Virus record (IMG/VR): IMGVR_UViG_3300032242_001769
Span: 1 to 38,932 of that record
Reading direction: 5' to 3' (one strand)
From: a virus
Length of the DNA: 38,932 bases
Shown: piece after piece, positions 1 to 38,932 of the stretch
Layout: each line of letters starts with the position of its first letter
Numbering within the stretch: position 1 is the first letter of the stretch
Notes under the pieces: generated by a model
The model's database searches: none
The model's input: the letters and a program-made list of their open reading frames with translations, nothing else
What the model was told of the DNA's origin: nothing
Position numbers and translations under genes: made by a program

Positions 1-546
1 ATGTGTAGGTACTTCCTTTTCACCTTCTTTAATAAAGTCCTTATTGGTTAGGGTCATTGCCCAATCCAAGTGATCAAGTCCTGCTTGTGGACAACGCCAA
101 GTACGCCAGCGAAGCCAACCACTACGATACCATGGCACTGCATATTTCTTGCGAGCTTCTTCATCCCAAATGCAAGTGTGCCATGCTTGTTCTATTTCAA
201 CAAAATCCACAAGCTCGTTAAACAAGCAAGGAAGGAAGCGGTTGCCAACATCCTGCCACTGACCGGGTTTGATGTCTCGAGCATGTGCCGTGAGGCTATG
301 ACTACGAGACACCCAACGATTATTAATATAATATCGAATGTCATTAAGTTTCCTATTAGGCCAAGTAACAAAATCTTGGATGTGGCTAAGTGCTTCTTCT
401 GCTAGCCAGTAGCGGAAGTTATGTTTCATTTGAGCCGCAGTAGTCCATTCGTCCCATTCCTCGCTTGTACCCATGCCAAGTTTTTTAGTACCGCGAAGCC
501 AATCTGCAAACGGTGTGCAACTCCAGTAATTTGAATGATGTGCCAT
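1..546 (-). CDS. Conserved-looking phage protein of unknown function, 3' end outside window
   Basis: The frame is open from an ATG at 546 to the left edge, at least 182 residues, so the C-terminus lies outside the window. I do not recognise a domain. The protein is rich in Trp, Arg and His, with a stretch reading DIRYYINNRWVSRSHSL about one third in. The start codon shares its A with the stop of the upstream gene (TAATG), which suggests translational coupling and a common transcript from the promoter near 1002-1030. Being real rests on length, lack of stops and the tight junction. Confidence 0.8.
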   Translation of the reverse strand, partial: MAHHSNYWSCTPFADWLRGTKKLGMGTSEEWDEWTTAAQMKHNFRYWLAEEALSHIQDFVTWPNRKLNDIRYYINNRWVSRSHSLTAHARDIKPGQWQDVGNRFLPCLFNELVDFVEIEQAWHTCIWDEEARKKYAVPWYRSGWLRWRTWRCPQAGLDHLDWAMTLTNKDFIKEGEKEVPTH

Positions 547-974
547 TATAGTTTCTCGTAAGTCTGTGCAAAAATATCTTTTTTAACTACACCGTAGTCA
601 TTTGGTCCGTGGCGAACAATAACATCTTCTCCCGGATTGTAGTGTAACTTCTCACCCCAACTAGTATTAACTGTACCAGAATGATCTGCCAGTTTGGCAA
701 TCTTCATAATTTTCGTTGGAGTGCATACACCGTTGCCGAGGTCGTCCTTAAGTTCTGCAAACTTTTCTGGACTAATAGGATACTGTTCACCCTTGGGTCC
801 AGTCATGATATAATAACCTGCGGGATATTTAACAGGTCCTTCTAAGGTTTCAATAGTACCTGGTTCTTGAGCAATTTCGTATTTTTCTCGAGCAGGTCGT
901 TTGTATGTGTCAAAGCTACCTTTGATAAACCAATTGTCGGTGATACCTTCAACAATATTAATAAACTCACGCAT
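546..974 (-). CDS. Hypothetical phage protein with two PGDY-type repeats
   Basis: 142 residues. Two related modules are visible: PAGYYIMTGPKGEQYPISPEKF (around residues 51-72) is echoed by NPGEDVIVRHGPNDYGVVKKDIF near the C-terminus. This PG-Y-V-GP-G-Y-V-K-F pattern recurs in small T4-like phage proteins, but I know no biochemical function for it. The ATG lies 9 nt after an AGGAG ribosome-binding site. That site is one arm of an inverted repeat spanning a sigma-70 promoter, so translation may depend on which promoter made the message. Confidence 0.85.
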   Translation of the reverse strand: MREFINIVEGITDNWFIKGSFDTYKRPAREKYEIAQEPGTIETLEGPVKYPAGYYIMTGPKGEQYPISPEKFAELKDDLGNGVCTPTKIMKIAKLADHSGTVNTSWGEKLHYNPGEDVIVRHGPNDYGVVKKDIFAQTYEKL

Positions 975-983
975 AAGTAAGAA

Positions 984-1021
984 CTCCTGTTTCTGTATTT
1001 AATTATACACGAAACAGGAGT
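984..1021 (-). promoter_or_regulatory. RBS-sequestering hairpin bracketing the -10 element
   Basis: Perfect 11-bp inverted repeat ACTCCTGTTTC / GAAACAGGAGT (plus-strand positions 983-993 and 1011-1021). On the minus strand the upstream arm lies in the promoter spacer and the downstream arm is the AGGAG ribosome-binding site of the next gene. Read-through RNA contains both arms; RNA started at the enclosed promoter lacks the first. Confidence 0.75.
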
Positions 1022-1030
1022 GGGTGTCAA
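1002..1030 (-). promoter_or_regulatory. Sigma-70 promoter, perfect consensus
   Basis: TTGACA, 17-bp spacer, TATAAT. The -35 overlaps the last codons of the halogenase-like gene. The predicted start is near 995, just before the ribosome-binding site of the 142-residue gene. Confidence 0.88.
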
Positions 1031-2220
1031 AGGATATATTTTTGTAGATCAATTTCGAAACCTTGACAATACTCTCGCATTAGACCACCATCATGTTCCC
1101 AATAGTTTGTCCATCCAGTATTTTTTACAGTCCTACACCAATTGACAAAGTGTTGTGAATTGGAGAGCTGTAAAAATGCCTTGTCTCTAGCATAATCCCA
1201 GAATTTGCTATCAATTGAGTTTGTGCCTTGATAGTTAATGGCTATTAGATTTTTAATACATTCAATATCATAATGATACGACATGTTAAACGGTTCTTCA
1301 ATCATTGACATATTATCTTCAAATAACATTCTTTGACAGAATCCTCGCATTAACCTAGTATATGAATGTAATGCAAGATTATGGTGTGGTTCAAAGAAAT
1401 ACAATCTATTTCCCATAGATAAGATTCTATGTTCTAATGCCTTTACCTTGTAGTAAGGTGTCCATGAAAAATGTCTTAATGGGGTCGCATCAATGCCCTT
1501 TAATTTACCAAAATCTTCGCAAGCCTCTTCATAACTTGTAATGTTATTATTATAAAGGTATCCAAAAGTTTTTCTAGTTTGTAAAGGAACACCAAACATC
1601 CAACCATTGTCGTGTACATATGCTGATGTATATTCCTCGTGATAATTTTTTTTATCTTGATAAAGTATTACTGAATTTACACTTGTGAACTCAGGTGCTC
1701 GGTATGCATCGCTTTCAAGTTCTTCTTTAGTAGGATTACCCCTACAGTCAATAATAAAATCAAATAGATAAGTTTGTTTACTACCAGTTACTGTTACACT
1801 TGATATATCTTGAGTAATGTTATCAACACTATCTTCGATCATAGTAAAATTAGGATATATTTGACTTATCCGATCAAATACAAATGATCCAAATGTCACA
1901 CTGTTGAGATTTACACCAGGTACAGGATAGCTGACACTAAAATCTCGTCCATTAGCAGGAGCCCACAAATACTTTCCTGCCCAGCGAACCATACCATCGA
2001 AATGTTTAATATCTTCCAAATAATTAAAATTAATGGTATTGGCCATTAATACCATCATTTGTGAACTAGCACTTTCTCCAACATGTGCTGATGGCTTATT
2101 GGGATCGTGGATACAAGTCAGATCAATATCATCAAACCTATTATGTTTGATCATAGTTTCAATTAAAATCATAGTAGCCACTGCACTAGCAGTACCGATA
2201 CCAATAATACCTATTTTCAT
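1027..2220 (-). CDS. FAD-dependent (tryptophan) halogenase-like protein
   Basis: 397 residues. An N-terminal dinucleotide-binding start (GIIGIGTASA, residues 4-13) is followed by a GES motif (48-50) and a lysine in RWAGKYLWA (K83) that lines up with the catalytic lysine of tryptophan halogenases. The usual WxWxIP motif appears as WMFGVP (207-212), with Phe replacing the second Trp, and the C-terminal EP motif as FFEPHH (275-280) instead of the usual EPLES. In this family FADH2 and chloride produce hypohalite for indole halogenation. The altered motifs make true halogenase activity uncertain; a related flavin monooxygenase role is possible. One base separates it from the MazG-like gene upstream. 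Confidence 0.75.
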   Translation of the reverse strand: MKIGIIGIGTASAVATMILIETMIKHNRFDDIDLTCIHDPNKPSAHVGESASSQMMVLMANTINFNYLEDIKHFDGMVRWAGKYLWAPANGRDFSVSYPVPGVNLNSVTFGSFVFDRISQIYPNFTMIEDSVDNITQDISSVTVTGSKQTYLFDFIIDCRGNPTKEELESDAYRAPEFTSVNSVILYQDKKNYHEEYTSAYVHDNGWMFGVPLQTRKTFGYLYNNNITSYEEACEDFGKLKGIDATPLRHFSWTPYYKVKALEHRILSMGNRLYFFEPHHNLALHSYTRLMRGFCQRMLFEDNMSMIEEPFNMSYHYDIECIKNLIAINYQGTNSIDSKFWDYARDKAFLQLSNSQHFVNWCRTVKNTGWTNYWEHDGGLMREYCQGFEIDLQKYIL

Positions 2221-2221
2221 A

Positions 2222-2590
2222 TTATTTCTTTAAAAATTGTGAAAGCTCAGGTGCCTGCCATCCCAGTGGCTTTAATACTTTGCCATCTTCACGCTTACGA
2301 ACTTTACCTGTCTCTTTATCAATCTTTTCGAAGTTAGTACGCATGACTTCTTTCCAAGCGCCTTCGCCATCTGCACCCATACTATGGATAGCACCGATGG
2401 TGACAACTAGAATATCAATAAGCGCATCTAGTTGTTCTATCGGATCTTCTGCTAAAGTTGCTTCTAACAGTTCTTGATGCTCTTCGTCAATAAGTTTGAC
2501 ATACATTGCAAATTGTTTTTCATTAAACTTATCAACGCTTTGATCGCAAGCCTTCATAAATTTTTCTTGATCACGAAACGGATTTGTCAT
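2222..2590 (-). CDS. mazG: MazG-like nucleotide pyrophosphohydrolase
   Basis: 122 residues, the usual size of phage all-alpha NTP pyrophosphatases. The metal-binding EExxE motif is seen as EEHQE (about residues 36-40), followed by a second acidic helix EQLDALIDILVV. The tail KREDGKVLKPLGWQAPEL is typical of phage versions. Family members hydrolyse (d)NTPs or related nucleotides to monophosphate and pyrophosphate; a role in nucleotide-pool or alarmone control is inferred. It overlaps the epimerase gene upstream by ATGA. Confidence 0.85.
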   Translation of the reverse strand: MTNPFRDQEKFMKACDQSVDKFNEKQFAMYVKLIDEEHQELLEATLAEDPIEQLDALIDILVVTIGAIHSMGADGEGAWKEVMRTNFEKIDKETGKVRKREDGKVLKPLGWQAPELSQFLKK

Positions 2591-3405
2591 TGTTTTACCT
2601 TTAATAATTCTTCTAAGTTATAAATCTTTTTCATATATTTGGACGGGTTAGATAATACCGAAATTTCCAAATCACCTTTTCTTCGTCCTGCTTCTATGAC
2701 ATTGAACTCTACATTGTTTGTATTTTTAAATAATTGTACAATATCTCGTACACTATTGCCTAATCCATGTCCTAAATTTTCTATTGCATTAGATGGTGTT
2801 TCCACAGCCAATACAATGGATTGGCAAATTTCATCTACATGAACATAATCTCTAATAGCCGTACCATCTGGTGTGTTGTAGTCTGTACCGTAAATGGAAA
2901 AAGTATTTGTTTTAATTGCTTCAATTAATTTATAAAATAATCCATCTGGATTTGTCGGTGGTGCCACAACACTGCCTATTACATTATAGAATCTAAAAAT
3001 GGTATAATCAATATCATGCTCTTTACAAAATTGTTGAACACAATCCTCAGCGGCTCGTTTGCTAACAGCGTATGGAGATTGACAATATTCAGCAGCACCT
3101 GTACTAGCAAATATAAAATTCCTTGTCTTTATATTTTTTAATACATTTAACGTACCCGTTAAATTGGTATTGTAATAGTTAATTGGCTCGCGCTCACTCT
3201 CGCCTACCTTAACAACGGCTGCTAAATGAATGACACAGTCAAATTCTTCAGGTAGTGAGAAGGGAATCCTGATATCAATATTATAAAAAGTATCAACATC
3301 AATAAGTGGCAGATCTATATCTAACCCATAGACATCATGTTGTTTAAGTAGGTCAGTAAGATGGGAGCCAATATATCCAGAATTCCCTGTAATAAGAATC
3401 TTCAA
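2587..3405 (-). CDS. NAD-dependent nucleotide-sugar epimerase/dehydratase
   Basis: 272 residues of the extended short-chain dehydrogenase type. The Rossmann motif is GNSGYIGSHL (7-16) and the catalytic YxxxK is YAVSK, preceded by the conserved serine strand ASTGAAEY. A C-terminal signature DGTAIRDYVHVDEI matches GalE-like enzymes. It is about 50 residues shorter than GalE, mainly at the C-terminus. Likely interconverts a UDP-sugar for glycan synthesis, together with the second epimerase at 29114 and the dehydrogenase at 6996; the substrate cannot be read from sequence. Confidence 0.85.
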   Translation of the reverse strand: MKILITGNSGYIGSHLTDLLKQHDVYGLDIDLPLIDVDTFYNIDIRIPFSLPEEFDCVIHLAAVVKVGESEREPINYYNTNLTGTLNVLKNIKTRNFIFASTGAAEYCQSPYAVSKRAAEDCVQQFCKEHDIDYTIFRFYNVIGSVVAPPTNPDGLFYKLIEAIKTNTFSIYGTDYNTPDGTAIRDYVHVDEICQSIVLAVETPSNAIENLGHGLGNSVRDIVQLFKNTNNVEFNVIEAGRRKGDLEISVLSNPSKYMKKIYNLEELLKVKQ

Positions 3406-3408
3406 TTG

Positions 3409-3639
3409 TTATCTTCCTGTAGTTGTTTTTATTATTGTAGGTCCTGTGCTAGTGAAGTCGATTCCGGCCATGCGACCTTCATACAACTTACCATTCCAAG
3501 TCATAGGCAACTTTACACTCTTATTTAATACCACTGTTAGGTTCTTTTGTTCCCTAAACTCATGTACGGCCGCCTCTACAGTTTTATTTGAGTTTGCCTG
3601 TTTAACAGTGCAGGTCTCACTGTATCTTACCACTTCCAT
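3409..3639 (-). CDS. Small phage protein of unknown function
   Basis: 76 residues, beta-rich by eye with a Gly/Thr-rich tail (STGPTIIKTTTGR). No domain recognised. Its first 23 bases overlap the end of the upstream gene and it ends three bases before the epimerase start, so it is part of the same tightly packed operon. Confidence 0.7.
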   Translation of the reverse strand: MEVVRYSETCTVKQANSNKTVEAAVHEFREQKNLTVVLNKSVKLPMTWNGKLYEGRMAGIDFTSTGPTIIKTTTGR

Positions 3640-3937
3640 CTTTGCCCCATCTTAAATAGAATTCACTTAGCTTCTTTGCTTCTAGTTCTGCAATAATAAC
3701 ATATTGATAGCCATATGTTTGATAGTCTACTTGTTGATGCCACATAGGAACTTCGACTGCATGTTCCATAACAAACTTACCTGCATCACTTTTTTCCCAC
3801 CGCATAATGGGTTCAGCCGCATAGATTTCTGGATCATCAACATCACTGATATTAAATCGATGTACGATTACCTTGTGAATTTCTTCAACAATTTCTTGTC
3901 CATTGTTTTCTGTAACTTTAAATCTTACTGCTGCCAT
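3617..3937 (-). CDS. Hypothetical phage protein
   Basis: 106 residues from the ATG at 3937 (MAAVRFKVTEN). An upstream in-frame start would run into the preceding gene and add an unlikely Cys-rich N-terminus, so I chose the internal ATG. The sequence has several Trp and a pattern YQTYGYQYVIIAELEAKKLSEF near the C-terminus suggestive of strand followed by helix. Function not recognised. It overlaps both neighbours. Confidence 0.75.
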   Translation of the reverse strand: MAAVRFKVTENNGQEIVEEIHKVIVHRFNISDVDDPEIYAAEPIMRWEKSDAGKFVMEHAVEVPMWHQQVDYQTYGYQYVIIAELEAKKLSEFYLRWGKDGSGKIQ

Positions 3938-4236
3938 GATAGATGAAATAATGTAATAAACTTTTCGGCATCTCGACAATATTTAAAATCCCACATATCA
4001 AAACTCATGCGCTTAACATTGGGCCAGTCTTTTAACTTTTCGGCGGCCCATTCAACACAATCATTCAAACCCTGATTATACCATCGATTCTTTTGATCAT
4101 CTTCGTCTATTTCTACAATTTGCAGTCGATACCAATTGTTGTTTCTAGGATGCAGGGTAGGTTTAATCACAGTTTGTTTATCAGTCCATTTGAACATCAC
4201 TGCTGCCAAATTATCGAGTGCGGCAGTTGCGTTCAA
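3925..4236 (-). CDS. Hypothetical phage protein
   Basis: 103 residues, acidic with many Trp and Asp (DNLAAVMFKW, EIDEDDQKNRWY). No domain recognised. It overlaps the next gene upstream by ATGA and the downstream gene by 13 bases, consistent with coupled translation. Confidence 0.75.
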   Translation of the reverse strand: MNATAALDNLAAVMFKWTDKQTVIKPTLHPRNNNWYRLQIVEIDEDDQKNRWYNQGLNDCVEWAAEKLKDWPNVKRMSFDMWDFKYCRDAEKFITLFHLSWQQ

Positions 4237-4754
4237 ACTTTTTTCTTCCGTGGGGGATAACTACGGCGCTTGGGTTTAGAATCTTTAATCACCAACGGAC
4301 CATGACTGGAATCTTTTTGCGACTTTTCTAAAGCCGCATGGATTAGATTTGGATCAATATCATCCTCTTCGGCCATGTGTTCTTCATAGCGATCAAATTC
4401 TTCAGTGCCCATACCATCATGTCCGTCGCCTGTGAATTCATCATCTGTTGAGATGATTGACATTCCAGTTCTAGCCAACATCTTATGTGCGGCATCTGGG
4501 TTAGTAAATGCTTCACGCAAACTACCCACATGCCCATCTTTAGTTTGACTGATGGTTTCCCATGTTCGTATTTCAAGCAGGTATTCAATTTCAGTTGGAA
4601 TAGCTACAACATAGTGAACTGTGTTTTGATTCCAACCTTCCTGCCTAACGGTAAAAGTTTGGACAACTTTACCTTCGGTGGACTTAATGTTATTTTTACT
4701 AACACCATAGATCCACACAGTATCACCTATATTGTATCTTTTCTTAACTGTCAT
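4233..4754 (-). CDS. Hypothetical phage protein with acidic middle and basic tail
   Basis: 173 residues. The N-terminal 70 look like a small beta-barrel (NIGDTVWIYGVS, GKVVQTFTVRQEGW); then comes an acidic linker (DDEFTGDGHDGMGTEEFD) and a Lys/Arg-rich end (KPKRRSYPPRKKKV), which could bind nucleic acid. No family recognised. The gene lies 7 bases downstream of a 55-codon gene. Confidence 0.8.
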   Translation of the reverse strand: MTVKKRYNIGDTVWIYGVSKNNIKSTEGKVVQTFTVRQEGWNQNTVHYVVAIPTEIEYLLEIRTWETISQTKDGHVGSLREAFTNPDAAHKMLARTGMSIISTDDEFTGDGHDGMGTEEFDRYEEHMAEEDDIDPNLIHAALEKSQKDSSHGPLVIKDSKPKRRSYPPRKKKV

Positions 4755-4761
4755 ATATTAA

Positions 4762-4929
4762 TCAAGCCGAGGCTTGCTCTTTACCTTGTGTTTCAAGAAG
4801 ATCTTTGACAAACTTAATAGCTTTGCTATCTCTGTCATATACATATTCTTGATCTTCATCATCGTCAGATCTAAGAGTGACGATAACGCCATTCTTGACC
4901 TTACGGATTTCTATGCTTTCGAACAACAT
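4762..4929 (-). CDS. Small acidic phage protein, 55 aa
   Basis: A 55-residue frame starting MLFESIEIRKVKNGVIVTLR and ending DLLETQGKEQASA, with a DDDEDQEYVYD acidic turn in the middle. The ATG is 8 nt after AAAGGC, a reasonable ribosome-binding site, and the spacing to both neighbours (14 and 7 bases) fits the operon. It resembles short beta-hairpin/helix proteins common in T4-like genomes; function unknown. Confidence 0.75.
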   Translation of the reverse strand: MLFESIEIRKVKNGVIVTLRSDDDEDQEYVYDRDSKAIKFVKDLLETQGKEQASA

Positions 4930-4943
4930 GGGTTGCCTTTCGT

Positions 4944-5675
4944 TTATTTTGGAACTGACAAATTATAGTTGAAGTGGAAAATACCAATGTGTGATACTTC
5001 ACGGCTCAACTCTTGATCACACCATACTTGGTAACCTGACTTCTGTGCTTGTTGGCAGAAGTAAATATCTTCACCAATTTCAAGATTAAGTTCTGGAACA
5101 TACTCTTGAATGTAGTGTGGCTGTGGAATCTTCTCATAAACTTCACGCTTACACAATACCATACCATGTGGCAATACATCAATCAGTTCCATTGCTGGGC
5201 TGTTGTCTGTAGTTTGGAATTCTGTAAACTGACCGCTCTTGCCCATCATACCTGTAAAGTTAGGATTAGGGAAACGACGACGACGATAGTTAGCACCGAC
5301 GATTTCTTTGTTACGAGCCAACAAACGCATAGGTGCATCAATTGGGAATTTCATATCGCTGTCAACCCACCAAATGTAATCAAAGTCACTCTTCAAAAAG
5401 ATGTCAACTAGGTTACGACGAGCAATAGTAATAACTGATCCAATGTTAAATGCACAGTTGATCTTAACACCGTTTGCTACCAAATTAGCAGCAGCCATGG
5501 CCAAGTGTTGTGCAAATTCAGCATTAACCATTTCCATTGCTGGTACAGCAATCATAATGCTTGGGCGTTTTCCGCCAGCTTGTTGTTGCGGTGCAGGTTG
5601 TGTACCAAATTGTGGAGCAGCCATCGGGCTTGTTGCCTGTTGTCTGTTAGGGATGTTAAGTTTAGTTTTTTTCAT
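4944..5675 (-). CDS. GT-A type glycosyltransferase
   Basis: 243 residues. After a Gln/Ala/Pro-rich N-terminus (1-35) the GT-A fold starts at SIMIAVPAMEMV. The metal/nucleotide-sugar DxD motif is WWVDSDMKFP (about 108-117), and a later EDIYFCQQAQKSGYQVW fits the acceptor-side ED motif. Such proteins transfer a sugar from an NDP-sugar; phage members modify virion or host glycans. The acceptor is unknown. Confidence 0.82.
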   Translation of the reverse strand: MKKTKLNIPNRQQATSPMAAPQFGTQPAPQQQAGGKRPSIMIAVPAMEMVNAEFAQHLAMAAANLVANGVKINCAFNIGSVITIARRNLVDIFLKSDFDYIWWVDSDMKFPIDAPMRLLARNKEIVGANYRRRRFPNPNFTGMMGKSGQFTEFQTTDNSPAMELIDVLPHGMVLCKREVYEKIPQPHYIQEYVPELNLEIGEDIYFCQQAQKSGYQVWCDQELSREVSHIGIFHFNYNLSVPK

Positions 5676-5684
5676 GTGTTACCT

Positions 5685-5879
5685 TTAATTGTCCAATTCC
5701 ATTTGAAGTGCTTCTTTAATTACTTCAAATAGCTCATCTTCAGTAGTGCAAAGAATCTTTGCAGTCTTCCAATCGTTTTCTTCATCACGACCACTGACTT
5801 CTACCATGAAGCCGTTGTCATAACGATTAACAGTAAATGATTCATTTACCTTTGTTAGTTTTGCTAGTTTATTTGACAT
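5685..5879 (-). CDS. Small phage protein, 64 aa
   Basis: MSNKLAKLTKVNESFTVNRY begins a 64-residue protein with a strand-rich first half and an acidic C-terminal helix (EDELFEVIKEALQMELDN). Recognisable as a recurring small protein of T4-like phages but without known function. It overlaps the next gene by 11 bases. Confidence 0.78.
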   Translation of the reverse strand: MSNKLAKLTKVNESFTVNRYDNGFMVEVSGRDEENDWKTAKILCTTEDELFEVIKEALQMELDN

Positions 5880-6213
5880 TTTGTTTTTCCTTTGTTTTGC
5901 GTTTTGGTTTTGTTTCTGTTACGGGAAGAACACTTTCTGCTTTTAATAGAGCATTTCGTACTTCTGCCAACAATGCATCTTCATCCCATTCCAACTTAGT
6001 AGTACCATCTGAGAATGTAGTAACAGTTAAATGATTACCTTTTACCACACCACTACGATCTGTCATCTCTGCAATATCGGCAGACATAATAACATCGACT
6101 TTCTTTTTTGTTTTCTTTTTTGGAGTATCAGTCTCTTGCAATGTTGCGTCTGCAATTAATTTAGATACTTCTGCAATAGTCTGTTCTTCAGTTTTCTTTT
6201 TACGAGTTGCCAT
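5869..6213 (-). CDS. Lys-rich hypothetical phage protein
   Basis: 114 residues with basic ends (MATRKKKTEEQ and KPKRKTKEKQNVK), a KKKTKKK block around residue 32, and a compact middle (DGTTKLEWDEDALLAEVRNAL). The charge pattern suggests nucleic-acid contact, but no domain is recognised. It follows folE with a 12-base gap. Confidence 0.75.
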   Translation of the reverse strand: MATRKKKTEEQTIAEVSKLIADATLQETDTPKKKTKKKVDVIMSADIAEMTDRSGVVKGNHLTVTTFSDGTTKLEWDEDALLAEVRNALLKAESVLPVTETKPKRKTKEKQNVK

Positions 6214-6225
6214 TTTATTCCTTTA

Positions 6226-6963
6226 TTACCTAGGAGCAAATTCTTGTTGCAGTTTAATGTTATCAAAAAACTCTTTCTTAGTTCCTTGATCTTCTTTAAA
6301 TGCACCTTTTAACACAGTTGTTTGTGTTAGACTGCTATGAGCCATAATGCCACGGTTCTCACAGCATCCATGAACTGCCTGTATGTATACTGCTACATTT
6401 TCGCTGTCAGTTGCTCGACTAATTTCTCTTGCGATGTCGTTGCAAAGTTCTTCTTGTAAAGTACCGCGACGAGCGCACCACTGAGCAATACGAGTATACT
6501 TGCTAAGGCCAATAAGTTTATTAGCGGCCAAAATACCAATATAAGCAACTCCAGTAACGGGTTGGTGATGATGACTGCACATACTGCGAAGTTCACTGCG
6601 AACAACCAACATACCTTCATAACGGTCTTCCGAGTCATTAGGAAATGCTGTTGCATCTGGTGCTGGATCATATCTACCTGCCATTATTTCATTAAAATAC
6701 ATTTTAGCCAGCCGACGAGCTGTGCCTTTTGAATTAGGATCGTTTTCACGGTCAATAAGCAATGCATCTAGCACTTGTTCAAATGCTGGGGTTGCTTCAT
6801 CAATTAGTTTTTCTATATCACCTTCGTGTAAGTAATCACTAATATTATCTCCAGCCCAAAAGCGTTTGCCTTCACGCTTCATTTTAAAGCGAAGATGATC
6901 GCCCAAGTAGGCTTCTTCGTAGCCTTTGTCGTCAATGTTGTTAAATGATAATGGTTCTGACAT
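6226..6963 (-). CDS. folE: GTP cyclohydrolase I
   Basis: 245 residues, close to bacterial FolE. The zinc ligands are visible: C129 in SMCSHHHQP with its histidines, and the distal Cys in HGCCENRG (200-201; HLCVxMRG in E. coli). IGLSKYTRIAQWCARR and QEELCNDIA are conserved core helices. It converts GTP to dihydroneopterin triphosphate. In phages FolE usually feeds 7-deazaguanine (queuosine-type) or pterin synthesis, but no queCDE gene lies in this window. A sigma-70 promoter inside the end of the upstream gene precedes it, with AGGA 9 nt before the ATG. Confidence 0.95.
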   Translation of the reverse strand: MSEPLSFNNIDDKGYEEAYLGDHLRFKMKREGKRFWAGDNISDYLHEGDIEKLIDEATPAFEQVLDALLIDRENDPNSKGTARRLAKMYFNEIMAGRYDPAPDATAFPNDSEDRYEGMLVVRSELRSMCSHHHQPVTGVAYIGILAANKLIGLSKYTRIAQWCARRGTLQEELCNDIAREISRATDSENVAVYIQAVHGCCENRGIMAHSSLTQTTVLKGAFKEDQGTKKEFFDNIKLQQEFAPR

Positions 6964-6984
6964 TTATTTTCCTATACAGTATAC

Positions 6985-7013
6985 ATAATACAGGATTATT
7001 TAGGTTCTGTCAA
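6985..7013 (-). promoter_or_regulatory. Sigma-70 promoter before folE
   Basis: TTGACA, 17-bp spacer, TATTAT, lying in the 3' end of the UDP-sugar dehydrogenase gene. A weak 6-bp pairing (CCTGTA with TATAGG, one G-U) links the -10 side to the folE ribosome-binding site, a faint version of the hairpin seen at 984-1021. Confidence 0.82.
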
Positions 7014-7862
7014 GCGTAGTAGAGTATTTTTCTTTACCGCGGCATTCAAAACTGCCATTTCAACTTCTTGTTGTTCTGCAATCTTTAACAATGCGCTAGT
7101 GTCTTTTGGAAAACATGCACCACCAAATCCGAAGTAACCATCGGGTCCGGGTACTTGCATATGACTACCGCCGATTCGTTTATCTAGTTTGACCATTCGT
7201 GCAATCAAATCATAGTCAAATCCCATTTTAGTAGCAAGGGTATGCATTTCGTTCATGAAGATAACCTTTGTACTCATGAAGCAATTGATTGTATACTTGG
7301 CCAAGGCAGCTTCACCAATGCTACAATACATAACATTCTCGCCTAATCCTTGTTGCCCTATACGGATAAGGCGTTCGGCCTCACGCAAGTATGCACTAAC
7401 TTTTCCGCCAATAATTGCAAACGATCCGTTAACATAATCACGGTTGGCATTTACCGCAGTTAAAAACTCAGGTGCATGAACTAGGTTTGGATATAGTTCA
7501 TTCAATTGTTCATACACATCTGGTGGTGCTGTACATTTACTAATAATGACACCATTGTAATCAATAGACTTTAACTGTGCCAATACACTTTCTAAAATGC
7601 TAGTATCACATGTACCATCTTCGTCTTGTGGACTAGGTACTGCAATGAATACTCCAGAACATTCTTTAACATCACTAATAGGATTGTTATAACCTTTTGC
7701 AGGATCTACCAATACCAAACTTTCGTTCCAACCAGTATCAATGGCGTTTTTAATTGCTCCGCCAACAAAACCTAATCCAATAATTCCAATTTTTTCAAAC
7801 ATATTTGTATTCTTAAAAATAATTTTAGCACCACCAATAGTGCCCGGCATGTCTAATGTCAT
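6996..7862 (-). CDS. UDP-glucose/GDP-mannose dehydrogenase family protein, short form
   Basis: 288 residues versus about 390-430 for typical UDP-glucose dehydrogenases. The NAD site is GIIGLGFVGG (26-35). APEF (130-133), a conserved lysine in LAKYTINCF, and the catalytic Cys in FGFGGACFPKD (C250) are present; the C-terminal UDP-binding domain is largely missing. These enzymes oxidise C6 of a nucleotide sugar to a uronate. The ATG at 7862 overlaps the upstream stop (ATGA); a second ATG at residue 21 would remove an atypical leader and may be the true start. Confidence 0.85.
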   Translation of the reverse strand: MTLDMPGTIGGAKIIFKNTNMFEKIGIIGLGFVGGAIKNAIDTGWNESLVLVDPAKGYNNPISDVKECSGVFIAVPSPQDEDGTCDTSILESVLAQLKSIDYNGVIISKCTAPPDVYEQLNELYPNLVHAPEFLTAVNANRDYVNGSFAIIGGKVSAYLREAERLIRIGQQGLGENVMYCSIGEAALAKYTINCFMSTKVIFMNEMHTLATKMGFDYDLIARMVKLDKRIGGSHMQVPGPDGYFGFGGACFPKDTSALLKIAEQQEVEMAVLNAAVKKNTLLRLTEPK

Positions 7863-8086
7863 TTGCTAAGTCCCCATAACATATATTCTCGTTCGGTTAG
7901 ATGTGCAACAGGTTTGAGCCATTCATTTTTGATAGCCTCCATAATGATTAATCTATGTTCTCTGGGGCATTCTAAATCAAATTCGAATCCCGCCCGTTTT
8001 GCAATTACTATACCATCGGTGATAGTAAAATTAGGGTCGTCAAATTTAATTGAGAGAATAGGGTTTTTGTTTTCTACAAAGTTCAT
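7859..8086 (-). CDS. Hypothetical phage protein, possible leaderless message
   Basis: 75 residues (MNFVENKNPILSIKFDDPNF...). No domain recognised; the C-terminus LTEREYMLWGLSK looks helical. There is no Shine-Dalgarno sequence. The promoter -10 ends only 6 bases before the start codon, so a transcript from it would begin about at the AUG. The start codon also lies in one arm of a perfect 10-bp inverted repeat. Confidence 0.75.
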   Translation of the reverse strand: MNFVENKNPILSIKFDDPNFTITDGIVIAKRAGFEFDLECPREHRLIIMEAIKNEWLKPVAHLTEREYMLWGLSK

Positions 8087-8110
8087 AACACTATTATAGC
8101 ATAGTGTTAT
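8085..8110 (-). promoter_or_regulatory. Perfect palindrome covering -10 element and start codon
   Basis: 10-bp arms ATAACACTAT / ATAGTGTTAT around a 6-base centre. The -10 TATAAT is formed by centre and arm, and the second arm runs into the ATG. It could be a repressor operator, or in read-through RNA a hairpin hiding the start codon. Confidence 0.75.
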
Positions 8111-8121
8111 TTAAAGGTCAA
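8093..8121 (-). promoter_or_regulatory. Sigma-70 promoter, leaderless start
   Basis: TTGACC, 17-bp spacer, TATAAT. Expected initiation 6-7 bases downstream falls on or beside the ATG of the 75-codon gene. Confidence 0.8.
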
Positions 8122-8834
8122 TAACAAATCCAGTCGCAACTCTTGAAAGGCTTGCCCTCTTCCGCGCGGGGCAAATAGCGTATAACTTTCTTTTTTACTC
8201 GTTTAATAATCTCATGCTTATGATCGTGGTTGAATGCTTTCAAATACATTTTCCAACTTCCACCATCTCGACGAGTTGATTTTAAATCAGTGTTTAAATG
8301 TTTAACAATGCTCTTGTAATTGCCTTTGAATTTGCTAGTTAGTTCACAAGCAATATTAAAACTATAAGCATCTATTTCGTCAGTACATCCTAAATAACTT
8401 TGTTCTTCACGGATTTTACTACTGGCTGCGGTACTAGCATAATTTGGTAATTCTTTAAAGGATCTACGACGATATTGTCGCATATGTATTACTTCATGTA
8501 ATATAGTATCGGCGATTGTACTGCACATTCCCTTGTATCGTCTTTTTGATACAGTAAATTCAGTGTATTCTGGGTTATAGAAAAAGTTTAATTCAATGCA
8601 TTTTTTATCATTTTCGTCTTGATCGCTATAATAAGTGCCGCCTACGAACACTTTATATGACCTAACTTTGATATCCCACCCAATTGTTATCGTTACAGGT
8701 AGATATTTTTTAATGAATTTGGATAATGTATTGTGGAATTCTATAGGAGATATAGTACAGTCACATAATTTTGGTGACAATACTAGCAAATGATCGATGA
8801 TATCGCCTCTTTTTAAAGTGCTCCAATCAAACAT
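8118..8834 (-). CDS. SprT-like zinc metalloprotease-domain protein
   Basis: 238 residues. The HExxH zinc motif is ILHEVIHMRQ (H113, E114, H117), preceded by the strand typical of SprT/WSS1-like folds. The later EEQSYLGCTDEIDAYSFNIA may supply further ligands. The C-terminus is basic. SprT-like proteins cleave DNA-bound or crosslinked proteins; the phage role is unknown. GAGGA 6 nt before the ATG is the ribosome-binding site. It is the first gene after the terminator at 8866. Confidence 0.75.
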   Translation of the reverse strand: MFDWSTLKRGDIIDHLLVLSPKLCDCTISPIEFHNTLSKFIKKYLPVTITIGWDIKVRSYKVFVGGTYYSDQDENDKKCIELNFFYNPEYTEFTVSKRRYKGMCSTIADTILHEVIHMRQYRRRSFKELPNYASTAASSKIREEQSYLGCTDEIDAYSFNIACELTSKFKGNYKSIVKHLNTDLKSTRRDGGSWKMYLKAFNHDHKHEIIKRVKKKVIRYLPRAEEGKPFKSCDWICY

Positions 8835-8865
8835 AGATGTCCTCTAGATGCAAATATTTAGTCAT

Positions 8866-8893
8866 AAAAATAGGACCCGAAGGTCCTATTTTA
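8866..8893 (-). terminator. Intrinsic terminator, UUCG tetraloop
   Basis: Minus strand AAAATAGGACC-TTCG-GGTCCTATTTT followed by T: an 11-bp perfect stem capped by a stable UUCG loop. It lies just after the 71-codon gene, and its A/T flanks could make it work in both directions. Confidence 0.88.
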
Positions 8894-9106
8894 TAGTTCG
8901 TCCAATCTTGCAGCTACTAAATTGGAAATTGTTTGTTCTAGCAGTTCAATGTGTGTTGCTGATTCTTCTAATAAATCAGCAATTCGATCTGGCTTGCCTT
9001 CCTCCACACTTTTGCGCCCTTGTATCTGTCTGCGTATTTCCGCTCGTTTACGGAGTCGAAATACCAAACTCTGTTCGCTTACTGGTAAATGTGATTCATC
9101 GTTCAT
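8891..9106 (-). CDS. Small conserved phage protein, 71 aa
   Basis: MNDESHLPVSEQSLVFRLRK begins a 71-residue protein with the block RLRKRAEIRRQIQGRKSVEEGKPDRIADLLEE split over residues 17-48. This arrangement recurs in many T4-like and other phage genomes, without known function. The C-terminal half is predicted helical. It overlaps the next gene by ATGA and is closed by the UUCG terminator. Confidence 0.8.
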   Translation of the reverse strand: MNDESHLPVSEQSLVFRLRKRAEIRRQIQGRKSVEEGKPDRIADLLEESATHIELLEQTISNLVAARLDEL

Positions 9107-9324
9107 TCATCTAACCCCAAAGTTGCGGGATTGTGGTCTAGTTCAAATGTAGTTCCATCTTCATATAGTGAGGCATCGTCATCATCGATGACAACTACTA
9201 AGTCACAATGTCTCAGTAGATAATCTTTAAATTCAAAATTCTCAATGTATATACGAAATGTATAAGTGCCATCGAAGTTGTCCAATAGATGACCGCGTTG
9301 GCCTTTTGCTGGTTTTACTTTCAT
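9103..9324 (-). CDS. Small phage protein, 73 aa
   Basis: Contains DNFDGTYTFRIYIENFEFKD and an acidic turn VVVIDDDDASLYEDGTTF, compatible with an all-beta fold such as a filamin/Ig-like module. No assigned function. Both ends overlap neighbouring genes by 4 bases (RNA ligase upstream, 71-codon gene downstream). Confidence 0.75.
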   Translation of the reverse strand: MKVKPAKGQRGHLLDNFDGTYTFRIYIENFEFKDYLLRHCDLVVVIDDDDASLYEDGTTFELDHNPATLGLDE

Positions 9325-10229
9325 TCTGTTGTCCCCAAATAGTTACGAACCCATGATAATCGAGATTGTTCATCCATAGCAGTATATTCTACAATGTTAG
9401 CACGAATAGCATCCACAAGTGGATAATATTCTTCGTCAAGGTTATGTTTAATGTCCCTGTTCAAGTCTACTAACTTATCTGTTCGTGGATTGCGAGCAAC
9501 CCACTTTGAAGTTAAGTAGTATGGTGACTTGATTTTAGCACTCACACCATCTTCAGTATAGAACACATATCCCTCATGCTTACATTCTTTAGCCATTTGC
9601 TTCAAGCGAACCATATTAGTAGTTGTGCTTTCTGCATGGAAACAATTTAGAGCAAGTGCAAGATCTTGCAAAGTAAAAGGATTGTGTCCTACTCGACTTT
9701 CCCAAGAGTTTTCACGATACCCTAAAATGTACATACCTGGCTTTTCAGGAATGATGTGCGGGTCGCTTGGATGTACACATTCAAACATAAAAGTCATGCC
9801 TTCAGTATCTGCGGTGTTCAATGTCATCAACCAGTCAGTCAATGGAGCATGTTTAGCCATCATTTCCTTAGCATAGTCAACATAATCGTTAGCAGTGCTA
9901 CCAGTAGTAGACACCAACAGCTCGCCGTTATGCACAGTTACCGCCGCCATGAAACCATTAACCTTACGGAAGGCAGTTACTCGAGTATTGTCCTCCAGTA
10001 CAGGTGCTTCTTTCTCAATGCCGTAGTTGTAGATCTTTGTGAATGGATAAGCAACCAAATTGAAATCTTTGTCCACAATACTTCCACGACATTCAGCAAT
10101 GTACTCGTTCCACAGGTTATCATAGAACACACGCTTCTTATACTTGAGCACATAGATCCCGTCGCCACATTCTTTCATGTTAACTAGGTTAGATGTTTCT
10201 ACATACTCCTTCAACTTGTCTTTAAACAT
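9321..10229 (-). CDS. RNA ligase, T4 Rnl1-like
   Basis: 302 residues. Nucleotidyltransferase motifs in order: I, FRKVNGFMA with nucleophile lysine K89 (KxNG instead of KxDG); III/IIIa, FMFECVHPSDPHI (E149); IV, EGYVFY (E218); V, SAKIKSPYY (K231, K233). These define ATP-dependent RNA ligases that seal 3'-OH to 5'-phosphate ends. T4 Rnl1 repairs tRNA cut by host anticodon nucleases, which suits a phage carrying a large tRNA array and a kinase-like gene at 12826. It overlaps the phosphoesterase gene by 8 bases. Confidence 0.9.
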   Translation of the reverse strand: MFKDKLKEYVETSNLVNMKECGDGIYVLKYKKRVFYDNLWNEYIAECRGSIVDKDFNLVAYPFTKIYNYGIEKEAPVLEDNTRVTAFRKVNGFMAAVTVHNGELLVSTTGSTANDYVDYAKEMMAKHAPLTDWLMTLNTADTEGMTFMFECVHPSDPHIIPEKPGMYILGYRENSWESRVGHNPFTLQDLALALNCFHAESTTTNMVRLKQMAKECKHEGYVFYTEDGVSAKIKSPYYLTSKWVARNPRTDKLVDLNRDIKHNLDEEYYPLVDAIRANIVEYTAMDEQSRLSWVRNYLGTTE

Positions 10230-10770
10230 GATGACCCTTAATTTCGTTGTCTTTGATTAACTTAATTGCACGTTCCAAGGAAATTACAATTTCGCCTGTA
10301 GAATCCATTCCAACATCCATACATCTATATTTTTCCATACCTGTAGTTCCGCCATGCAAGTGTCCATGAAAGTGTAAAGATCCTCGGTGCATTTGATCCC
10401 ACTCAGCAATTGGATAGTGGAACATGACAATTTTATAACCATCATATGTAATATCCAAATACTTGTGAACTTCCTTAAATGCACTACGGAATGTTGCATC
10501 CATCAATGTCTTGCGATCATGATTACCTTCAACTAAAATCTTCACACCGTTCAAACGCATCATCATTCGTCCGGCATCACTGCCCGACATAAATGCCACA
10601 TCTCCGATAATGTACACCAAGTCTTCTGGCTCAACTTTCTCGTTCCATTCCTCTACCATAGCATTGTTCATATAATCAACATCGTTCCTGAACCTTGCCC
10701 GTGTTACAGGGCAGAAGCTCATGATATTCTTATGTCCAAAATGGAGATCTGAAGTGATCCATGTTTTCAT
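10222..10770 (-). CDS. Calcineurin-like metallophosphoesterase
   Basis: 182 residues. Metal-binding motifs in order: SDLHFGH (D8, H10), YIIGDVAF, EGNHDR, and the C-terminal HYP...FHGHLHGG. Family members hydrolyse phosphomono- or diesters with two metals. Lying directly before an RNA ligase, it might remove 2',3'-cyclic or terminal phosphates, but this is only inferred from context. Confidence 0.9.
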   Translation of the reverse strand: MKTWITSDLHFGHKNIMSFCPVTRARFRNDVDYMNNAMVEEWNEKVEPEDLVYIIGDVAFMSGSDAGRMMMRLNGVKILVEGNHDRKTLMDATFRSAFKEVHKYLDITYDGYKIVMFHYPIAEWDQMHRGSLHFHGHLHGGTTGMEKYRCMDVGMDSTGEIVISLERAIKLIKDNEIKGHHV

Positions 10771-10781
10771 TTTTATCCTCC

Positions 10782-10973
10782 TTAAAATGAGTAACTACGG
10801 ATCCACTCGAATCGAGTAGAGGCGGGCACCCATTTAAAATGTTGCTTTTTTCTTTCAGGTTGTTCAAAGTCAGTACAGATCATAACCCAACCGCGATCTT
10901 CAGAGAAGCCCACAGTATCGGCAACCTTTTTAACTTCGACAATTCTGCCGTTCATTTTTGCTACTATCATCAT
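10782..10973 (-). CDS. Small phage protein, 63 aa, hairpin-gated start
   Basis: 63 residues (MMIVAKMNGRIVEVKKVADT...), ending WVPASTRFEWIRSYSF. Function unknown. AAAGGAG lies 5 or 8 nt before two consecutive ATG codons, so the second (10970) may be used. The ribosome-binding site is one arm of a perfect 10-bp inverted repeat whose other arm lies in the promoter spacer. Confidence 0.78.
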   Translation of the reverse strand: MMIVAKMNGRIVEVKKVADTVGFSEDRGWVMICTDFEQPERKKQHFKWVPASTRFEWIRSYSF

Positions 10974-10975
10974 GT

Positions 10976-11021
10976 GGACTCCTTTCTTAAACTAAAGTGT
11001 ATTATAGCATCAAAGGAGTCC
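10976..11021 (-). promoter_or_regulatory. RBS-sequestering hairpin bracketing the -10 element
   Basis: Perfect 10-bp arms GGACTCCTTT and AAAGGAGTCC at plus positions 11012-11021 and 10976-10985. The second arm on the minus strand is the ribosome-binding site, and TATAAT lies between the arms. Confidence 0.8.
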
Positions 11022-11029
11022 AGTGTCAA
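11001..11029 (-). promoter_or_regulatory. Sigma-70 promoter, perfect consensus
   Basis: TTGACA, 17-bp spacer, TATAAT; drives the 63-codon gene. The -35 overlaps the end of the 76-codon gene. Confidence 0.88.
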
Positions 11030-11256
11030 TCTATCCGTTCTTTCTTTACTCGTCCAATTCGACTCTCTTTGTTCCAATCGTATGCAACGCCATCTGGACA
11101 TACACCGTTTTTAACAGAGTCTACACCAAATATGCCACATACTTCGAAGTCCGCACCTTTGATAGTAACAAACTCATTCATATGCTTTGCAAGATTCATT
11201 GCCTCATTAAGTGTGAGGACTTTAAAAGTTTCTTCTTTTCCTATTACTTTATACAT
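11026..11256 (-). CDS. Small phage protein, 76 aa
   Basis: MYKVIGKEETFKVLTLNEAM starts a 76-residue protein with helix-like LNEAMNLAKHMNEF and a strand-rich middle (VTIKGADFEVCGIFGVDSV). Function unknown. It overlaps the upstream gene by 13 bases. Confidence 0.78.
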   Translation of the reverse strand: MYKVIGKEETFKVLTLNEAMNLAKHMNEFVTIKGADFEVCGIFGVDSVKNGVCPDGVAYDWNKESRIGRVKKERID

Positions 11257-11444
11257 TCATTCTTTTCTTCATAACATGTTAAACATACCGCATCATATCG
11301 TGGTCCCATATTAGGGCTAATAGCACCATTACAATGCTTACACAAAATAAATGCCTGTGTAACTATATACCCTTTTCCTGGCGCATACAATGGTTGGAAT
11401 CCTTCTTCACTTTCAGTATAACCAATCAGTGTTTGCTCGGTCAT
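11244..11444 (-). CDS. Small zinc-ribbon-like phage protein
   Basis: 66 residues with two CxxC pairs, CKHC (about 35-38) and CLTC (about 54-57), separated by 15 residues: a probable four-cysteine zinc knuckle. Such modules bind nucleic acid or act as adaptors; no specific role is known. The ATG overlaps the upstream stop by one base. Confidence 0.78.
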   Translation of the reverse strand: MTEQTLIGYTESEEGFQPLYAPGKGYIVTQAFILCKHCNGAISPNMGPRYDAVCLTCYEEKNECIK

Positions 11445-11938
11445 TAAATATCACCTTCGTAATTTTTAGGAACAATAAGTCCAGAATCTAGCACAATGCC
11501 ATTGATAGTATGCGGCTCATTTTCATCATAGGTCCAGCCCAAGTTCTTCATCATTCTGTGCTTGACTAACAGATTGGGGCTACGAAATCCTTCACAGTCA
11601 TCAAAGCCCATCATAACTCCAACTTCACAAACTGCACCACTACGGCACACACCTGCTACACAATGAACAACCACATTCATTCGGTTGTCCAAGGCATGTT
11701 GCAGTAGTCGAACAAGCTCGGCGGCCTGATCTTGACTGCACTTCATAGCTTCTTCTAGCACCTCGTCCTTTTCCTCTACATCAAGAAATTCAAATTGATG
11801 AGTCTCTTTGAACTTGTGCATAGGAGTAGGGAATGTCATTGCCGGATCAACAATTTGAATCAGCATGGAGTTTTCGCCAGCATTGTGATGACGACCTTTT
11901 GGGATATCGCCTAGCGATACATTTTCAATCCATGGCAT
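11444..11938 (-). CDS. Dual-specificity/tyrosine-type protein phosphatase
   Basis: 164 residues from the ATG at 11938, chosen because AAGGAGG lies 5 nt upstream; a start 30 bases further up lacks this. The signature HCxxGxxR(S/T) is present as VVHCVAGVCRSGAV, with Cys as nucleophile and Arg binding phosphate. A plausible general acid aspartate lies in the preceding loop (FEFLDVEEKDEV). The substrate could be protein, RNA or small molecule. Similar proteins occur in other large phages next to RNA-repair genes. Confidence 0.85.
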   Translation of the reverse strand: MPWIENVSLGDIPKGRHHNAGENSMLIQIVDPAMTFPTPMHKFKETHQFEFLDVEEKDEVLEEAMKCSQDQAAELVRLLQHALDNRMNVVVHCVAGVCRSGAVCEVGVMMGFDDCEGFRSPNLLVKHRMMKNLGWTYDENEPHTINGIVLDSGLIVPKNYEGDI

Positions 11939-11987
11939 AATAGCCTCCTTAATTACACTGTTACACATCCTGTAAGTTCGTCAATGC

Positions 11988-12179
11988 TCAGTCTTCAACT
12001 CCAAAATGTTTCATAAGAGCTTGATATCCGTTTGAGCTGGCAGTTGCTCGACCAACAACCTCGATACATTCCCGAACAATCAACTCGGCGAACTCGTTAG
12101 CAGCATCTTGGAAGTTCATAGGAGTTTTAGTGTTATTCAACACAGCCTGTCTCCAAAGTTCTTGAATTCGTTCGTTCAT
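11988..12179 (-). CDS. Small helical phage protein, 63 aa
   Basis: The start at 12179 (MNERIQELWRQAVLNN) has AGGAG 7 nt upstream and overlaps the upstream stop by ATGA. The protein is mainly helical (NEFAELIVRECIEVVGRATA). A recurring small T4-like phage protein, function unknown. Confidence 0.8.
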   Translation of the reverse strand: MNERIQELWRQAVLNNTKTPMNFQDAANEFAELIVRECIEVVGRATASSNGYQALMKHFGVED

Positions 12180-12388
12180 TTTACTGCTCCTGTATAATCT
12201 GCACGAACATACCAATCTGGTGCTTCTTTTAGGTTGTTATGTTCTTTGTTATAATCAATAGCGTATTGACGGGCTTCTGCTTCGTTGTCAAAGTAGGCAT
12301 CACCCCAGGGCTTTTGTCCCCAACCACGCTCATATTCTGTAAGAGAGACCCGGAATGCTTGGACATTTGGTTTTTCAATACGAGCCAT
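12176..12388 (-). CDS. Small phage protein, 70 aa
   Basis: MARIEKPNVQAFRVSLTEYE begins a 70-residue protein with GWGQKPWGDAYFDNEAEARQ and a strand-helix pattern. Function unknown. The ribosome-binding site AAAGG lies 9 nt before the ATG; a sigma-70 promoter with a palindrome at the start site lies directly upstream. Confidence 0.8.
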   Translation of the reverse strand: MARIEKPNVQAFRVSLTEYERGWGQKPWGDAYFDNEAEARQYAIDYNKEHNNLKEAPDWYVRADYTGAVK

Positions 12389-12407
12389 TTTGTACCACCT
12401 TTCTATT

Positions 12408-12423
12408 TACTGTACTTACAGTA
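12408..12423. promoter_or_regulatory. Operator-like palindrome at transcription start
   Basis: TACTGTA-CT-TACAGTA, 7-bp perfect arms overlapping the end of the -10 element and the predicted start site. The position suits a repressor. The CTGT/ACAG halves are only 4 bases apart, so it is not an E. coli-type LexA box. Confidence 0.6.
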
Positions 12424-12448
12424 TAACAGAAGATGCCCAAAATGTCAA
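12420..12448 (-). promoter_or_regulatory. Sigma-70 promoter
   Basis: TTGACA, 17-bp spacer, TATACT; -35 within the last codons of the 89-codon gene. Confidence 0.85.
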
Positions 12449-12714
12449 GAACTTTTAGTATTCATTCTCAATAAGTAAAGAGTCACTTCTGGACCATCAA
12501 CTTTAATTAAATCGTTGGGATATTTCCTACTGCCCGTATACCATTTATACTGGATCCCAACTTCATAAACTGTTACCATCTTGGCATTAAGTTTTTTAAC
12601 AGTACCCAATTCCAAACTATTACGGTCTGGAAAACAAACAGCATCTCCTATGTTGAGGATACGCCCCAATTTGTCTTTGTGTTCAACTATAGCTTTGACT
12701 TTCTTTTCAGACAT
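12445..12714 (-). CDS. Hypothetical phage protein, SH3-like
   Basis: 89 residues from the ATG at 12714 (MSEKKVKAIVEHKDKLGR), which has GAGG 7 nt upstream; the in-frame codon two triplets earlier is TTG. The pattern ILNIGDAVCFPDRNSLELGTVKKLNAKMVTVYE fits a small SH3-like barrel. Function unknown. It overlaps the 40-codon gene upstream. Confidence 0.78.
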   Translation of the reverse strand: MSEKKVKAIVEHKDKLGRILNIGDAVCFPDRNSLELGTVKKLNAKMVTVYEVGIQYKWYTGSRKYPNDLIKVDGPEVTLYLLRMNTKSS

Positions 12715-12829
12715 ATTCAACCTCTACAATACGATACTTTGAATTGGGATAGTTGATATGTAACCACTCCAGTAAACCATCCTCGTAGGGTAATTTTACT
12801 GAACTGTCATAGTTTGTAATATATTTCAT
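12707..12829 (-). CDS. Mini-protein, 40 aa
   Basis: MKYITNYDSSVKLPYEDGLL starts a 40-residue frame that overlaps the kinase-like gene by ATGA and the next gene by 8 bases, exactly filling the space between them. The sequence (WLHINYPNSKYRIVEVEYV) is plausible as a folded strand-helix mini-protein. Function unknown; support is mainly positional. Confidence 0.65.
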   Translation of the reverse strand: MKYITNYDSSVKLPYEDGLLEWLHINYPNSKYRIVEVEYV

Positions 12830-13290
12830 GATGTATACCAAATTTCTTTGAAGCCTTCTTCTTCAGTTGGCTCTTCCCATCCGTTAATCATGCTATCAAT
12901 TACATTCTTCGGAATATGTTTGCCTGGACGACCACTAAGTCGTACATCCAATTCATCACGAGCAGGTGTTCGAAACACTACTGCAATGGCATAATAGTCT
13001 GACAACATATTGAACTTCTTTTTACGGCTAGCTACAGTAGTGCTAGTTTGATCCCAAATGATATCCTTGCCTGCTTCACGAGCTTCTATGACATCATTAG
13101 CCATGAGTTTAACTGCGGCTGACATATAATCTTTGAAGACTTCACTGTAAGTCTTTCCATGAAGATTAGCATAACTTTCCACATGATGGTCTGTGCTGAT
13201 ATATGCACAGTCACTTGCCCATTCCTGAGAATTAACCCATGTGCTTTTACCTGATCCAGGAACTCCTATTAATACATATAATTTTGGCAT
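12826..13290 (-). CDS. Polynucleotide kinase-like P-loop phosphotransferase
   Basis: 154 residues. Walker A is GVPGSGKST (9-17), followed by ISTDHH, as in the kinase domain of T4 polynucleotide kinase, and DIIWDQTSTTVASRKKK, where an Arg/Lys lid is expected; FRTPARDELDVRLSGRPGKHIP resembles the lid region. The phosphatase domain of T4 Pnkp is absent. It likely phosphorylates 5'-OH RNA ends before sealing by the ligase at 9321. It overlaps the 77-codon gene by one base. Confidence 0.85.
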   Translation of the reverse strand: MPKLYVLIGVPGSGKSTWVNSQEWASDCAYISTDHHVESYANLHGKTYSEVFKDYMSAAVKLMANDVIEAREAGKDIIWDQTSTTVASRKKKFNMLSDYYAIAVVFRTPARDELDVRLSGRPGKHIPKNVIDSMINGWEEPTEEEGFKEIWYTS

Positions 13291-13523
13291 TACAATTCAA
13301 TCTCACCTTCTTCAATCAGCTCGGCAACAATATCGTTAATCTCACTGACTACATCCCAAATTTGATTAGCTACTCGAATGTCTTTCTTACGACGACTCAA
13401 GTTTGACCCTTGTTGATAAACTTGCCATAAATGTTCTTCACAATATGATCGACCAATTACTGCGTCACATCCACATGAAATTTTAGAGTTATTTCCAAGC
13501 CATTGGCATTTATTCATCAACAT
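13290..13523 (-). CDS. Small Cys/His zinc-binding-like protein
   Basis: 77 residues. Cys and His residues in CQWLGNNSKISCGCDAVIG followed by SYCEEH form a compact C-x9-C-x-C...C-x2-H cluster that probably binds zinc. The remainder is helical and acidic. Two in-frame ATGs (13523 and 13517) are possible starts. Confidence 0.75.
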   Translation of the reverse strand: MLMNKCQWLGNNSKISCGCDAVIGRSYCEEHLWQVYQQGSNLSRRKKDIRVANQIWDVVSEINDIVAELIEEGEIEL

Positions 13524-13821
13524 CTTTACGGTCTTTCTTTAAAATATTTTTAAGTTCTTCAGGACTATGATCGTTTCCGCGAGCTACTGAGTCCATGAAG
13601 TCTTTAACCTCTAGTAGTTTAGCACGGCTCATCCCTAACAAATGTTCAGATCCAATTTGAATACCTTCATTTTTAGAAATAAATTCCAATATAAACAGTA
13701 GAATAAACACTGCCCAAAAACGGAAGTCATCGATGCCAACTTCCATAGTTGATAAAATTCCACCAATCCCAGAGATTATTACTAACCTCTGGGCCACAGG
13801 ACCAGTTATAAATTCCCACAT
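13510..13821 (-). CDS. Predicted membrane protein
   Basis: 103 residues from the first ATG (MWEFITGPVAQRLVIISGIG). Two hydrophobic stretches, about residues 10-25 and 34-48 (FWAVFILLFILEFI), suggest a membrane hairpin, followed by a charged C-terminal tail (SPEELKNILKKDRKDVDE). It starts two bases after the AAA ATPase stop, so co-expression is likely. Function unknown. Confidence 0.75.
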   Translation of the reverse strand: MWEFITGPVAQRLVIISGIGGILSTMEVGIDDFRFWAVFILLFILEFISKNEGIQIGSEHLLGMSRAKLLEVKDFMDSVARGNDHSPEELKNILKKDRKDVDE

Positions 13822-13823
13822 AC

Positions 13824-14693
13824 TTAGCTTCGTTTCATACAAGTTGTACGGGCCATAGCTTGCCAGTTACCGGGGAAGCTCTTACGCAAGTCTGCCAACT
13901 TGAGAACCATACGCAAACTCAATTCACGCAACTTGTCTTGATTGGCTACAATAAAGTCAACCAATTCATCACGAACAATTGCAATGTTTTCAAACTCATA
14001 ACGGTCTAACATACCATCAGATACAATCTGCTTGATACGCAGGATCTTCTCACGGGCCGTGTCCATTTGCAGATCAATGTAGTGGCAGCGTGACTCCAAT
14101 GCATCCAAGTGATCTCGCAACCGCTTGGACTTCACATGTTCAAACTTAATGTTGGTGATAAAAATTGCAGCACCTTTAAACTCAAAGCGATCTGGAATGC
14201 CTTCGCTACGCAAAATGCGGCTATCAGTGTTCCAGCTAATAAAGCGGCGTGAGCTAGAGTCCAATGCACCTTTCAAAATGTTCAAAGAAAGGTCTTCCAT
14301 CAAAATGCTATCGCAGTCATCAAATACAACAACATTGCCTTTGTCGCTAAACTCGTACAATTTAGCATACAACCCAATAGCACTCATTGCACCTTTAACA
14401 ACTTCGTATTTTGGCTTACGCTCTGCCAACTTGTTAAACAAATCTGCTTTTTCCAATACAGTTTCAACGCCAAAAGATTTACCAACGCCTGGAGGGCCAC
14501 TAACAATCATAGCACGGACACTACCTTCTTTAACAGCTTGTGTCATATTATCCAAAATCTCGAATCGTTCACGCAGGCGTTCGATGATCTGTTCGTCTGT
14601 TTCCTGTGCTACCAACATTTCGTTAGCTTTGATCTTTTCGTGATCAAACTCAAGAACATTAGTAGTTGCGGATTTAGTATTTGCCTTTGCCAT
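13824..14693 (-). CDS. AAA+ ATPase
   Basis: 289 residues. Walker A GPPGVGKS (66-73), Walker B NVVVFDDCD (120-128), a sensor-like ITN (AIFITNIKF) and an arginine-rich region (SKRLRDHLDALESRC) are visible. The fold and length match MoxR/CbbQ-like single AAA modules often seen in T4-like phages; the remodelling target is unknown. AAGGAG lies 7 nt before the ATG, and a perfect sigma-70 promoter just upstream drives it. Confidence 0.88.
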   Translation of the reverse strand: MAKANTKSATTNVLEFDHEKIKANEMLVAQETDEQIIERLRERFEILDNMTQAVKEGSVRAMIVSGPPGVGKSFGVETVLEKADLFNKLAERKPKYEVVKGAMSAIGLYAKLYEFSDKGNVVVFDDCDSILMEDLSLNILKGALDSSSRRFISWNTDSRILRSEGIPDRFEFKGAAIFITNIKFEHVKSKRLRDHLDALESRCHYIDLQMDTAREKILRIKQIVSDGMLDRYEFENIAIVRDELVDFIVANQDKLRELSLRMVLKLADLRKSFPGNWQAMARTTCMKRS

Positions 14694-14727
14694 TAAAAAC
14701 TCCTTAAATTAGTTGCTGTGTGTATGT

Positions 14728-14756
14728 ATTATACTGTCAAACAGTTGCCTTGTCAA
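14728..14756 (-). promoter_or_regulatory. Sigma-70 promoter for the AAA ATPase
   Basis: TTGACA, 17-bp spacer, TATAAT. It overlaps the final codons of the 62-codon gene. Confidence 0.88.
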
Positions 14757-14925
14757 GCACTTTTGAACGATATCTTTCAGGAACATTTTCAATAGGTTCT
14801 GCAGAAATGGACACACGATTGCCTGTCACTTCTTCATAAACCATTGCATCTTCCATCAAATTGCCAATATCAATGTTCCAACCAATGATAGTTTCATTGT
14901 GGTTACGGGCGATAAAAACTTGCAT
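14737..14925 (-). CDS. Small phage protein, 62 aa
   Basis: MQVFIARNHNETIIGWNIDI starts a 62-residue protein with a strand-rich N-terminal half and an acidic middle (LMEDAMVYEEVTG). CAGGAG lies 7 nt before the ATG and a perfect promoter precedes it. Function unknown. Confidence 0.78.
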   Translation of the reverse strand: MQVFIARNHNETIIGWNIDIGNLMEDAMVYEEVTGNRVSISAEPIENVPERYRSKVLDKATV

Positions 14926-14951
14926 AGTGTGCTCCTGTTTAACAAGTATGT

Positions 14952-14980
14952 ATTATAACAAAGAATTGAGCTGTTGTCAA
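14952..14980 (-). promoter_or_regulatory. Sigma-70 promoter
   Basis: TTGACA, 17-bp spacer, TATAAT. The -35 overlaps the stop of the 95-codon gene. Confidence 0.88.
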
Positions 14981-15264
14981 GCCTTAATCTTATAATTTCC
15001 GCTTAACAGTATCATAGTTATGTCACTTTCATTGCGTAAATTGATCCAAAATGGGCGGGTGTCGTACTTGCTAGAACGATGACCGAACCCCGATGACCAT
15101 TGTCTATTGCCCGGTTGCGTGTACCAATTATATTGGCTTCCGTACCGAGTTGTCAAGAACTGCTCAATTTCGCCAGCTTCCTTGGACCAGGAGATGAGAC
15201 GCAAGGCGTGAGTAAACCCTTCCTTGTAGGCTTTGTATCTGCGATTGAGTTTAACTACTTTCAT
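14977..15264 (-). CDS. Small basic phage protein, 95 aa
   Basis: 95 residues from the ATG at 15264 (MKVVKLNRRYKAYKEGFTHA); longer in-frame starts run back through the promoter, the terminator and a tRNA. The middle is aromatic and Gln/Ser-rich (RYGSQYNWYTQPGNRQW). No domain recognised. AGGA is 5 nt before the ATG and almost at the predicted transcript start, so the leader is very short. Confidence 0.75.
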   Translation of the reverse strand: MKVVKLNRRYKAYKEGFTHALRLISWSKEAGEIEQFLTTRYGSQYNWYTQPGNRQWSSGFGHRSSKYDTRPFWINLRNESDITMILLSGNYKIKA

Positions 15265-15273
15265 AATGATCCT

Positions 15274-15302
15274 ATTATAACATATGTTGTTTTCAAAGTC
15301 AA
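15274..15302 (-). promoter_or_regulatory. Sigma-70 promoter, very short leader
   Basis: TTGACT, 17-bp spacer, TATAAT, immediately after the terminator that closes the tRNA array. Confidence 0.82.
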
Positions 15303-15342
15303 AAGAAAACCCAACCGTACAACTATGTTGCATTGGGTTGGG
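15302..15342 (-). terminator. Intrinsic terminator at the end of the tRNA array
   Basis: On the minus strand CCCAACC pairs with GGTTGGG (7 bp), enclosing a smaller CAAC/GTTG hairpin, and is followed by TTTTCTTTT. It lies 10 bases after the tRNA-Gly(GCC) 3' end and just before the promoter of the next gene. Confidence 0.82.
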
Positions 15343-15351
15343 CATGTTTAT

Positions 15352-15427
15352 TGGAGCGGGAAAGGAGACTCGAACTCCCGACATCTTGCTTGGCAAGCAA
15401 GTGCTCTACCAACTGAGCTATTCCCGC
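15352..15427 (-). tRNA. tRNA-Gly(GCC)
   Basis: Full cloverleaf with anticodon loop TTGCCAA, T-loop TTCGAGT, discriminator T and encoded CCA. Last gene of the array. Confidence 0.95.
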
Positions 15428-15428
15428 A

Positions 15429-15629
15429 TTATGCTTTTATATCGACATTTTGTCCTAGATTCTCATTATATAATCTAGCTAATTCCATTCGTCGAATTCT
15501 TAATTTTTCTTCAGTCATTTCCTTATCAAGTTTATGAGTTACTGTTTTGGATTGATTCTGTCTTTCAGCAACCTGTCCAATTTGGTATATATGTAATGCT
15601 TGATAATGGGAAATGGGTTCTATTTTCAT
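15429..15629 (-). CDS. Small charged phage protein between tRNAs, leaderless late gene
   Basis: 66 residues from the ATG at 15629 (MKIEPISHYQALHIYQIGQV); the C-terminal half is a charged helix (EEKLRIRRMELARLYNENLG). A CATAAATA late-type element ends 4 bases before the ATG, so the message would be leaderless. An upstream in-frame start would lie inside tRNA-Trp and is rejected. Confidence 0.72.
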   Translation of the reverse strand: MKIEPISHYQALHIYQIGQVAERQNQSKTVTHKLDKEMTEEKLRIRRMELARLYNENLGQNVDIKA

Positions 15630-15633
15630 ACAG

Positions 15634-15641
15634 TATTTATG
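15634..15641 (-). promoter_or_regulatory. T4-type late promoter element
   Basis: CATAAATA four bases before the start codon of the 66-codon gene. Confidence 0.65.
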
Positions 15642-15644
15642 ATC

Positions 15645-15719
15645 TGGCATCCCCCCAAGGATTCGAACCTTGTCTAGCGGTTTTGGAGACCGTTGTGCTG
15701 CCGTTGACACTAGAGAGAT
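15645..15719 (-). tRNA. tRNA-Trp(CCA)
   Basis: Anticodon loop CTCCAAA, T-loop TTCGAAT, encoded CCA, discriminator G. Several G-U pairs in the acceptor (ATCTCTC with GGGGGAT) and one A-C mismatch at the base of the anticodon stem. Confidence 0.9.
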
Positions 15720-15724
15720 ATAGT

Positions 15725-15800
15725 TGGTTGCGGGACTTGGATTTGAACCAAGGATGGCAAAGGCTTATGAGACCTCGCTGGTGACCGGACCCTCCCCGCT
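15725..15800 (-). tRNA. Initiator-like tRNA-fMet(CAT)
   Basis: Anticodon loop CTCATAA. Initiator traits: unpaired 1-72 (A x A), the 3' end CCCGCAACCA and T-loop TTCAAAT as in bacterial initiators, and a near GGG:CCC anticodon stem (GGT:GCC). Encoded CCA. Confidence 0.85.
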
Positions 15801-15809
15801 ATAAATTGG

Positions 15810-15845
15810 TTACATACTACTTATCTTATTGTACTCCGTATGTAA
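15810..15845 (-). repeat. Inverted repeat between tRNAs
   Basis: 8-bp arms TTACATAC / GTATGTAA around 20 bases, just upstream of tRNA-fMet. Confidence 0.55.
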
Positions 15846-15902
15846 GGGAGAATTCTAAATTGGTGGACACAAGTTTTGAGGCTGGCCCGTTAGTAGATCA
15901 CT

Positions 15903-15985
15903 ACCACCTGTTACATTGCTGTATGTACTATTGCTTGCCCAAGGATTTACCGCGGTACCTTGCGACTCATACTGGATAATGTAAC
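15903..15985 (-). ncRNA. Structured non-coding element (copy a)
   Basis: Enclosed by GTTACATT / AATGTAAC (8 bp) with an inner GTATG/CATAC and a CAAGG/CCTTG hairpin. On the minus strand the motifs CGCAAGG, CTTGGG and GTAACAGGTGGT follow in order, shared with 17684-17732. The strand is assumed from the flanking tRNAs. Confidence 0.5.
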
Positions 15986-15999
15986 TTATCCGCTGCTCT

Positions 16000-16073
16000 T
16001 GGTGGAGGATAACAGAATCGAACTGTTGCGAAAACCTTGCAAAGGTCCCAGGCTACCATTACATCAATCCCCC
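16000..16073 (-). tRNA. tRNA-Ala(TGC)
   Basis: Acceptor GGGGGAT/ATCCTCC, anticodon loop TTTGCAA, T-loop TTCGATT, encoded CCA. The D-stem pairs poorly. Confidence 0.85.
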
Positions 16074-16077
16074 AAAC

Positions 16078-16154
16078 TGGTCGGTGTGACACGATTCGAA
16101 CATGCGACCACTGCGTCCCAAACGCAGAGCTCTACCAAGCTGAGCTACACACCG
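16078..16154 (-). tRNA. tRNA-Pro(TGG)
   Basis: Clean cloverleaf, anticodon loop TTTGGGA, T-loop TTCGAAT, encoded CCA. Confidence 0.95.
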
Positions 16155-16193
16155 AAATAAAATTAGGGCACAACTATCTATCCTTACAGGACC

Positions 16194-16237
16194 AATAACA
16201 CTTACTTATTACCGCATTATTGACGACCATTGTTATT
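16194..16237 (-). repeat. Inverted repeat between tRNAs
   Basis: 7-bp arms AATAACA / TGTTATT with 30 bases between; no gene in the surrounding 16155-16288 spacer. Confidence 0.5.
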
Positions 16238-16288
16238 TAAAATCATCACAACGTCAAACAAGGACTGGGAGTGCTGATCCCCTAAAAC

Positions 16289-16362
16289 TGGTACCTCGTT
16301 GGAGAATTGAACTCCCGTATCCACCGTGTAAGGATGGCGTTCTACCATTAAACTACCGAGGC
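16289..16362 (-). tRNA. tRNA-Val(TAC)
   Basis: Anticodon loop CTTACAC, T-loop TTCAATT, encoded CCA. First gene after the promoter at 16390. Confidence 0.93.
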
Positions 16363-16370
16363 AAAATTCT

Positions 16371-16883
16371 TTACTTAACCTGTTCTACTATTATACCTGA
16401 CTTCTCAAGGAATGTCAAGCCTTTATCATCTCTATAGTTTTCACCATAAAAAACGCTACTAATCCCAGACTGAAGAATAAGTTTAGCACAATGAATACAA
16501 GGACTATGGGTAACGAATAAGGTTGCCCCCAATCCACTGTCATTAGACTTCGCCAATTTTGCAATCGCGTTTGATTCTGCATGTAAAGTTTCGTCCTTGG
16601 TAACAAGTCTATATCTACGGTTTGATTCAAATTCTTCGCTATATTCTTCGAATGGCCAGCGTTCTTCGATCTCATCTGGATCAAGCCAACCGCCGGCATC
16701 GCTATTCATATAATCTTTGTACTCACATTCATTATCCCAACCTACAGGCATACCGTTGTAGCCGATTGAGATAATGCGATCATCTTTTACAACGATTGCG
16801 CCGACTTTTAATCTTACTGCTGGACTAATTTCAGCAAATCGTTTTGCTGTGTCCATGTATGCGTGTTTAAACTTTTCTTTCAT
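16371..16883 (-). CDS. Deoxycytidylate (dCMP) deaminase
   Basis: 170 residues from the ATG at 16883. The zinc/catalytic motif HAE is at 101-103 (ETLHAESNAIAKL) and PCxxC at 128-132 (SPCIHC). The N-terminal GYNGMP is typical of dCMP deaminases. It converts dCMP to dUMP for dTTP synthesis. The start lies 5 bases after the CCA of tRNA-Gly(TCC), so the only Shine-Dalgarno-like sequence (AGGA) begins at the tRNA 3' end. A promoter for the next tRNA lies within its last codons. Confidence 0.92.
   Translation of the reverse strand: MKEKFKHAYMDTAKRFAEISPAVRLKVGAIVVKDDRIISIGYNGMPVGWDNECEYKDYMNSDAGGWLDPDEIEERWPFEEYSEEFESNRRYRLVTKDETLHAESNAIAKLAKSNDSGLGATLFVTHSPCIHCAKLILQSGISSVFYGENYRDDKGLTFLEKSGIIVEQVK
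16390..16418 (-). promoter_or_regulatory. Sigma-70 promoter for the tRNA-Val group
   Basis: TTGACA, 17-bp spacer, TATAAT inside the 3' end of the dCMP deaminase gene. Confidence 0.87.
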
Positions 16884-16888
16884 ATTCC

Positions 16889-16962
16889 TGGAGCGGGGTA
16901 AGAGAATCGAACTCTCAGCATTAGCTTGGAAGGCTAAGGTATTACCACTATACGAACCCCGC
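16889..16962 (-). tRNA. tRNA-Gly(TCC)
   Basis: Anticodon loop CTTCCAA, T-loop TTCGATT, encoded CCA. Confidence 0.95.
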
Positions 16963-16964
16963 TT

Positions 16965-17048
16965 ACTATTCTGAAACACACTACCTGCTCTGTTACGGCT
17001 ACATATCTGTAGTTTGGTATCCATTCATGTAATGTGTTTTAGAATAGT
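16965..17048 (-). repeat. Hairpin cassette, ACACACT family
   Basis: 20-base arms that pair with two mismatches (plus strand ACTATTCTGAAACACACTAC and GTAATGTGTTTTAGAATAGT). The inner 44 bases hold a CTACA/TGTAG hairpin but no tRNA. It begins 3 bases from the 5' end of tRNA-Gly(TCC). Confidence 0.65.
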
Positions 17049-17359
17049 GGAGGACTGAGAATACATCTCTCCCAATAGCACCTCGGACATTATTGTAAAC
17101 CTTGCGAGTCTACTTTCTTCCGACTTCCACTACAACCATATTGCTATGTATCATAGTCTGCTATCAGCATCGCCGTTTTTAAAGACAGGCAGTAGTCTTG
17201 TCGCCATATGCTATTCTACGCTTTCTATCCCGTTGACCTTGCGAGCCATTCAAGTGCGCTAACACCTTACGAAACTTCCTGCATAAACCAATATTACCTT
17301 GCGAGCTTTATTGGACTTGGTTAGCTTGCGCCCCAAGTATTAGATGCTTTTCACATACG

Positions 17360-17475
17360 ACCGAGTCAGTCTTTGCTTTTATGTTAGATAGTGGGTATGA
17401 AGCCACAGCCTATTCCTTAACAGGGAATTGCTCTACGATGAGCTATATCAACCTACTGCGATGTGCTGACTCAGT
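17360..17475 (-). repeat. Inverted-repeat frame around Asn-like tRNA
   Basis: 10-bp arms (minus strand ACTGAGTCAG and CTGACTCGGT, one G-U) enclose the tRNA-like element at 17382-17452. Confidence 0.5.
17382..17452 (-). tRNA. Aberrant tRNA-Asn-like element (GTT)
   Basis: Good D-arm (GCTC/GAGC) and anticodon arm ATTCC-CTGTTAA-GGAAT. The 3' acceptor strand carries an extra T (TATCTAAC), the T-loop has 8 bases, and no CCA is encoded. Either a decaying tRNA or a tRNA-like RNA. Confidence 0.55.
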
Positions 17476-17683
17476 TGCTACATAATCTTTTGGACTACAT
17501 AATACAACACACCACGTACCTTTTGTCTTGCGAACTACTCAGTCGTCTTTTGCGATCTGTGTCGACCCCGCCATTGCTGACAGCCTCCACTAACCACTCA
17601 AACTGCATACGAGCCCTTAGGTGCAACCCTTCGGACAAATACGCTACCCTTTCTCATACTAATTAACTGGACTGGTTTAGTTG

Positions 17684-17732
17684 TGAAGTCAGCACCACCT
17701 GTTACTTTCCATCTACCCAAGTTCCCCTTGCG
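17684..17732 (-). ncRNA. Structured non-coding element (copy b)
   Basis: Shares with 15903-15985, in the same order on the minus strand, CGCAAGG, CTTGGG and GTAACAGGTGGT; a CCC-GCAA-GGG tetraloop hairpin is visible. Confidence 0.45.
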
Positions 17733-17942
17733 GGCTTGTCGGCACATGTTCTTTCCACAACATCCAGCGTCATTGTTACAACCACCGGTCTTATCAGTGA
17801 TCGCTACCTCACGGTAGTGAGCAGGCTTGTCTAAACGAACTATTACTAGCGGAGTTATGTAGGCATACCTCCTTTGGCTGTGTCACCACAGTTATTCTTC
17901 GTAAACGGCAAGCCGCCTACAGGATATTAAACTACCCTTAAA

Positions 17943-18054
17943 TTCTTATACAACTGCACACTTACAGGAATTGAACCTGCCCACCTCGGATTTACCAAAG
18001 CTGCAATCCGCTACATCTGCGTGGCCTACGCATTCATGTGCATGTGTATAAGAA
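17943..18054 (-). repeat. 17-bp extended stem around Cys-like tRNA
   Basis: Arms CTTATACAACTGCACAC and GTGCATGTGTATAAG pair over about 17 bp with a two-base mismatch, continuing the acceptor stem of the enclosed tRNA-like element. TTCTTATAC is repeated just outside, giving a second possible hairpin. Confidence 0.6.
17955..18041 (-). tRNA. Aberrant tRNA-Cys-like element
   Basis: T-arm CAGG-TTCAATT-CCTG and the stretch ATGTAGCGGATTGCA match bacterial tRNA-Cys. About 9 extra bases (GCTTTGGTA) follow the anticodon GCA inside the loop, a TGCG/CGCA hairpin sits in the D region, and CCA is absent. A normal tRNA-Cys is at 25201. Confidence 0.5.
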
Positions 18055-18067
18055 CTTCTTATACTTA

Positions 18068-18082
18068 ACTTTTTAAAGAGCG
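18068..18082 (-). promoter_or_regulatory. boxA-like antitermination sequence
   Basis: Minus strand CGCTCTTTAAAAAGTT, close to rrn boxA (TGCTCTTTAACA), about 25 bases after a sigma-70 promoter and before the gene-free block. Confidence 0.6.
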
Positions 18083-18107
18083 TATGTTAATTTCTTAACA
18101 TGTATAT

Positions 18108-18136
18108 ATTGTAGCAAACTTCTTACTGTTTGTCAA
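18108..18136 (-). promoter_or_regulatory. Sigma-70 promoter with rrn-like leader
   Basis: TTGACA, 17-bp spacer, TACAAT. Drives the structured block and probably tRNA-Gly(TCC) onward. Confidence 0.85.
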
Positions 18137-18162
18137 TACCTTTTTAAAATATCTTTATTAAA

Positions 18163-18239
18163 ACACACTTCCAAGAACTCCCGATTGATTAACTCGGTCC
18201 TAATGCTCATTCAGGTAATCACATCCCGAAGGAGTGTGC
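18163..18239. repeat. Hairpin cassette, ACACACT family (weak)
   Basis: Plus-strand ACACACTTCC pairs with GGAGTGTG; a CCGA/TCGG hairpin lies inside. The rest of 18240-18445 shows further hairpins (GTCTAG/CTAGAC, ACTCC/GGAGT) but no gene. Confidence 0.45.
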
Positions 18240-18449
18240 TAGTGTCTAGCTACCTACACCACATAGGCCCTAGACTGAGCTGTTACTCTGTCCATAACAT
18301 TTATTCATTTGGAGTAGGTGTTAAACCTCACCCAATGCGTTCCCGCCACTCCTTCACGGAGTACAGATGGTCAATGCACTGCACACCTGGCGCTCTTTAT
18401 GGTGACTGCCCCACCCCCTGTGTATAACGGGCAAGGGCGCCCGGGTTTT

Positions 18450-18524
18450 TGGTGCCCCCACCATGACTTGAACACGGGACCTTCGCCTTACAAGGGCGCT
18501 GCTCTACCACTGAGCTATAAGGGC
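18450..18524 (-). tRNA. tRNA-Thr(TGT)
   Basis: Anticodon loop CTTGTAA, T-loop TTCAAGT, encoded CCA; two G-U pairs in the acceptor. Confidence 0.93.
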
Positions 18525-18531
18525 ATAAGTG

Positions 18532-18711
18532 TTATCCACCTTGAGTAGAATTTTTTACTTCGTTATCGTTGCGCTCTTGTTCTTCCATCCAAAGCATTTG
18601 TTGATGTTTAAATGTATCTTCAGTTAGACTATGCCAACCAATACAATTACCAGTTGGGCTACGGCCGCAACCGCAAGTACCTTTTTTCATTTGTTCAACA
18701 CTAGGTGACAT
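18532..18711 (-). CDS. CDGSH-like iron-sulfur miniprotein
   Basis: 59 residues (MSPSVEQMKKGTCGCGRSPT...). C13, C15, C23 and H27 form CxC-x2-S-x4-C-x-G-x-H, one residue shorter than the CDGSH motif C-x-C-x2-S-x3-P-x-C-D-G-S-H that holds a [2Fe-2S] cluster. The rest is a charged helix. A cluster-binding or redox role is inferred from the motif only. The start overlaps the upstream stop by one base (TAATG). Confidence 0.72.
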   Translation of the reverse strand: MSPSVEQMKKGTCGCGRSPTGNCIGWHSLTEDTFKHQQMLWMEEQERNDNEVKNSTQGG

Positions 18712-18893
18712 TATTTTTCTTCCTTACCAGACTGCCATTCAACAGTTTTCTTATCTTCTTTGTAAAAGTCATCAGGCAATGGAGGCGGAACATATTGTTC
18801 CTTCTTTGGTTTAGTACCAAAAATGCTTTCAATGTTTTTACCCAATTCCTCTTGGGAAATACTAATAGGGCGTGTCCTACTACCTTTACTCAT
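18711..18893 (-). CDS. Small phage protein, 60 aa
   Basis: MSKGSRTRPISISQEELGKN starts a 60-residue protein with a Pro-rich middle (YVPPPLPDDFYKED) and acidic end. Function unknown. It overlaps the omega-like gene by ATGA, so the three genes 18532-19117 form one operon behind tRNA-Leu(TAG). Confidence 0.75.
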   Translation of the reverse strand: MSKGSRTRPISISQEELGKNIESIFGTKPKKEQYVPPPLPDDFYKEDKKTVEWQSGKEEK

Positions 18894-19117
18894 CGAACTT
18901 TCCTCAAATATTCACGACCGACTTTACCTTGTTCAACTTCTTTCAATGCCAATACAATTGGATTGCTACCATTAGTATTATCGACCAATGGACGAGCACC
19001 TCGGCGCAGTTCGCGAACACGAGCACTTGCCACTAGCACAAGATCGAATCGATTACCAATCATTTCAACACATTTGTCTGTGTCATTTTGAGAAGGTAAC
19101 ATTGCAGTTTTTAACAT
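18890..19117 (-). CDS. rpoZ: RNA polymerase omega subunit-like protein
   Basis: 75 residues. The block MIGNRFDLVLVASARVRELR followed by RGARPLVDN and NPIVLALKEVEQGKVG matches the conserved core of bacterial RpoZ (NRFDLVLVAARRARQ...; T-V-I-A-L-R-E-I-x-E-G). Omega binds the C-terminus of beta-prime and helps its folding; in E. coli it also contributes to a ppGpp site. A phage copy could replace the host subunit and alter polymerase behaviour. Its position inside the tRNA array, transcribed together with tRNA-Leu(TAG), is notable. Confidence 0.8.
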   Translation of the reverse strand: MLKTAMLPSQNDTDKCVEMIGNRFDLVLVASARVRELRRGARPLVDNTNGSNPIVLALKEVEQGKVGREYLRKVR

Positions 19118-19139
19118 AAAGTCTTTCTATAAAATTAAA

Positions 19140-19223
19140 TGGTGCCCTAGGAGAGACTCGAACTCTCAACTCTTTCGAGGACGGCTTCTAAGACCGCTGT
19201 GTAAACCATTCCACCACCAGGGC
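19140..19223 (-). tRNA. tRNA-Leu(TAG)
   Basis: Class II with a 13-base variable arm, anticodon loop CTTAGAA, T-loop TTCGAGT, encoded CCA. Confidence 0.95.
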
Positions 19224-19241
19224 ATTAAACTAACAAATACT

Positions 19242-19270
19242 ATTGTAACAGGATATTTATAAACTGTCAA
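19242..19270 (-). promoter_or_regulatory. Sigma-70 promoter before tRNA-Leu(TAG)
   Basis: TTGACA, 17-bp spacer, TACAAT. The spacer also contains TATAAATA, a late-type sequence. Confidence 0.85.
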
Positions 19271-19287
19271 TAGTATATCTAAATTAA

Positions 19288-19506
19288 TTTGTTAAAGTTG
19301 TGTCACCATCGTTATTGACACCATTCACCTGTTTATACAAGGTCGACCAGGACTCGGTAAGTCACTTGGAATACTTGTCCAGTCTGTGCGCCGCCTTGCA
19401 CCCGGATCTTCCGATCCGTCGGGCATCGAACCCGTAACCTTCTACTATATCAGTCCTTCGAAGAAACTTTTATAGCGTGACTTTCTTTTGCTGACACTTT
19501 AACAAA
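19288..19506 (-). ncRNA. Multi-branched structured RNA with T-arm-like hairpin
   Basis: Closed by GTTAAAG.../...CTTTAAC arms that start next to the CCA of tRNA-Asp. Inside, on the minus strand: AAGTCAC with GTGACTT (7 bp), AGGACT with AGTCCT (6 bp), a T-arm-like CGGG-TTCGATG-CCCG, and CGGATC-GGAA-GATCCG with a GNRA tetraloop. No anticodon arm. Function unknown. Confidence 0.55.
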
Positions 19507-19509
19507 ACT

Positions 19510-19585
19510 TGGCGCCACAGACGGGAATCGAACCCGCCTAAATCGGATAGACAATCCAGTGCCCTCCCCAGAGGACTACTGTGGC
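19510..19585 (-). tRNA. tRNA-Asp(GTC), copy 1
   Basis: Anticodon loop TTGTCTA, T-loop TTCGATT, discriminator G, encoded CCA. Nearly identical in its 3' half to the copy at 25586. Confidence 0.95.
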
Positions 19586-19603
19586 ATAAAATTAATCTGT
19601 AAA

Positions 19604-19686
19604 GAAAGACCTCAATCTTTCACTTGTAGCACGGTGTATGTAAACATACTATCTTTCGATATCAAAGCCTCAACTTTGAACTTGTA
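19604..19686 (-). ncRNA. Tandem covarying hairpins with loop UUGAGG
   Basis: Two 6-bp hairpins, GAAAGA-TTGAGG-TCTTTC and TCAAAG-TTGAGG-CTTTGA (minus strand), 58 bases apart. Each is directly preceded by TACAAGT. The stems differ by compensating changes while loop and flank are identical. Confidence 0.65.
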
Positions 19687-19718
19687 TCGCGGTTGCTGTG
19701 AACAGCATTTACAAAACT

Positions 19719-19793
19719 TGGCGACTCGTGGGAGAATCGAACTCCCGTAATCGGATAGACAATCCGAAGTAATGACCATTATACGAACGAGCC
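19719..19793 (-). tRNA. tRNA-Asp(GTC), copy 2
   Basis: Anticodon loop TTGTCTA, T-loop TTCGATT, discriminator G, encoded CCA; the D-arm differs from copy 1. Confidence 0.92.
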
Positions 19794-19877
19794 TAAATTT
19801 GCAGTAGTTTCTATATCACCCATTGAAACTAATAAACATTGAGAAAGAGCTTGCATTGCAAGATTCCTATTTGCTCT

Positions 19878-19964
19878 TGGTGGAGACGACTGGAGTCGAA
19901 CCAGTAGTGCCTTTCGGGCGGCGGATTTACAGTCCACTGGGGTTACCAATTTTCCTACATCTCC
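19878..19964 (-). tRNA. tRNA-Tyr(GTA)
   Basis: Class II, anticodon loop CTGTAAA, T-loop TTCGACT, encoded CCA. Confidence 0.93.
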
Positions 19965-19971
19965 ATATCTG

Positions 19972-20063
19972 TGGTACCAGCGGAGGGGATCGAACCCTCT
20001 CAAGAACGCTAATCTGGCGCTAAAAGGCTTATAAGACCTCTCTGACTTCCAAGTCTCGCTGGC
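19972..20063 (-). tRNA. tRNA-Ile(TAT) with class II-like variable arm
   Basis: Anticodon loop CTTATAA (decodes AUA), stem as in the initiator-like tRNA at 15725 except C34 to T. A 20-base variable region forms a 5-bp hairpin (AGCGC/GCGTT), unusual for Ile. T-loop TTCGATC, encoded CCA. Confidence 0.8.
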
Positions 20064-20073
20064 ATTGATTATT

Positions 20074-20139
20074 TACACTCGGGACTTTTCTCGACGGTGG
20101 TGTCCTTGCCTCGCATAAACTATGTTTAGGCCGAGTGTA
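20074..20139 (-). repeat. Inverted repeat in tRNA spacer
   Basis: Perfect 9-bp arms TACACTCGG / CCGAGTGTA around 48 bases. Confidence 0.6.
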
Positions 20140-20143
20140 TAAA

Positions 20144-20310
20144 ACCATTAGTTGATAGCACTTAAACCTTACAGGCTAAGCAAATTTCGGAGTGGGTTGC
20201 AGCCCTCCTAAGCCATTGCTCTCGGTTGTGTCAGAAGAGTAAGATGGCCCTATTCTTCATAAGTTTATGCGTCCATAAACGATACCCGTCAAATACTATC
20301 AACTAATGGT
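20144..20310 (-). ncRNA. 167-nt element with 15-bp perfect closing stem
   Basis: Arms ACCATTAGTTGATAG / CTATCAACTAATGGT. The first arm on the minus strand begins with the ACCA of tRNA-Leu(TAA). Inside are GTTTATG-GACG-CATAAAC and a GGAGGG/CCC-CTCC hairpin. No ORF. Could block CCA-end maturation or be a processed RNA. Confidence 0.6.
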
Positions 20311-20393
20311 GCGGCTGGCCGGAATCGAACCGGCACGGTGTCTCCACCGGCGGGTTTTAAGCCCGCTACGTCTACCTATTTCATCACAGCCGC
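20307..20393 (-). tRNA. tRNA-Leu(TAA)
   Basis: Class II, anticodon loop CTTAAAA, perfect GCGGG/CCCGC stem, T-loop TTCGATT, encoded CCA. Confidence 0.95.
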
Positions 20394-20406
20394 AAATTTT
20401 ATTTTA

Positions 20407-20420
20407 ATTTTTTAAAGAAC
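20407..20420 (-). promoter_or_regulatory. boxA-like antitermination sequence
   Basis: Minus strand GTTCTTTAAAAAATT, 14 bases before tRNA-Leu(TAA) and about 40 after the promoter. Confidence 0.6.
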
Positions 20421-20458
20421 TTGTAACAGCTAACTCTATCATTTGCTGCTATGTAATA

Positions 20459-20487
20459 ATTATAGCGTCTTATTGCACTGTTGTCAA
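20459..20487 (-). promoter_or_regulatory. Sigma-70 promoter, perfect consensus, rrn-like leader
   Basis: TTGACA, 17-bp spacer, TATAAT; heads the tRNA-Leu(TAA)/Ile/Tyr/Asp group. Confidence 0.88.
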
Positions 20488-20530
20488 CAAGTTTTTAATA
20501 TTTCTTTTGGTGCTCTAATGCAGAATCGAA

Positions 20531-21124
20531 CTACGATAATTTTAATCCTCTAGATGCCCGACCGTTGCCTTTATTCCTGCCCTTCCAAGTTGGAGTTATT
20601 GCATGACAATTTGGACATAATAATCTAACATTTGACGGCAAATTATTAGCTGCGTTTCCATCTATGTGATCAACTTCTAATGTAATTTTTAATCCTTGCC
20701 ATTCATTGATTCCACATTGACTACACCCGTTATATTTTTTATAGAGAATACCGTGTATAGTGCCTCTTGTTGATATTTCACCGTTATCAAACTTTTCTTG
20801 AGTAATATTTTTAGTGAATAAACCCATGCAAGTTTGATTACAGAACTTTTTCTTTTTATAAGGCAGTGTTAAATGTTCAGAGTTGCAAGTTAAACAATTC
20901 CATTTGACGTGTTCTGTCCTTAATAAATTGTTGTATGTTGCTGAGCAAGTATGATTACAAAAAATATTTTTCCTATTTAAATAGCCTATAATTAAATTAC
21001 AATGTTTACACTTTTTTGGATTTTCATTATACGCTAAAATTCTAGCATTCTTTTTTTGTTCTGTAACTAGTTTACTTTGTTCACCACCTAATTTTCCAGA
21101 TTCTGCTTTGGAATGTTTTTGCAC
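20531..21124 (-). CDS. HNH endonuclease, free-standing homing-type
   Basis: 197 residues from a GTG start with AGGGG 6 nt upstream. Two Cys-rich zinc-ribbon modules (CKHCN...CNHTC and CLTCNS...CNQTC) precede an HNH domain: CSQCG, LEVDHIDGNAANN with the catalytic His, and VRLLCPNCHA. Such genes cut intronless alleles and spread into phage genomes, commonly between tRNA or other genes. The GTG lies in one arm of an inverted repeat with a late-type promoter between the arms. Confidence 0.9.
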   Translation of the reverse strand: MQKHSKAESGKLGGEQSKLVTEQKKNARILAYNENPKKCKHCNLIIGYLNRKNIFCNHTCSATYNNLLRTEHVKWNCLTCNSEHLTLPYKKKKFCNQTCMGLFTKNITQEKFDNGEISTRGTIHGILYKKYNGCSQCGINEWQGLKITLEVDHIDGNAANNLPSNVRLLCPNCHAITPTWKGRNKGNGRASRGLKLS

Positions 21125-21160
21125 TTAAAACCCCTTTTATTTTATTTATGTTATAAGTGC
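21121..21160 (-). promoter_or_regulatory. Start-codon hairpin enclosing a late-type promoter
   Basis: Arms GCACTTA / TAAGTGC (7 bp). The second contains the GTG start of the HNH gene, and CATAAATA (21143-21150) lies between the arms. Only transcripts from upstream would carry both arms. Confidence 0.65.
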
Positions 21161-21176
21161 GAAAAGTTATATTTAT

Positions 21177-21253
21177 TGGTGCCGATGAGAGGAGTTGAAC
21201 CTCTGACCTCATTCATACCAAGAATGTGCAACTACCATCTGTGCTACATCGGC
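21177..21253 (-). tRNA. tRNA-Thr(GGT)
   Basis: Anticodon loop TTGGTAT, T-loop TTCAACT, encoded CCA. Confidence 0.92.
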
Positions 21254-21273
21254 ATTAAACTATAAGAGCGAAT

Positions 21274-21349
21274 TGGCTCCTCGACCTGGGCTCGAACCAG
21301 GGACCTACGGATTAACAGTCCGGCGCTCTACCGACTGAGCTATCGAGGA
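21274..21349 (-). tRNA. tRNA-Asn(GTT), copy 1
   Basis: Clean cloverleaf, anticodon loop CTGTTAA, T-loop TTCGAGC, discriminator G, encoded CCA. Confidence 0.95.
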
Positions 21350-21356
21350 ATATACT

Positions 21357-21581
21357 TTATTCTGCTGTACTAGCTGTGCCAGTATCGTTTGTTACATAAC
21401 TCGCACCTTGTGGACGAGGGCCATTGCGATCAGACTTAGTAGACTTTGGAACAATCGCTGCCGCCAATTCTGCTTGGATCATCATTCGTTTCCAACCATC
21501 GCGCTGTTCTTTATTTTTGATGCTACCCAAAAGGTTTTTAGTAGCGTTACTCATCTTATATGTCTTTGTTGGTTTTAACAT
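21357..21581 (-). CDS. Small basic phage protein, 74 aa
   Basis: MLKPTKTYKMSNATKNLLGS begins a 74-residue Lys/Arg-rich protein with a helical centre (GWKRMMIQAELAAAIVP) and a low-complexity Thr/Ser/Ala tail. AGAGAAG precedes the ATG. It resembles short phage proteins of unknown role. It sits between two tRNAs with 7- and 19-base gaps. Confidence 0.72.
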   Translation of the reverse strand: MLKPTKTYKMSNATKNLLGSIKNKEQRDGWKRMMIQAELAAAIVPKSTKSDRNGPRPQGASYVTNDTGTASTAE

Positions 21582-21600
21582 TTCTTCTCTTTTTAAAATT

Positions 21601-21691
21601 TGGTGGAAGGCTAGGGAATCGAACCCTATGACCAGCTCATCACTGATCTACACCTTAGCAGGGTGCTGCATTACCGGCCTGCCCGCCTTCC
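21601..21691 (-). tRNA. tRNA-Ser(GCT)
   Basis: Class II, anticodon loop CTGCTAA, T-loop TTCGATT, encoded CCA. Confidence 0.94.
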
Positions 21692-21699
21692 TATAAACT

Positions 21700-21728
21700 A
21701 TTATACTGTACTTATTGCACGGTGTCAA
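21700..21728 (-). promoter_or_regulatory. Sigma-70 promoter, perfect consensus
   Basis: TTGACA, 17-bp spacer, TATAAT, ending 8 bases before tRNA-Ser(GCT). Confidence 0.88.
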
Positions 21729-21743
21729 CAAGTATTTAAAAAC

Positions 21744-21858
21744 TGGTACGGCTGGTAGGTCTTGAACCTACAAGAACACCATGACTATGTCCTGTGCCCC
21801 GTCCCCATTCTATGCTATGAGCATAGCGGGAGGTCTTCCATATTCCACTCACAGCCGC
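21744..21858 (-). tRNA. Oversized tRNA with anticodon CAT (Met or Ile2)
   Basis: 115 nt. Acceptor GCGGCTG/CAGCCGT and T-arm GTAGG-TTCAAGA-CCTAC with CCA are normal. The anticodon arm is CTATG-CTCATAG-CATAG, but the region before it is lengthened (CCCG, able to pair with CGGG downstream) and the variable region is about 38 bases. The anticodon assignment is by eye. Confidence 0.65.
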
Positions 21859-21864
21859 AAGTAT

Positions 21865-21893
21865 ATTATATACTTATCGACGGTATGTGTCAA
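21865..21893 (-). promoter_or_regulatory. Sigma-70 promoter, perfect consensus
   Basis: TTGACA, 17-bp spacer, TATAAT, immediately before the oversized CAT tRNA. Confidence 0.88.
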
Positions 21894-21902
21894 CAGTTAT
21901 TT

Positions 21903-21977
21903 TGGTCTCGCCTGCAGGAATCGAACCCACATTCACAGGGTAGAAGCCTATTGTATTGTCCATTATACGAAGGCGAG
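21903..21977 (-). tRNA. tRNA-Arg(TCT), copy 1
   Basis: Anticodon loop CTTCTAC, acceptor CTCGCCT/AGGCGAG, T-loop TTCGATT, encoded CCA. Confidence 0.92.
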
Positions 21978-21983
21978 ATTATG

Positions 21984-22057
21984 TGGTAGTTCCTGAAAGA
22001 ATCGAACTTTCATCTTCGCCAAGTCAAAGCAGTGTTCTACCATTAAACTAAGGAACT
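21984..22057 (-). tRNA. tRNA-Val(GAC)
   Basis: Anticodon loop TTGACTT, T-loop TTCGATT, encoded CCA; weak anticodon stem with two G-U pairs and a C-A mismatch. Confidence 0.88.
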
Positions 22058-22058
22058 G

Positions 22059-22133
22059 TGGTCTCGCCACCAAGGATCGAACTTGGATCAAAAGTTTAGG
22101 AAACTTCTATTCTATCCATTGAACTACAGCGAG
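22059..22133 (-). tRNA. tRNA-Arg(CCT)
   Basis: Anticodon loop TTCCTAA, T-loop TTCGATC, encoded CCA. Its 5' end touches the plus-strand late promoter of the next mini-gene. Confidence 0.92.
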
Positions 22134-22140
22134 ATAAATA
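22133..22140 (+). promoter_or_regulatory. T4-type late promoter element
   Basis: GATAAATA followed by TTTTT and the GTG start: a leaderless arrangement on the strand opposite to the tRNAs. Confidence 0.7.
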
Positions 22141-22145
22141 TTTTT

Positions 22146-22310
22146 GTGAGAATATACGAAAACCTTACACCAAGTGGACTACACTTTCGCTTATCATATG
22201 ATAGTGGCGTATGTTGTATTATGGTTCAGGATTTGTATGATAACACATACTTTGAAATGCAATATTTCACCGATGTTAATAGAGCGTTGCGCTTTATCAA
22301 TAACTTATAA
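22146..22310 (+). CDS. Leaderless plus-strand mini-gene, 54 aa
   Basis: 54 residues from a GTG start (reads M/VRIYENLTPSGLHFRLSYDS), ending FTDVNRALRFINNL; a strand-rich fold with a C-terminal helix. The frame fills the space between two minus-strand tRNAs. The late promoter element ends 5 bases before the GTG, so there is no room for a Shine-Dalgarno site. Function unknown. Confidence 0.7.
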   Translation: MRIYENLTPSGLHFRLSYDSGVCCIMVQDLYDNTYFEMQYFTDVNRALRFINNL

Positions 22311-22312
22311 AT

Positions 22313-22387
22313 TGGCGGGTCCTGAGAGGATCGAACTCCCACCCTCTGGTTCGAAGCCAGAGATGATATCCATTTCACCAAAGACCC
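22313..22387 (-). tRNA. tRNA-Arg(TCG)
   Basis: Anticodon arm TCTGG-CTTCGAA-CCAGA, T-loop TTCGATC, discriminator G, encoded CCA. It shares one base with the stop codon of the upstream gene. Confidence 0.93.
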
Positions 22388-22833
22388 TAAACTGTTGAAG
22401 CAATATATTCGTAATTTACAGTTTCAACATTTTCACGGAATACAATAGCACCGTTCTTTAGATGAAATCGTCTTGCCATTGCTGTCGGTGGACTCAATGT
22501 AACAAACCTTTTGATATTGGGCTTGTTTTCCTTAATGTGTGATACTGCATTAAAAATTAATGTACGACCTGCACCTGGAACATAACTCCATATTGTATAA
22601 AATATAGCAACATCAGGTTCACTACTTTCAGAAAACAATTCTTGTTCTGTTGTAGGGATACGATCTTGATAACTTACACAGGTAATTGCTTTAACATTAC
22701 CTTCTTCATCACGATATACAAAGATATCTTTATTAAGGCCAATCCTACTTATGTTAGGAATAGATGGACGAACAGGATCTTCTTTTAAGAAGTTGAAAAA
22801 ATTATCAGTGTCAGATTTGATTAGGTGTAGCAT
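22387..22833 (-). CDS. GNAT-fold acetyltransferase-like phage protein
   Basis: 148 residues. The pattern RDEEGNVKAITCVSYQD, FYTIWSYVPGAGRTLIFNAV and ARRFHLKNGAIVFRENVETVNY follows the strand-helix order of acyl-CoA N-acyltransferases, with PGAGR at the place of the acetyl-CoA loop. Recognisable as a family common in T4-like cyanophages; substrate unknown. ACAGG precedes the ATG by 5 nt. Confidence 0.72.
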   Translation of the reverse strand: MLHLIKSDTDNFFNFLKEDPVRPSIPNISRIGLNKDIFVYRDEEGNVKAITCVSYQDRIPTTEQELFSESSEPDVAIFYTIWSYVPGAGRTLIFNAVSHIKENKPNIKRFVTLSPPTAMARRFHLKNGAIVFRENVETVNYEYIASTV

Positions 22834-22893
22834 AAATGCCTGTGGTAGTTATAACTGTACTTATCTAATTAGTACATAAATGTTTAAAAAACT

Positions 22894-22969
22894 TGGTAGA
22901 AGCGGTCGGACTCGAACCGACGATAGACACCGTATGAAGGTGGCGCATTAGCCGCTATGCTACGCTTCC
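22894..22969 (-). tRNA. tRNA-Met(CAT), elongator type
   Basis: Anticodon loop TTCATAC, perfect acceptor GGAAGCG/CGCTTCT (one G-U), T-loop TTCGAGT, encoded CCA. An Ile2 (lysidine) identity cannot be excluded. Confidence 0.9.
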
Positions 22970-22995
22970 ATATAACTACACCTTGAAATCAAATA

Positions 22996-23571
22996 TCAAG
23001 CAGTCTTTACAGACATCCAAGAAGTGCCTGGAGCAGACACATTAGTCAGTAATTCGTGAACTGCTTTTGCTACTGGTGGATAGCCAAAATCGTGGCCACT
23101 AATAACTCCACCAATTTTTACCTTAGGTAGCCAAGCAATAATATCTGCCTTAACATTATCATAATCGTGTGATGCATCGATAAACACAAGATCCAAGCTA
23201 TTGTCATCATATGTAGCGGCAGCTGGCACACTGGCCATTCTAACCGCTCTATAATGACCTTCAGCAGGTTTCATGTTTGCAGTAAACACTTCAAATAGTC
23301 TTTTATTAACTACATCAGCATCTTCAAAGCCTTGGCCTTCTTGATGTTCTTCACTGCCTAACCAAGTATCCACACAATCAAATTGTATGCCTTTATTACT
23401 GTTTGCACATTCTACAGCCATGTATGCACTACTACGACCTTTGTATGATCCTACCTCCACAAAGTGGGCAGGGCCTTGTACTCGGTCTACCATGGATTTA
23501 TAAAATAGTATGTCGCCGTGTTCAAAAAAACCGGGAACATTTTGCCAGAAATGATTTAAAGTTGTTGTCAT
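22996..23571 (-). CDS. Class I SAM-dependent methyltransferase, Methyltransf_24 type
   Basis: 191 residues from the ATG at 23571. The SAM-binding motif is HFVEVGSYKGRSSAYM (37-52), followed by CVDTWLG and the conserved LVFIDASHDYD (about 127-137) and GGVISGHDF. This family methylates small molecules or sugars and commonly occurs in glycan clusters. CATAAATA ends 5 bases before the ATG, so a leaderless late message is likely. Confidence 0.85.
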   Translation of the reverse strand: MTTTLNHFWQNVPGFFEHGDILFYKSMVDRVQGPAHFVEVGSYKGRSSAYMAVECANSNKGIQFDCVDTWLGSEEHQEGQGFEDADVVNKRLFEVFTANMKPAEGHYRAVRMASVPAAATYDDNSLDLVFIDASHDYDNVKADIIAWLPKVKIGGVISGHDFGYPPVAKAVHELLTNVSAPGTSWMSVKTA

Positions 23572-23576
23572 AAAAA

Positions 23577-23584
23577 TATTTATG
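23577..23584 (-). promoter_or_regulatory. T4-type late promoter element
   Basis: CATAAATA, then TTTTT, then ATG. CATAAA and TTTATG are also complementary, a weak 6-bp hairpin over the start. Confidence 0.68.
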
Positions 23585-23599
23585 CGTACATAATGTACA

Positions 23600-23681
23600 C
23601 CATATAGAAACACATTTATTTCGTTATCCCACCTCTAGAAAGATATATGGGGCGCCTTAGCACTAATGTGTTTATATATGG
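23600..23681 (-). repeat. Hairpin cassette, ACACACT family
   Basis: 17-base arms CCATATAGAAACACATT and AATGTGTTTATATATGG (one mismatch). The first arm on the minus strand begins with the CCA of the tRNA-like element at 23679. Confidence 0.65.
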
Positions 23682-23761
23682 AATCCATTGTGTGTAGGGC
23701 ATCGAAACCTACATTCGGCCCCATAACGGGCCTTTCTTACCACTTAGAAGAACACGGACTC
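23679..23761 (-). tRNA. Aberrant tRNA-like element
   Basis: Acceptor GAGTCC/GGATTC and a D-arm TTCT/AGAA are visible. The anticodon stem GGCCC/GGGCC has a 6-base loop (GTTATG), the T-loop is enlarged (GTAGG...CCTAC with 9 bases), and three bases are extra in the acceptor. No anticodon can be assigned. Confidence 0.4.
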
Positions 23762-23809
23762 TTGGGGTCATGACTCCCCAATATGGACAGGGTAATTACT
23801 CCTGTTTTT

Positions 23810-23910
23810 ACCATATGTAAACACACTACCAGTCCCCGGGATTCGAACCCGCTTCTCTTATAGTTTACCACGACTTTTACGGTCGGGCAAGTAATGTGTT
23901 TGCATATGGT
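23810..23910 (-). repeat. Hairpin cassette with T-arm, ACACACT family
   Basis: 20-base arms ACCATATGTAAACACACTAC and GTAATGTGTTTGCATATGGT (two mismatches). Inside, on the minus strand, CGAC-CGTAAAA-GTCG and CGGG-TTCGAAT-CCCG hairpins follow each other. The outer arm starts at the ACCA of tRNA-Lys(TTT). Confidence 0.68.
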
Positions 23911-23982
23911 GGATCCACTCGGATTCGAACCGAGAATTTACAGGGTAAAAGCCTGATGTTATAGCCGTTTAACTATGAATCC
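23907..23982 (-). tRNA. tRNA-Lys(TTT)
   Basis: Anticodon loop CTTTTAC, acceptor GGATTCA/TGGATCC, T-loop TTCGAAT, encoded CCA. Confidence 0.94.
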
Positions 23983-24115
23983 CATATATGGTCCCTCCAC
24001 TCAGAGTCAAACTGAGCCTTCTCGGATTAAGAGTCCGGTATGCTATCGAAACATCTTGAAGGGGTTGTGCATATTAAAATTGTCTTTAATGTGCCAACCC
24101 TAGACCATATACGGG
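23980..24115 (-). repeat. Inverted-repeat frame around tRNA-Lys(CTT)
   Basis: 14-base arms TCCCATATATGGTC and GACCATATACGGGA (one mismatch). The 3' arm includes the GACCA end of tRNA-Lys(CTT) and the first bases of tRNA-Lys(TTT). Confidence 0.6.
23989..24063 (-). tRNA. tRNA-Lys(CTT)
   Basis: Anticodon loop CTCTTAA, T-loop TTTGACT (T replaces the usual C56), encoded CCA. A 15-bp imperfect hairpin (GGGTTG...CAACCC) lies directly upstream and would compete with the acceptor. Confidence 0.88.
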
Positions 24116-24182
24116 ATCTAAAGTTGACACTATAGTTTACGAGATTTTCGTTTCATATAGTACCTTCTTTGTTTATGTGCTA

Positions 24183-24211
24183 ATTATAACACCGTTGTTA
24201 GTTGTTGTCAA
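24183..24211 (-). promoter_or_regulatory. Sigma-70 promoter, perfect consensus
   Basis: TTGACA, 17-bp spacer, TATAAT, inside the end of the 132-codon gene; drives the two tRNA-Lys genes. Confidence 0.88.
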
Positions 24212-24596
24212 CTGTTTCGTATCCTAAGTCTACTCTTTCGCTGTAGTATCCGTTGGATTCACCTAGCCACCTTACATCCACATAACCCTTACGAGTTGCA
24301 AACTTGTAAAATGTCCAAGTACCTGATTCACTAAACTCTTTGTCTGCGGTGTTAAGCAAATCAAATACATTGCTGGTTTCTTCTGCCATTAGAAGTGGTA
24401 CTCCTACTAGGTCAGACAAGTCGCCTACAACATCTTCAATGCGAACATGTTCGCAACAATCTTGTGAGTGAAAAAACACATAGCGTTCTACATCGTTTTC
24501 AAAGATTAATTCTGAACCTGTTTCAGTTACAGAAGTAAAAACTTTGCCAACCATATCTGCTATGTTGACTCTATTTCTATAATCATAATATGACAT
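24198..24596 (-). CDS. Hypothetical phage protein (DUF7448-like)
   Basis: 132 residues. GKVFTSVTETGSELIFENDV, then FFHSQDCCEHVRIEDVVGD and a beta-rich C-terminus (WTFYKFATRKGYVDVRWLGESNG) fit a family found in many phages that I associate with DUF7448; function unknown. AAGGA lies 8 nt before the ATG, 20 bases after the CCA of tRNA-Phe. Confidence 0.78.
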   Translation of the reverse strand: MSYYDYRNRVNIADMVGKVFTSVTETGSELIFENDVERYVFFHSQDCCEHVRIEDVVGDLSDLVGVPLLMAEETSNVFDLLNTADKEFSESGTWTFYKFATRKGYVDVRWLGESNGYYSERVDLGYETVDNN

Positions 24597-24615
24597 TACA
24601 TATCCTTTCTATAAA

Positions 24616-24691
24616 TGGTGCAACCTGTAGGAATCGAACCTACTTCAATACCGCTTCAAGATACCGCTATGACCACATCAGCTAAAGTTGC
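24616..24691 (-). tRNA. tRNA-Phe(GAA)
   Basis: Anticodon loop TTGAAGC, acceptor GCAACTT/AGGTTGC, T-loop TTCGATT, encoded CCA. Confidence 0.92.
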
Positions 24692-24698
24692 ATTAAAT

Positions 24699-24790
24699 TG
24701 GCGGAAAGCAGAGGAGTCGAACCCCATCCCATTTCTGAGAACCCAGTTTTCAAGGCTGGTCGCAGGACCAACCCCGCTGCATTACTTTCC
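24699..24790 (-). tRNA. tRNA-Ser(TGA)
   Basis: Class II, D-stem GCAG/CTGC, anticodon loop CTTGAAA with a C-A pair at the loop base, T-loop TTCGACT, discriminator G, encoded CCA. Confidence 0.9.
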
Positions 24791-24797
24791 ATAAAAT

Positions 24798-24873
24798 TGG
24801 TGCCCCAGTCCGGAATCGAACCGACTTCTCCTGCTTACAAAACAGGACCTCATCCATTAAAGGTTTCAAGGGC
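24798..24873 (-). tRNA. tRNA-Thr(TGT), copy 2
   Basis: Anticodon loop TTTGTAA, D-stem ACCT/AGGT, T-loop TTCGATT, encoded CCA; one T-T mismatch in the acceptor. Confidence 0.88.
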
Positions 24874-24881
24874 GATATACT

Positions 24882-24958
24882 TGGTACCCCGTGTCTGATT
24901 CGAACAGACAGCCAACTCCTTTTGAGAGAATCCGCACTACCAATTAGCGTAACGGGGC
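24882..24958 (-). tRNA. tRNA with Leu anticodon CAA but short variable loop
   Basis: Anticodon loop CTCAAAA, acceptor GCCCCGT/ACGGGGT, T-loop TTCGAAT, encoded CCA. Leu tRNAs are normally class II; here the variable region is only about 4-5 bases, so the amino acid is uncertain. Confidence 0.78.
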
Positions 24959-24962
24959 ATAT

Positions 24963-25117
24963 AGGTTTTTGAGAGACCAACTATCTTTCTCAAGGACTCA
25001 TTGGCTTGTCTCGAATAAGAGAGTTTATACAACCTTGTACAGTTCTACTGGTGTGTCACGCATCAGCACAATGCGCTAGAATACAAGGGACTCAATCCTA
25101 TCGTCTATCTCAAAACT
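24963..25117 (-). ncRNA. Structured spacer element after tRNA-Pro
   Basis: Closed by GTTTTGAGA / TCTCAAAAAC next to the CCA of tRNA-Pro(TGG). Inside, CCTTGTA-TTCTA pairs with TAGAA-CTG-TACAAGG, enclosing a CGCAT/ATGCG hairpin. No ORF. Confidence 0.55.
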
Positions 25118-25193
25118 TGGTCTCCCATGAAGGACTCGAACCTTCGATTTCCTCGTTCCAAACAAGGAGGCATAGCCGCTAGCCCAATGAGAG
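25118..25193 (-). tRNA. tRNA-Pro(TGG), copy 2
   Basis: Anticodon loop TTTGGAA, acceptor CTCTCAT/ATGGGAG, T-loop TTCGAGT, encoded CCA. Confidence 0.93.
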
Positions 25194-25200
25194 ATAAAAC

Positions 25201-25278
25201 TGGAGTAGGGAGCCGGATTCGAACCGGCGGTTTTGCGGATTTGCAATCCACTGCATTGGGCCACTCTGCCACCCCTAC
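25201..25278 (-). tRNA. tRNA-Cys(GCA)
   Basis: Anticodon arm GTGGA-TTGCAAA-TCCGC, T-loop TTCGAAT, discriminator T, encoded CCA. Confidence 0.94.
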
Positions 25279-25288
25279 ATATAGCTAA

Positions 25289-25358
25289 CATAGCCGGAGG
25301 AGTCGAACCTCTCTAGTCGGCAATGACTAACTGTCTATGCCCGTAACCCTACTGCTAT
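25289..25358 (-). tRNA. Aberrant tRNA-like element
   Basis: Acceptor ATAGCAG/CGGCTAT, T-arm GAGG-TTCGACT-CCTC. The anticodon region is an interrupted stem (GGCA..GAC-AGTTA-GTC..TGCC) with a 5-base loop, and no CCA is encoded. The D-loop and 3' half resemble tRNA-Ala at 25363 (GGGTTACGG, GACTAGA). Confidence 0.45.
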
Positions 25359-25362
25359 AAAT

Positions 25363-25437
25363 TGGTGGAAGCCGAGGGAATCGAACCCTTCTAGTCACGA
25401 TCCTTGCAAAAGAACGCCGTAACCCATTACTGCCCCC
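25363..25437 (-). tRNA. tRNA-Ala(TGC), copy 2
   Basis: Anticodon loop TTTGCAA on a stem with one T-T mismatch, T-loop TTCGATT, encoded CCA; irregular D-arm. Confidence 0.8.
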
Positions 25438-25505
25438 ATTATAGAAACACACTTCATGGATGAACCCACGTGTCTCCTTACGGATAGAGTATGTTTCTAT
25501 AATGG
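25436..25505 (-). repeat. Hairpin cassette, ACACACT family
   Basis: 19-base arms CCATTATAGAAACACACTT and GAGTATGTTTCTATAATGG (two mismatches) join the CCA of tRNA-Asn to the first two bases of tRNA-Ala. The loop contains GGGTTCATCC, a T-arm-like sequence. Confidence 0.68.
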
Positions 25506-25578
25506 CTCCATCTGTTGGATTCGAACCAACCTCTTCCGGTTAACAGCCAGGGGTACTCACCGAGAATACTAAGATGGA
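25503..25578 (-). tRNA. tRNA-Asn(GTT), copy 2
   Basis: Anticodon loop CTGTTAA, T-loop TTCGAAT, discriminator G, encoded CCA. Confidence 0.92.
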
Positions 25579-25585
25579 ATAAAAT

Positions 25586-25661
25586 TGGCGCCATGGACGG
25601 GAATCGAACCCGCCTTGGTCGGATAGACAATCCGTTGCCCTACCCAGAGGACTACCATGGC
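25586..25661 (-). tRNA. tRNA-Asp(GTC), copy 3
   Basis: Anticodon loop TTGTCTA, T-loop TTCGATT, discriminator G, encoded CCA; very similar to copy 1. Confidence 0.95.
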
Positions 25662-25667
25662 ATAAAT

Positions 25668-25743
25668 TGGGGTGTTAGATGGGGAACGATCCCATACTAT
25701 CGCTTTCACAGAGCAATGTGCAGACCACTACACTACTAACACC
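25668..25743 (-). tRNA. tRNA-His(GTG)
   Basis: Anticodon loop CTGTGAA. An extra 5' G faces C73, the His identity pair. The T-loop is ATCGTTC rather than TTCRANY. Encoded CCA. Confidence 0.9.
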
Positions 25744-25749
25744 ATAAAC

Positions 25750-25823
25750 TGGCAGGCGCATTAGGGATCGAACCTAAACTAACAGAGTCAAAGTCTGTTG
25801 TGCTACCATTACACAATGCGCCA
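25750..25823 (-). tRNA. tRNA-Gln(TTG)
   Basis: Anticodon loop CTTTGAC, open 1-72 position (T x T) and discriminator G, as favoured by GlnRS. T-loop TTCGATC, encoded CCA. Confidence 0.92.
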
Positions 25824-25830
25824 ACAATTT

Positions 25831-25904
25831 TGGTTCCTCCAACAAGAATCGAACTTGTAATGACCGGTTATCAGCCGATTGTTATACCATTTAACTATAG
25901 AGGA
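25831..25904 (-). tRNA. tRNA-Ile(GAT)
   Basis: Anticodon loop CTGATAA, acceptor TCCTCTA/TGGAGGA, T-loop TTCGATT, encoded CCA. Confidence 0.94.
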
Positions 25905-25909
25905 ATATT

Positions 25910-25984
25910 TGGTGCGCCCGGATGGAATCGAACCACCATTACTAAGTTCGTAGCCTAGAGTATTATCCATTATACTACGAGCGC
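25910..25984 (-). tRNA. tRNA-Arg(ACG)
   Basis: Anticodon loop CTACGAA; A34 would need TadA editing to inosine. T-loop TTCGATT, encoded CCA. Confidence 0.92.
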
Positions 25985-25990
25985 AAATTT

Positions 25991-26065
25991 TGGAAGAGCT
26001 ACGGGGAATCGAACCCCGCTTACCAGGATGAAAACCTAGTGTCCTAACCGATAGACGATAGCTCC
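25991..26065 (-). tRNA. tRNA-Glu(TTC), copy 1
   Basis: Anticodon loop TTTTCAT, T-loop TTCGATT, encoded CCA, G-U at 1-72. Confidence 0.93.
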
Positions 26066-26072
26066 ATAAACT

Positions 26073-26147
26073 TGGCGGTCCCAGGGGGTAACGATCCCCC
26101 TCCTCAGCAGTGACAGTGCTGTGTGCGTCCATGAACACCTTGAGACC
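26073..26147 (-). tRNA. tRNA-Asp(GTC), copy 4, odd T-loop
   Basis: Anticodon arm CAGCA-CTGTCAC-TGCTG and discriminator G with encoded CCA. The T-loop is ATCGTTA on a GGGGG/CCCCC stem, the same unusual type as in tRNA-His. Confidence 0.85.
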
Positions 26148-26156
26148 TAAAACTTT

Positions 26157-26164
26157 TATAAATA
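26157..26164 (+). promoter_or_regulatory. T4-type late promoter element
   Basis: Perfect TATAAATA followed by TCTTT and the ATG of the plus-strand mini-gene. Confidence 0.75.
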
Positions 26165-26169
26165 TCTTT

Positions 26170-26358
26170 ATGCAAATACAAGATTACACTGATCTAGTAG
26201 AACGCCTGTTAACACTAAAGGGCCGTTCATTCAAAGATTCGCATGAGCAAATGTTATGGCAGCGTGGCTACCTAACAGGACTTTTAGCTAACCTAGCACT
26301 AGAAGATTCTAGTATTGCCAGTAAGCTATCTCATATGGTCAATAAAAACAAAAAATAA
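26170..26358 (+). CDS. Leaderless plus-strand mini-gene, 62 aa
   Basis: MQIQDYTDLVERLLTLKGRS begins a 62-residue, mostly helical protein with EQMLWQRGYLTGLLANLAL, a pattern I associate with small conserved T4-like phage proteins. An earlier in-frame ATG would start inside tRNA-Asp. The perfect late promoter element ends 5 bases before the ATG. Function unknown. Confidence 0.78.
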   Translation: MQIQDYTDLVERLLTLKGRSFKDSHEQMLWQRGYLTGLLANLALEDSSIASKLSHMVNKNKK

Positions 26359-26360
26359 AT

Positions 26361-26436
26361 TGGTATCGCGTACGGGAATCGAACCCGCCTAGTCACCTTG
26401 AAAGGGTGATGACCTAGCCCAGAAGTCAAACGCGAT
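26361..26436 (-). tRNA. tRNA-Glu(TTC), copy 2
   Basis: Anticodon arm TCACC-CTTTCAA-GGTGA, T-loop TTCGATT, encoded CCA. Confidence 0.92.
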
Positions 26437-26442
26437 GTAATT

Positions 26443-26531
26443 TGGTGAAGCGTGATGGAATCGAACCACTTGCCAGCCACCCTGCTTAATAAAGGCTACC
26501 GGGTTACAGCCGGCAACAGGGAACACACTCC
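26443..26531 (-). tRNA. tRNA-Tyr(GTA)-like, D-arm missing or displaced
   Basis: Anticodon arm GCCGG-CTGTAAC-CCGGT, long variable arm AGCC/GGCT, T-arm with TTCGATT and encoded CCA. Acceptor GGAGTGT pairs with ACGCTTC. Only about 10 bases separate acceptor and anticodon stem, and CCCTG there can pair with CAGGG in the variable arm. Confidence 0.65.
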
Positions 26532-26537
26532 AATTTG

Positions 26538-26600
26538 TTAACACACTCTCCGCTATGCGTTTTGACACCGTCAGAAGGTGAAATAGAATGTGTGTATTAA
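26538..26600 (-). repeat. Hairpin cassette, ACACACT family
   Basis: Plus-strand AACACACTCT pairs with AGAATGTGTGTATT. On the minus strand it encloses CACC-TTCTGAC-GGTG, a single anticodon-arm-like hairpin (CTG). The remaining 26601-26778 has no ORF and no tRNA I could fold. Confidence 0.55.
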
Positions 26601-26778
26601 AGAATACTAGCACATAGACTTAACTATGAATTGTGGGTTTCAAGACCACTAATATGCTTTAATACGAACTAATTTTTAGTCCCACAAGAGGGATTCCATC
26701 CTAGTCGCCGCCCGTTTGCTCCAATGTTTTAAGTGCGGAGCTAGGACCTCGTTTCCTATATGTTCACACTTTGCGATA

Positions 26779-26937
26779 TTAACGGTGCCCTAAGGGTTCC
26801 TCTCGCTTTTTATCTACAGCTCGATGATATAACTTAACACGATCTAACTTATTTTGGATCAGTTGTTTAAACTGCTCCTGAGTTAAAACATGCTTCGCAT
26901 ACCAGTCAGCTTGTTGTAAAATCTTTTTATCTGCCAT
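26779..26937 (-). CDS. Small charged phage protein, 52 aa
   Basis: MADKKILQQADWYAKHVLTQ starts a 52-residue, helical, Lys/Arg-rich protein ending REEPLGHR. AAGGA lies 5 nt before the ATG. It is the first gene behind the attenuator-like leader at 26946-27341 and precedes tRNA-Tyr. Function unknown. Confidence 0.72.
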   Translation of the reverse strand: MADKKILQQADWYAKHVLTQEQFKQLIQNKLDRVKLYHRAVDKKREEPLGHR

Positions 26938-26945
26938 TCTTTCCT

Positions 26946-26985
26946 TGTTAAAAACAAAAAACCCCAGGGTTTTTAATCCTGGGGT
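26946..26985 (-). terminator. Intrinsic terminator of the attenuator
   Basis: Minus strand ACCCCAGG - 9 bases - CCTGGGGT followed by TTTTTTGTTTT. Its 5' arm is also complementary to a segment 45 bases upstream (27029-27038). Confidence 0.85.
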
Positions 26986-27010
26986 CCTTGGAAGTTAAAA
27001 TGTAAACTTG

Positions 27011-27157
27011 TTACACTTTGGTCTCCTGGGACCCCAGGCTAATCTCTGGTGTGCGATCATAACTTGACATTTCGAACGCAGACCACAATACGGCGGGGCA
27101 ATTGCCCAGCTGTTTTGCTGTCCCATTAAAATGTTGTTGTAACGATTGCGATTTCAT
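27011..27157 (-). CDS. Leader peptide candidate, 48 aa
   Basis: MKSQSLQQHFNGTAKQLGNC begins a 48-residue frame, and all 20 amino acids occur at least once. The start at 27157 lies about 50 bases downstream of a perfect promoter; GGAA precedes it by 8 nt. Its last codons (LGSQE) contain the antiterminator segment and the stop lies 26 bases before the terminator stem. It may be a regulatory leader peptide; an ordinary small protein is also possible. Confidence 0.6.
   Translation of the reverse strand: MKSQSLQQHFNGTAKQLGNCPAVLWSAFEMSSYDRTPEISLGSQETKV
27025..27038 (-). promoter_or_regulatory. Antiterminator segment
   Basis: Minus strand CCTGGGGTCCCAGG. Its first 10 bases are complementary to GGACCCCAGG at 26978-26987, so it competes with the terminator stem (8 bp). 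Confidence 0.65.
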
Positions 27158-27215
27158 TTTGTTTCCAGTTTCTTTCTTAAATTCTTTACATTCGCTATCT
27201 CTAGCGCATGTCTTT

Positions 27216-27244
27216 ATTATACAGTTATTTATGTCTGTTGTCAA
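27216..27244 (-). promoter_or_regulatory. Sigma-70 promoter, perfect consensus (proximal)
   Basis: TTGACA, 17-bp spacer, TATAAT; starts the leader RNA upstream of the 48-codon frame. Confidence 0.88.
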
Positions 27245-27312
27245 GCACTTTTTTAAGTTTCTGACAAATTATTTAGTCTTTTTACAAACACTAAATTCTT
27301 TAACATGTCTTA

Positions 27313-27341
27313 ATTATATAGCCCTTTTGCACCTTTGTCAA
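27313..27341 (-). promoter_or_regulatory. Sigma-70 promoter, perfect consensus (distal)
   Basis: TTGACA, 17-bp spacer, TATAAT, 97 bases upstream of the proximal one in the same direction. Confidence 0.88.
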
Positions 27342-27368
27342 CATCTTTTTTGTTGTATTTTTACAACA

Positions 27369-28214
27369 TCAGTAGTTAACAAACATCTCCTCAATATAGA
27401 CACTGTCCAAATTGGGGAAATAGTGCCGCTCTGTATCAGCTTGCCTTGCTACTAAATCTTTAAAATCTGTAACAAGTTCACTGCCCTTGTCCATCATCTG
27501 TTCTACATGGTCAAAGCGTTCAGCAGCTATTAGTCCTAATAGTATACGAGATTGTGAAGCAGATGTCAACATCTGTTCAGTCATGTTGTCAATATAAAAA
27601 CTCATATGATCATCATCTAAGTAGTAGGGCAAGCATAGAGTTCCATGGAATCCGTATGTTGCAAACCTACCACCTGGGATTTCTGCTGAAAACTTACGAG
27701 CTAGATTACTGGCAGCAAATGTAATACTCCTTGCTTCCAATTCTTGTCTATAGTAACGACAAATGTTTACATCTTCAGCGTATTGATCATCTATCATAGC
27801 AGCTGGGCCAAACTCTAAATCCTTACAAGCCTCTGCAAGTTTACGGCTACGGATGCTGAATCCACCGTTTCCTACATTCATGCCTTCGGGCAACCAAGGC
27901 CAAACTGCACCAATGTAGTCACAGTTCAAATAGTCTTCATCCCAGTGAGTGGTATCAACAGGCATACCATCGTATTGTACAATCATGAAGTGATCTGTAG
28001 TGATGTGTTCAGCTAGTTCGTTAAACACAATCTTATTGTATTGCTGTTGTGTGATAGCCTCAGTCTTTACCCAAGTTGCGCCTGGATACAAATCTTGATC
28101 ACTCAAAACTAGTACATTATTAGCACCAGTTACTTTGACTGCTTGATCAACAGCACGACTTGTCAACTTATGTTGGGCGGCAGCTACAGCTACAATAGTT
28201 AATTTTTTACTCAT
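27369..28214 (-). CDS. DUF5672-type glycosyltransferase
   Basis: 281 residues. MIVQYDGMPVDTTHWDEDYL, then CDYIGAVWPW and VGNGGFSIRSRKL, followed by AEDVNICRYYR, is the ordered motif set of DUF5672 proteins, which belong to glycosyltransferase clusters. The acidic motifs probably bind the nucleotide sugar and metal. It lies 18 bases after the next gene and just before the tandem promoters. Confidence 0.82.
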   Translation of the reverse strand: MSKKLTIVAVAAAQHKLTSRAVDQAVKVTGANNVLVLSDQDLYPGATWVKTEAITQQQYNKIVFNELAEHITTDHFMIVQYDGMPVDTTHWDEDYLNCDYIGAVWPWLPEGMNVGNGGFSIRSRKLAEACKDLEFGPAAMIDDQYAEDVNICRYYRQELEARSITFAASNLARKFSAEIPGGRFATYGFHGTLCLPYYLDDDHMSFYIDNMTEQMLTSASQSRILLGLIAAERFDHVEQMMDKGSELVTDFKDLVARQADTERHYFPNLDSVYIEEMFVNY

Positions 28215-28232
28215 GATATATTATACTTTCTT

Positions 28233-29114
28233 TTACAATAAGGTTACAAGGCCTTGATCCAACATTTCTGCCTGACCAGACATATTGTACTGTACCAACA
28301 CAGACATGTCTTTAAAAATTATGTCGTTGGGTTTAGTGAACGGTCCATGATAGTAGTAGGTTGCCCAATCTGAGAACATATGTGCATGTCCACCTTTTAG
28401 CCAAATTCGATCTTTAGGGAATAGTTTAGTAGCAAAACATGCTAGGCTACTCGCACACAGGATTGCACTCTCCGCCGCTGCAATGATACCAAAAGTTTCT
28501 TTTAGAGTTGATTGGTTAGTCAAGTCAATTAGCAACTTGTGGGTTGGTGGAGAGTATTGACTTTTGTTAACAATTACACCAAATGCTTGAATTGTTTCCA
28601 AGAATTTAATAATGTGGAACCAATCTTGCTCAGAAAATTCACGGCCGTTAATTTCAGCATCGCTCCAGGGGTGTATTACTACATATCGTTGGGGCAATTG
28701 AAATTTTGCAATATCTGGCCAAACACTTCGAGAAACGAATCTACTGGTCTGAAAACGATGTCCTTTGAAAATGCGTTCTAAAGTAGCATCTAAACTATAG
28801 TCACCAATCTCAGACATTTCTGTATCACTAAGATTTAGGCCACACATACGATTTAAATCATCCTTCTTGTGGATGTTAATAAATCTATCTCCAGGTTGCC
28901 AAGGACGAGTAGGGCGCTCATCACAAAAATCATCAAACATAATTTTTTCAGAAATCATATTTGGGAAGATGTCTTTAAGATCCACAGCAGCACGAATTTC
29001 TTCACGATTGCGTGTGGCCCACAATACTTCCGTGACTGAATCCTTTTCTTCCTCAGTCATAAAACTCTCGGCGCCAATAAAATCGCCAAGAGCGCCTGTA
29101 AATAATGCTTTCAT
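28233..29114 (-). CDS. GT9-like (heptosyltransferase-type) glycosyltransferase
   Basis: 293 residues from the ATG at 29114, which overlaps the upstream stop by one base. N-terminal MKALFTGALGDFIGAESFM has the GDxxxxxP/E-like turn of ADP-heptose:LPS heptosyltransferases; VVIHPWSDAEINGREFSEQDW and AESAILCASSLACFATKLF fit the C-terminal donor-binding domain. Sugar donor and acceptor unknown. Part of the minus-strand glycan operon. Confidence 0.75.
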   Translation of the reverse strand: MKALFTGALGDFIGAESFMTEEEKDSVTEVLWATRNREEIRAAVDLKDIFPNMISEKIMFDDFCDERPTRPWQPGDRFINIHKKDDLNRMCGLNLSDTEMSEIGDYSLDATLERIFKGHRFQTSRFVSRSVWPDIAKFQLPQRYVVIHPWSDAEINGREFSEQDWFHIIKFLETIQAFGVIVNKSQYSPPTHKLLIDLTNQSTLKETFGIIAAAESAILCASSLACFATKLFPKDRIWLKGGHAHMFSDWATYYYHGPFTKPNDIIFKDMSVLVQYNMSGQAEMLDQGLVTLL

Positions 29115-30118
29115 TACATGAGCCTTTCGGACCAAGTTTTTGGAGTATACTTGTTAACAATTTCCAAAGGATAATTGCTGTAGTCAAATGGCTTAGAACC
29201 GCGACTCTTGATATACTCAATTGTACTACGGATGCCATCAATTAAACTAGTGGAAGTTTGATAACCTAGAATAGTACGAGCTTTAGTTGCATCACAAGTT
29301 GCATACTTAATTTCTTTTGGACGCTCAGGGAAATGAACAATGTCGCCTGTGTAATTTAATTCTTTACAAATCAATTCTGCCAAATGTCTAATGGTAACAA
29401 ATTCTTCATCAGGCCCAATATTAAATGTATCATTCTTGATAGTTGGGTCTAGTGCTAATTTTTCCAAGCAATATACACAATCGTCAATGAAACTGAAGCA
29501 GCGCATTTGACCACCGTCACCGTATACAATTGGCGGATTACCTTGTAGAACACGATTAATCATAATACTCATAACATTACGATATGGGTCATCATAACAT
29601 TGGCGTGGTCCAACAATATTATGTGGAATAGCAACAATCCATTCCATATCATTCATTTCGGCAATACTTTTAAGAACTTCTTCTCCGGCAACTTTGGCAA
29701 TACCGTATGGATCAACTGGATGTGGAGTTTGTGATTCCTTATATGGATATTCTTGATTACCATATCGTGCCATGCTAGAGCAATAAACAAATCGTTTAAC
29801 TTTGTTCTGAATAGCAGCGCTGATAGTTGCCACACTAGCTTGGAAAATATTTTTAGTAATAAAGTTTGGACTGAATACACTCAATCCTTCATGTGCAGTA
29901 GCAGCAGTATGATATACAACATCACTACCAGCAATGGCTTTGGTCATTGCATCAATGTCGCAGCAATCAATTTCATAAAATTTTGCACCCTTTGGCACAT
30001 TATCTTCGTAGCCACCAATCAATGTGTCGTTACCAGAAACATCGTGTCCTAAGGCTATCATTCTATCAGCCAAATGGCTACCTAAAAATCCTGCAATACC
30101 TGTAATAAAAATCTTCAT
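29114..30118 (-). CDS. NAD-dependent sugar epimerase, GalE-like, full length
   Basis: 334 residues. Rossmann motif GIAGFLGSHLADRM (7-20), serine strand VYCSSMARYGN, catalytic YxxxK (YGIAK), NIVGPRQCYDDPYRNV and the C-terminal CFSFIDDCVYCL loop are all present. Likely a UDP-glucose/UDP-glucuronate 4-epimerase or related enzyme that supplies donor sugars to the adjacent transferases. It is a different subtype from the shorter enzyme at 2587. Confidence 0.88.
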   Translation of the reverse strand: MKIFITGIAGFLGSHLADRMIALGHDVSGNDTLIGGYEDNVPKGAKFYEIDCCDIDAMTKAIAGSDVVYHTAATAHEGLSVFSPNFITKNIFQASVATISAAIQNKVKRFVYCSSMARYGNQEYPYKESQTPHPVDPYGIAKVAGEEVLKSIAEMNDMEWIVAIPHNIVGPRQCYDDPYRNVMSIMINRVLQGNPPIVYGDGGQMRCFSFIDDCVYCLEKLALDPTIKNDTFNIGPDEEFVTIRHLAELICKELNYTGDIVHFPERPKEIKYATCDATKARTILGYQTSTSLIDGIRSTIEYIKSRGSKPFDYSNYPLEIVNKYTPKTWSERLM

Positions 30119-30126
30119 ATAATCCC

Positions 30127-30810
30127 TTATTTGTAATTCTGAATAAATTGATGTAACGCATATGCGTCAGCATGTAGCCATCTTTGTGTTCGTGGCCATA
30201 ACCAGTGATCTCGTTCCCTGTTGCTAAGTCTATCTTTTCTTGCATCAGTAACATCTTCATAGTCCACTAACAATGGCACACTGACATCTTTGATACTGTG
30301 GAAACGACCAATCATTTTGGCAATATCTCTAAACCATGTATCGATGTACCAATGCCAAAAGTGCGGTGGTACAAAGTAGCCAAGTACATTAACCCAATTT
30401 TTATGAACAACAAAGTGCGGACAATGATCCGCAGTTAGTTCTCCACCCTTCCATTGTAACCCCTCCACTGATGGAAAAGCAAATACAATTTTATCCGGAT
30501 ACTGGTCAAATACATTAGACACTTTGATTGCCCAATTATCAGTTTCAAACCAAGCATCATCGCCCATCAAAAATAACAAGTCGTATTTGGCTAGTTCTGC
30601 CAATCTATTCCAACTGTATGCTGGACTACGATCTGGGCCAACAATTAAATGTTCAGCTGAAATCAATTCTTGATATTGTGGTAGTGTTGGATCGTCATCG
30701 TTGAGATATAGTAACACTTGGACTGGTGCGCCTGCTCGAGCAATTGCGGTATCGACCATTTTCTTTGCCAGTTCTGGTCGTCCCCTACTTGGACATAATA
30801 TACTGATCAT
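30127..30810 (-). CDS. Glycosyltransferase, GT-A/GT2-like
   Basis: 227 residues. MISILCPSRGRPELAKKMVD is a typical GT2 start, and LLFLMGDDAWFETDNWA supplies the metal-binding DD. A Trp-rich C-terminal part (HFWHWYIDTWFRDIAK) follows, with DYEDVTDARKDRL. Donor and acceptor unknown. It starts a minus-strand operon back to back with the plus-strand glycosyltransferase at 30910. Confidence 0.82.
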   Translation of the reverse strand: MISILCPSRGRPELAKKMVDTAIARAGAPVQVLLYLNDDDPTLPQYQELISAEHLIVGPDRSPAYSWNRLAELAKYDLLFLMGDDAWFETDNWAIKVSNVFDQYPDKIVFAFPSVEGLQWKGGELTADHCPHFVVHKNWVNVLGYFVPPHFWHWYIDTWFRDIAKMIGRFHSIKDVSVPLLVDYEDVTDARKDRLSNRERDHWLWPRTQRWLHADAYALHQFIQNYK

Positions 30811-30846
30811 TGGAATTCTCTTTGTAGTTTACTTATCATTCATTAT

Positions 30847-30875
30847 AGTGTACAATAATTTTTAGCATAGGTCAA
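30847..30875 (-). promoter_or_regulatory. Possible sigma-70 promoter in divergent region
   Basis: TTGACC, 17-bp spacer, TACACT, directed toward 30127-30810. Weaker than the others. Confidence 0.5.
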
Positions 30876-30909
30876 CTAAAGCATAACTATTAAATTAAAA
30901 GAGGAAATT

Positions 30910-31632
30910 ATGTCACTAGGAATTACAATGGTAATTACCAGTTGTGGTCGTCAAGACTTACTGGCAGAAACTTTAAGATCTTTTGAACAATTCGCCACCA
31001 ATACATTAGATGAATTAATCATCGTAGAGGACGGGCCGGATGATAATTCATTTGTTCGAGATATTATTCCATCAGCAAAGAAAATTACATTACTTAACAG
31101 TCCCGTTCCCAGACGCGGTCAATTAATTAATATCGAATGGGCATACAGCAAAGTAACTACGCCATACATTTTCCATTGTGAAGATGATTGGCGATTTACC
31201 AAGCCTAGATTCATTGAAGACAGCAGGCGCATTTTAGAAGCAGAGCCCAATTGCTTAATGGTGCATTTGCGTAGTCATCAAGATCAATGGCAACAGGACT
31301 TCAACCGTAGTTGGATTGATGATCCAACATACACAGTAAATGACGATGAGGGCGAATTGACATATTGGAAAACTCGTCCTTGGATTCAGCATGATGGCGG
31401 ATTTGGATTTACATTTAATCCAGGGCTGCGTAGACTTGCTGACTATAAAAAAATTAACGGACTTGCAACACCAATTGCACAACGATACGGTCCCATCTTC
31501 AATGTTAAGGATGGCTGCTTAGTTGAACGAACTAATGCAGAAAACTATCAACGCATGGGTATGTGGTGTGCTAGTTTGGAACCAGAAGGTCGTGTCGAAC
31601 ATATCGGTTGGCATCGACACATACCAACATAA
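30910..31632 (+). CDS. Glycosyltransferase, GT2-like
   Basis: 240 residues. GITMVITSCGRQDLLAETLR, LIIVEDGPDD and the DxD equivalent FHCEDDWRF (about 95-103) define a GT-A fold. The C-terminal KDGCLVERTNAENYQRMG and VEHIGWHRH are likely acceptor or metal contacts. GAGG lies 7 nt before the ATG. First gene of the plus-strand glycan operon 30910-34322. Confidence 0.85.
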   Translation: MSLGITMVITSCGRQDLLAETLRSFEQFATNTLDELIIVEDGPDDNSFVRDIIPSAKKITLLNSPVPRRGQLINIEWAYSKVTTPYIFHCEDDWRFTKPRFIEDSRRILEAEPNCLMVHLRSHQDQWQQDFNRSWIDDPTYTVNDDEGELTYWKTRPWIQHDGGFGFTFNPGLRRLADYKKINGLATPIAQRYGPIFNVKDGCLVERTNAENYQRMGMWCASLEPEGRVEHIGWHRHIPT

Positions 31633-31643
31633 TAGGAAATAAA

Positions 31644-32345
31644 ATGAATATTAATAAAATATATATAGACACCTCCAAATCTAGAACAGATTTATGCAAT
31701 CTAGGTGCTCAACATGGTACAGACAAATCACCATACAATACAGGTTGGTATCGCCATCCATACACAGCAGTTTATGATTTTTTATTCGCACCTTATAGAT
31801 ATAGCAATATTAATTTTGGTGAAATAGGAATTGAGGGCAATGCTTCAATGAGATGCTGGCGGACATATTTTCCTAATGCAAATTTATATGGTTATGATTT
31901 TATGCCACATAAATTGAATGAAGCGATTGCACAAAATCTTGAAAATATACAATACCATTTTATGGATTGCCGTAATCAACAATCAATTAATGATGGGCTA
32001 TCAAAGTGTGTTGATAAATTTGATATCCTAATCGACGATGCCAGCCATAGACCTGAAGACCAATTTCCTGTTATAAAAGCAGCGATCAATCATCTTAAGC
32101 CAGGTGGTATTTTTATAATTGAAGATATCTTCCGTGACTCAATTGAAGAAGGTCCAATTAATGCAATGGCTCAATCTCATGGTGTTACTGGAGTAAATCA
32201 ATACGAATCCATTATAGAACAGTATTCTAAATACTTCCACCATATATCTTGGGTAGTAACTAATCATGAAGCAAGATACACTCCTGAATGGGAAAATGAT
32301 GCTTGGTTAGTAATGGTTAGGAATACCGTCGAATATAGCGAATAA
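31644..32345 (+). CDS. SAM-dependent methyltransferase (sugar O-methyltransferase-like)
   Basis: 233 residues from the ATG at 31644, with AGGAAA 5 nt upstream. NFGEIGIEGNASMRCWRTYF is the SAM-binding glycine loop, YGYDFMP the acidic end of strand 2, and FDILIDDASHRPEDQ with GGIFIIEDI the catalytic/metal region seen in MycE-like sugar methyltransferases. LGAQHGTDKSPYNTG at the N-terminus is common in this group. Likely methylates a sugar made by neighbouring genes. Confidence 0.82.
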   Translation: MNINKIYIDTSKSRTDLCNLGAQHGTDKSPYNTGWYRHPYTAVYDFLFAPYRYSNINFGEIGIEGNASMRCWRTYFPNANLYGYDFMPHKLNEAIAQNLENIQYHFMDCRNQQSINDGLSKCVDKFDILIDDASHRPEDQFPVIKAAINHLKPGGIFIIEDIFRDSIEEGPINAMAQSHGVTGVNQYESIIEQYSKYFHHISWVVTNHEARYTPEWENDAWLVMVRNTVEYSE

Positions 32346-32352
32346 AGAAATT

Positions 32353-33612
32353 ATGACAACAATTTTAGAACAATATCAAAGACTTTGTGATACACCTAGT
32401 GATATTCACGAGCATCTTCCCACTTTAAAAAAGTACGCAGAAGAATGTGACCATGTAACTGAACTAGGTGTTAGATTTGCAGTAAGCACATGGGCGTTCC
32501 TTGCTGGTAAGCCTAAGAAGTTTGTTTGTGTGGATTACATGCACGACCATACTGCATTGCCTAGACAACTAGCTGAAGAAGCAGGAATTGAATTTGAATT
32601 TTATCTCAAATCAACCATTGATCCAACATTTGTTTTAGAGCCTACAGATTTGCTGTTTATTGATACATGGCATGCCTATGAACAATTGTCAGCAGAACTT
32701 GCAATGCATCATAGCAAAGCAAAGAAATATATCATCATGCACGATACTACATTGTTTGGTGATAGAGGCGAAGGCGATACTACTAATCCTATCTATCAAA
32801 GTAGGAAAGGGTTGTGGGTAGCAATTACTGAATTCATGAATAAACATCCTGAATGGCAGCTAGTTGAACGATATACAAATAACAACGGTCTTACCGTACT
32901 TAAAAGAACAGAAGAAGGATTTAAAATGAACCCAATAGAAATGACCATAGAGCTAGATGGAGATTGGACTACAGAAGAGTCAGCTCGCCTAAAGGAAGCA
33001 TATGAATTTGCACTAACTGACGAATCCACTATCAATCCTTACTTAAAAACAATGGAAGGTATGAGTGGATTCCGATATCGTTATCTAATCAATAAGTTGG
33101 TTGAAATCACTCCAGATCCTAGATATTTAGAAATTGGTAGTTGGAGCGGTAGTACTGCATGTTCTGTTATTAACAATAATAAGTGTAAAGCATTATGTAT
33201 TGATAACTGGTCACACTTTGGTGGACCAAAAGACGCATTTATGCATAATACAGAATTCTTTGGCAATGACGATGTAGACTTTTACTACATCGAAAGCAAT
33301 TATGAAGATGTAGACTATTCACAAATTGGCAAATACAACATCTACTTGTTTGATGGCCCACATGAAGAACATCATCAAAATGCTGGAGTTACAATGACTC
33401 AAGATGCATTGGATGATACTTACACATTAATTGTTGATGACTGGAATTGGGTAGGCGTTAGAGATGGTACATTGAATGGCTTGAAAGAATTGGGTCAAAC
33501 TATTGTTGCTAGTATTACTATCCGTACTACACAAAATGAAATCCATCCATCACTATCTGGATTTGAGAGTGAATGGCACAATGGTTACTTTATTGCTGTA
33601 ATTAAAAAATGA
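32353..33612 (+). CDS. Tandem two-domain methyltransferase
   Basis: 419 residues holding two class I methyltransferase-like domains. Domain 1 (about 1-185): VTELGVRFAVSTWAFLAG, FVCVDYMHD, DLLFIDTWHAYEQL, YIIMHDTTLFG. Domain 2 (about 200-419): YLEIGSWSGSTACSV, ALCIDNWSHFGG, IYLFDGPHEEHHQN, LIVDDWNWVG. Both are of the Methyltransf_24 type. An in-frame ATG at 32926 with AAGGA 6 nt upstream could yield domain 2 alone. The gene overlaps the next by ATGA. Confidence 0.82.
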   Translation: MTTILEQYQRLCDTPSDIHEHLPTLKKYAEECDHVTELGVRFAVSTWAFLAGKPKKFVCVDYMHDHTALPRQLAEEAGIEFEFYLKSTIDPTFVLEPTDLLFIDTWHAYEQLSAELAMHHSKAKKYIIMHDTTLFGDRGEGDTTNPIYQSRKGLWVAITEFMNKHPEWQLVERYTNNNGLTVLKRTEEGFKMNPIEMTIELDGDWTTEESARLKEAYEFALTDESTINPYLKTMEGMSGFRYRYLINKLVEITPDPRYLEIGSWSGSTACSVINNNKCKALCIDNWSHFGGPKDAFMHNTEFFGNDDVDFYYIESNYEDVDYSQIGKYNIYLFDGPHEEHHQNAGVTMTQDALDDTYTLIVDDWNWVGVRDGTLNGLKELGQTIVASITIRTTQNEIHPSLSGFESEWHNGYFIAVIKK

Positions 33613-34322
33613 AAGTCTACTATAGGTTCAGTTTTAAGCTGATGCCAGATCATACTGGCAAACCTAGGAATCCACCTGCCAGACCCTCGTGGTTTGACAA
33701 GTGGAAGTCTTTAGAGAATTTTGTTAATGTGTTTGCAGAACAGGATATTACTATCATCGCTGATGGGGTTGACGATGCTGCATGGGATAGACTCAATGAG
33801 CTCTATCCTAATTTAACATTTGAAAGAACACAGTTTGGTAGCAATGCTGGAGCATTTTTATACAGCTTAGAGCAGGCTATCAAACTAGATGATAATACCG
33901 TTGTCTATTTTGTAGAAGATGATTATGTGCATCATGAAGGCAGCGATTTGATTTTAGAACAGGGGCTATCCATTAGTCCCTATGTCAGCTTGTATGATCA
34001 TCCAGACAAATATTGGAATGACAATGCCAGTAAACCCACAATAGTTACAATGTCAGAAGATTGTCATTGGAGGACTACAGGTTCTACTACAATGACTTTT
34101 GGTGCTCGGGTCAGAGATTTAAAAGAAGATCGCAACACATTTTATCAATGGTGTGGTGGGGAAGATAAATGGACTCATGATTTCCAGTTGTTTACTGAAT
34201 TGAGTACAAAGAAAAACCTGATAACACCGTTACCAGGTTATGCTACACATTGTGATTCCTGGGTAGTAGCCAGGATGGTTGATTGGGAAGAAGTATTAAC
34301 CCGCACTACGCATATTGCTTAA
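33609..34322 (+). CDS. Glycosyltransferase-like protein
   Basis: 237 residues. NTVVYFVEDDYVHHEGSD carries the acidic metal-binding motif (about residues 97-114), and GGEDKWTHDFQLFTELSTKKN the downstream ED. Overall layout matches small GT-A transferases of the cluster. Its last 27 bases overlap the convergent gene on the minus strand. Confidence 0.75.
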   Translation: MKVYYRFSFKLMPDHTGKPRNPPARPSWFDKWKSLENFVNVFAEQDITIIADGVDDAAWDRLNELYPNLTFERTQFGSNAGAFLYSLEQAIKLDDNTVVYFVEDDYVHHEGSDLILEQGLSISPYVSLYDHPDKYWNDNASKPTIVTMSEDCHWRTTGSTTMTFGARVRDLKEDRNTFYQWCGGEDKWTHDFQLFTELSTKKNLITPLPGYATHCDSWVVARMVDWEEVLTRTTHIA

Positions 34323-35231
34323 TACATAATCAGCTAACTTCTCAGTGGTACAATTTTCAATAAAATGAGATTGTACCGCTTCATTTATCTCGTACCAAAC
34401 TTCTTTCCCTTCATCAGTAGTAAACCACTCAAGTCCCTTTTCTCTAAAAAGACGGACTGCTCTTACTAGCTGTTCCTTTGGCAATGTTGTCATAACTTGT
34501 TCTGGGCATTGTTCAATATCTAAAAACAATGGAACACAATTATTAGCCATAATTTCGTAATGGCGTAAACAATCCCATCCTGCCTTCATTGTAGTGATAC
34601 CAAACATACTTTCTGCATATTGCCGATAGTAAGACTCTTCAGTCTTAAAAATATATGTACTACGATCTCTAGGATCGCAAGGTGCTACTACTTTATCCTT
34701 ATCACATTCTATAGTTAGGATTTTTTCCTTAGGCATGGCAAAACTAATTGGAAATACTCCAGGTACTGGGTTAACTAGTTCTCGTTTAAAGTACACGGCT
34801 TTGCCAATAGCTTCTGGGAAACAGTAAGATGATAAATCAGTTCCATCAATAAATGCTATTTGATCTTTATCATAATACTGTGATACTAGTTCCCATGAAC
34901 CAGGACGGAGACCATAGTGAATATACCCAAATATGATAAGATCAAAGTATTTGTTTTTAATTTTATTTTCGATATCAGTTCTATCAACACAACTATCGTC
35001 ACCTAGGCTTCGATATATACCATATCCCACTGGGCAGTATATTACTGGATCTAGTTTACCTTCACCAAAGTCAGCATCATACATCCACCAACTGCGTTCG
35101 TATTCCACAACATCGTTACCGAATTTACTTCTAAGTCCGTTTAGTAACATGTCAGTTGAGTAGCAAGCCCCGCCACTCATACCATTAGGATAACCAGGGG
35201 GTTGTGGTTGTCTAAGTATTAATATTTTCAT
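34296..35231 (-). CDS. GT-B-like glycosyltransferase
   Basis: 311 residues. MKILILRQPQPPGYPNGMSG is followed by a Rossmann-like half and a C-terminal part with CDPRDRSTYIF, SMFGITTMKAGWDCLRHYEI and MANNCVPLFLDIEQCPEQVM, a motif chain I associate with GT-B family glycosyltransferases of LPS/virion glycan loci. It overlaps the next gene by ATGA. Confidence 0.75.
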   Translation of the reverse strand: MKILILRQPQPPGYPNGMSGGACYSTDMLLNGLRSKFGNDVVEYERSWWMYDADFGEGKLDPVIYCPVGYGIYRSLGDDSCVDRTDIENKIKNKYFDLIIFGYIHYGLRPGSWELVSQYYDKDQIAFIDGTDLSSYCFPEAIGKAVYFKRELVNPVPGVFPISFAMPKEKILTIECDKDKVVAPCDPRDRSTYIFKTEESYYRQYAESMFGITTMKAGWDCLRHYEIMANNCVPLFLDIEQCPEQVMTTLPKEQLVRAVRLFREKGLEWFTTDEGKEVWYEINEAVQSHFIENCTTEKLADYVLSNMRSAG

Positions 35232-36061
35232 TCTTGTTCCAGTATTTGTTTTGTCCAGTAATCTTGTACAGACTTGTCTCCGTCTGATACAATATACTTT
35301 TGATATTTTTCTAGATTAGATAGAACTGTTTTAGGAAAGTAGTTATCTAATTTAACACGACGCCAACTTTCACCAGGACGATTTAAGTGATCACGCCCTT
35401 GCTCAATATGTTTTTCAATATTAAGATTATCAATAATACTAGGTACATTGTATTCAGTATGGGCAAAACTTTGAATTTTATTTTTAATAAATTCCTCGTC
35501 CCCTAACCAACTAAAATGCCATCCAGCATGATGTAGTTTGATTCTACTCTTATTAGGCACATGCGAAAGGTAACGCATGGATTCACCATTAGTTTGATAT
35601 CCACGCATGGCCTTACCCCAACCTGAGTAATGTGAGTTGGTGTCTATGTAGTTTAGTTTAAAATAGCTGATGGGCATAAAGAATTCATAGTAGCCATAAT
35701 CACTATCTCGTACAAACTGCAATGCTTCGGGGCGCATAATCTCATCAACATCAGACATTATAATAACATCGTTATCCCCTAAGTCAGTCCATCCCTGTGC
35801 CAACTGATCTCGTTGCCAACCTTCATAAGTCCATGAGTTGCCGCCCAGGTTAGGTTGTTCAGCTTTAATGTATTGTATCTTGTCCCACCATTTACTGAAT
35901 CGATCTTTATTTGCTTCTAAGTTATAACCCTTATATACTCCAGTAAATGTCTTGTCACTTTCTACAATAACAAACTTATCAACATGATCATAATGTTCAG
36001 ACAATCGTAGCTCTAGGACATCGTATTCATTGCAAAATATAGTAGAATCGATTATTCTCAT
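35228..36061 (-). CDS. GT17-type glycosyltransferase, copy B
   Basis: 277 residues from the ATG at 36061, with GGGAGG 4 nt upstream. MRIIDSTIFCNEYDVLELRL, FVIVESDKTFTG, RDQLAQGW, DVIIMSDVDEIMRPEAL (the DxD) and KLHHAGWHFSWLGDEEF are the signature of glycosyltransferase family 17 (beta-1,4-N-acetylglucosaminyltransferase type). It is a tandem paralogue of the next gene; first about 60 residues nearly identical. The acceptor cannot be told. Confidence 0.87.
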   Translation of the reverse strand: MRIIDSTIFCNEYDVLELRLSEHYDHVDKFVIVESDKTFTGVYKGYNLEANKDRFSKWWDKIQYIKAEQPNLGGNSWTYEGWQRDQLAQGWTDLGDNDVIIMSDVDEIMRPEALQFVRDSDYGYYEFFMPISYFKLNYIDTNSHYSGWGKAMRGYQTNGESMRYLSHVPNKSRIKLHHAGWHFSWLGDEEFIKNKIQSFAHTEYNVPSIIDNLNIEKHIEQGRDHLNRPGESWRRVKLDNYFPKTVLSNLEKYQKYIVSDGDKSVQDYWTKQILEQE

Positions 36062-36906
36062 ACGGCCTCCCATTCTAATATTTCGTTAGGCCAAAAGTCT
36101 CGAACTATTTTTCCAGAATCGGGTAATATAAACTGTTCATACTTTTCACGATTGTTTAAAATAGTTTTTGGAAAATACTCATCCATATCGACTGTGTGCC
36201 ATGTAACATTCTCTGGCCTAAAATGATCGCGACCTTCTGCAATATGTCGATCAATATCAATGTTATCCAATATATCTGCACGATTAATTTCTTGATGACT
36301 GAAACTTTTTATTTTAGTTTTTGCAAATTCCTCGTCACCTAACCAACCAAAGTGCCAACCTGCATGATGTAAATTAATATTCCTAGCACCTGGGATAGAG
36401 TTAGTATATCTCATTTTATGCGGCTGTTGTAGCCTTATACCTCGATATGCGCGACCCCAAACTTTATAATGCCAATCTGGTTTAGCATCCATATAGTTAA
36501 ACTTAAAATAAAATGCAGGCATGTACAGTCCGTAAAAATCGTAATTAGTATTTCTAATAAATTGTAATGCTTCAGGCCTTACAATCTCATCAACATCACT
36601 AACTAGGATTACATCATCTGCTCCACAATCAGACCAACCTAGTGTCATTTGATCTCGTTGCCATTCTTCGTACTGCCAAGCATTTCCGCCTTGATTTGGA
36701 TGTACTACCTTAATGTAAACTATCTTATCTGCCCACTTGCTATAACGATCAAAATGTTTTTCTAAATTATAGCCTTTATAAATTCCAGTAAACGATCTAT
36801 CACTCTCGACGATGACAAATCTATCTACATGGTCGTAGTATTCTGATAATCTTAGTTCTAATAAATCAAACTCGTTATAAAATATAGTTGAATCAATAAT
36901 TCTCAT
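36058..36906 (-). CDS. GT17-type glycosyltransferase, copy A
   Basis: 282 residues with the same motif order as copy B: FVIVESDRSFTGIYKGYNLE, RDQMTLGWSDCG, DVILVSDVDEIVRPEAL, LHHAGWHFGWLGDEEF. The C-terminal thirds differ more, which suggests different acceptors. It overlaps both neighbours by 4 bases. Confidence 0.87.
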   Translation of the reverse strand: MRIIDSTIFYNEFDLLELRLSEYYDHVDRFVIVESDRSFTGIYKGYNLEKHFDRYSKWADKIVYIKVVHPNQGGNAWQYEEWQRDQMTLGWSDCGADDVILVSDVDEIVRPEALQFIRNTNYDFYGLYMPAFYFKFNYMDAKPDWHYKVWGRAYRGIRLQQPHKMRYTNSIPGARNINLHHAGWHFGWLGDEEFAKTKIKSFSHQEINRADILDNIDIDRHIAEGRDHFRPENVTWHTVDMDEYFPKTILNNREKYEQFILPDSGKIVRDFWPNEILEWEAV

Positions 36907-37739
36907 AGTAGTCCTGCTATTTTATTTTGTAATTTTTCGCAATGTGCAATCCACCAAGAATATGTGTTTGCTCGGTAGTTTTCTAAGGCTACTGGATCTT
37001 TTAACAATACATTAATTAGTGCAGGAGCAGTGGCCCAATCAACTATTTGTAGTAACGGGTGATCATCCCCGTATAAATTATTCCAATAATCACTTGACTC
37101 TACAATAGGCAATGCACCTGCCTGTAATGCTTCTGTTACTCTAAAACTATCAATACTACAGTTACCTTGCGGGCATGGAACAAATACGCTGTTACGATAT
37201 AGTTCAGCCATTTGTGTTGGATCTAATGCATGTCCATCAAACGGACCCCAAATTTGTCCACACTGCTTAAAGAAGTAATGCCCGTTTGGTACAGTTGTCA
37301 TCCATTTGGCCATTTCTGGACGAGTAGTTTTATCCACATGTCCAGTGAAACTCCATATATGTTTGCGTTCACTTATAGTAGGTGGGGTGATATCATGTGG
37401 GAAAGTTCTCATCCATCCTAGTGGAAAGTTAATAACTTTTGGTCCTAAGTCTTTATAGTAGTTGCGTAGTACAACATCAGCCAGTGCATAGTTAGCAGTA
37501 CTATCTCGATCCCATTCGTCACTAAGATGAATCAATCCAAACTTCTTGCCAGATTGGAACATCTTTAATGCGAAATTATCAATATTAACGCCGGCATTAT
37601 AGACAATATAGCTGTTGTCTATGTATTGAGTCTGTTGGTAATCAGTGATGGTTTGATGGGGCACTTTGCTGAATAAGTGTTCTATCCAATCACATTCCCA
37701 AGATGTTTCTCTGTTCGTATGCCAGGTTATTGTTATCAT
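36903..37739 (-). CDS. Exostosin-like (GT47-type) glycosyltransferase
   Basis: 278 residues. IWSFTGHVDKTTRPEMAKWM, YRNSVFVPCPQGNCSIDSFR and VTEALQAGALPIVESSDYW form the conserved core of exostosin/GT47-like proteins, where the Ser/Arg/Glu cluster binds the nucleotide sugar. First gene of the minus-strand trio of transferases; it begins 11 bases downstream of the 3' end of tRNA-Arg(TCT). Confidence 0.82.
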   Translation of the reverse strand: MITITWHTNRETSWECDWIEHLFSKVPHQTITDYQQTQYIDNSYIVYNAGVNIDNFALKMFQSGKKFGLIHLSDEWDRDSTANYALADVVLRNYYKDLGPKVINFPLGWMRTFPHDITPPTISERKHIWSFTGHVDKTTRPEMAKWMTTVPNGHYFFKQCGQIWGPFDGHALDPTQMAELYRNSVFVPCPQGNCSIDSFRVTEALQAGALPIVESSDYWNNLYGDDHPLLQIVDWATAPALINVLLKDPVALENYRANTYSWWIAHCEKLQNKIAGLL

Positions 37740-37749
37740 AATAGTAATT

Positions 37750-37824
37750 TGGTCCGGCCACCAGGAATCGAACCTGGATTGACTGCTTAGAAGGCAGATG
37801 TTCTTTCCATTGAACTATGGCCAG
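37750..37824 (-). tRNA. tRNA-Arg(TCT), copy 2, isolated
   Basis: Anticodon arm TCTGC-CTTCTAA-GCAGT, T-loop TTCGATT, encoded CCA. It lies alone, 11 kb from the array, between the glycan cluster and the lysis-type genes. Confidence 0.95.
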
Positions 37825-37832
37825 TTGTATAT

Positions 37833-37861
37833 ATTGTAGCACATATTTAACGACATGTCAA
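37833..37861 (-). promoter_or_regulatory. Sigma-70 promoter before isolated tRNA-Arg
   Basis: TTGACA, 17-bp spacer, TACAAT. Likely also transcribes the glycosyltransferase operon behind the tRNA. Confidence 0.85.
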
Positions 37862-37924
37862 TTAAGTGCGTAGATTTCGTTATTATCTACATAGTAAATA
37901 TTGATATACTGGAGCTCAAACACT

Positions 37925-38203
37925 ATGGGTGAATTTTTTAAATTAGTAGCAGAATTAGGGTTCCCAATCGCCGGAGCAATGGCCGCAGGATACTTTGTTT
38001 TCCTAACCCTGAAGTTTATTCTAGCTGGAGTAACCAGCAGTGTAAATGGCATGGGTGGGATTATTAAAGGACTTGATGCACGAGTTGACACTATGACAAA
38101 TCAATTACAGCGTATTGATGTTAAAGTAAGTCATGCGTTGGGACTACAGCCTGACTACGACAGAATTAGTAGAGCGGATCAAGCAAGTCAACGAAAAGAC
38201 TAA
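37925..38203 (+). CDS. Small membrane protein, holin/virion-type
   Basis: 92 residues from the ATG at 37925 (MGEFFKLVAELGFPIAGAMA), with GGAG 10 nt upstream. One transmembrane helix (about 12-35) is followed by an amphipathic coiled-coil (LDARVDTMTNQLQRIDVKV) and a conserved-looking tail GLQPDYDRISRADQASQRKD. This layout is common in T4-like phages of aquatic bacteria; holin or lysis function is only suggested. AGTAAATA upstream resembles a late promoter. Confidence 0.75.
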   Translation: MGEFFKLVAELGFPIAGAMAAGYFVFLTLKFILAGVTSSVNGMGGIIKGLDARVDTMTNQLQRIDVKVSHALGLQPDYDRISRADQASQRKD

Positions 38204-38213
38204 GGCGATTCAT

Positions 38214-38387
38214 ATGCGCCGACTAATAGTTATTGGCATATTATTATGCTCGGTGCAGCCTATGGCAAATGCTGAGAGGTGGGTATGTACACGATGGTAT
38301 TGGGTTGGTGATGTGTTTAATCGCACAGTGTATTGTTTACAGTGGATAGATAAAGATGCCCCGAAAGAAAAGGATAAGAAAAAGTGA
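38214..38387 (+). CDS. Small secreted protein with signal peptide
   Basis: 57 residues from the ATG at 38214. MRRLIVIGILLCSVQPMANA is a clear signal peptide with a likely cleavage site after ANA. The mature part (ERWVCTRWYWVGDVFNRTVY...) has two Cys, probably a disulfide, and a Lys-rich tail. Periplasmic; a spanin-like or virion role is possible but unproven. It lies between two membrane proteins and overlaps the next start. Confidence 0.75.
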   Translation: MRRLIVIGILLCSVQPMANAERWVCTRWYWVGDVFNRTVYCLQWIDKDAPKEKDKKK

Positions 38388-38878
38388 TCGATCCTATCAG
38401 TATTGGCCTTGCATTTGCAACAGCGCAGTCGGCAGTTAGTCATATTAAACAAGCCGTCGCCTTGGGCAAAGATGTCAAAGGTCTAATAGGGGAATTTAGC
38501 AAATTCTACTTATCTGCTGATCAAATTCATACGGCATCCAGTAAAAAGAAAATGGAAAGCATTAGGAAAACTAATGCCCAAATAGCTCAAGAATCATTGC
38601 AACTATCAATGGCATCAAAAGCATTGCGTGTACATGAACGAGAATTAAAAGATATATTGATATTCAGTGGCAACGGTGATGTTTGGGAAGACATGATGGC
38701 CGAGCGTGTTAGACTGTTTAAGGAAAGAGCTGAATTAGAGAGACAAGAAGAAGAACGCAAAAAGAAGCAAAGAGAAGCCTTGGGAAATTTATTCCTACAT
38801 TCTTTATTATTCTTTGCCGTAGTAGTTGTGTTATTCCCAATAGTTGCAGTCTTTTGGCAGTTGTTCCTACTCCGATAA
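38384..38878 (+). CDS. Coiled-coil membrane-anchored phage protein
   Basis: 164 residues from a GTG start overlapping the previous stop. The N-terminal DPISIGLAFATAQSAVSHIK is followed by a long charged coiled-coil (about 65-130, ending RQEEERKKKQREALGN) and a C-terminal transmembrane helix (LLFFAVVVVLFPIVAVFWQL). It is recognisable as a conserved neighbour of the two preceding genes in T4-like phages. Lysis or virion function not known. Confidence 0.78.
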   Translation: MIDPISIGLAFATAQSAVSHIKQAVALGKDVKGLIGEFSKFYLSADQIHTASSKKKMESIRKTNAQIAQESLQLSMASKALRVHERELKDILIFSGNGDVWEDMMAERVRLFKERAELERQEEERKKKQREALGNLFLHSLLFFAVVVVLFPIVAVFWQLFLLR

Positions 38879-38881
38879 ATA
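38874..38881 (+). promoter_or_regulatory. T4-type late promoter element
   Basis: GATAAATA overlapping the stop of the coiled-coil gene, 19 bases before the last ATG of the window. Confidence 0.65.
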
Positions 38882-38900
38882 ATTGTAAGAGAGGTAATTA

Positions 38901-38932
38901 ATGGATCCGGTAGAATTAGTAAACAAATATGG
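38901..38932 (+). CDS. Start of a further late gene, truncated by window edge
   Basis: ATG at 38901 reading MDPVELVNKY, with GAGAGG 6 nt upstream and a late promoter element before it. Too little is present to identify. Confidence 0.6.
   Translation, partial: MDPVELVNKY

Follow-up and report, generated by a model that had tools for sequence, protein, structure and literature searches.

Translation components are controlled by tRNA charging in the pheM-pheST attenuator, which senses one amino acid through translation, and in T-box leaders, which bind uncharged tRNA directly and do not need a leader ORF; to our knowledge, tRNA genes are not among the targets of either, and neither responds to all 20 amino acids. 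We also know of no earlier attenuator of any kind that senses all 20 amino acids or controls tRNA genes. Ribosome-mediated transcription attenuators were described for the amino-acid operons trp, his, leu, thr, ilvGMEDA and pheA (PMC1183508). The locus reported here has the parts of the trp class, namely a promoter, a short leader ORF, a mutually exclusive antiterminator and terminator, a U-rich tract and biased regulatory codons, and it is predicted to respond in the same way, with a stall on a scarce aminoacyl-tRNA giving read-through. In the trp class the regulatory codons of a leader specify one amino acid or a few, and the genes controlled are biosynthetic, whereas here nearly every amino acid is encoded about once and the genes downstream are phage tRNAs; the sensing region is also long (approximately 35 codons), segment A lies inside the ORF, upstream of its stop codon, and no convincing 1:2 protector or pause hairpin was found. 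By analogy, the mode of action would be that of the trp class; what would be new is that nearly all amino acids serve as input, that phage tRNA genes are the output and that composition is under selection.

A role of phage tRNAs as substitutes for tRNAs that host defences cut has been shown or proposed (PMC11555353, PMC10264068), with T5 tRNA-Tyr countering retron-Eco7 (PMC11555353) and an anticodon-nuclease hypothesis put forward for phage tRNAs (PMC10264068). In their passages on phage tRNA-rich regions, these two sources share with the present reading the replacement of destroyed tRNAs and strong promoters; the same passages treat strong and not conditional expression, and mention neither attenuation nor a leader peptide. 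In the open-access literature searched, neither attenuation of phage tRNA genes nor a leader with all amino acids was found described, in line with the first-pass annotation, which knew of no phage tRNA operon under such control. Among cultured phages (50,697 records), there was no convincing match to the leader, the attenuator, the downstream element or the downstream ORF. A search with the upstream protein as query gave no matches. No such leader was present near the array heads of PA5oct, Phosso, XbC2, Vibrio phage 2.275.O, ACP17, V45v66 and pEa_SNUABM_19 (one stretch per genome).

The window, that is, the whole stretch of DNA analysed here (IMG/VR virus record IMGVR_UViG_3300032242_001769, 38,932 nt), contains on its minus strand, in this order, promoters, a leader ORF, a terminator, a 52-codon ORF, a non-coding element and a tRNA array (Table 1). 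It is highly probable that the region before the array is a ribosome-mediated transcription attenuator, under the control of which the phage tRNAs are expressed when nearly any aminoacyl-tRNA runs short. The elements that define known attenuators were found, namely a promoter with a short leader ORF (in all 114 relatives), an antiterminator and a terminator with a shared segment, and leader codons linked to the operon. The anatomy of the locus and its position before the tRNA genes, as well as its conservation, covariation, apparent purifying selection and amino-acid completeness, were established by computation. The first-pass annotation had reported two perfect promoters, a 48-codon frame with all 20 amino acids and three segments followed by a T run, all of which were found exact in letters and coordinates; its two competing helices are both real, and the 10 bp that it gave for the antiterminator, against 8 bp for the terminator, are only the outer part of a longer structure. 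No Rfam family, T-box included, reached its cut-off within positions 26400-27500.

Table 1. Positions of the attenuator, the flanking elements and the tRNA array in the window
Feature	Position	Strand	Basis
Promoter P1, TTGACA-17-TATAAT	27313..27341 (TTGACA at 27341, TATAAT ending 27313)	-	12/12 consensus sigma-70
Promoter P2, TTGACA-17-TATAAT	27216..27244 (TTGACA at 27244, TATAAT ending 27216)	-	12/12 consensus sigma-70
Hairpin CGCTA-GAGA-TAGCG, near the inferred 5' end of the P2 transcript	27193..27206	-	sequence
Leader ORF, 48 codons, all 20 amino acids	27011..27157	-	frame, relatives, synonymous/nonsynonymous counts
Segment A (segment 1), CCTGGGGTCC, located close to where the leader ORF ends and forming the 5' strand of antiterminator helix H1	27029..27038	-	pairs with 26978-26987
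H2, 5' strand, GGAG	27023..27026	-	pairs with CUUC 26990-26993
H3, hairpin spanning the stop codon, AAAGUGUAA (27019-27011)-loop-UUACAUUUU (27005-26997)	26997..27019	-	folding, family pairing
H2, 3' strand, CUUC	26990..26993	-	folding
Segment C (segment 2), GGACCCCAGG, common to antiterminator and terminator	26978..26987	-	sequence, covariation, folding
Segment D (segment 3), CCTGGGGT, and T-rich tract of the intrinsic terminator	26950..26968 (CCTGGGGT, 26968-26961)	-	sequence, folding
Intrinsic terminator as a whole (C to T tract)	26950-26987	-	sequence, folding
First downstream ORF, 52 aa, directly after the terminator	26779..26937	-	similar short ORFs at the equal position in several relatives
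Second conserved non-coding element, between attenuator and array	~26645..26775	-	kept in relatives
Array of 36 tRNA genes, all 20 amino acids, inferred controlled genes	15352..26436	-	tRNA gene prediction

Upstream of the leader, two or more promoters of at least 10/12 were present within 300 nt in 89/108 relatives (background, 1.4%), with a median spacing of 98 nt between promoters of the P1-P2 type. A hairpin of at least 5 bp near the predicted 5' end of the P2 transcript was counted in 77/108 relatives, a bare count given without background. The palindrome TGTTGTAAAAATACAACA is located just 5' of P1 (27351-27368, minus strand), and GTTGTA..TACAAC was found in the upstream regions of 34/108 relatives (background, 1.7%); it is perhaps an operator for a phage or host regulator.

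Relatives were collected in several ways. A search with the leader peptide gave seven loci and a search with its alignment gave 35, with tRNA arrays downstream where the sequence was long enough. To avoid selection by the peptide, IMG/VR was also searched with the C-D terminator alone, and the matches listed are a lower bound. Relatives that keep the terminator and lack segment A or the leader frame had been named by the first-pass annotation as evidence against attenuation; GGGTCC was located upstream in all 112 viral C-D terminators listed with 95 nt upstream (background, 1.4% per 95 nt), and a translated-looking ORF covered it in nearly all of the viral terminators examined. The sole terminator without segment A among the matches listed was from a bacterial genome (L191), and was discarded as a chance match. 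After pooling and removal of identical leader regions only, at least 114 leaders remained, 42-51 codons in length and all accompanied by an analogous attenuator; IMG/VR contigs may include near-identical viruses, and stricter reductions were also counted. Each leader in this set was cut at the ATG giving the length nearest to 47 codons, a rule blind to composition. Because GGGTCC and GGACCC were required for the 114-leader set, its 6-bp A:C core reflects that choice, and the outer A:C pair, H2, H3 and the second sample described below are free of that requirement.

Leaders followed by more than 600 nt of sequence, or by a tRNA within a shorter stretch, had a same-strand tRNA gene downstream in 101/101 cases; the 13 leaders without a downstream tRNA are all followed by less than 600 nt. 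With 3 kb downstream, at least five tRNA genes were present in 64/64 cases (median, 21).

All 20 amino acids were encoded in 101/114 leaders (88.6%) of approximately 47 codons each among the IMG/VR matches listed, and one or two amino acids were missing from the remaining 13. The share expected from the pooled composition is 3.3%, and the shares obtained were 3.2% for other ORFs of the same contigs (4303 windows of 47 residues), 0% when the leaders were read in either of the other two frames and 2% after base shuffling. When residues were shuffled within alignment columns, which keeps the family likeness, 20% (sd, 3.3; maximum, 30%) were complete against the 88.6% observed, and in a greedy set below 40% identity 10 of the 15 leaders were still complete. 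Cys occurs exactly once in 100/114 leaders and is spread over 23 alignment columns, and therefore composition is conserved rather than sequence. Between relatives at 50-90% identity, the single Cys was at a differing aligned position in 71% of comparisons, His in 40% and Tyr in 30%, and Trp almost never shifted. The 40 codons 5' of segment A alone included all 20 amino acids in 75% of the leaders. Comparison of 26 independent close pairs gave 70 synonymous and 89 nonsynonymous substitutions against a site ratio of 0.262, and the leader frame therefore looks translated and, judged from these substitutions, under purifying selection. The family would show an unusual kind of selection, on the completeness of the composition of the peptide and not on its sequence.

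Compared with other ORFs, the leaders preferred GAG (fraction, 0.89 versus 0.20 elsewhere), NNU in most two-codon boxes and GCC/GCG/CCC/ACG, and avoided GCT, CCT and ACT, a comparison that ignores kinship among the leaders. This preference for wobble-read codons may be likened to the sensitive codons of known attenuators (PMC1183508). A relation between an amino acid missing from a leader and a tRNA missing from its array (L129, L143, L112) was rejected, with L120 and L190 not fitting and the arrays being cut short.

A second sample was selected by the non-coding element downstream of the attenuator only, with neither the leader nor the attenuator used in the search. This element (positions 26645-26775) has the order GGAAACGAGGTCC ... 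AAACGGGCGG ... AAAAATT ... TATTAAAG, is present in more than 119 viral stretches and gave no match to an Rfam family at E<=1. A part of about 30 nt shows similarity, possibly by chance (E 0.1), to an unannotated stretch in the early region of T7-like phages and would perhaps be an RNase III site. The search gave 61 array heads with 650 nt upstream; tRNA genes were found in 68/72 heads with 1 kb downstream, and five or more in 54/54 heads with 3 kb downstream. The GGGTCC-type attenuator was present in 15/61 heads, and an open search detected an attenuator-like arrangement in 56/61, in which segment A had 38 and segment C 36 sequence variants (e.g. the pairs AGGGTTTAAGTTAA/TTAACTTAAACCCT and GGGGTTCTG/CAGAGCCCC), with an A:C score of 10.4 versus 2.9 for shuffled sequences. 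The leaders, taken as the longest ATG frame up to 70 codons, again a rule blind to composition (n = 55; mean, 44 codons), were complete in 28 cases versus 1.85 expected, some of them in 38 codons (L226). After removal of near-duplicates, 19/43 were complete versus 1.47 expected, and 35 had at least 19 amino acids versus 7.1 expected.

The switch was examined by folding in silico. When the RNA was cut before D, A:C formed in 114/114 leaders, either naked or with a ribosome stalled at codon 25, and in the full-length RNA without a ribosome A:C won in 90%. With a masked ribosome at the stop codon, the terminator was obtained in 96% of the 114-leader set, as the first-pass annotation would predict from a ribosome reaching the stop. 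When the masked ribosome was moved along the leader of the window, antitermination was predicted for codons 2-37 and termination from codon 38. The sensing part of the window thus holds the first codons of 19 of the 20 amino acids, all but Ile; most leaders of the family cover 18-20 amino acids, and Glu is the one most often left out (83/114 leaders), as its first codon lies near segment A. For the non-canonical relatives, the terminator was obtained in 92% when the ribosome was placed at the stop codon; without a ribosome the equilibrium fold of the full RNA favours the terminator in approximately 60% and avoids it in approximately 40%, and therefore the switch in these relatives would have to rest on the order of transcription.

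In the proposed mechanism, RNA polymerase would start at P1 or P2 and the leader would be translated by a ribosome behind it, which presupposes coupling of transcription and translation in the host of the phage. A ribosome at the leader stop would leave C free to pair with D, and transcription would end before the tRNA genes. A stall anywhere in codons 2 to approximately 37 would allow the extended antiterminator from A to C to fold before D is made, and polymerase would read through into the array. With each amino acid encoded about once, the leader would act as an alarm for severe loss of almost any tRNA. The switching, its sign and its trigger are inferred. The geometry of translation-controlled attenuation seen in the first-pass annotation is consistent with the covariation, the conservation and the in silico masking, and its idea of a general tRNA-shortage sensor is strongly supported by a composition conserved instead of sequence; the claim for all 20 amino acids holds for nearly all of them, since codons within approximately 4 of segment 1 cannot signal.

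The same switch might instead respond to a loss of translation overall, by few ribosomes, blocked initiation or host shut-off. Such a signal would act through the ribosome-free leader, which also gives the antiterminator in the folds above, and unlike in trp no strong protector hairpin was seen to restore termination; a candidate A:B protector, drawable in 89% of the leaders versus 63% of shuffled sequences and so only modestly above shuffling, did not win in folding and was absent from the minimum-energy fold before D is made. This signal alone leaves unexplained why leaders of diverged sequence still encode all 20 amino acids (89%), as well as their codon bias, and we regard it as unlikely, although loss of overall translation may be an additional input to the switch.

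The antiterminator is a three-part hairpin of H1 (A:C), H2 (GGAG:CUUC) and H3, with the stop codon within the 5' strand of H3. The whole A-to-C hairpin was calculated at -35.5 kcal/mol (z, -6.45; no shuffle equally stable) and the terminator alone at -19.7, and across the family the middle of the extended antiterminator had a mean z of -3.7 against its own shuffles, with 96% below -2. All three reading frames are used to encode GGGTCC (63, 49 and 2 leaders). The outer pair of A:C was G-C in 54, A-U in 52, G-U in 5 and unpaired or other in 3 leaders, with approximately 20 changes on a tree built from other sequence, on which 9 concordant and 0 discordant independent supported pairs were counted (p about 0.004). 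Segments A-D may have been exchanged as one cassette, which would inflate these counts. RNAalifold on a MAFFT alignment of the A-C region misaligned some rows, and only its outer-pair counts match the anchored counts. The search of related phages for conserved segments proposed in the first-pass annotation thus showed covariation of segments 1 and 2 and, in the second sample, 38 differing yet complementary segment-1 sequences.

The end of the leader also resembles an initiation site: an SD-like tetramer (GGAG) precedes the last codon in 109/114 leaders, and ATG, GTG or TTG stands directly before the stop in 70. An initiation-like ribosome on GGAG and (A/G)TG-TAA might therefore mask segment A regardless of upstream events. 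The antiterminator pairing itself accounts for GGAG and GTGTAA: at least 3 of the 4 nucleotides of the tetramer are paired downstream of the stop in 94%, and the first nucleotide of the last codon covaries with its partner (G-C 65, A-U 20, G-U 12 across the family). With these bases engaged in the antiterminator, masking of this kind was set aside as the main reading and is very improbable.

If the leader peptide itself acted, as an arrest peptide of the tnaC or erm type or as a small protein in trans, the conservation of YDRTPEI and one Trp in many leaders and the purifying selection on the frame would follow. Such a role is extremely doubtful: there is no conserved peptide sequence, and hence no arrest-peptide signature, across the leaders, which diverge beyond recognition while the architecture is kept; L132, L138, L122, L161 and L226 have almost no sequence in common with the peptide of the window, and the rare residues shift position so that composition alone is kept. 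An ordinary, unregulated terminator limiting tRNA transcription from upstream promoters deserves next to no credence, since this good intrinsic terminator is accompanied by a complementary upstream segment in all 112 viral cases listed, nearly always inside an ORF, its extended antiterminator is far stabler than shuffles, and the completeness of the leaders would be left unexplained.

For the preferred reading, ribosome-mediated attenuation sensitive to nearly any aminoacyl-tRNA, a plausible trigger would be tRNA depletion by host anticodon nucleases or the decay of host tRNAs during infection. According to Elf and Ehrenberg (PMC1183508), attenuators pick codons whose reading is most sensitive to shortage, and a leader in which regulatory codons are few among many responds weakly when the shortage is mild; a leader with one codon for each amino acid would therefore suit an alarm for severe depletion. 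A sensor of the loss of almost any tRNA before a full tRNA set would fit the role in replacement of tRNAs destroyed by defences, and host tRNA decay or simple starvation would fit equally. The broader proposal, that such attenuators are widespread and fast-evolving in phages, have a peptide selected mainly for containing every amino acid, sense tRNA destruction and release replacement tRNAs as an inducible counter-defence, appears to us evenly poised. If the switch works as predicted, it would provide a control logic for phage tRNA arrays, the purpose of which is still debated, with production of the phage tRNAs coming on when the supply of tRNAs is exhausted. No earlier alarm covering the whole tRNA set is known, and this one is predicted from sequence in large uncultured phages. 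The hypothesis that phage tRNAs counter host tRNA destruction would then become directly testable, and the leader would be a compact genetic sensor for the loss of almost any tRNA.

The contigs carrying such leaders are up to 345-365 kb. Of 20 carriers searched for a large terminase gene, eight gave one, and one of these was closest to jumbo myoviruses, e.g. Pseudomonas phage PA5oct (52% identity). In the window, a gene for a T4 Rnl1-like RNA ligase is located at 9321-10229 (minus strand); ligases of this type repair tRNAs cut by anticodon nucleases. The ligases most closely related to it belong to Acidovorax phage ACP17 and Variovorax phage V45v66, a hint that the host may be a betaproteobacterium. 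Inside the tRNA array there is a third sigma-70 promoter with a 12/12 match (24183-24211, minus strand), the -10 box of which is preceded by TG. Just upstream of the array, a tRNA-like sequence (26446-26532, minus strand), not called by ARAGORN and matching the tRNA-Sec model weakly (23.9 bits, below the cut-off), has a long variable arm and an anticodon loop, CTGTAAC, that would read GUA (Tyr).
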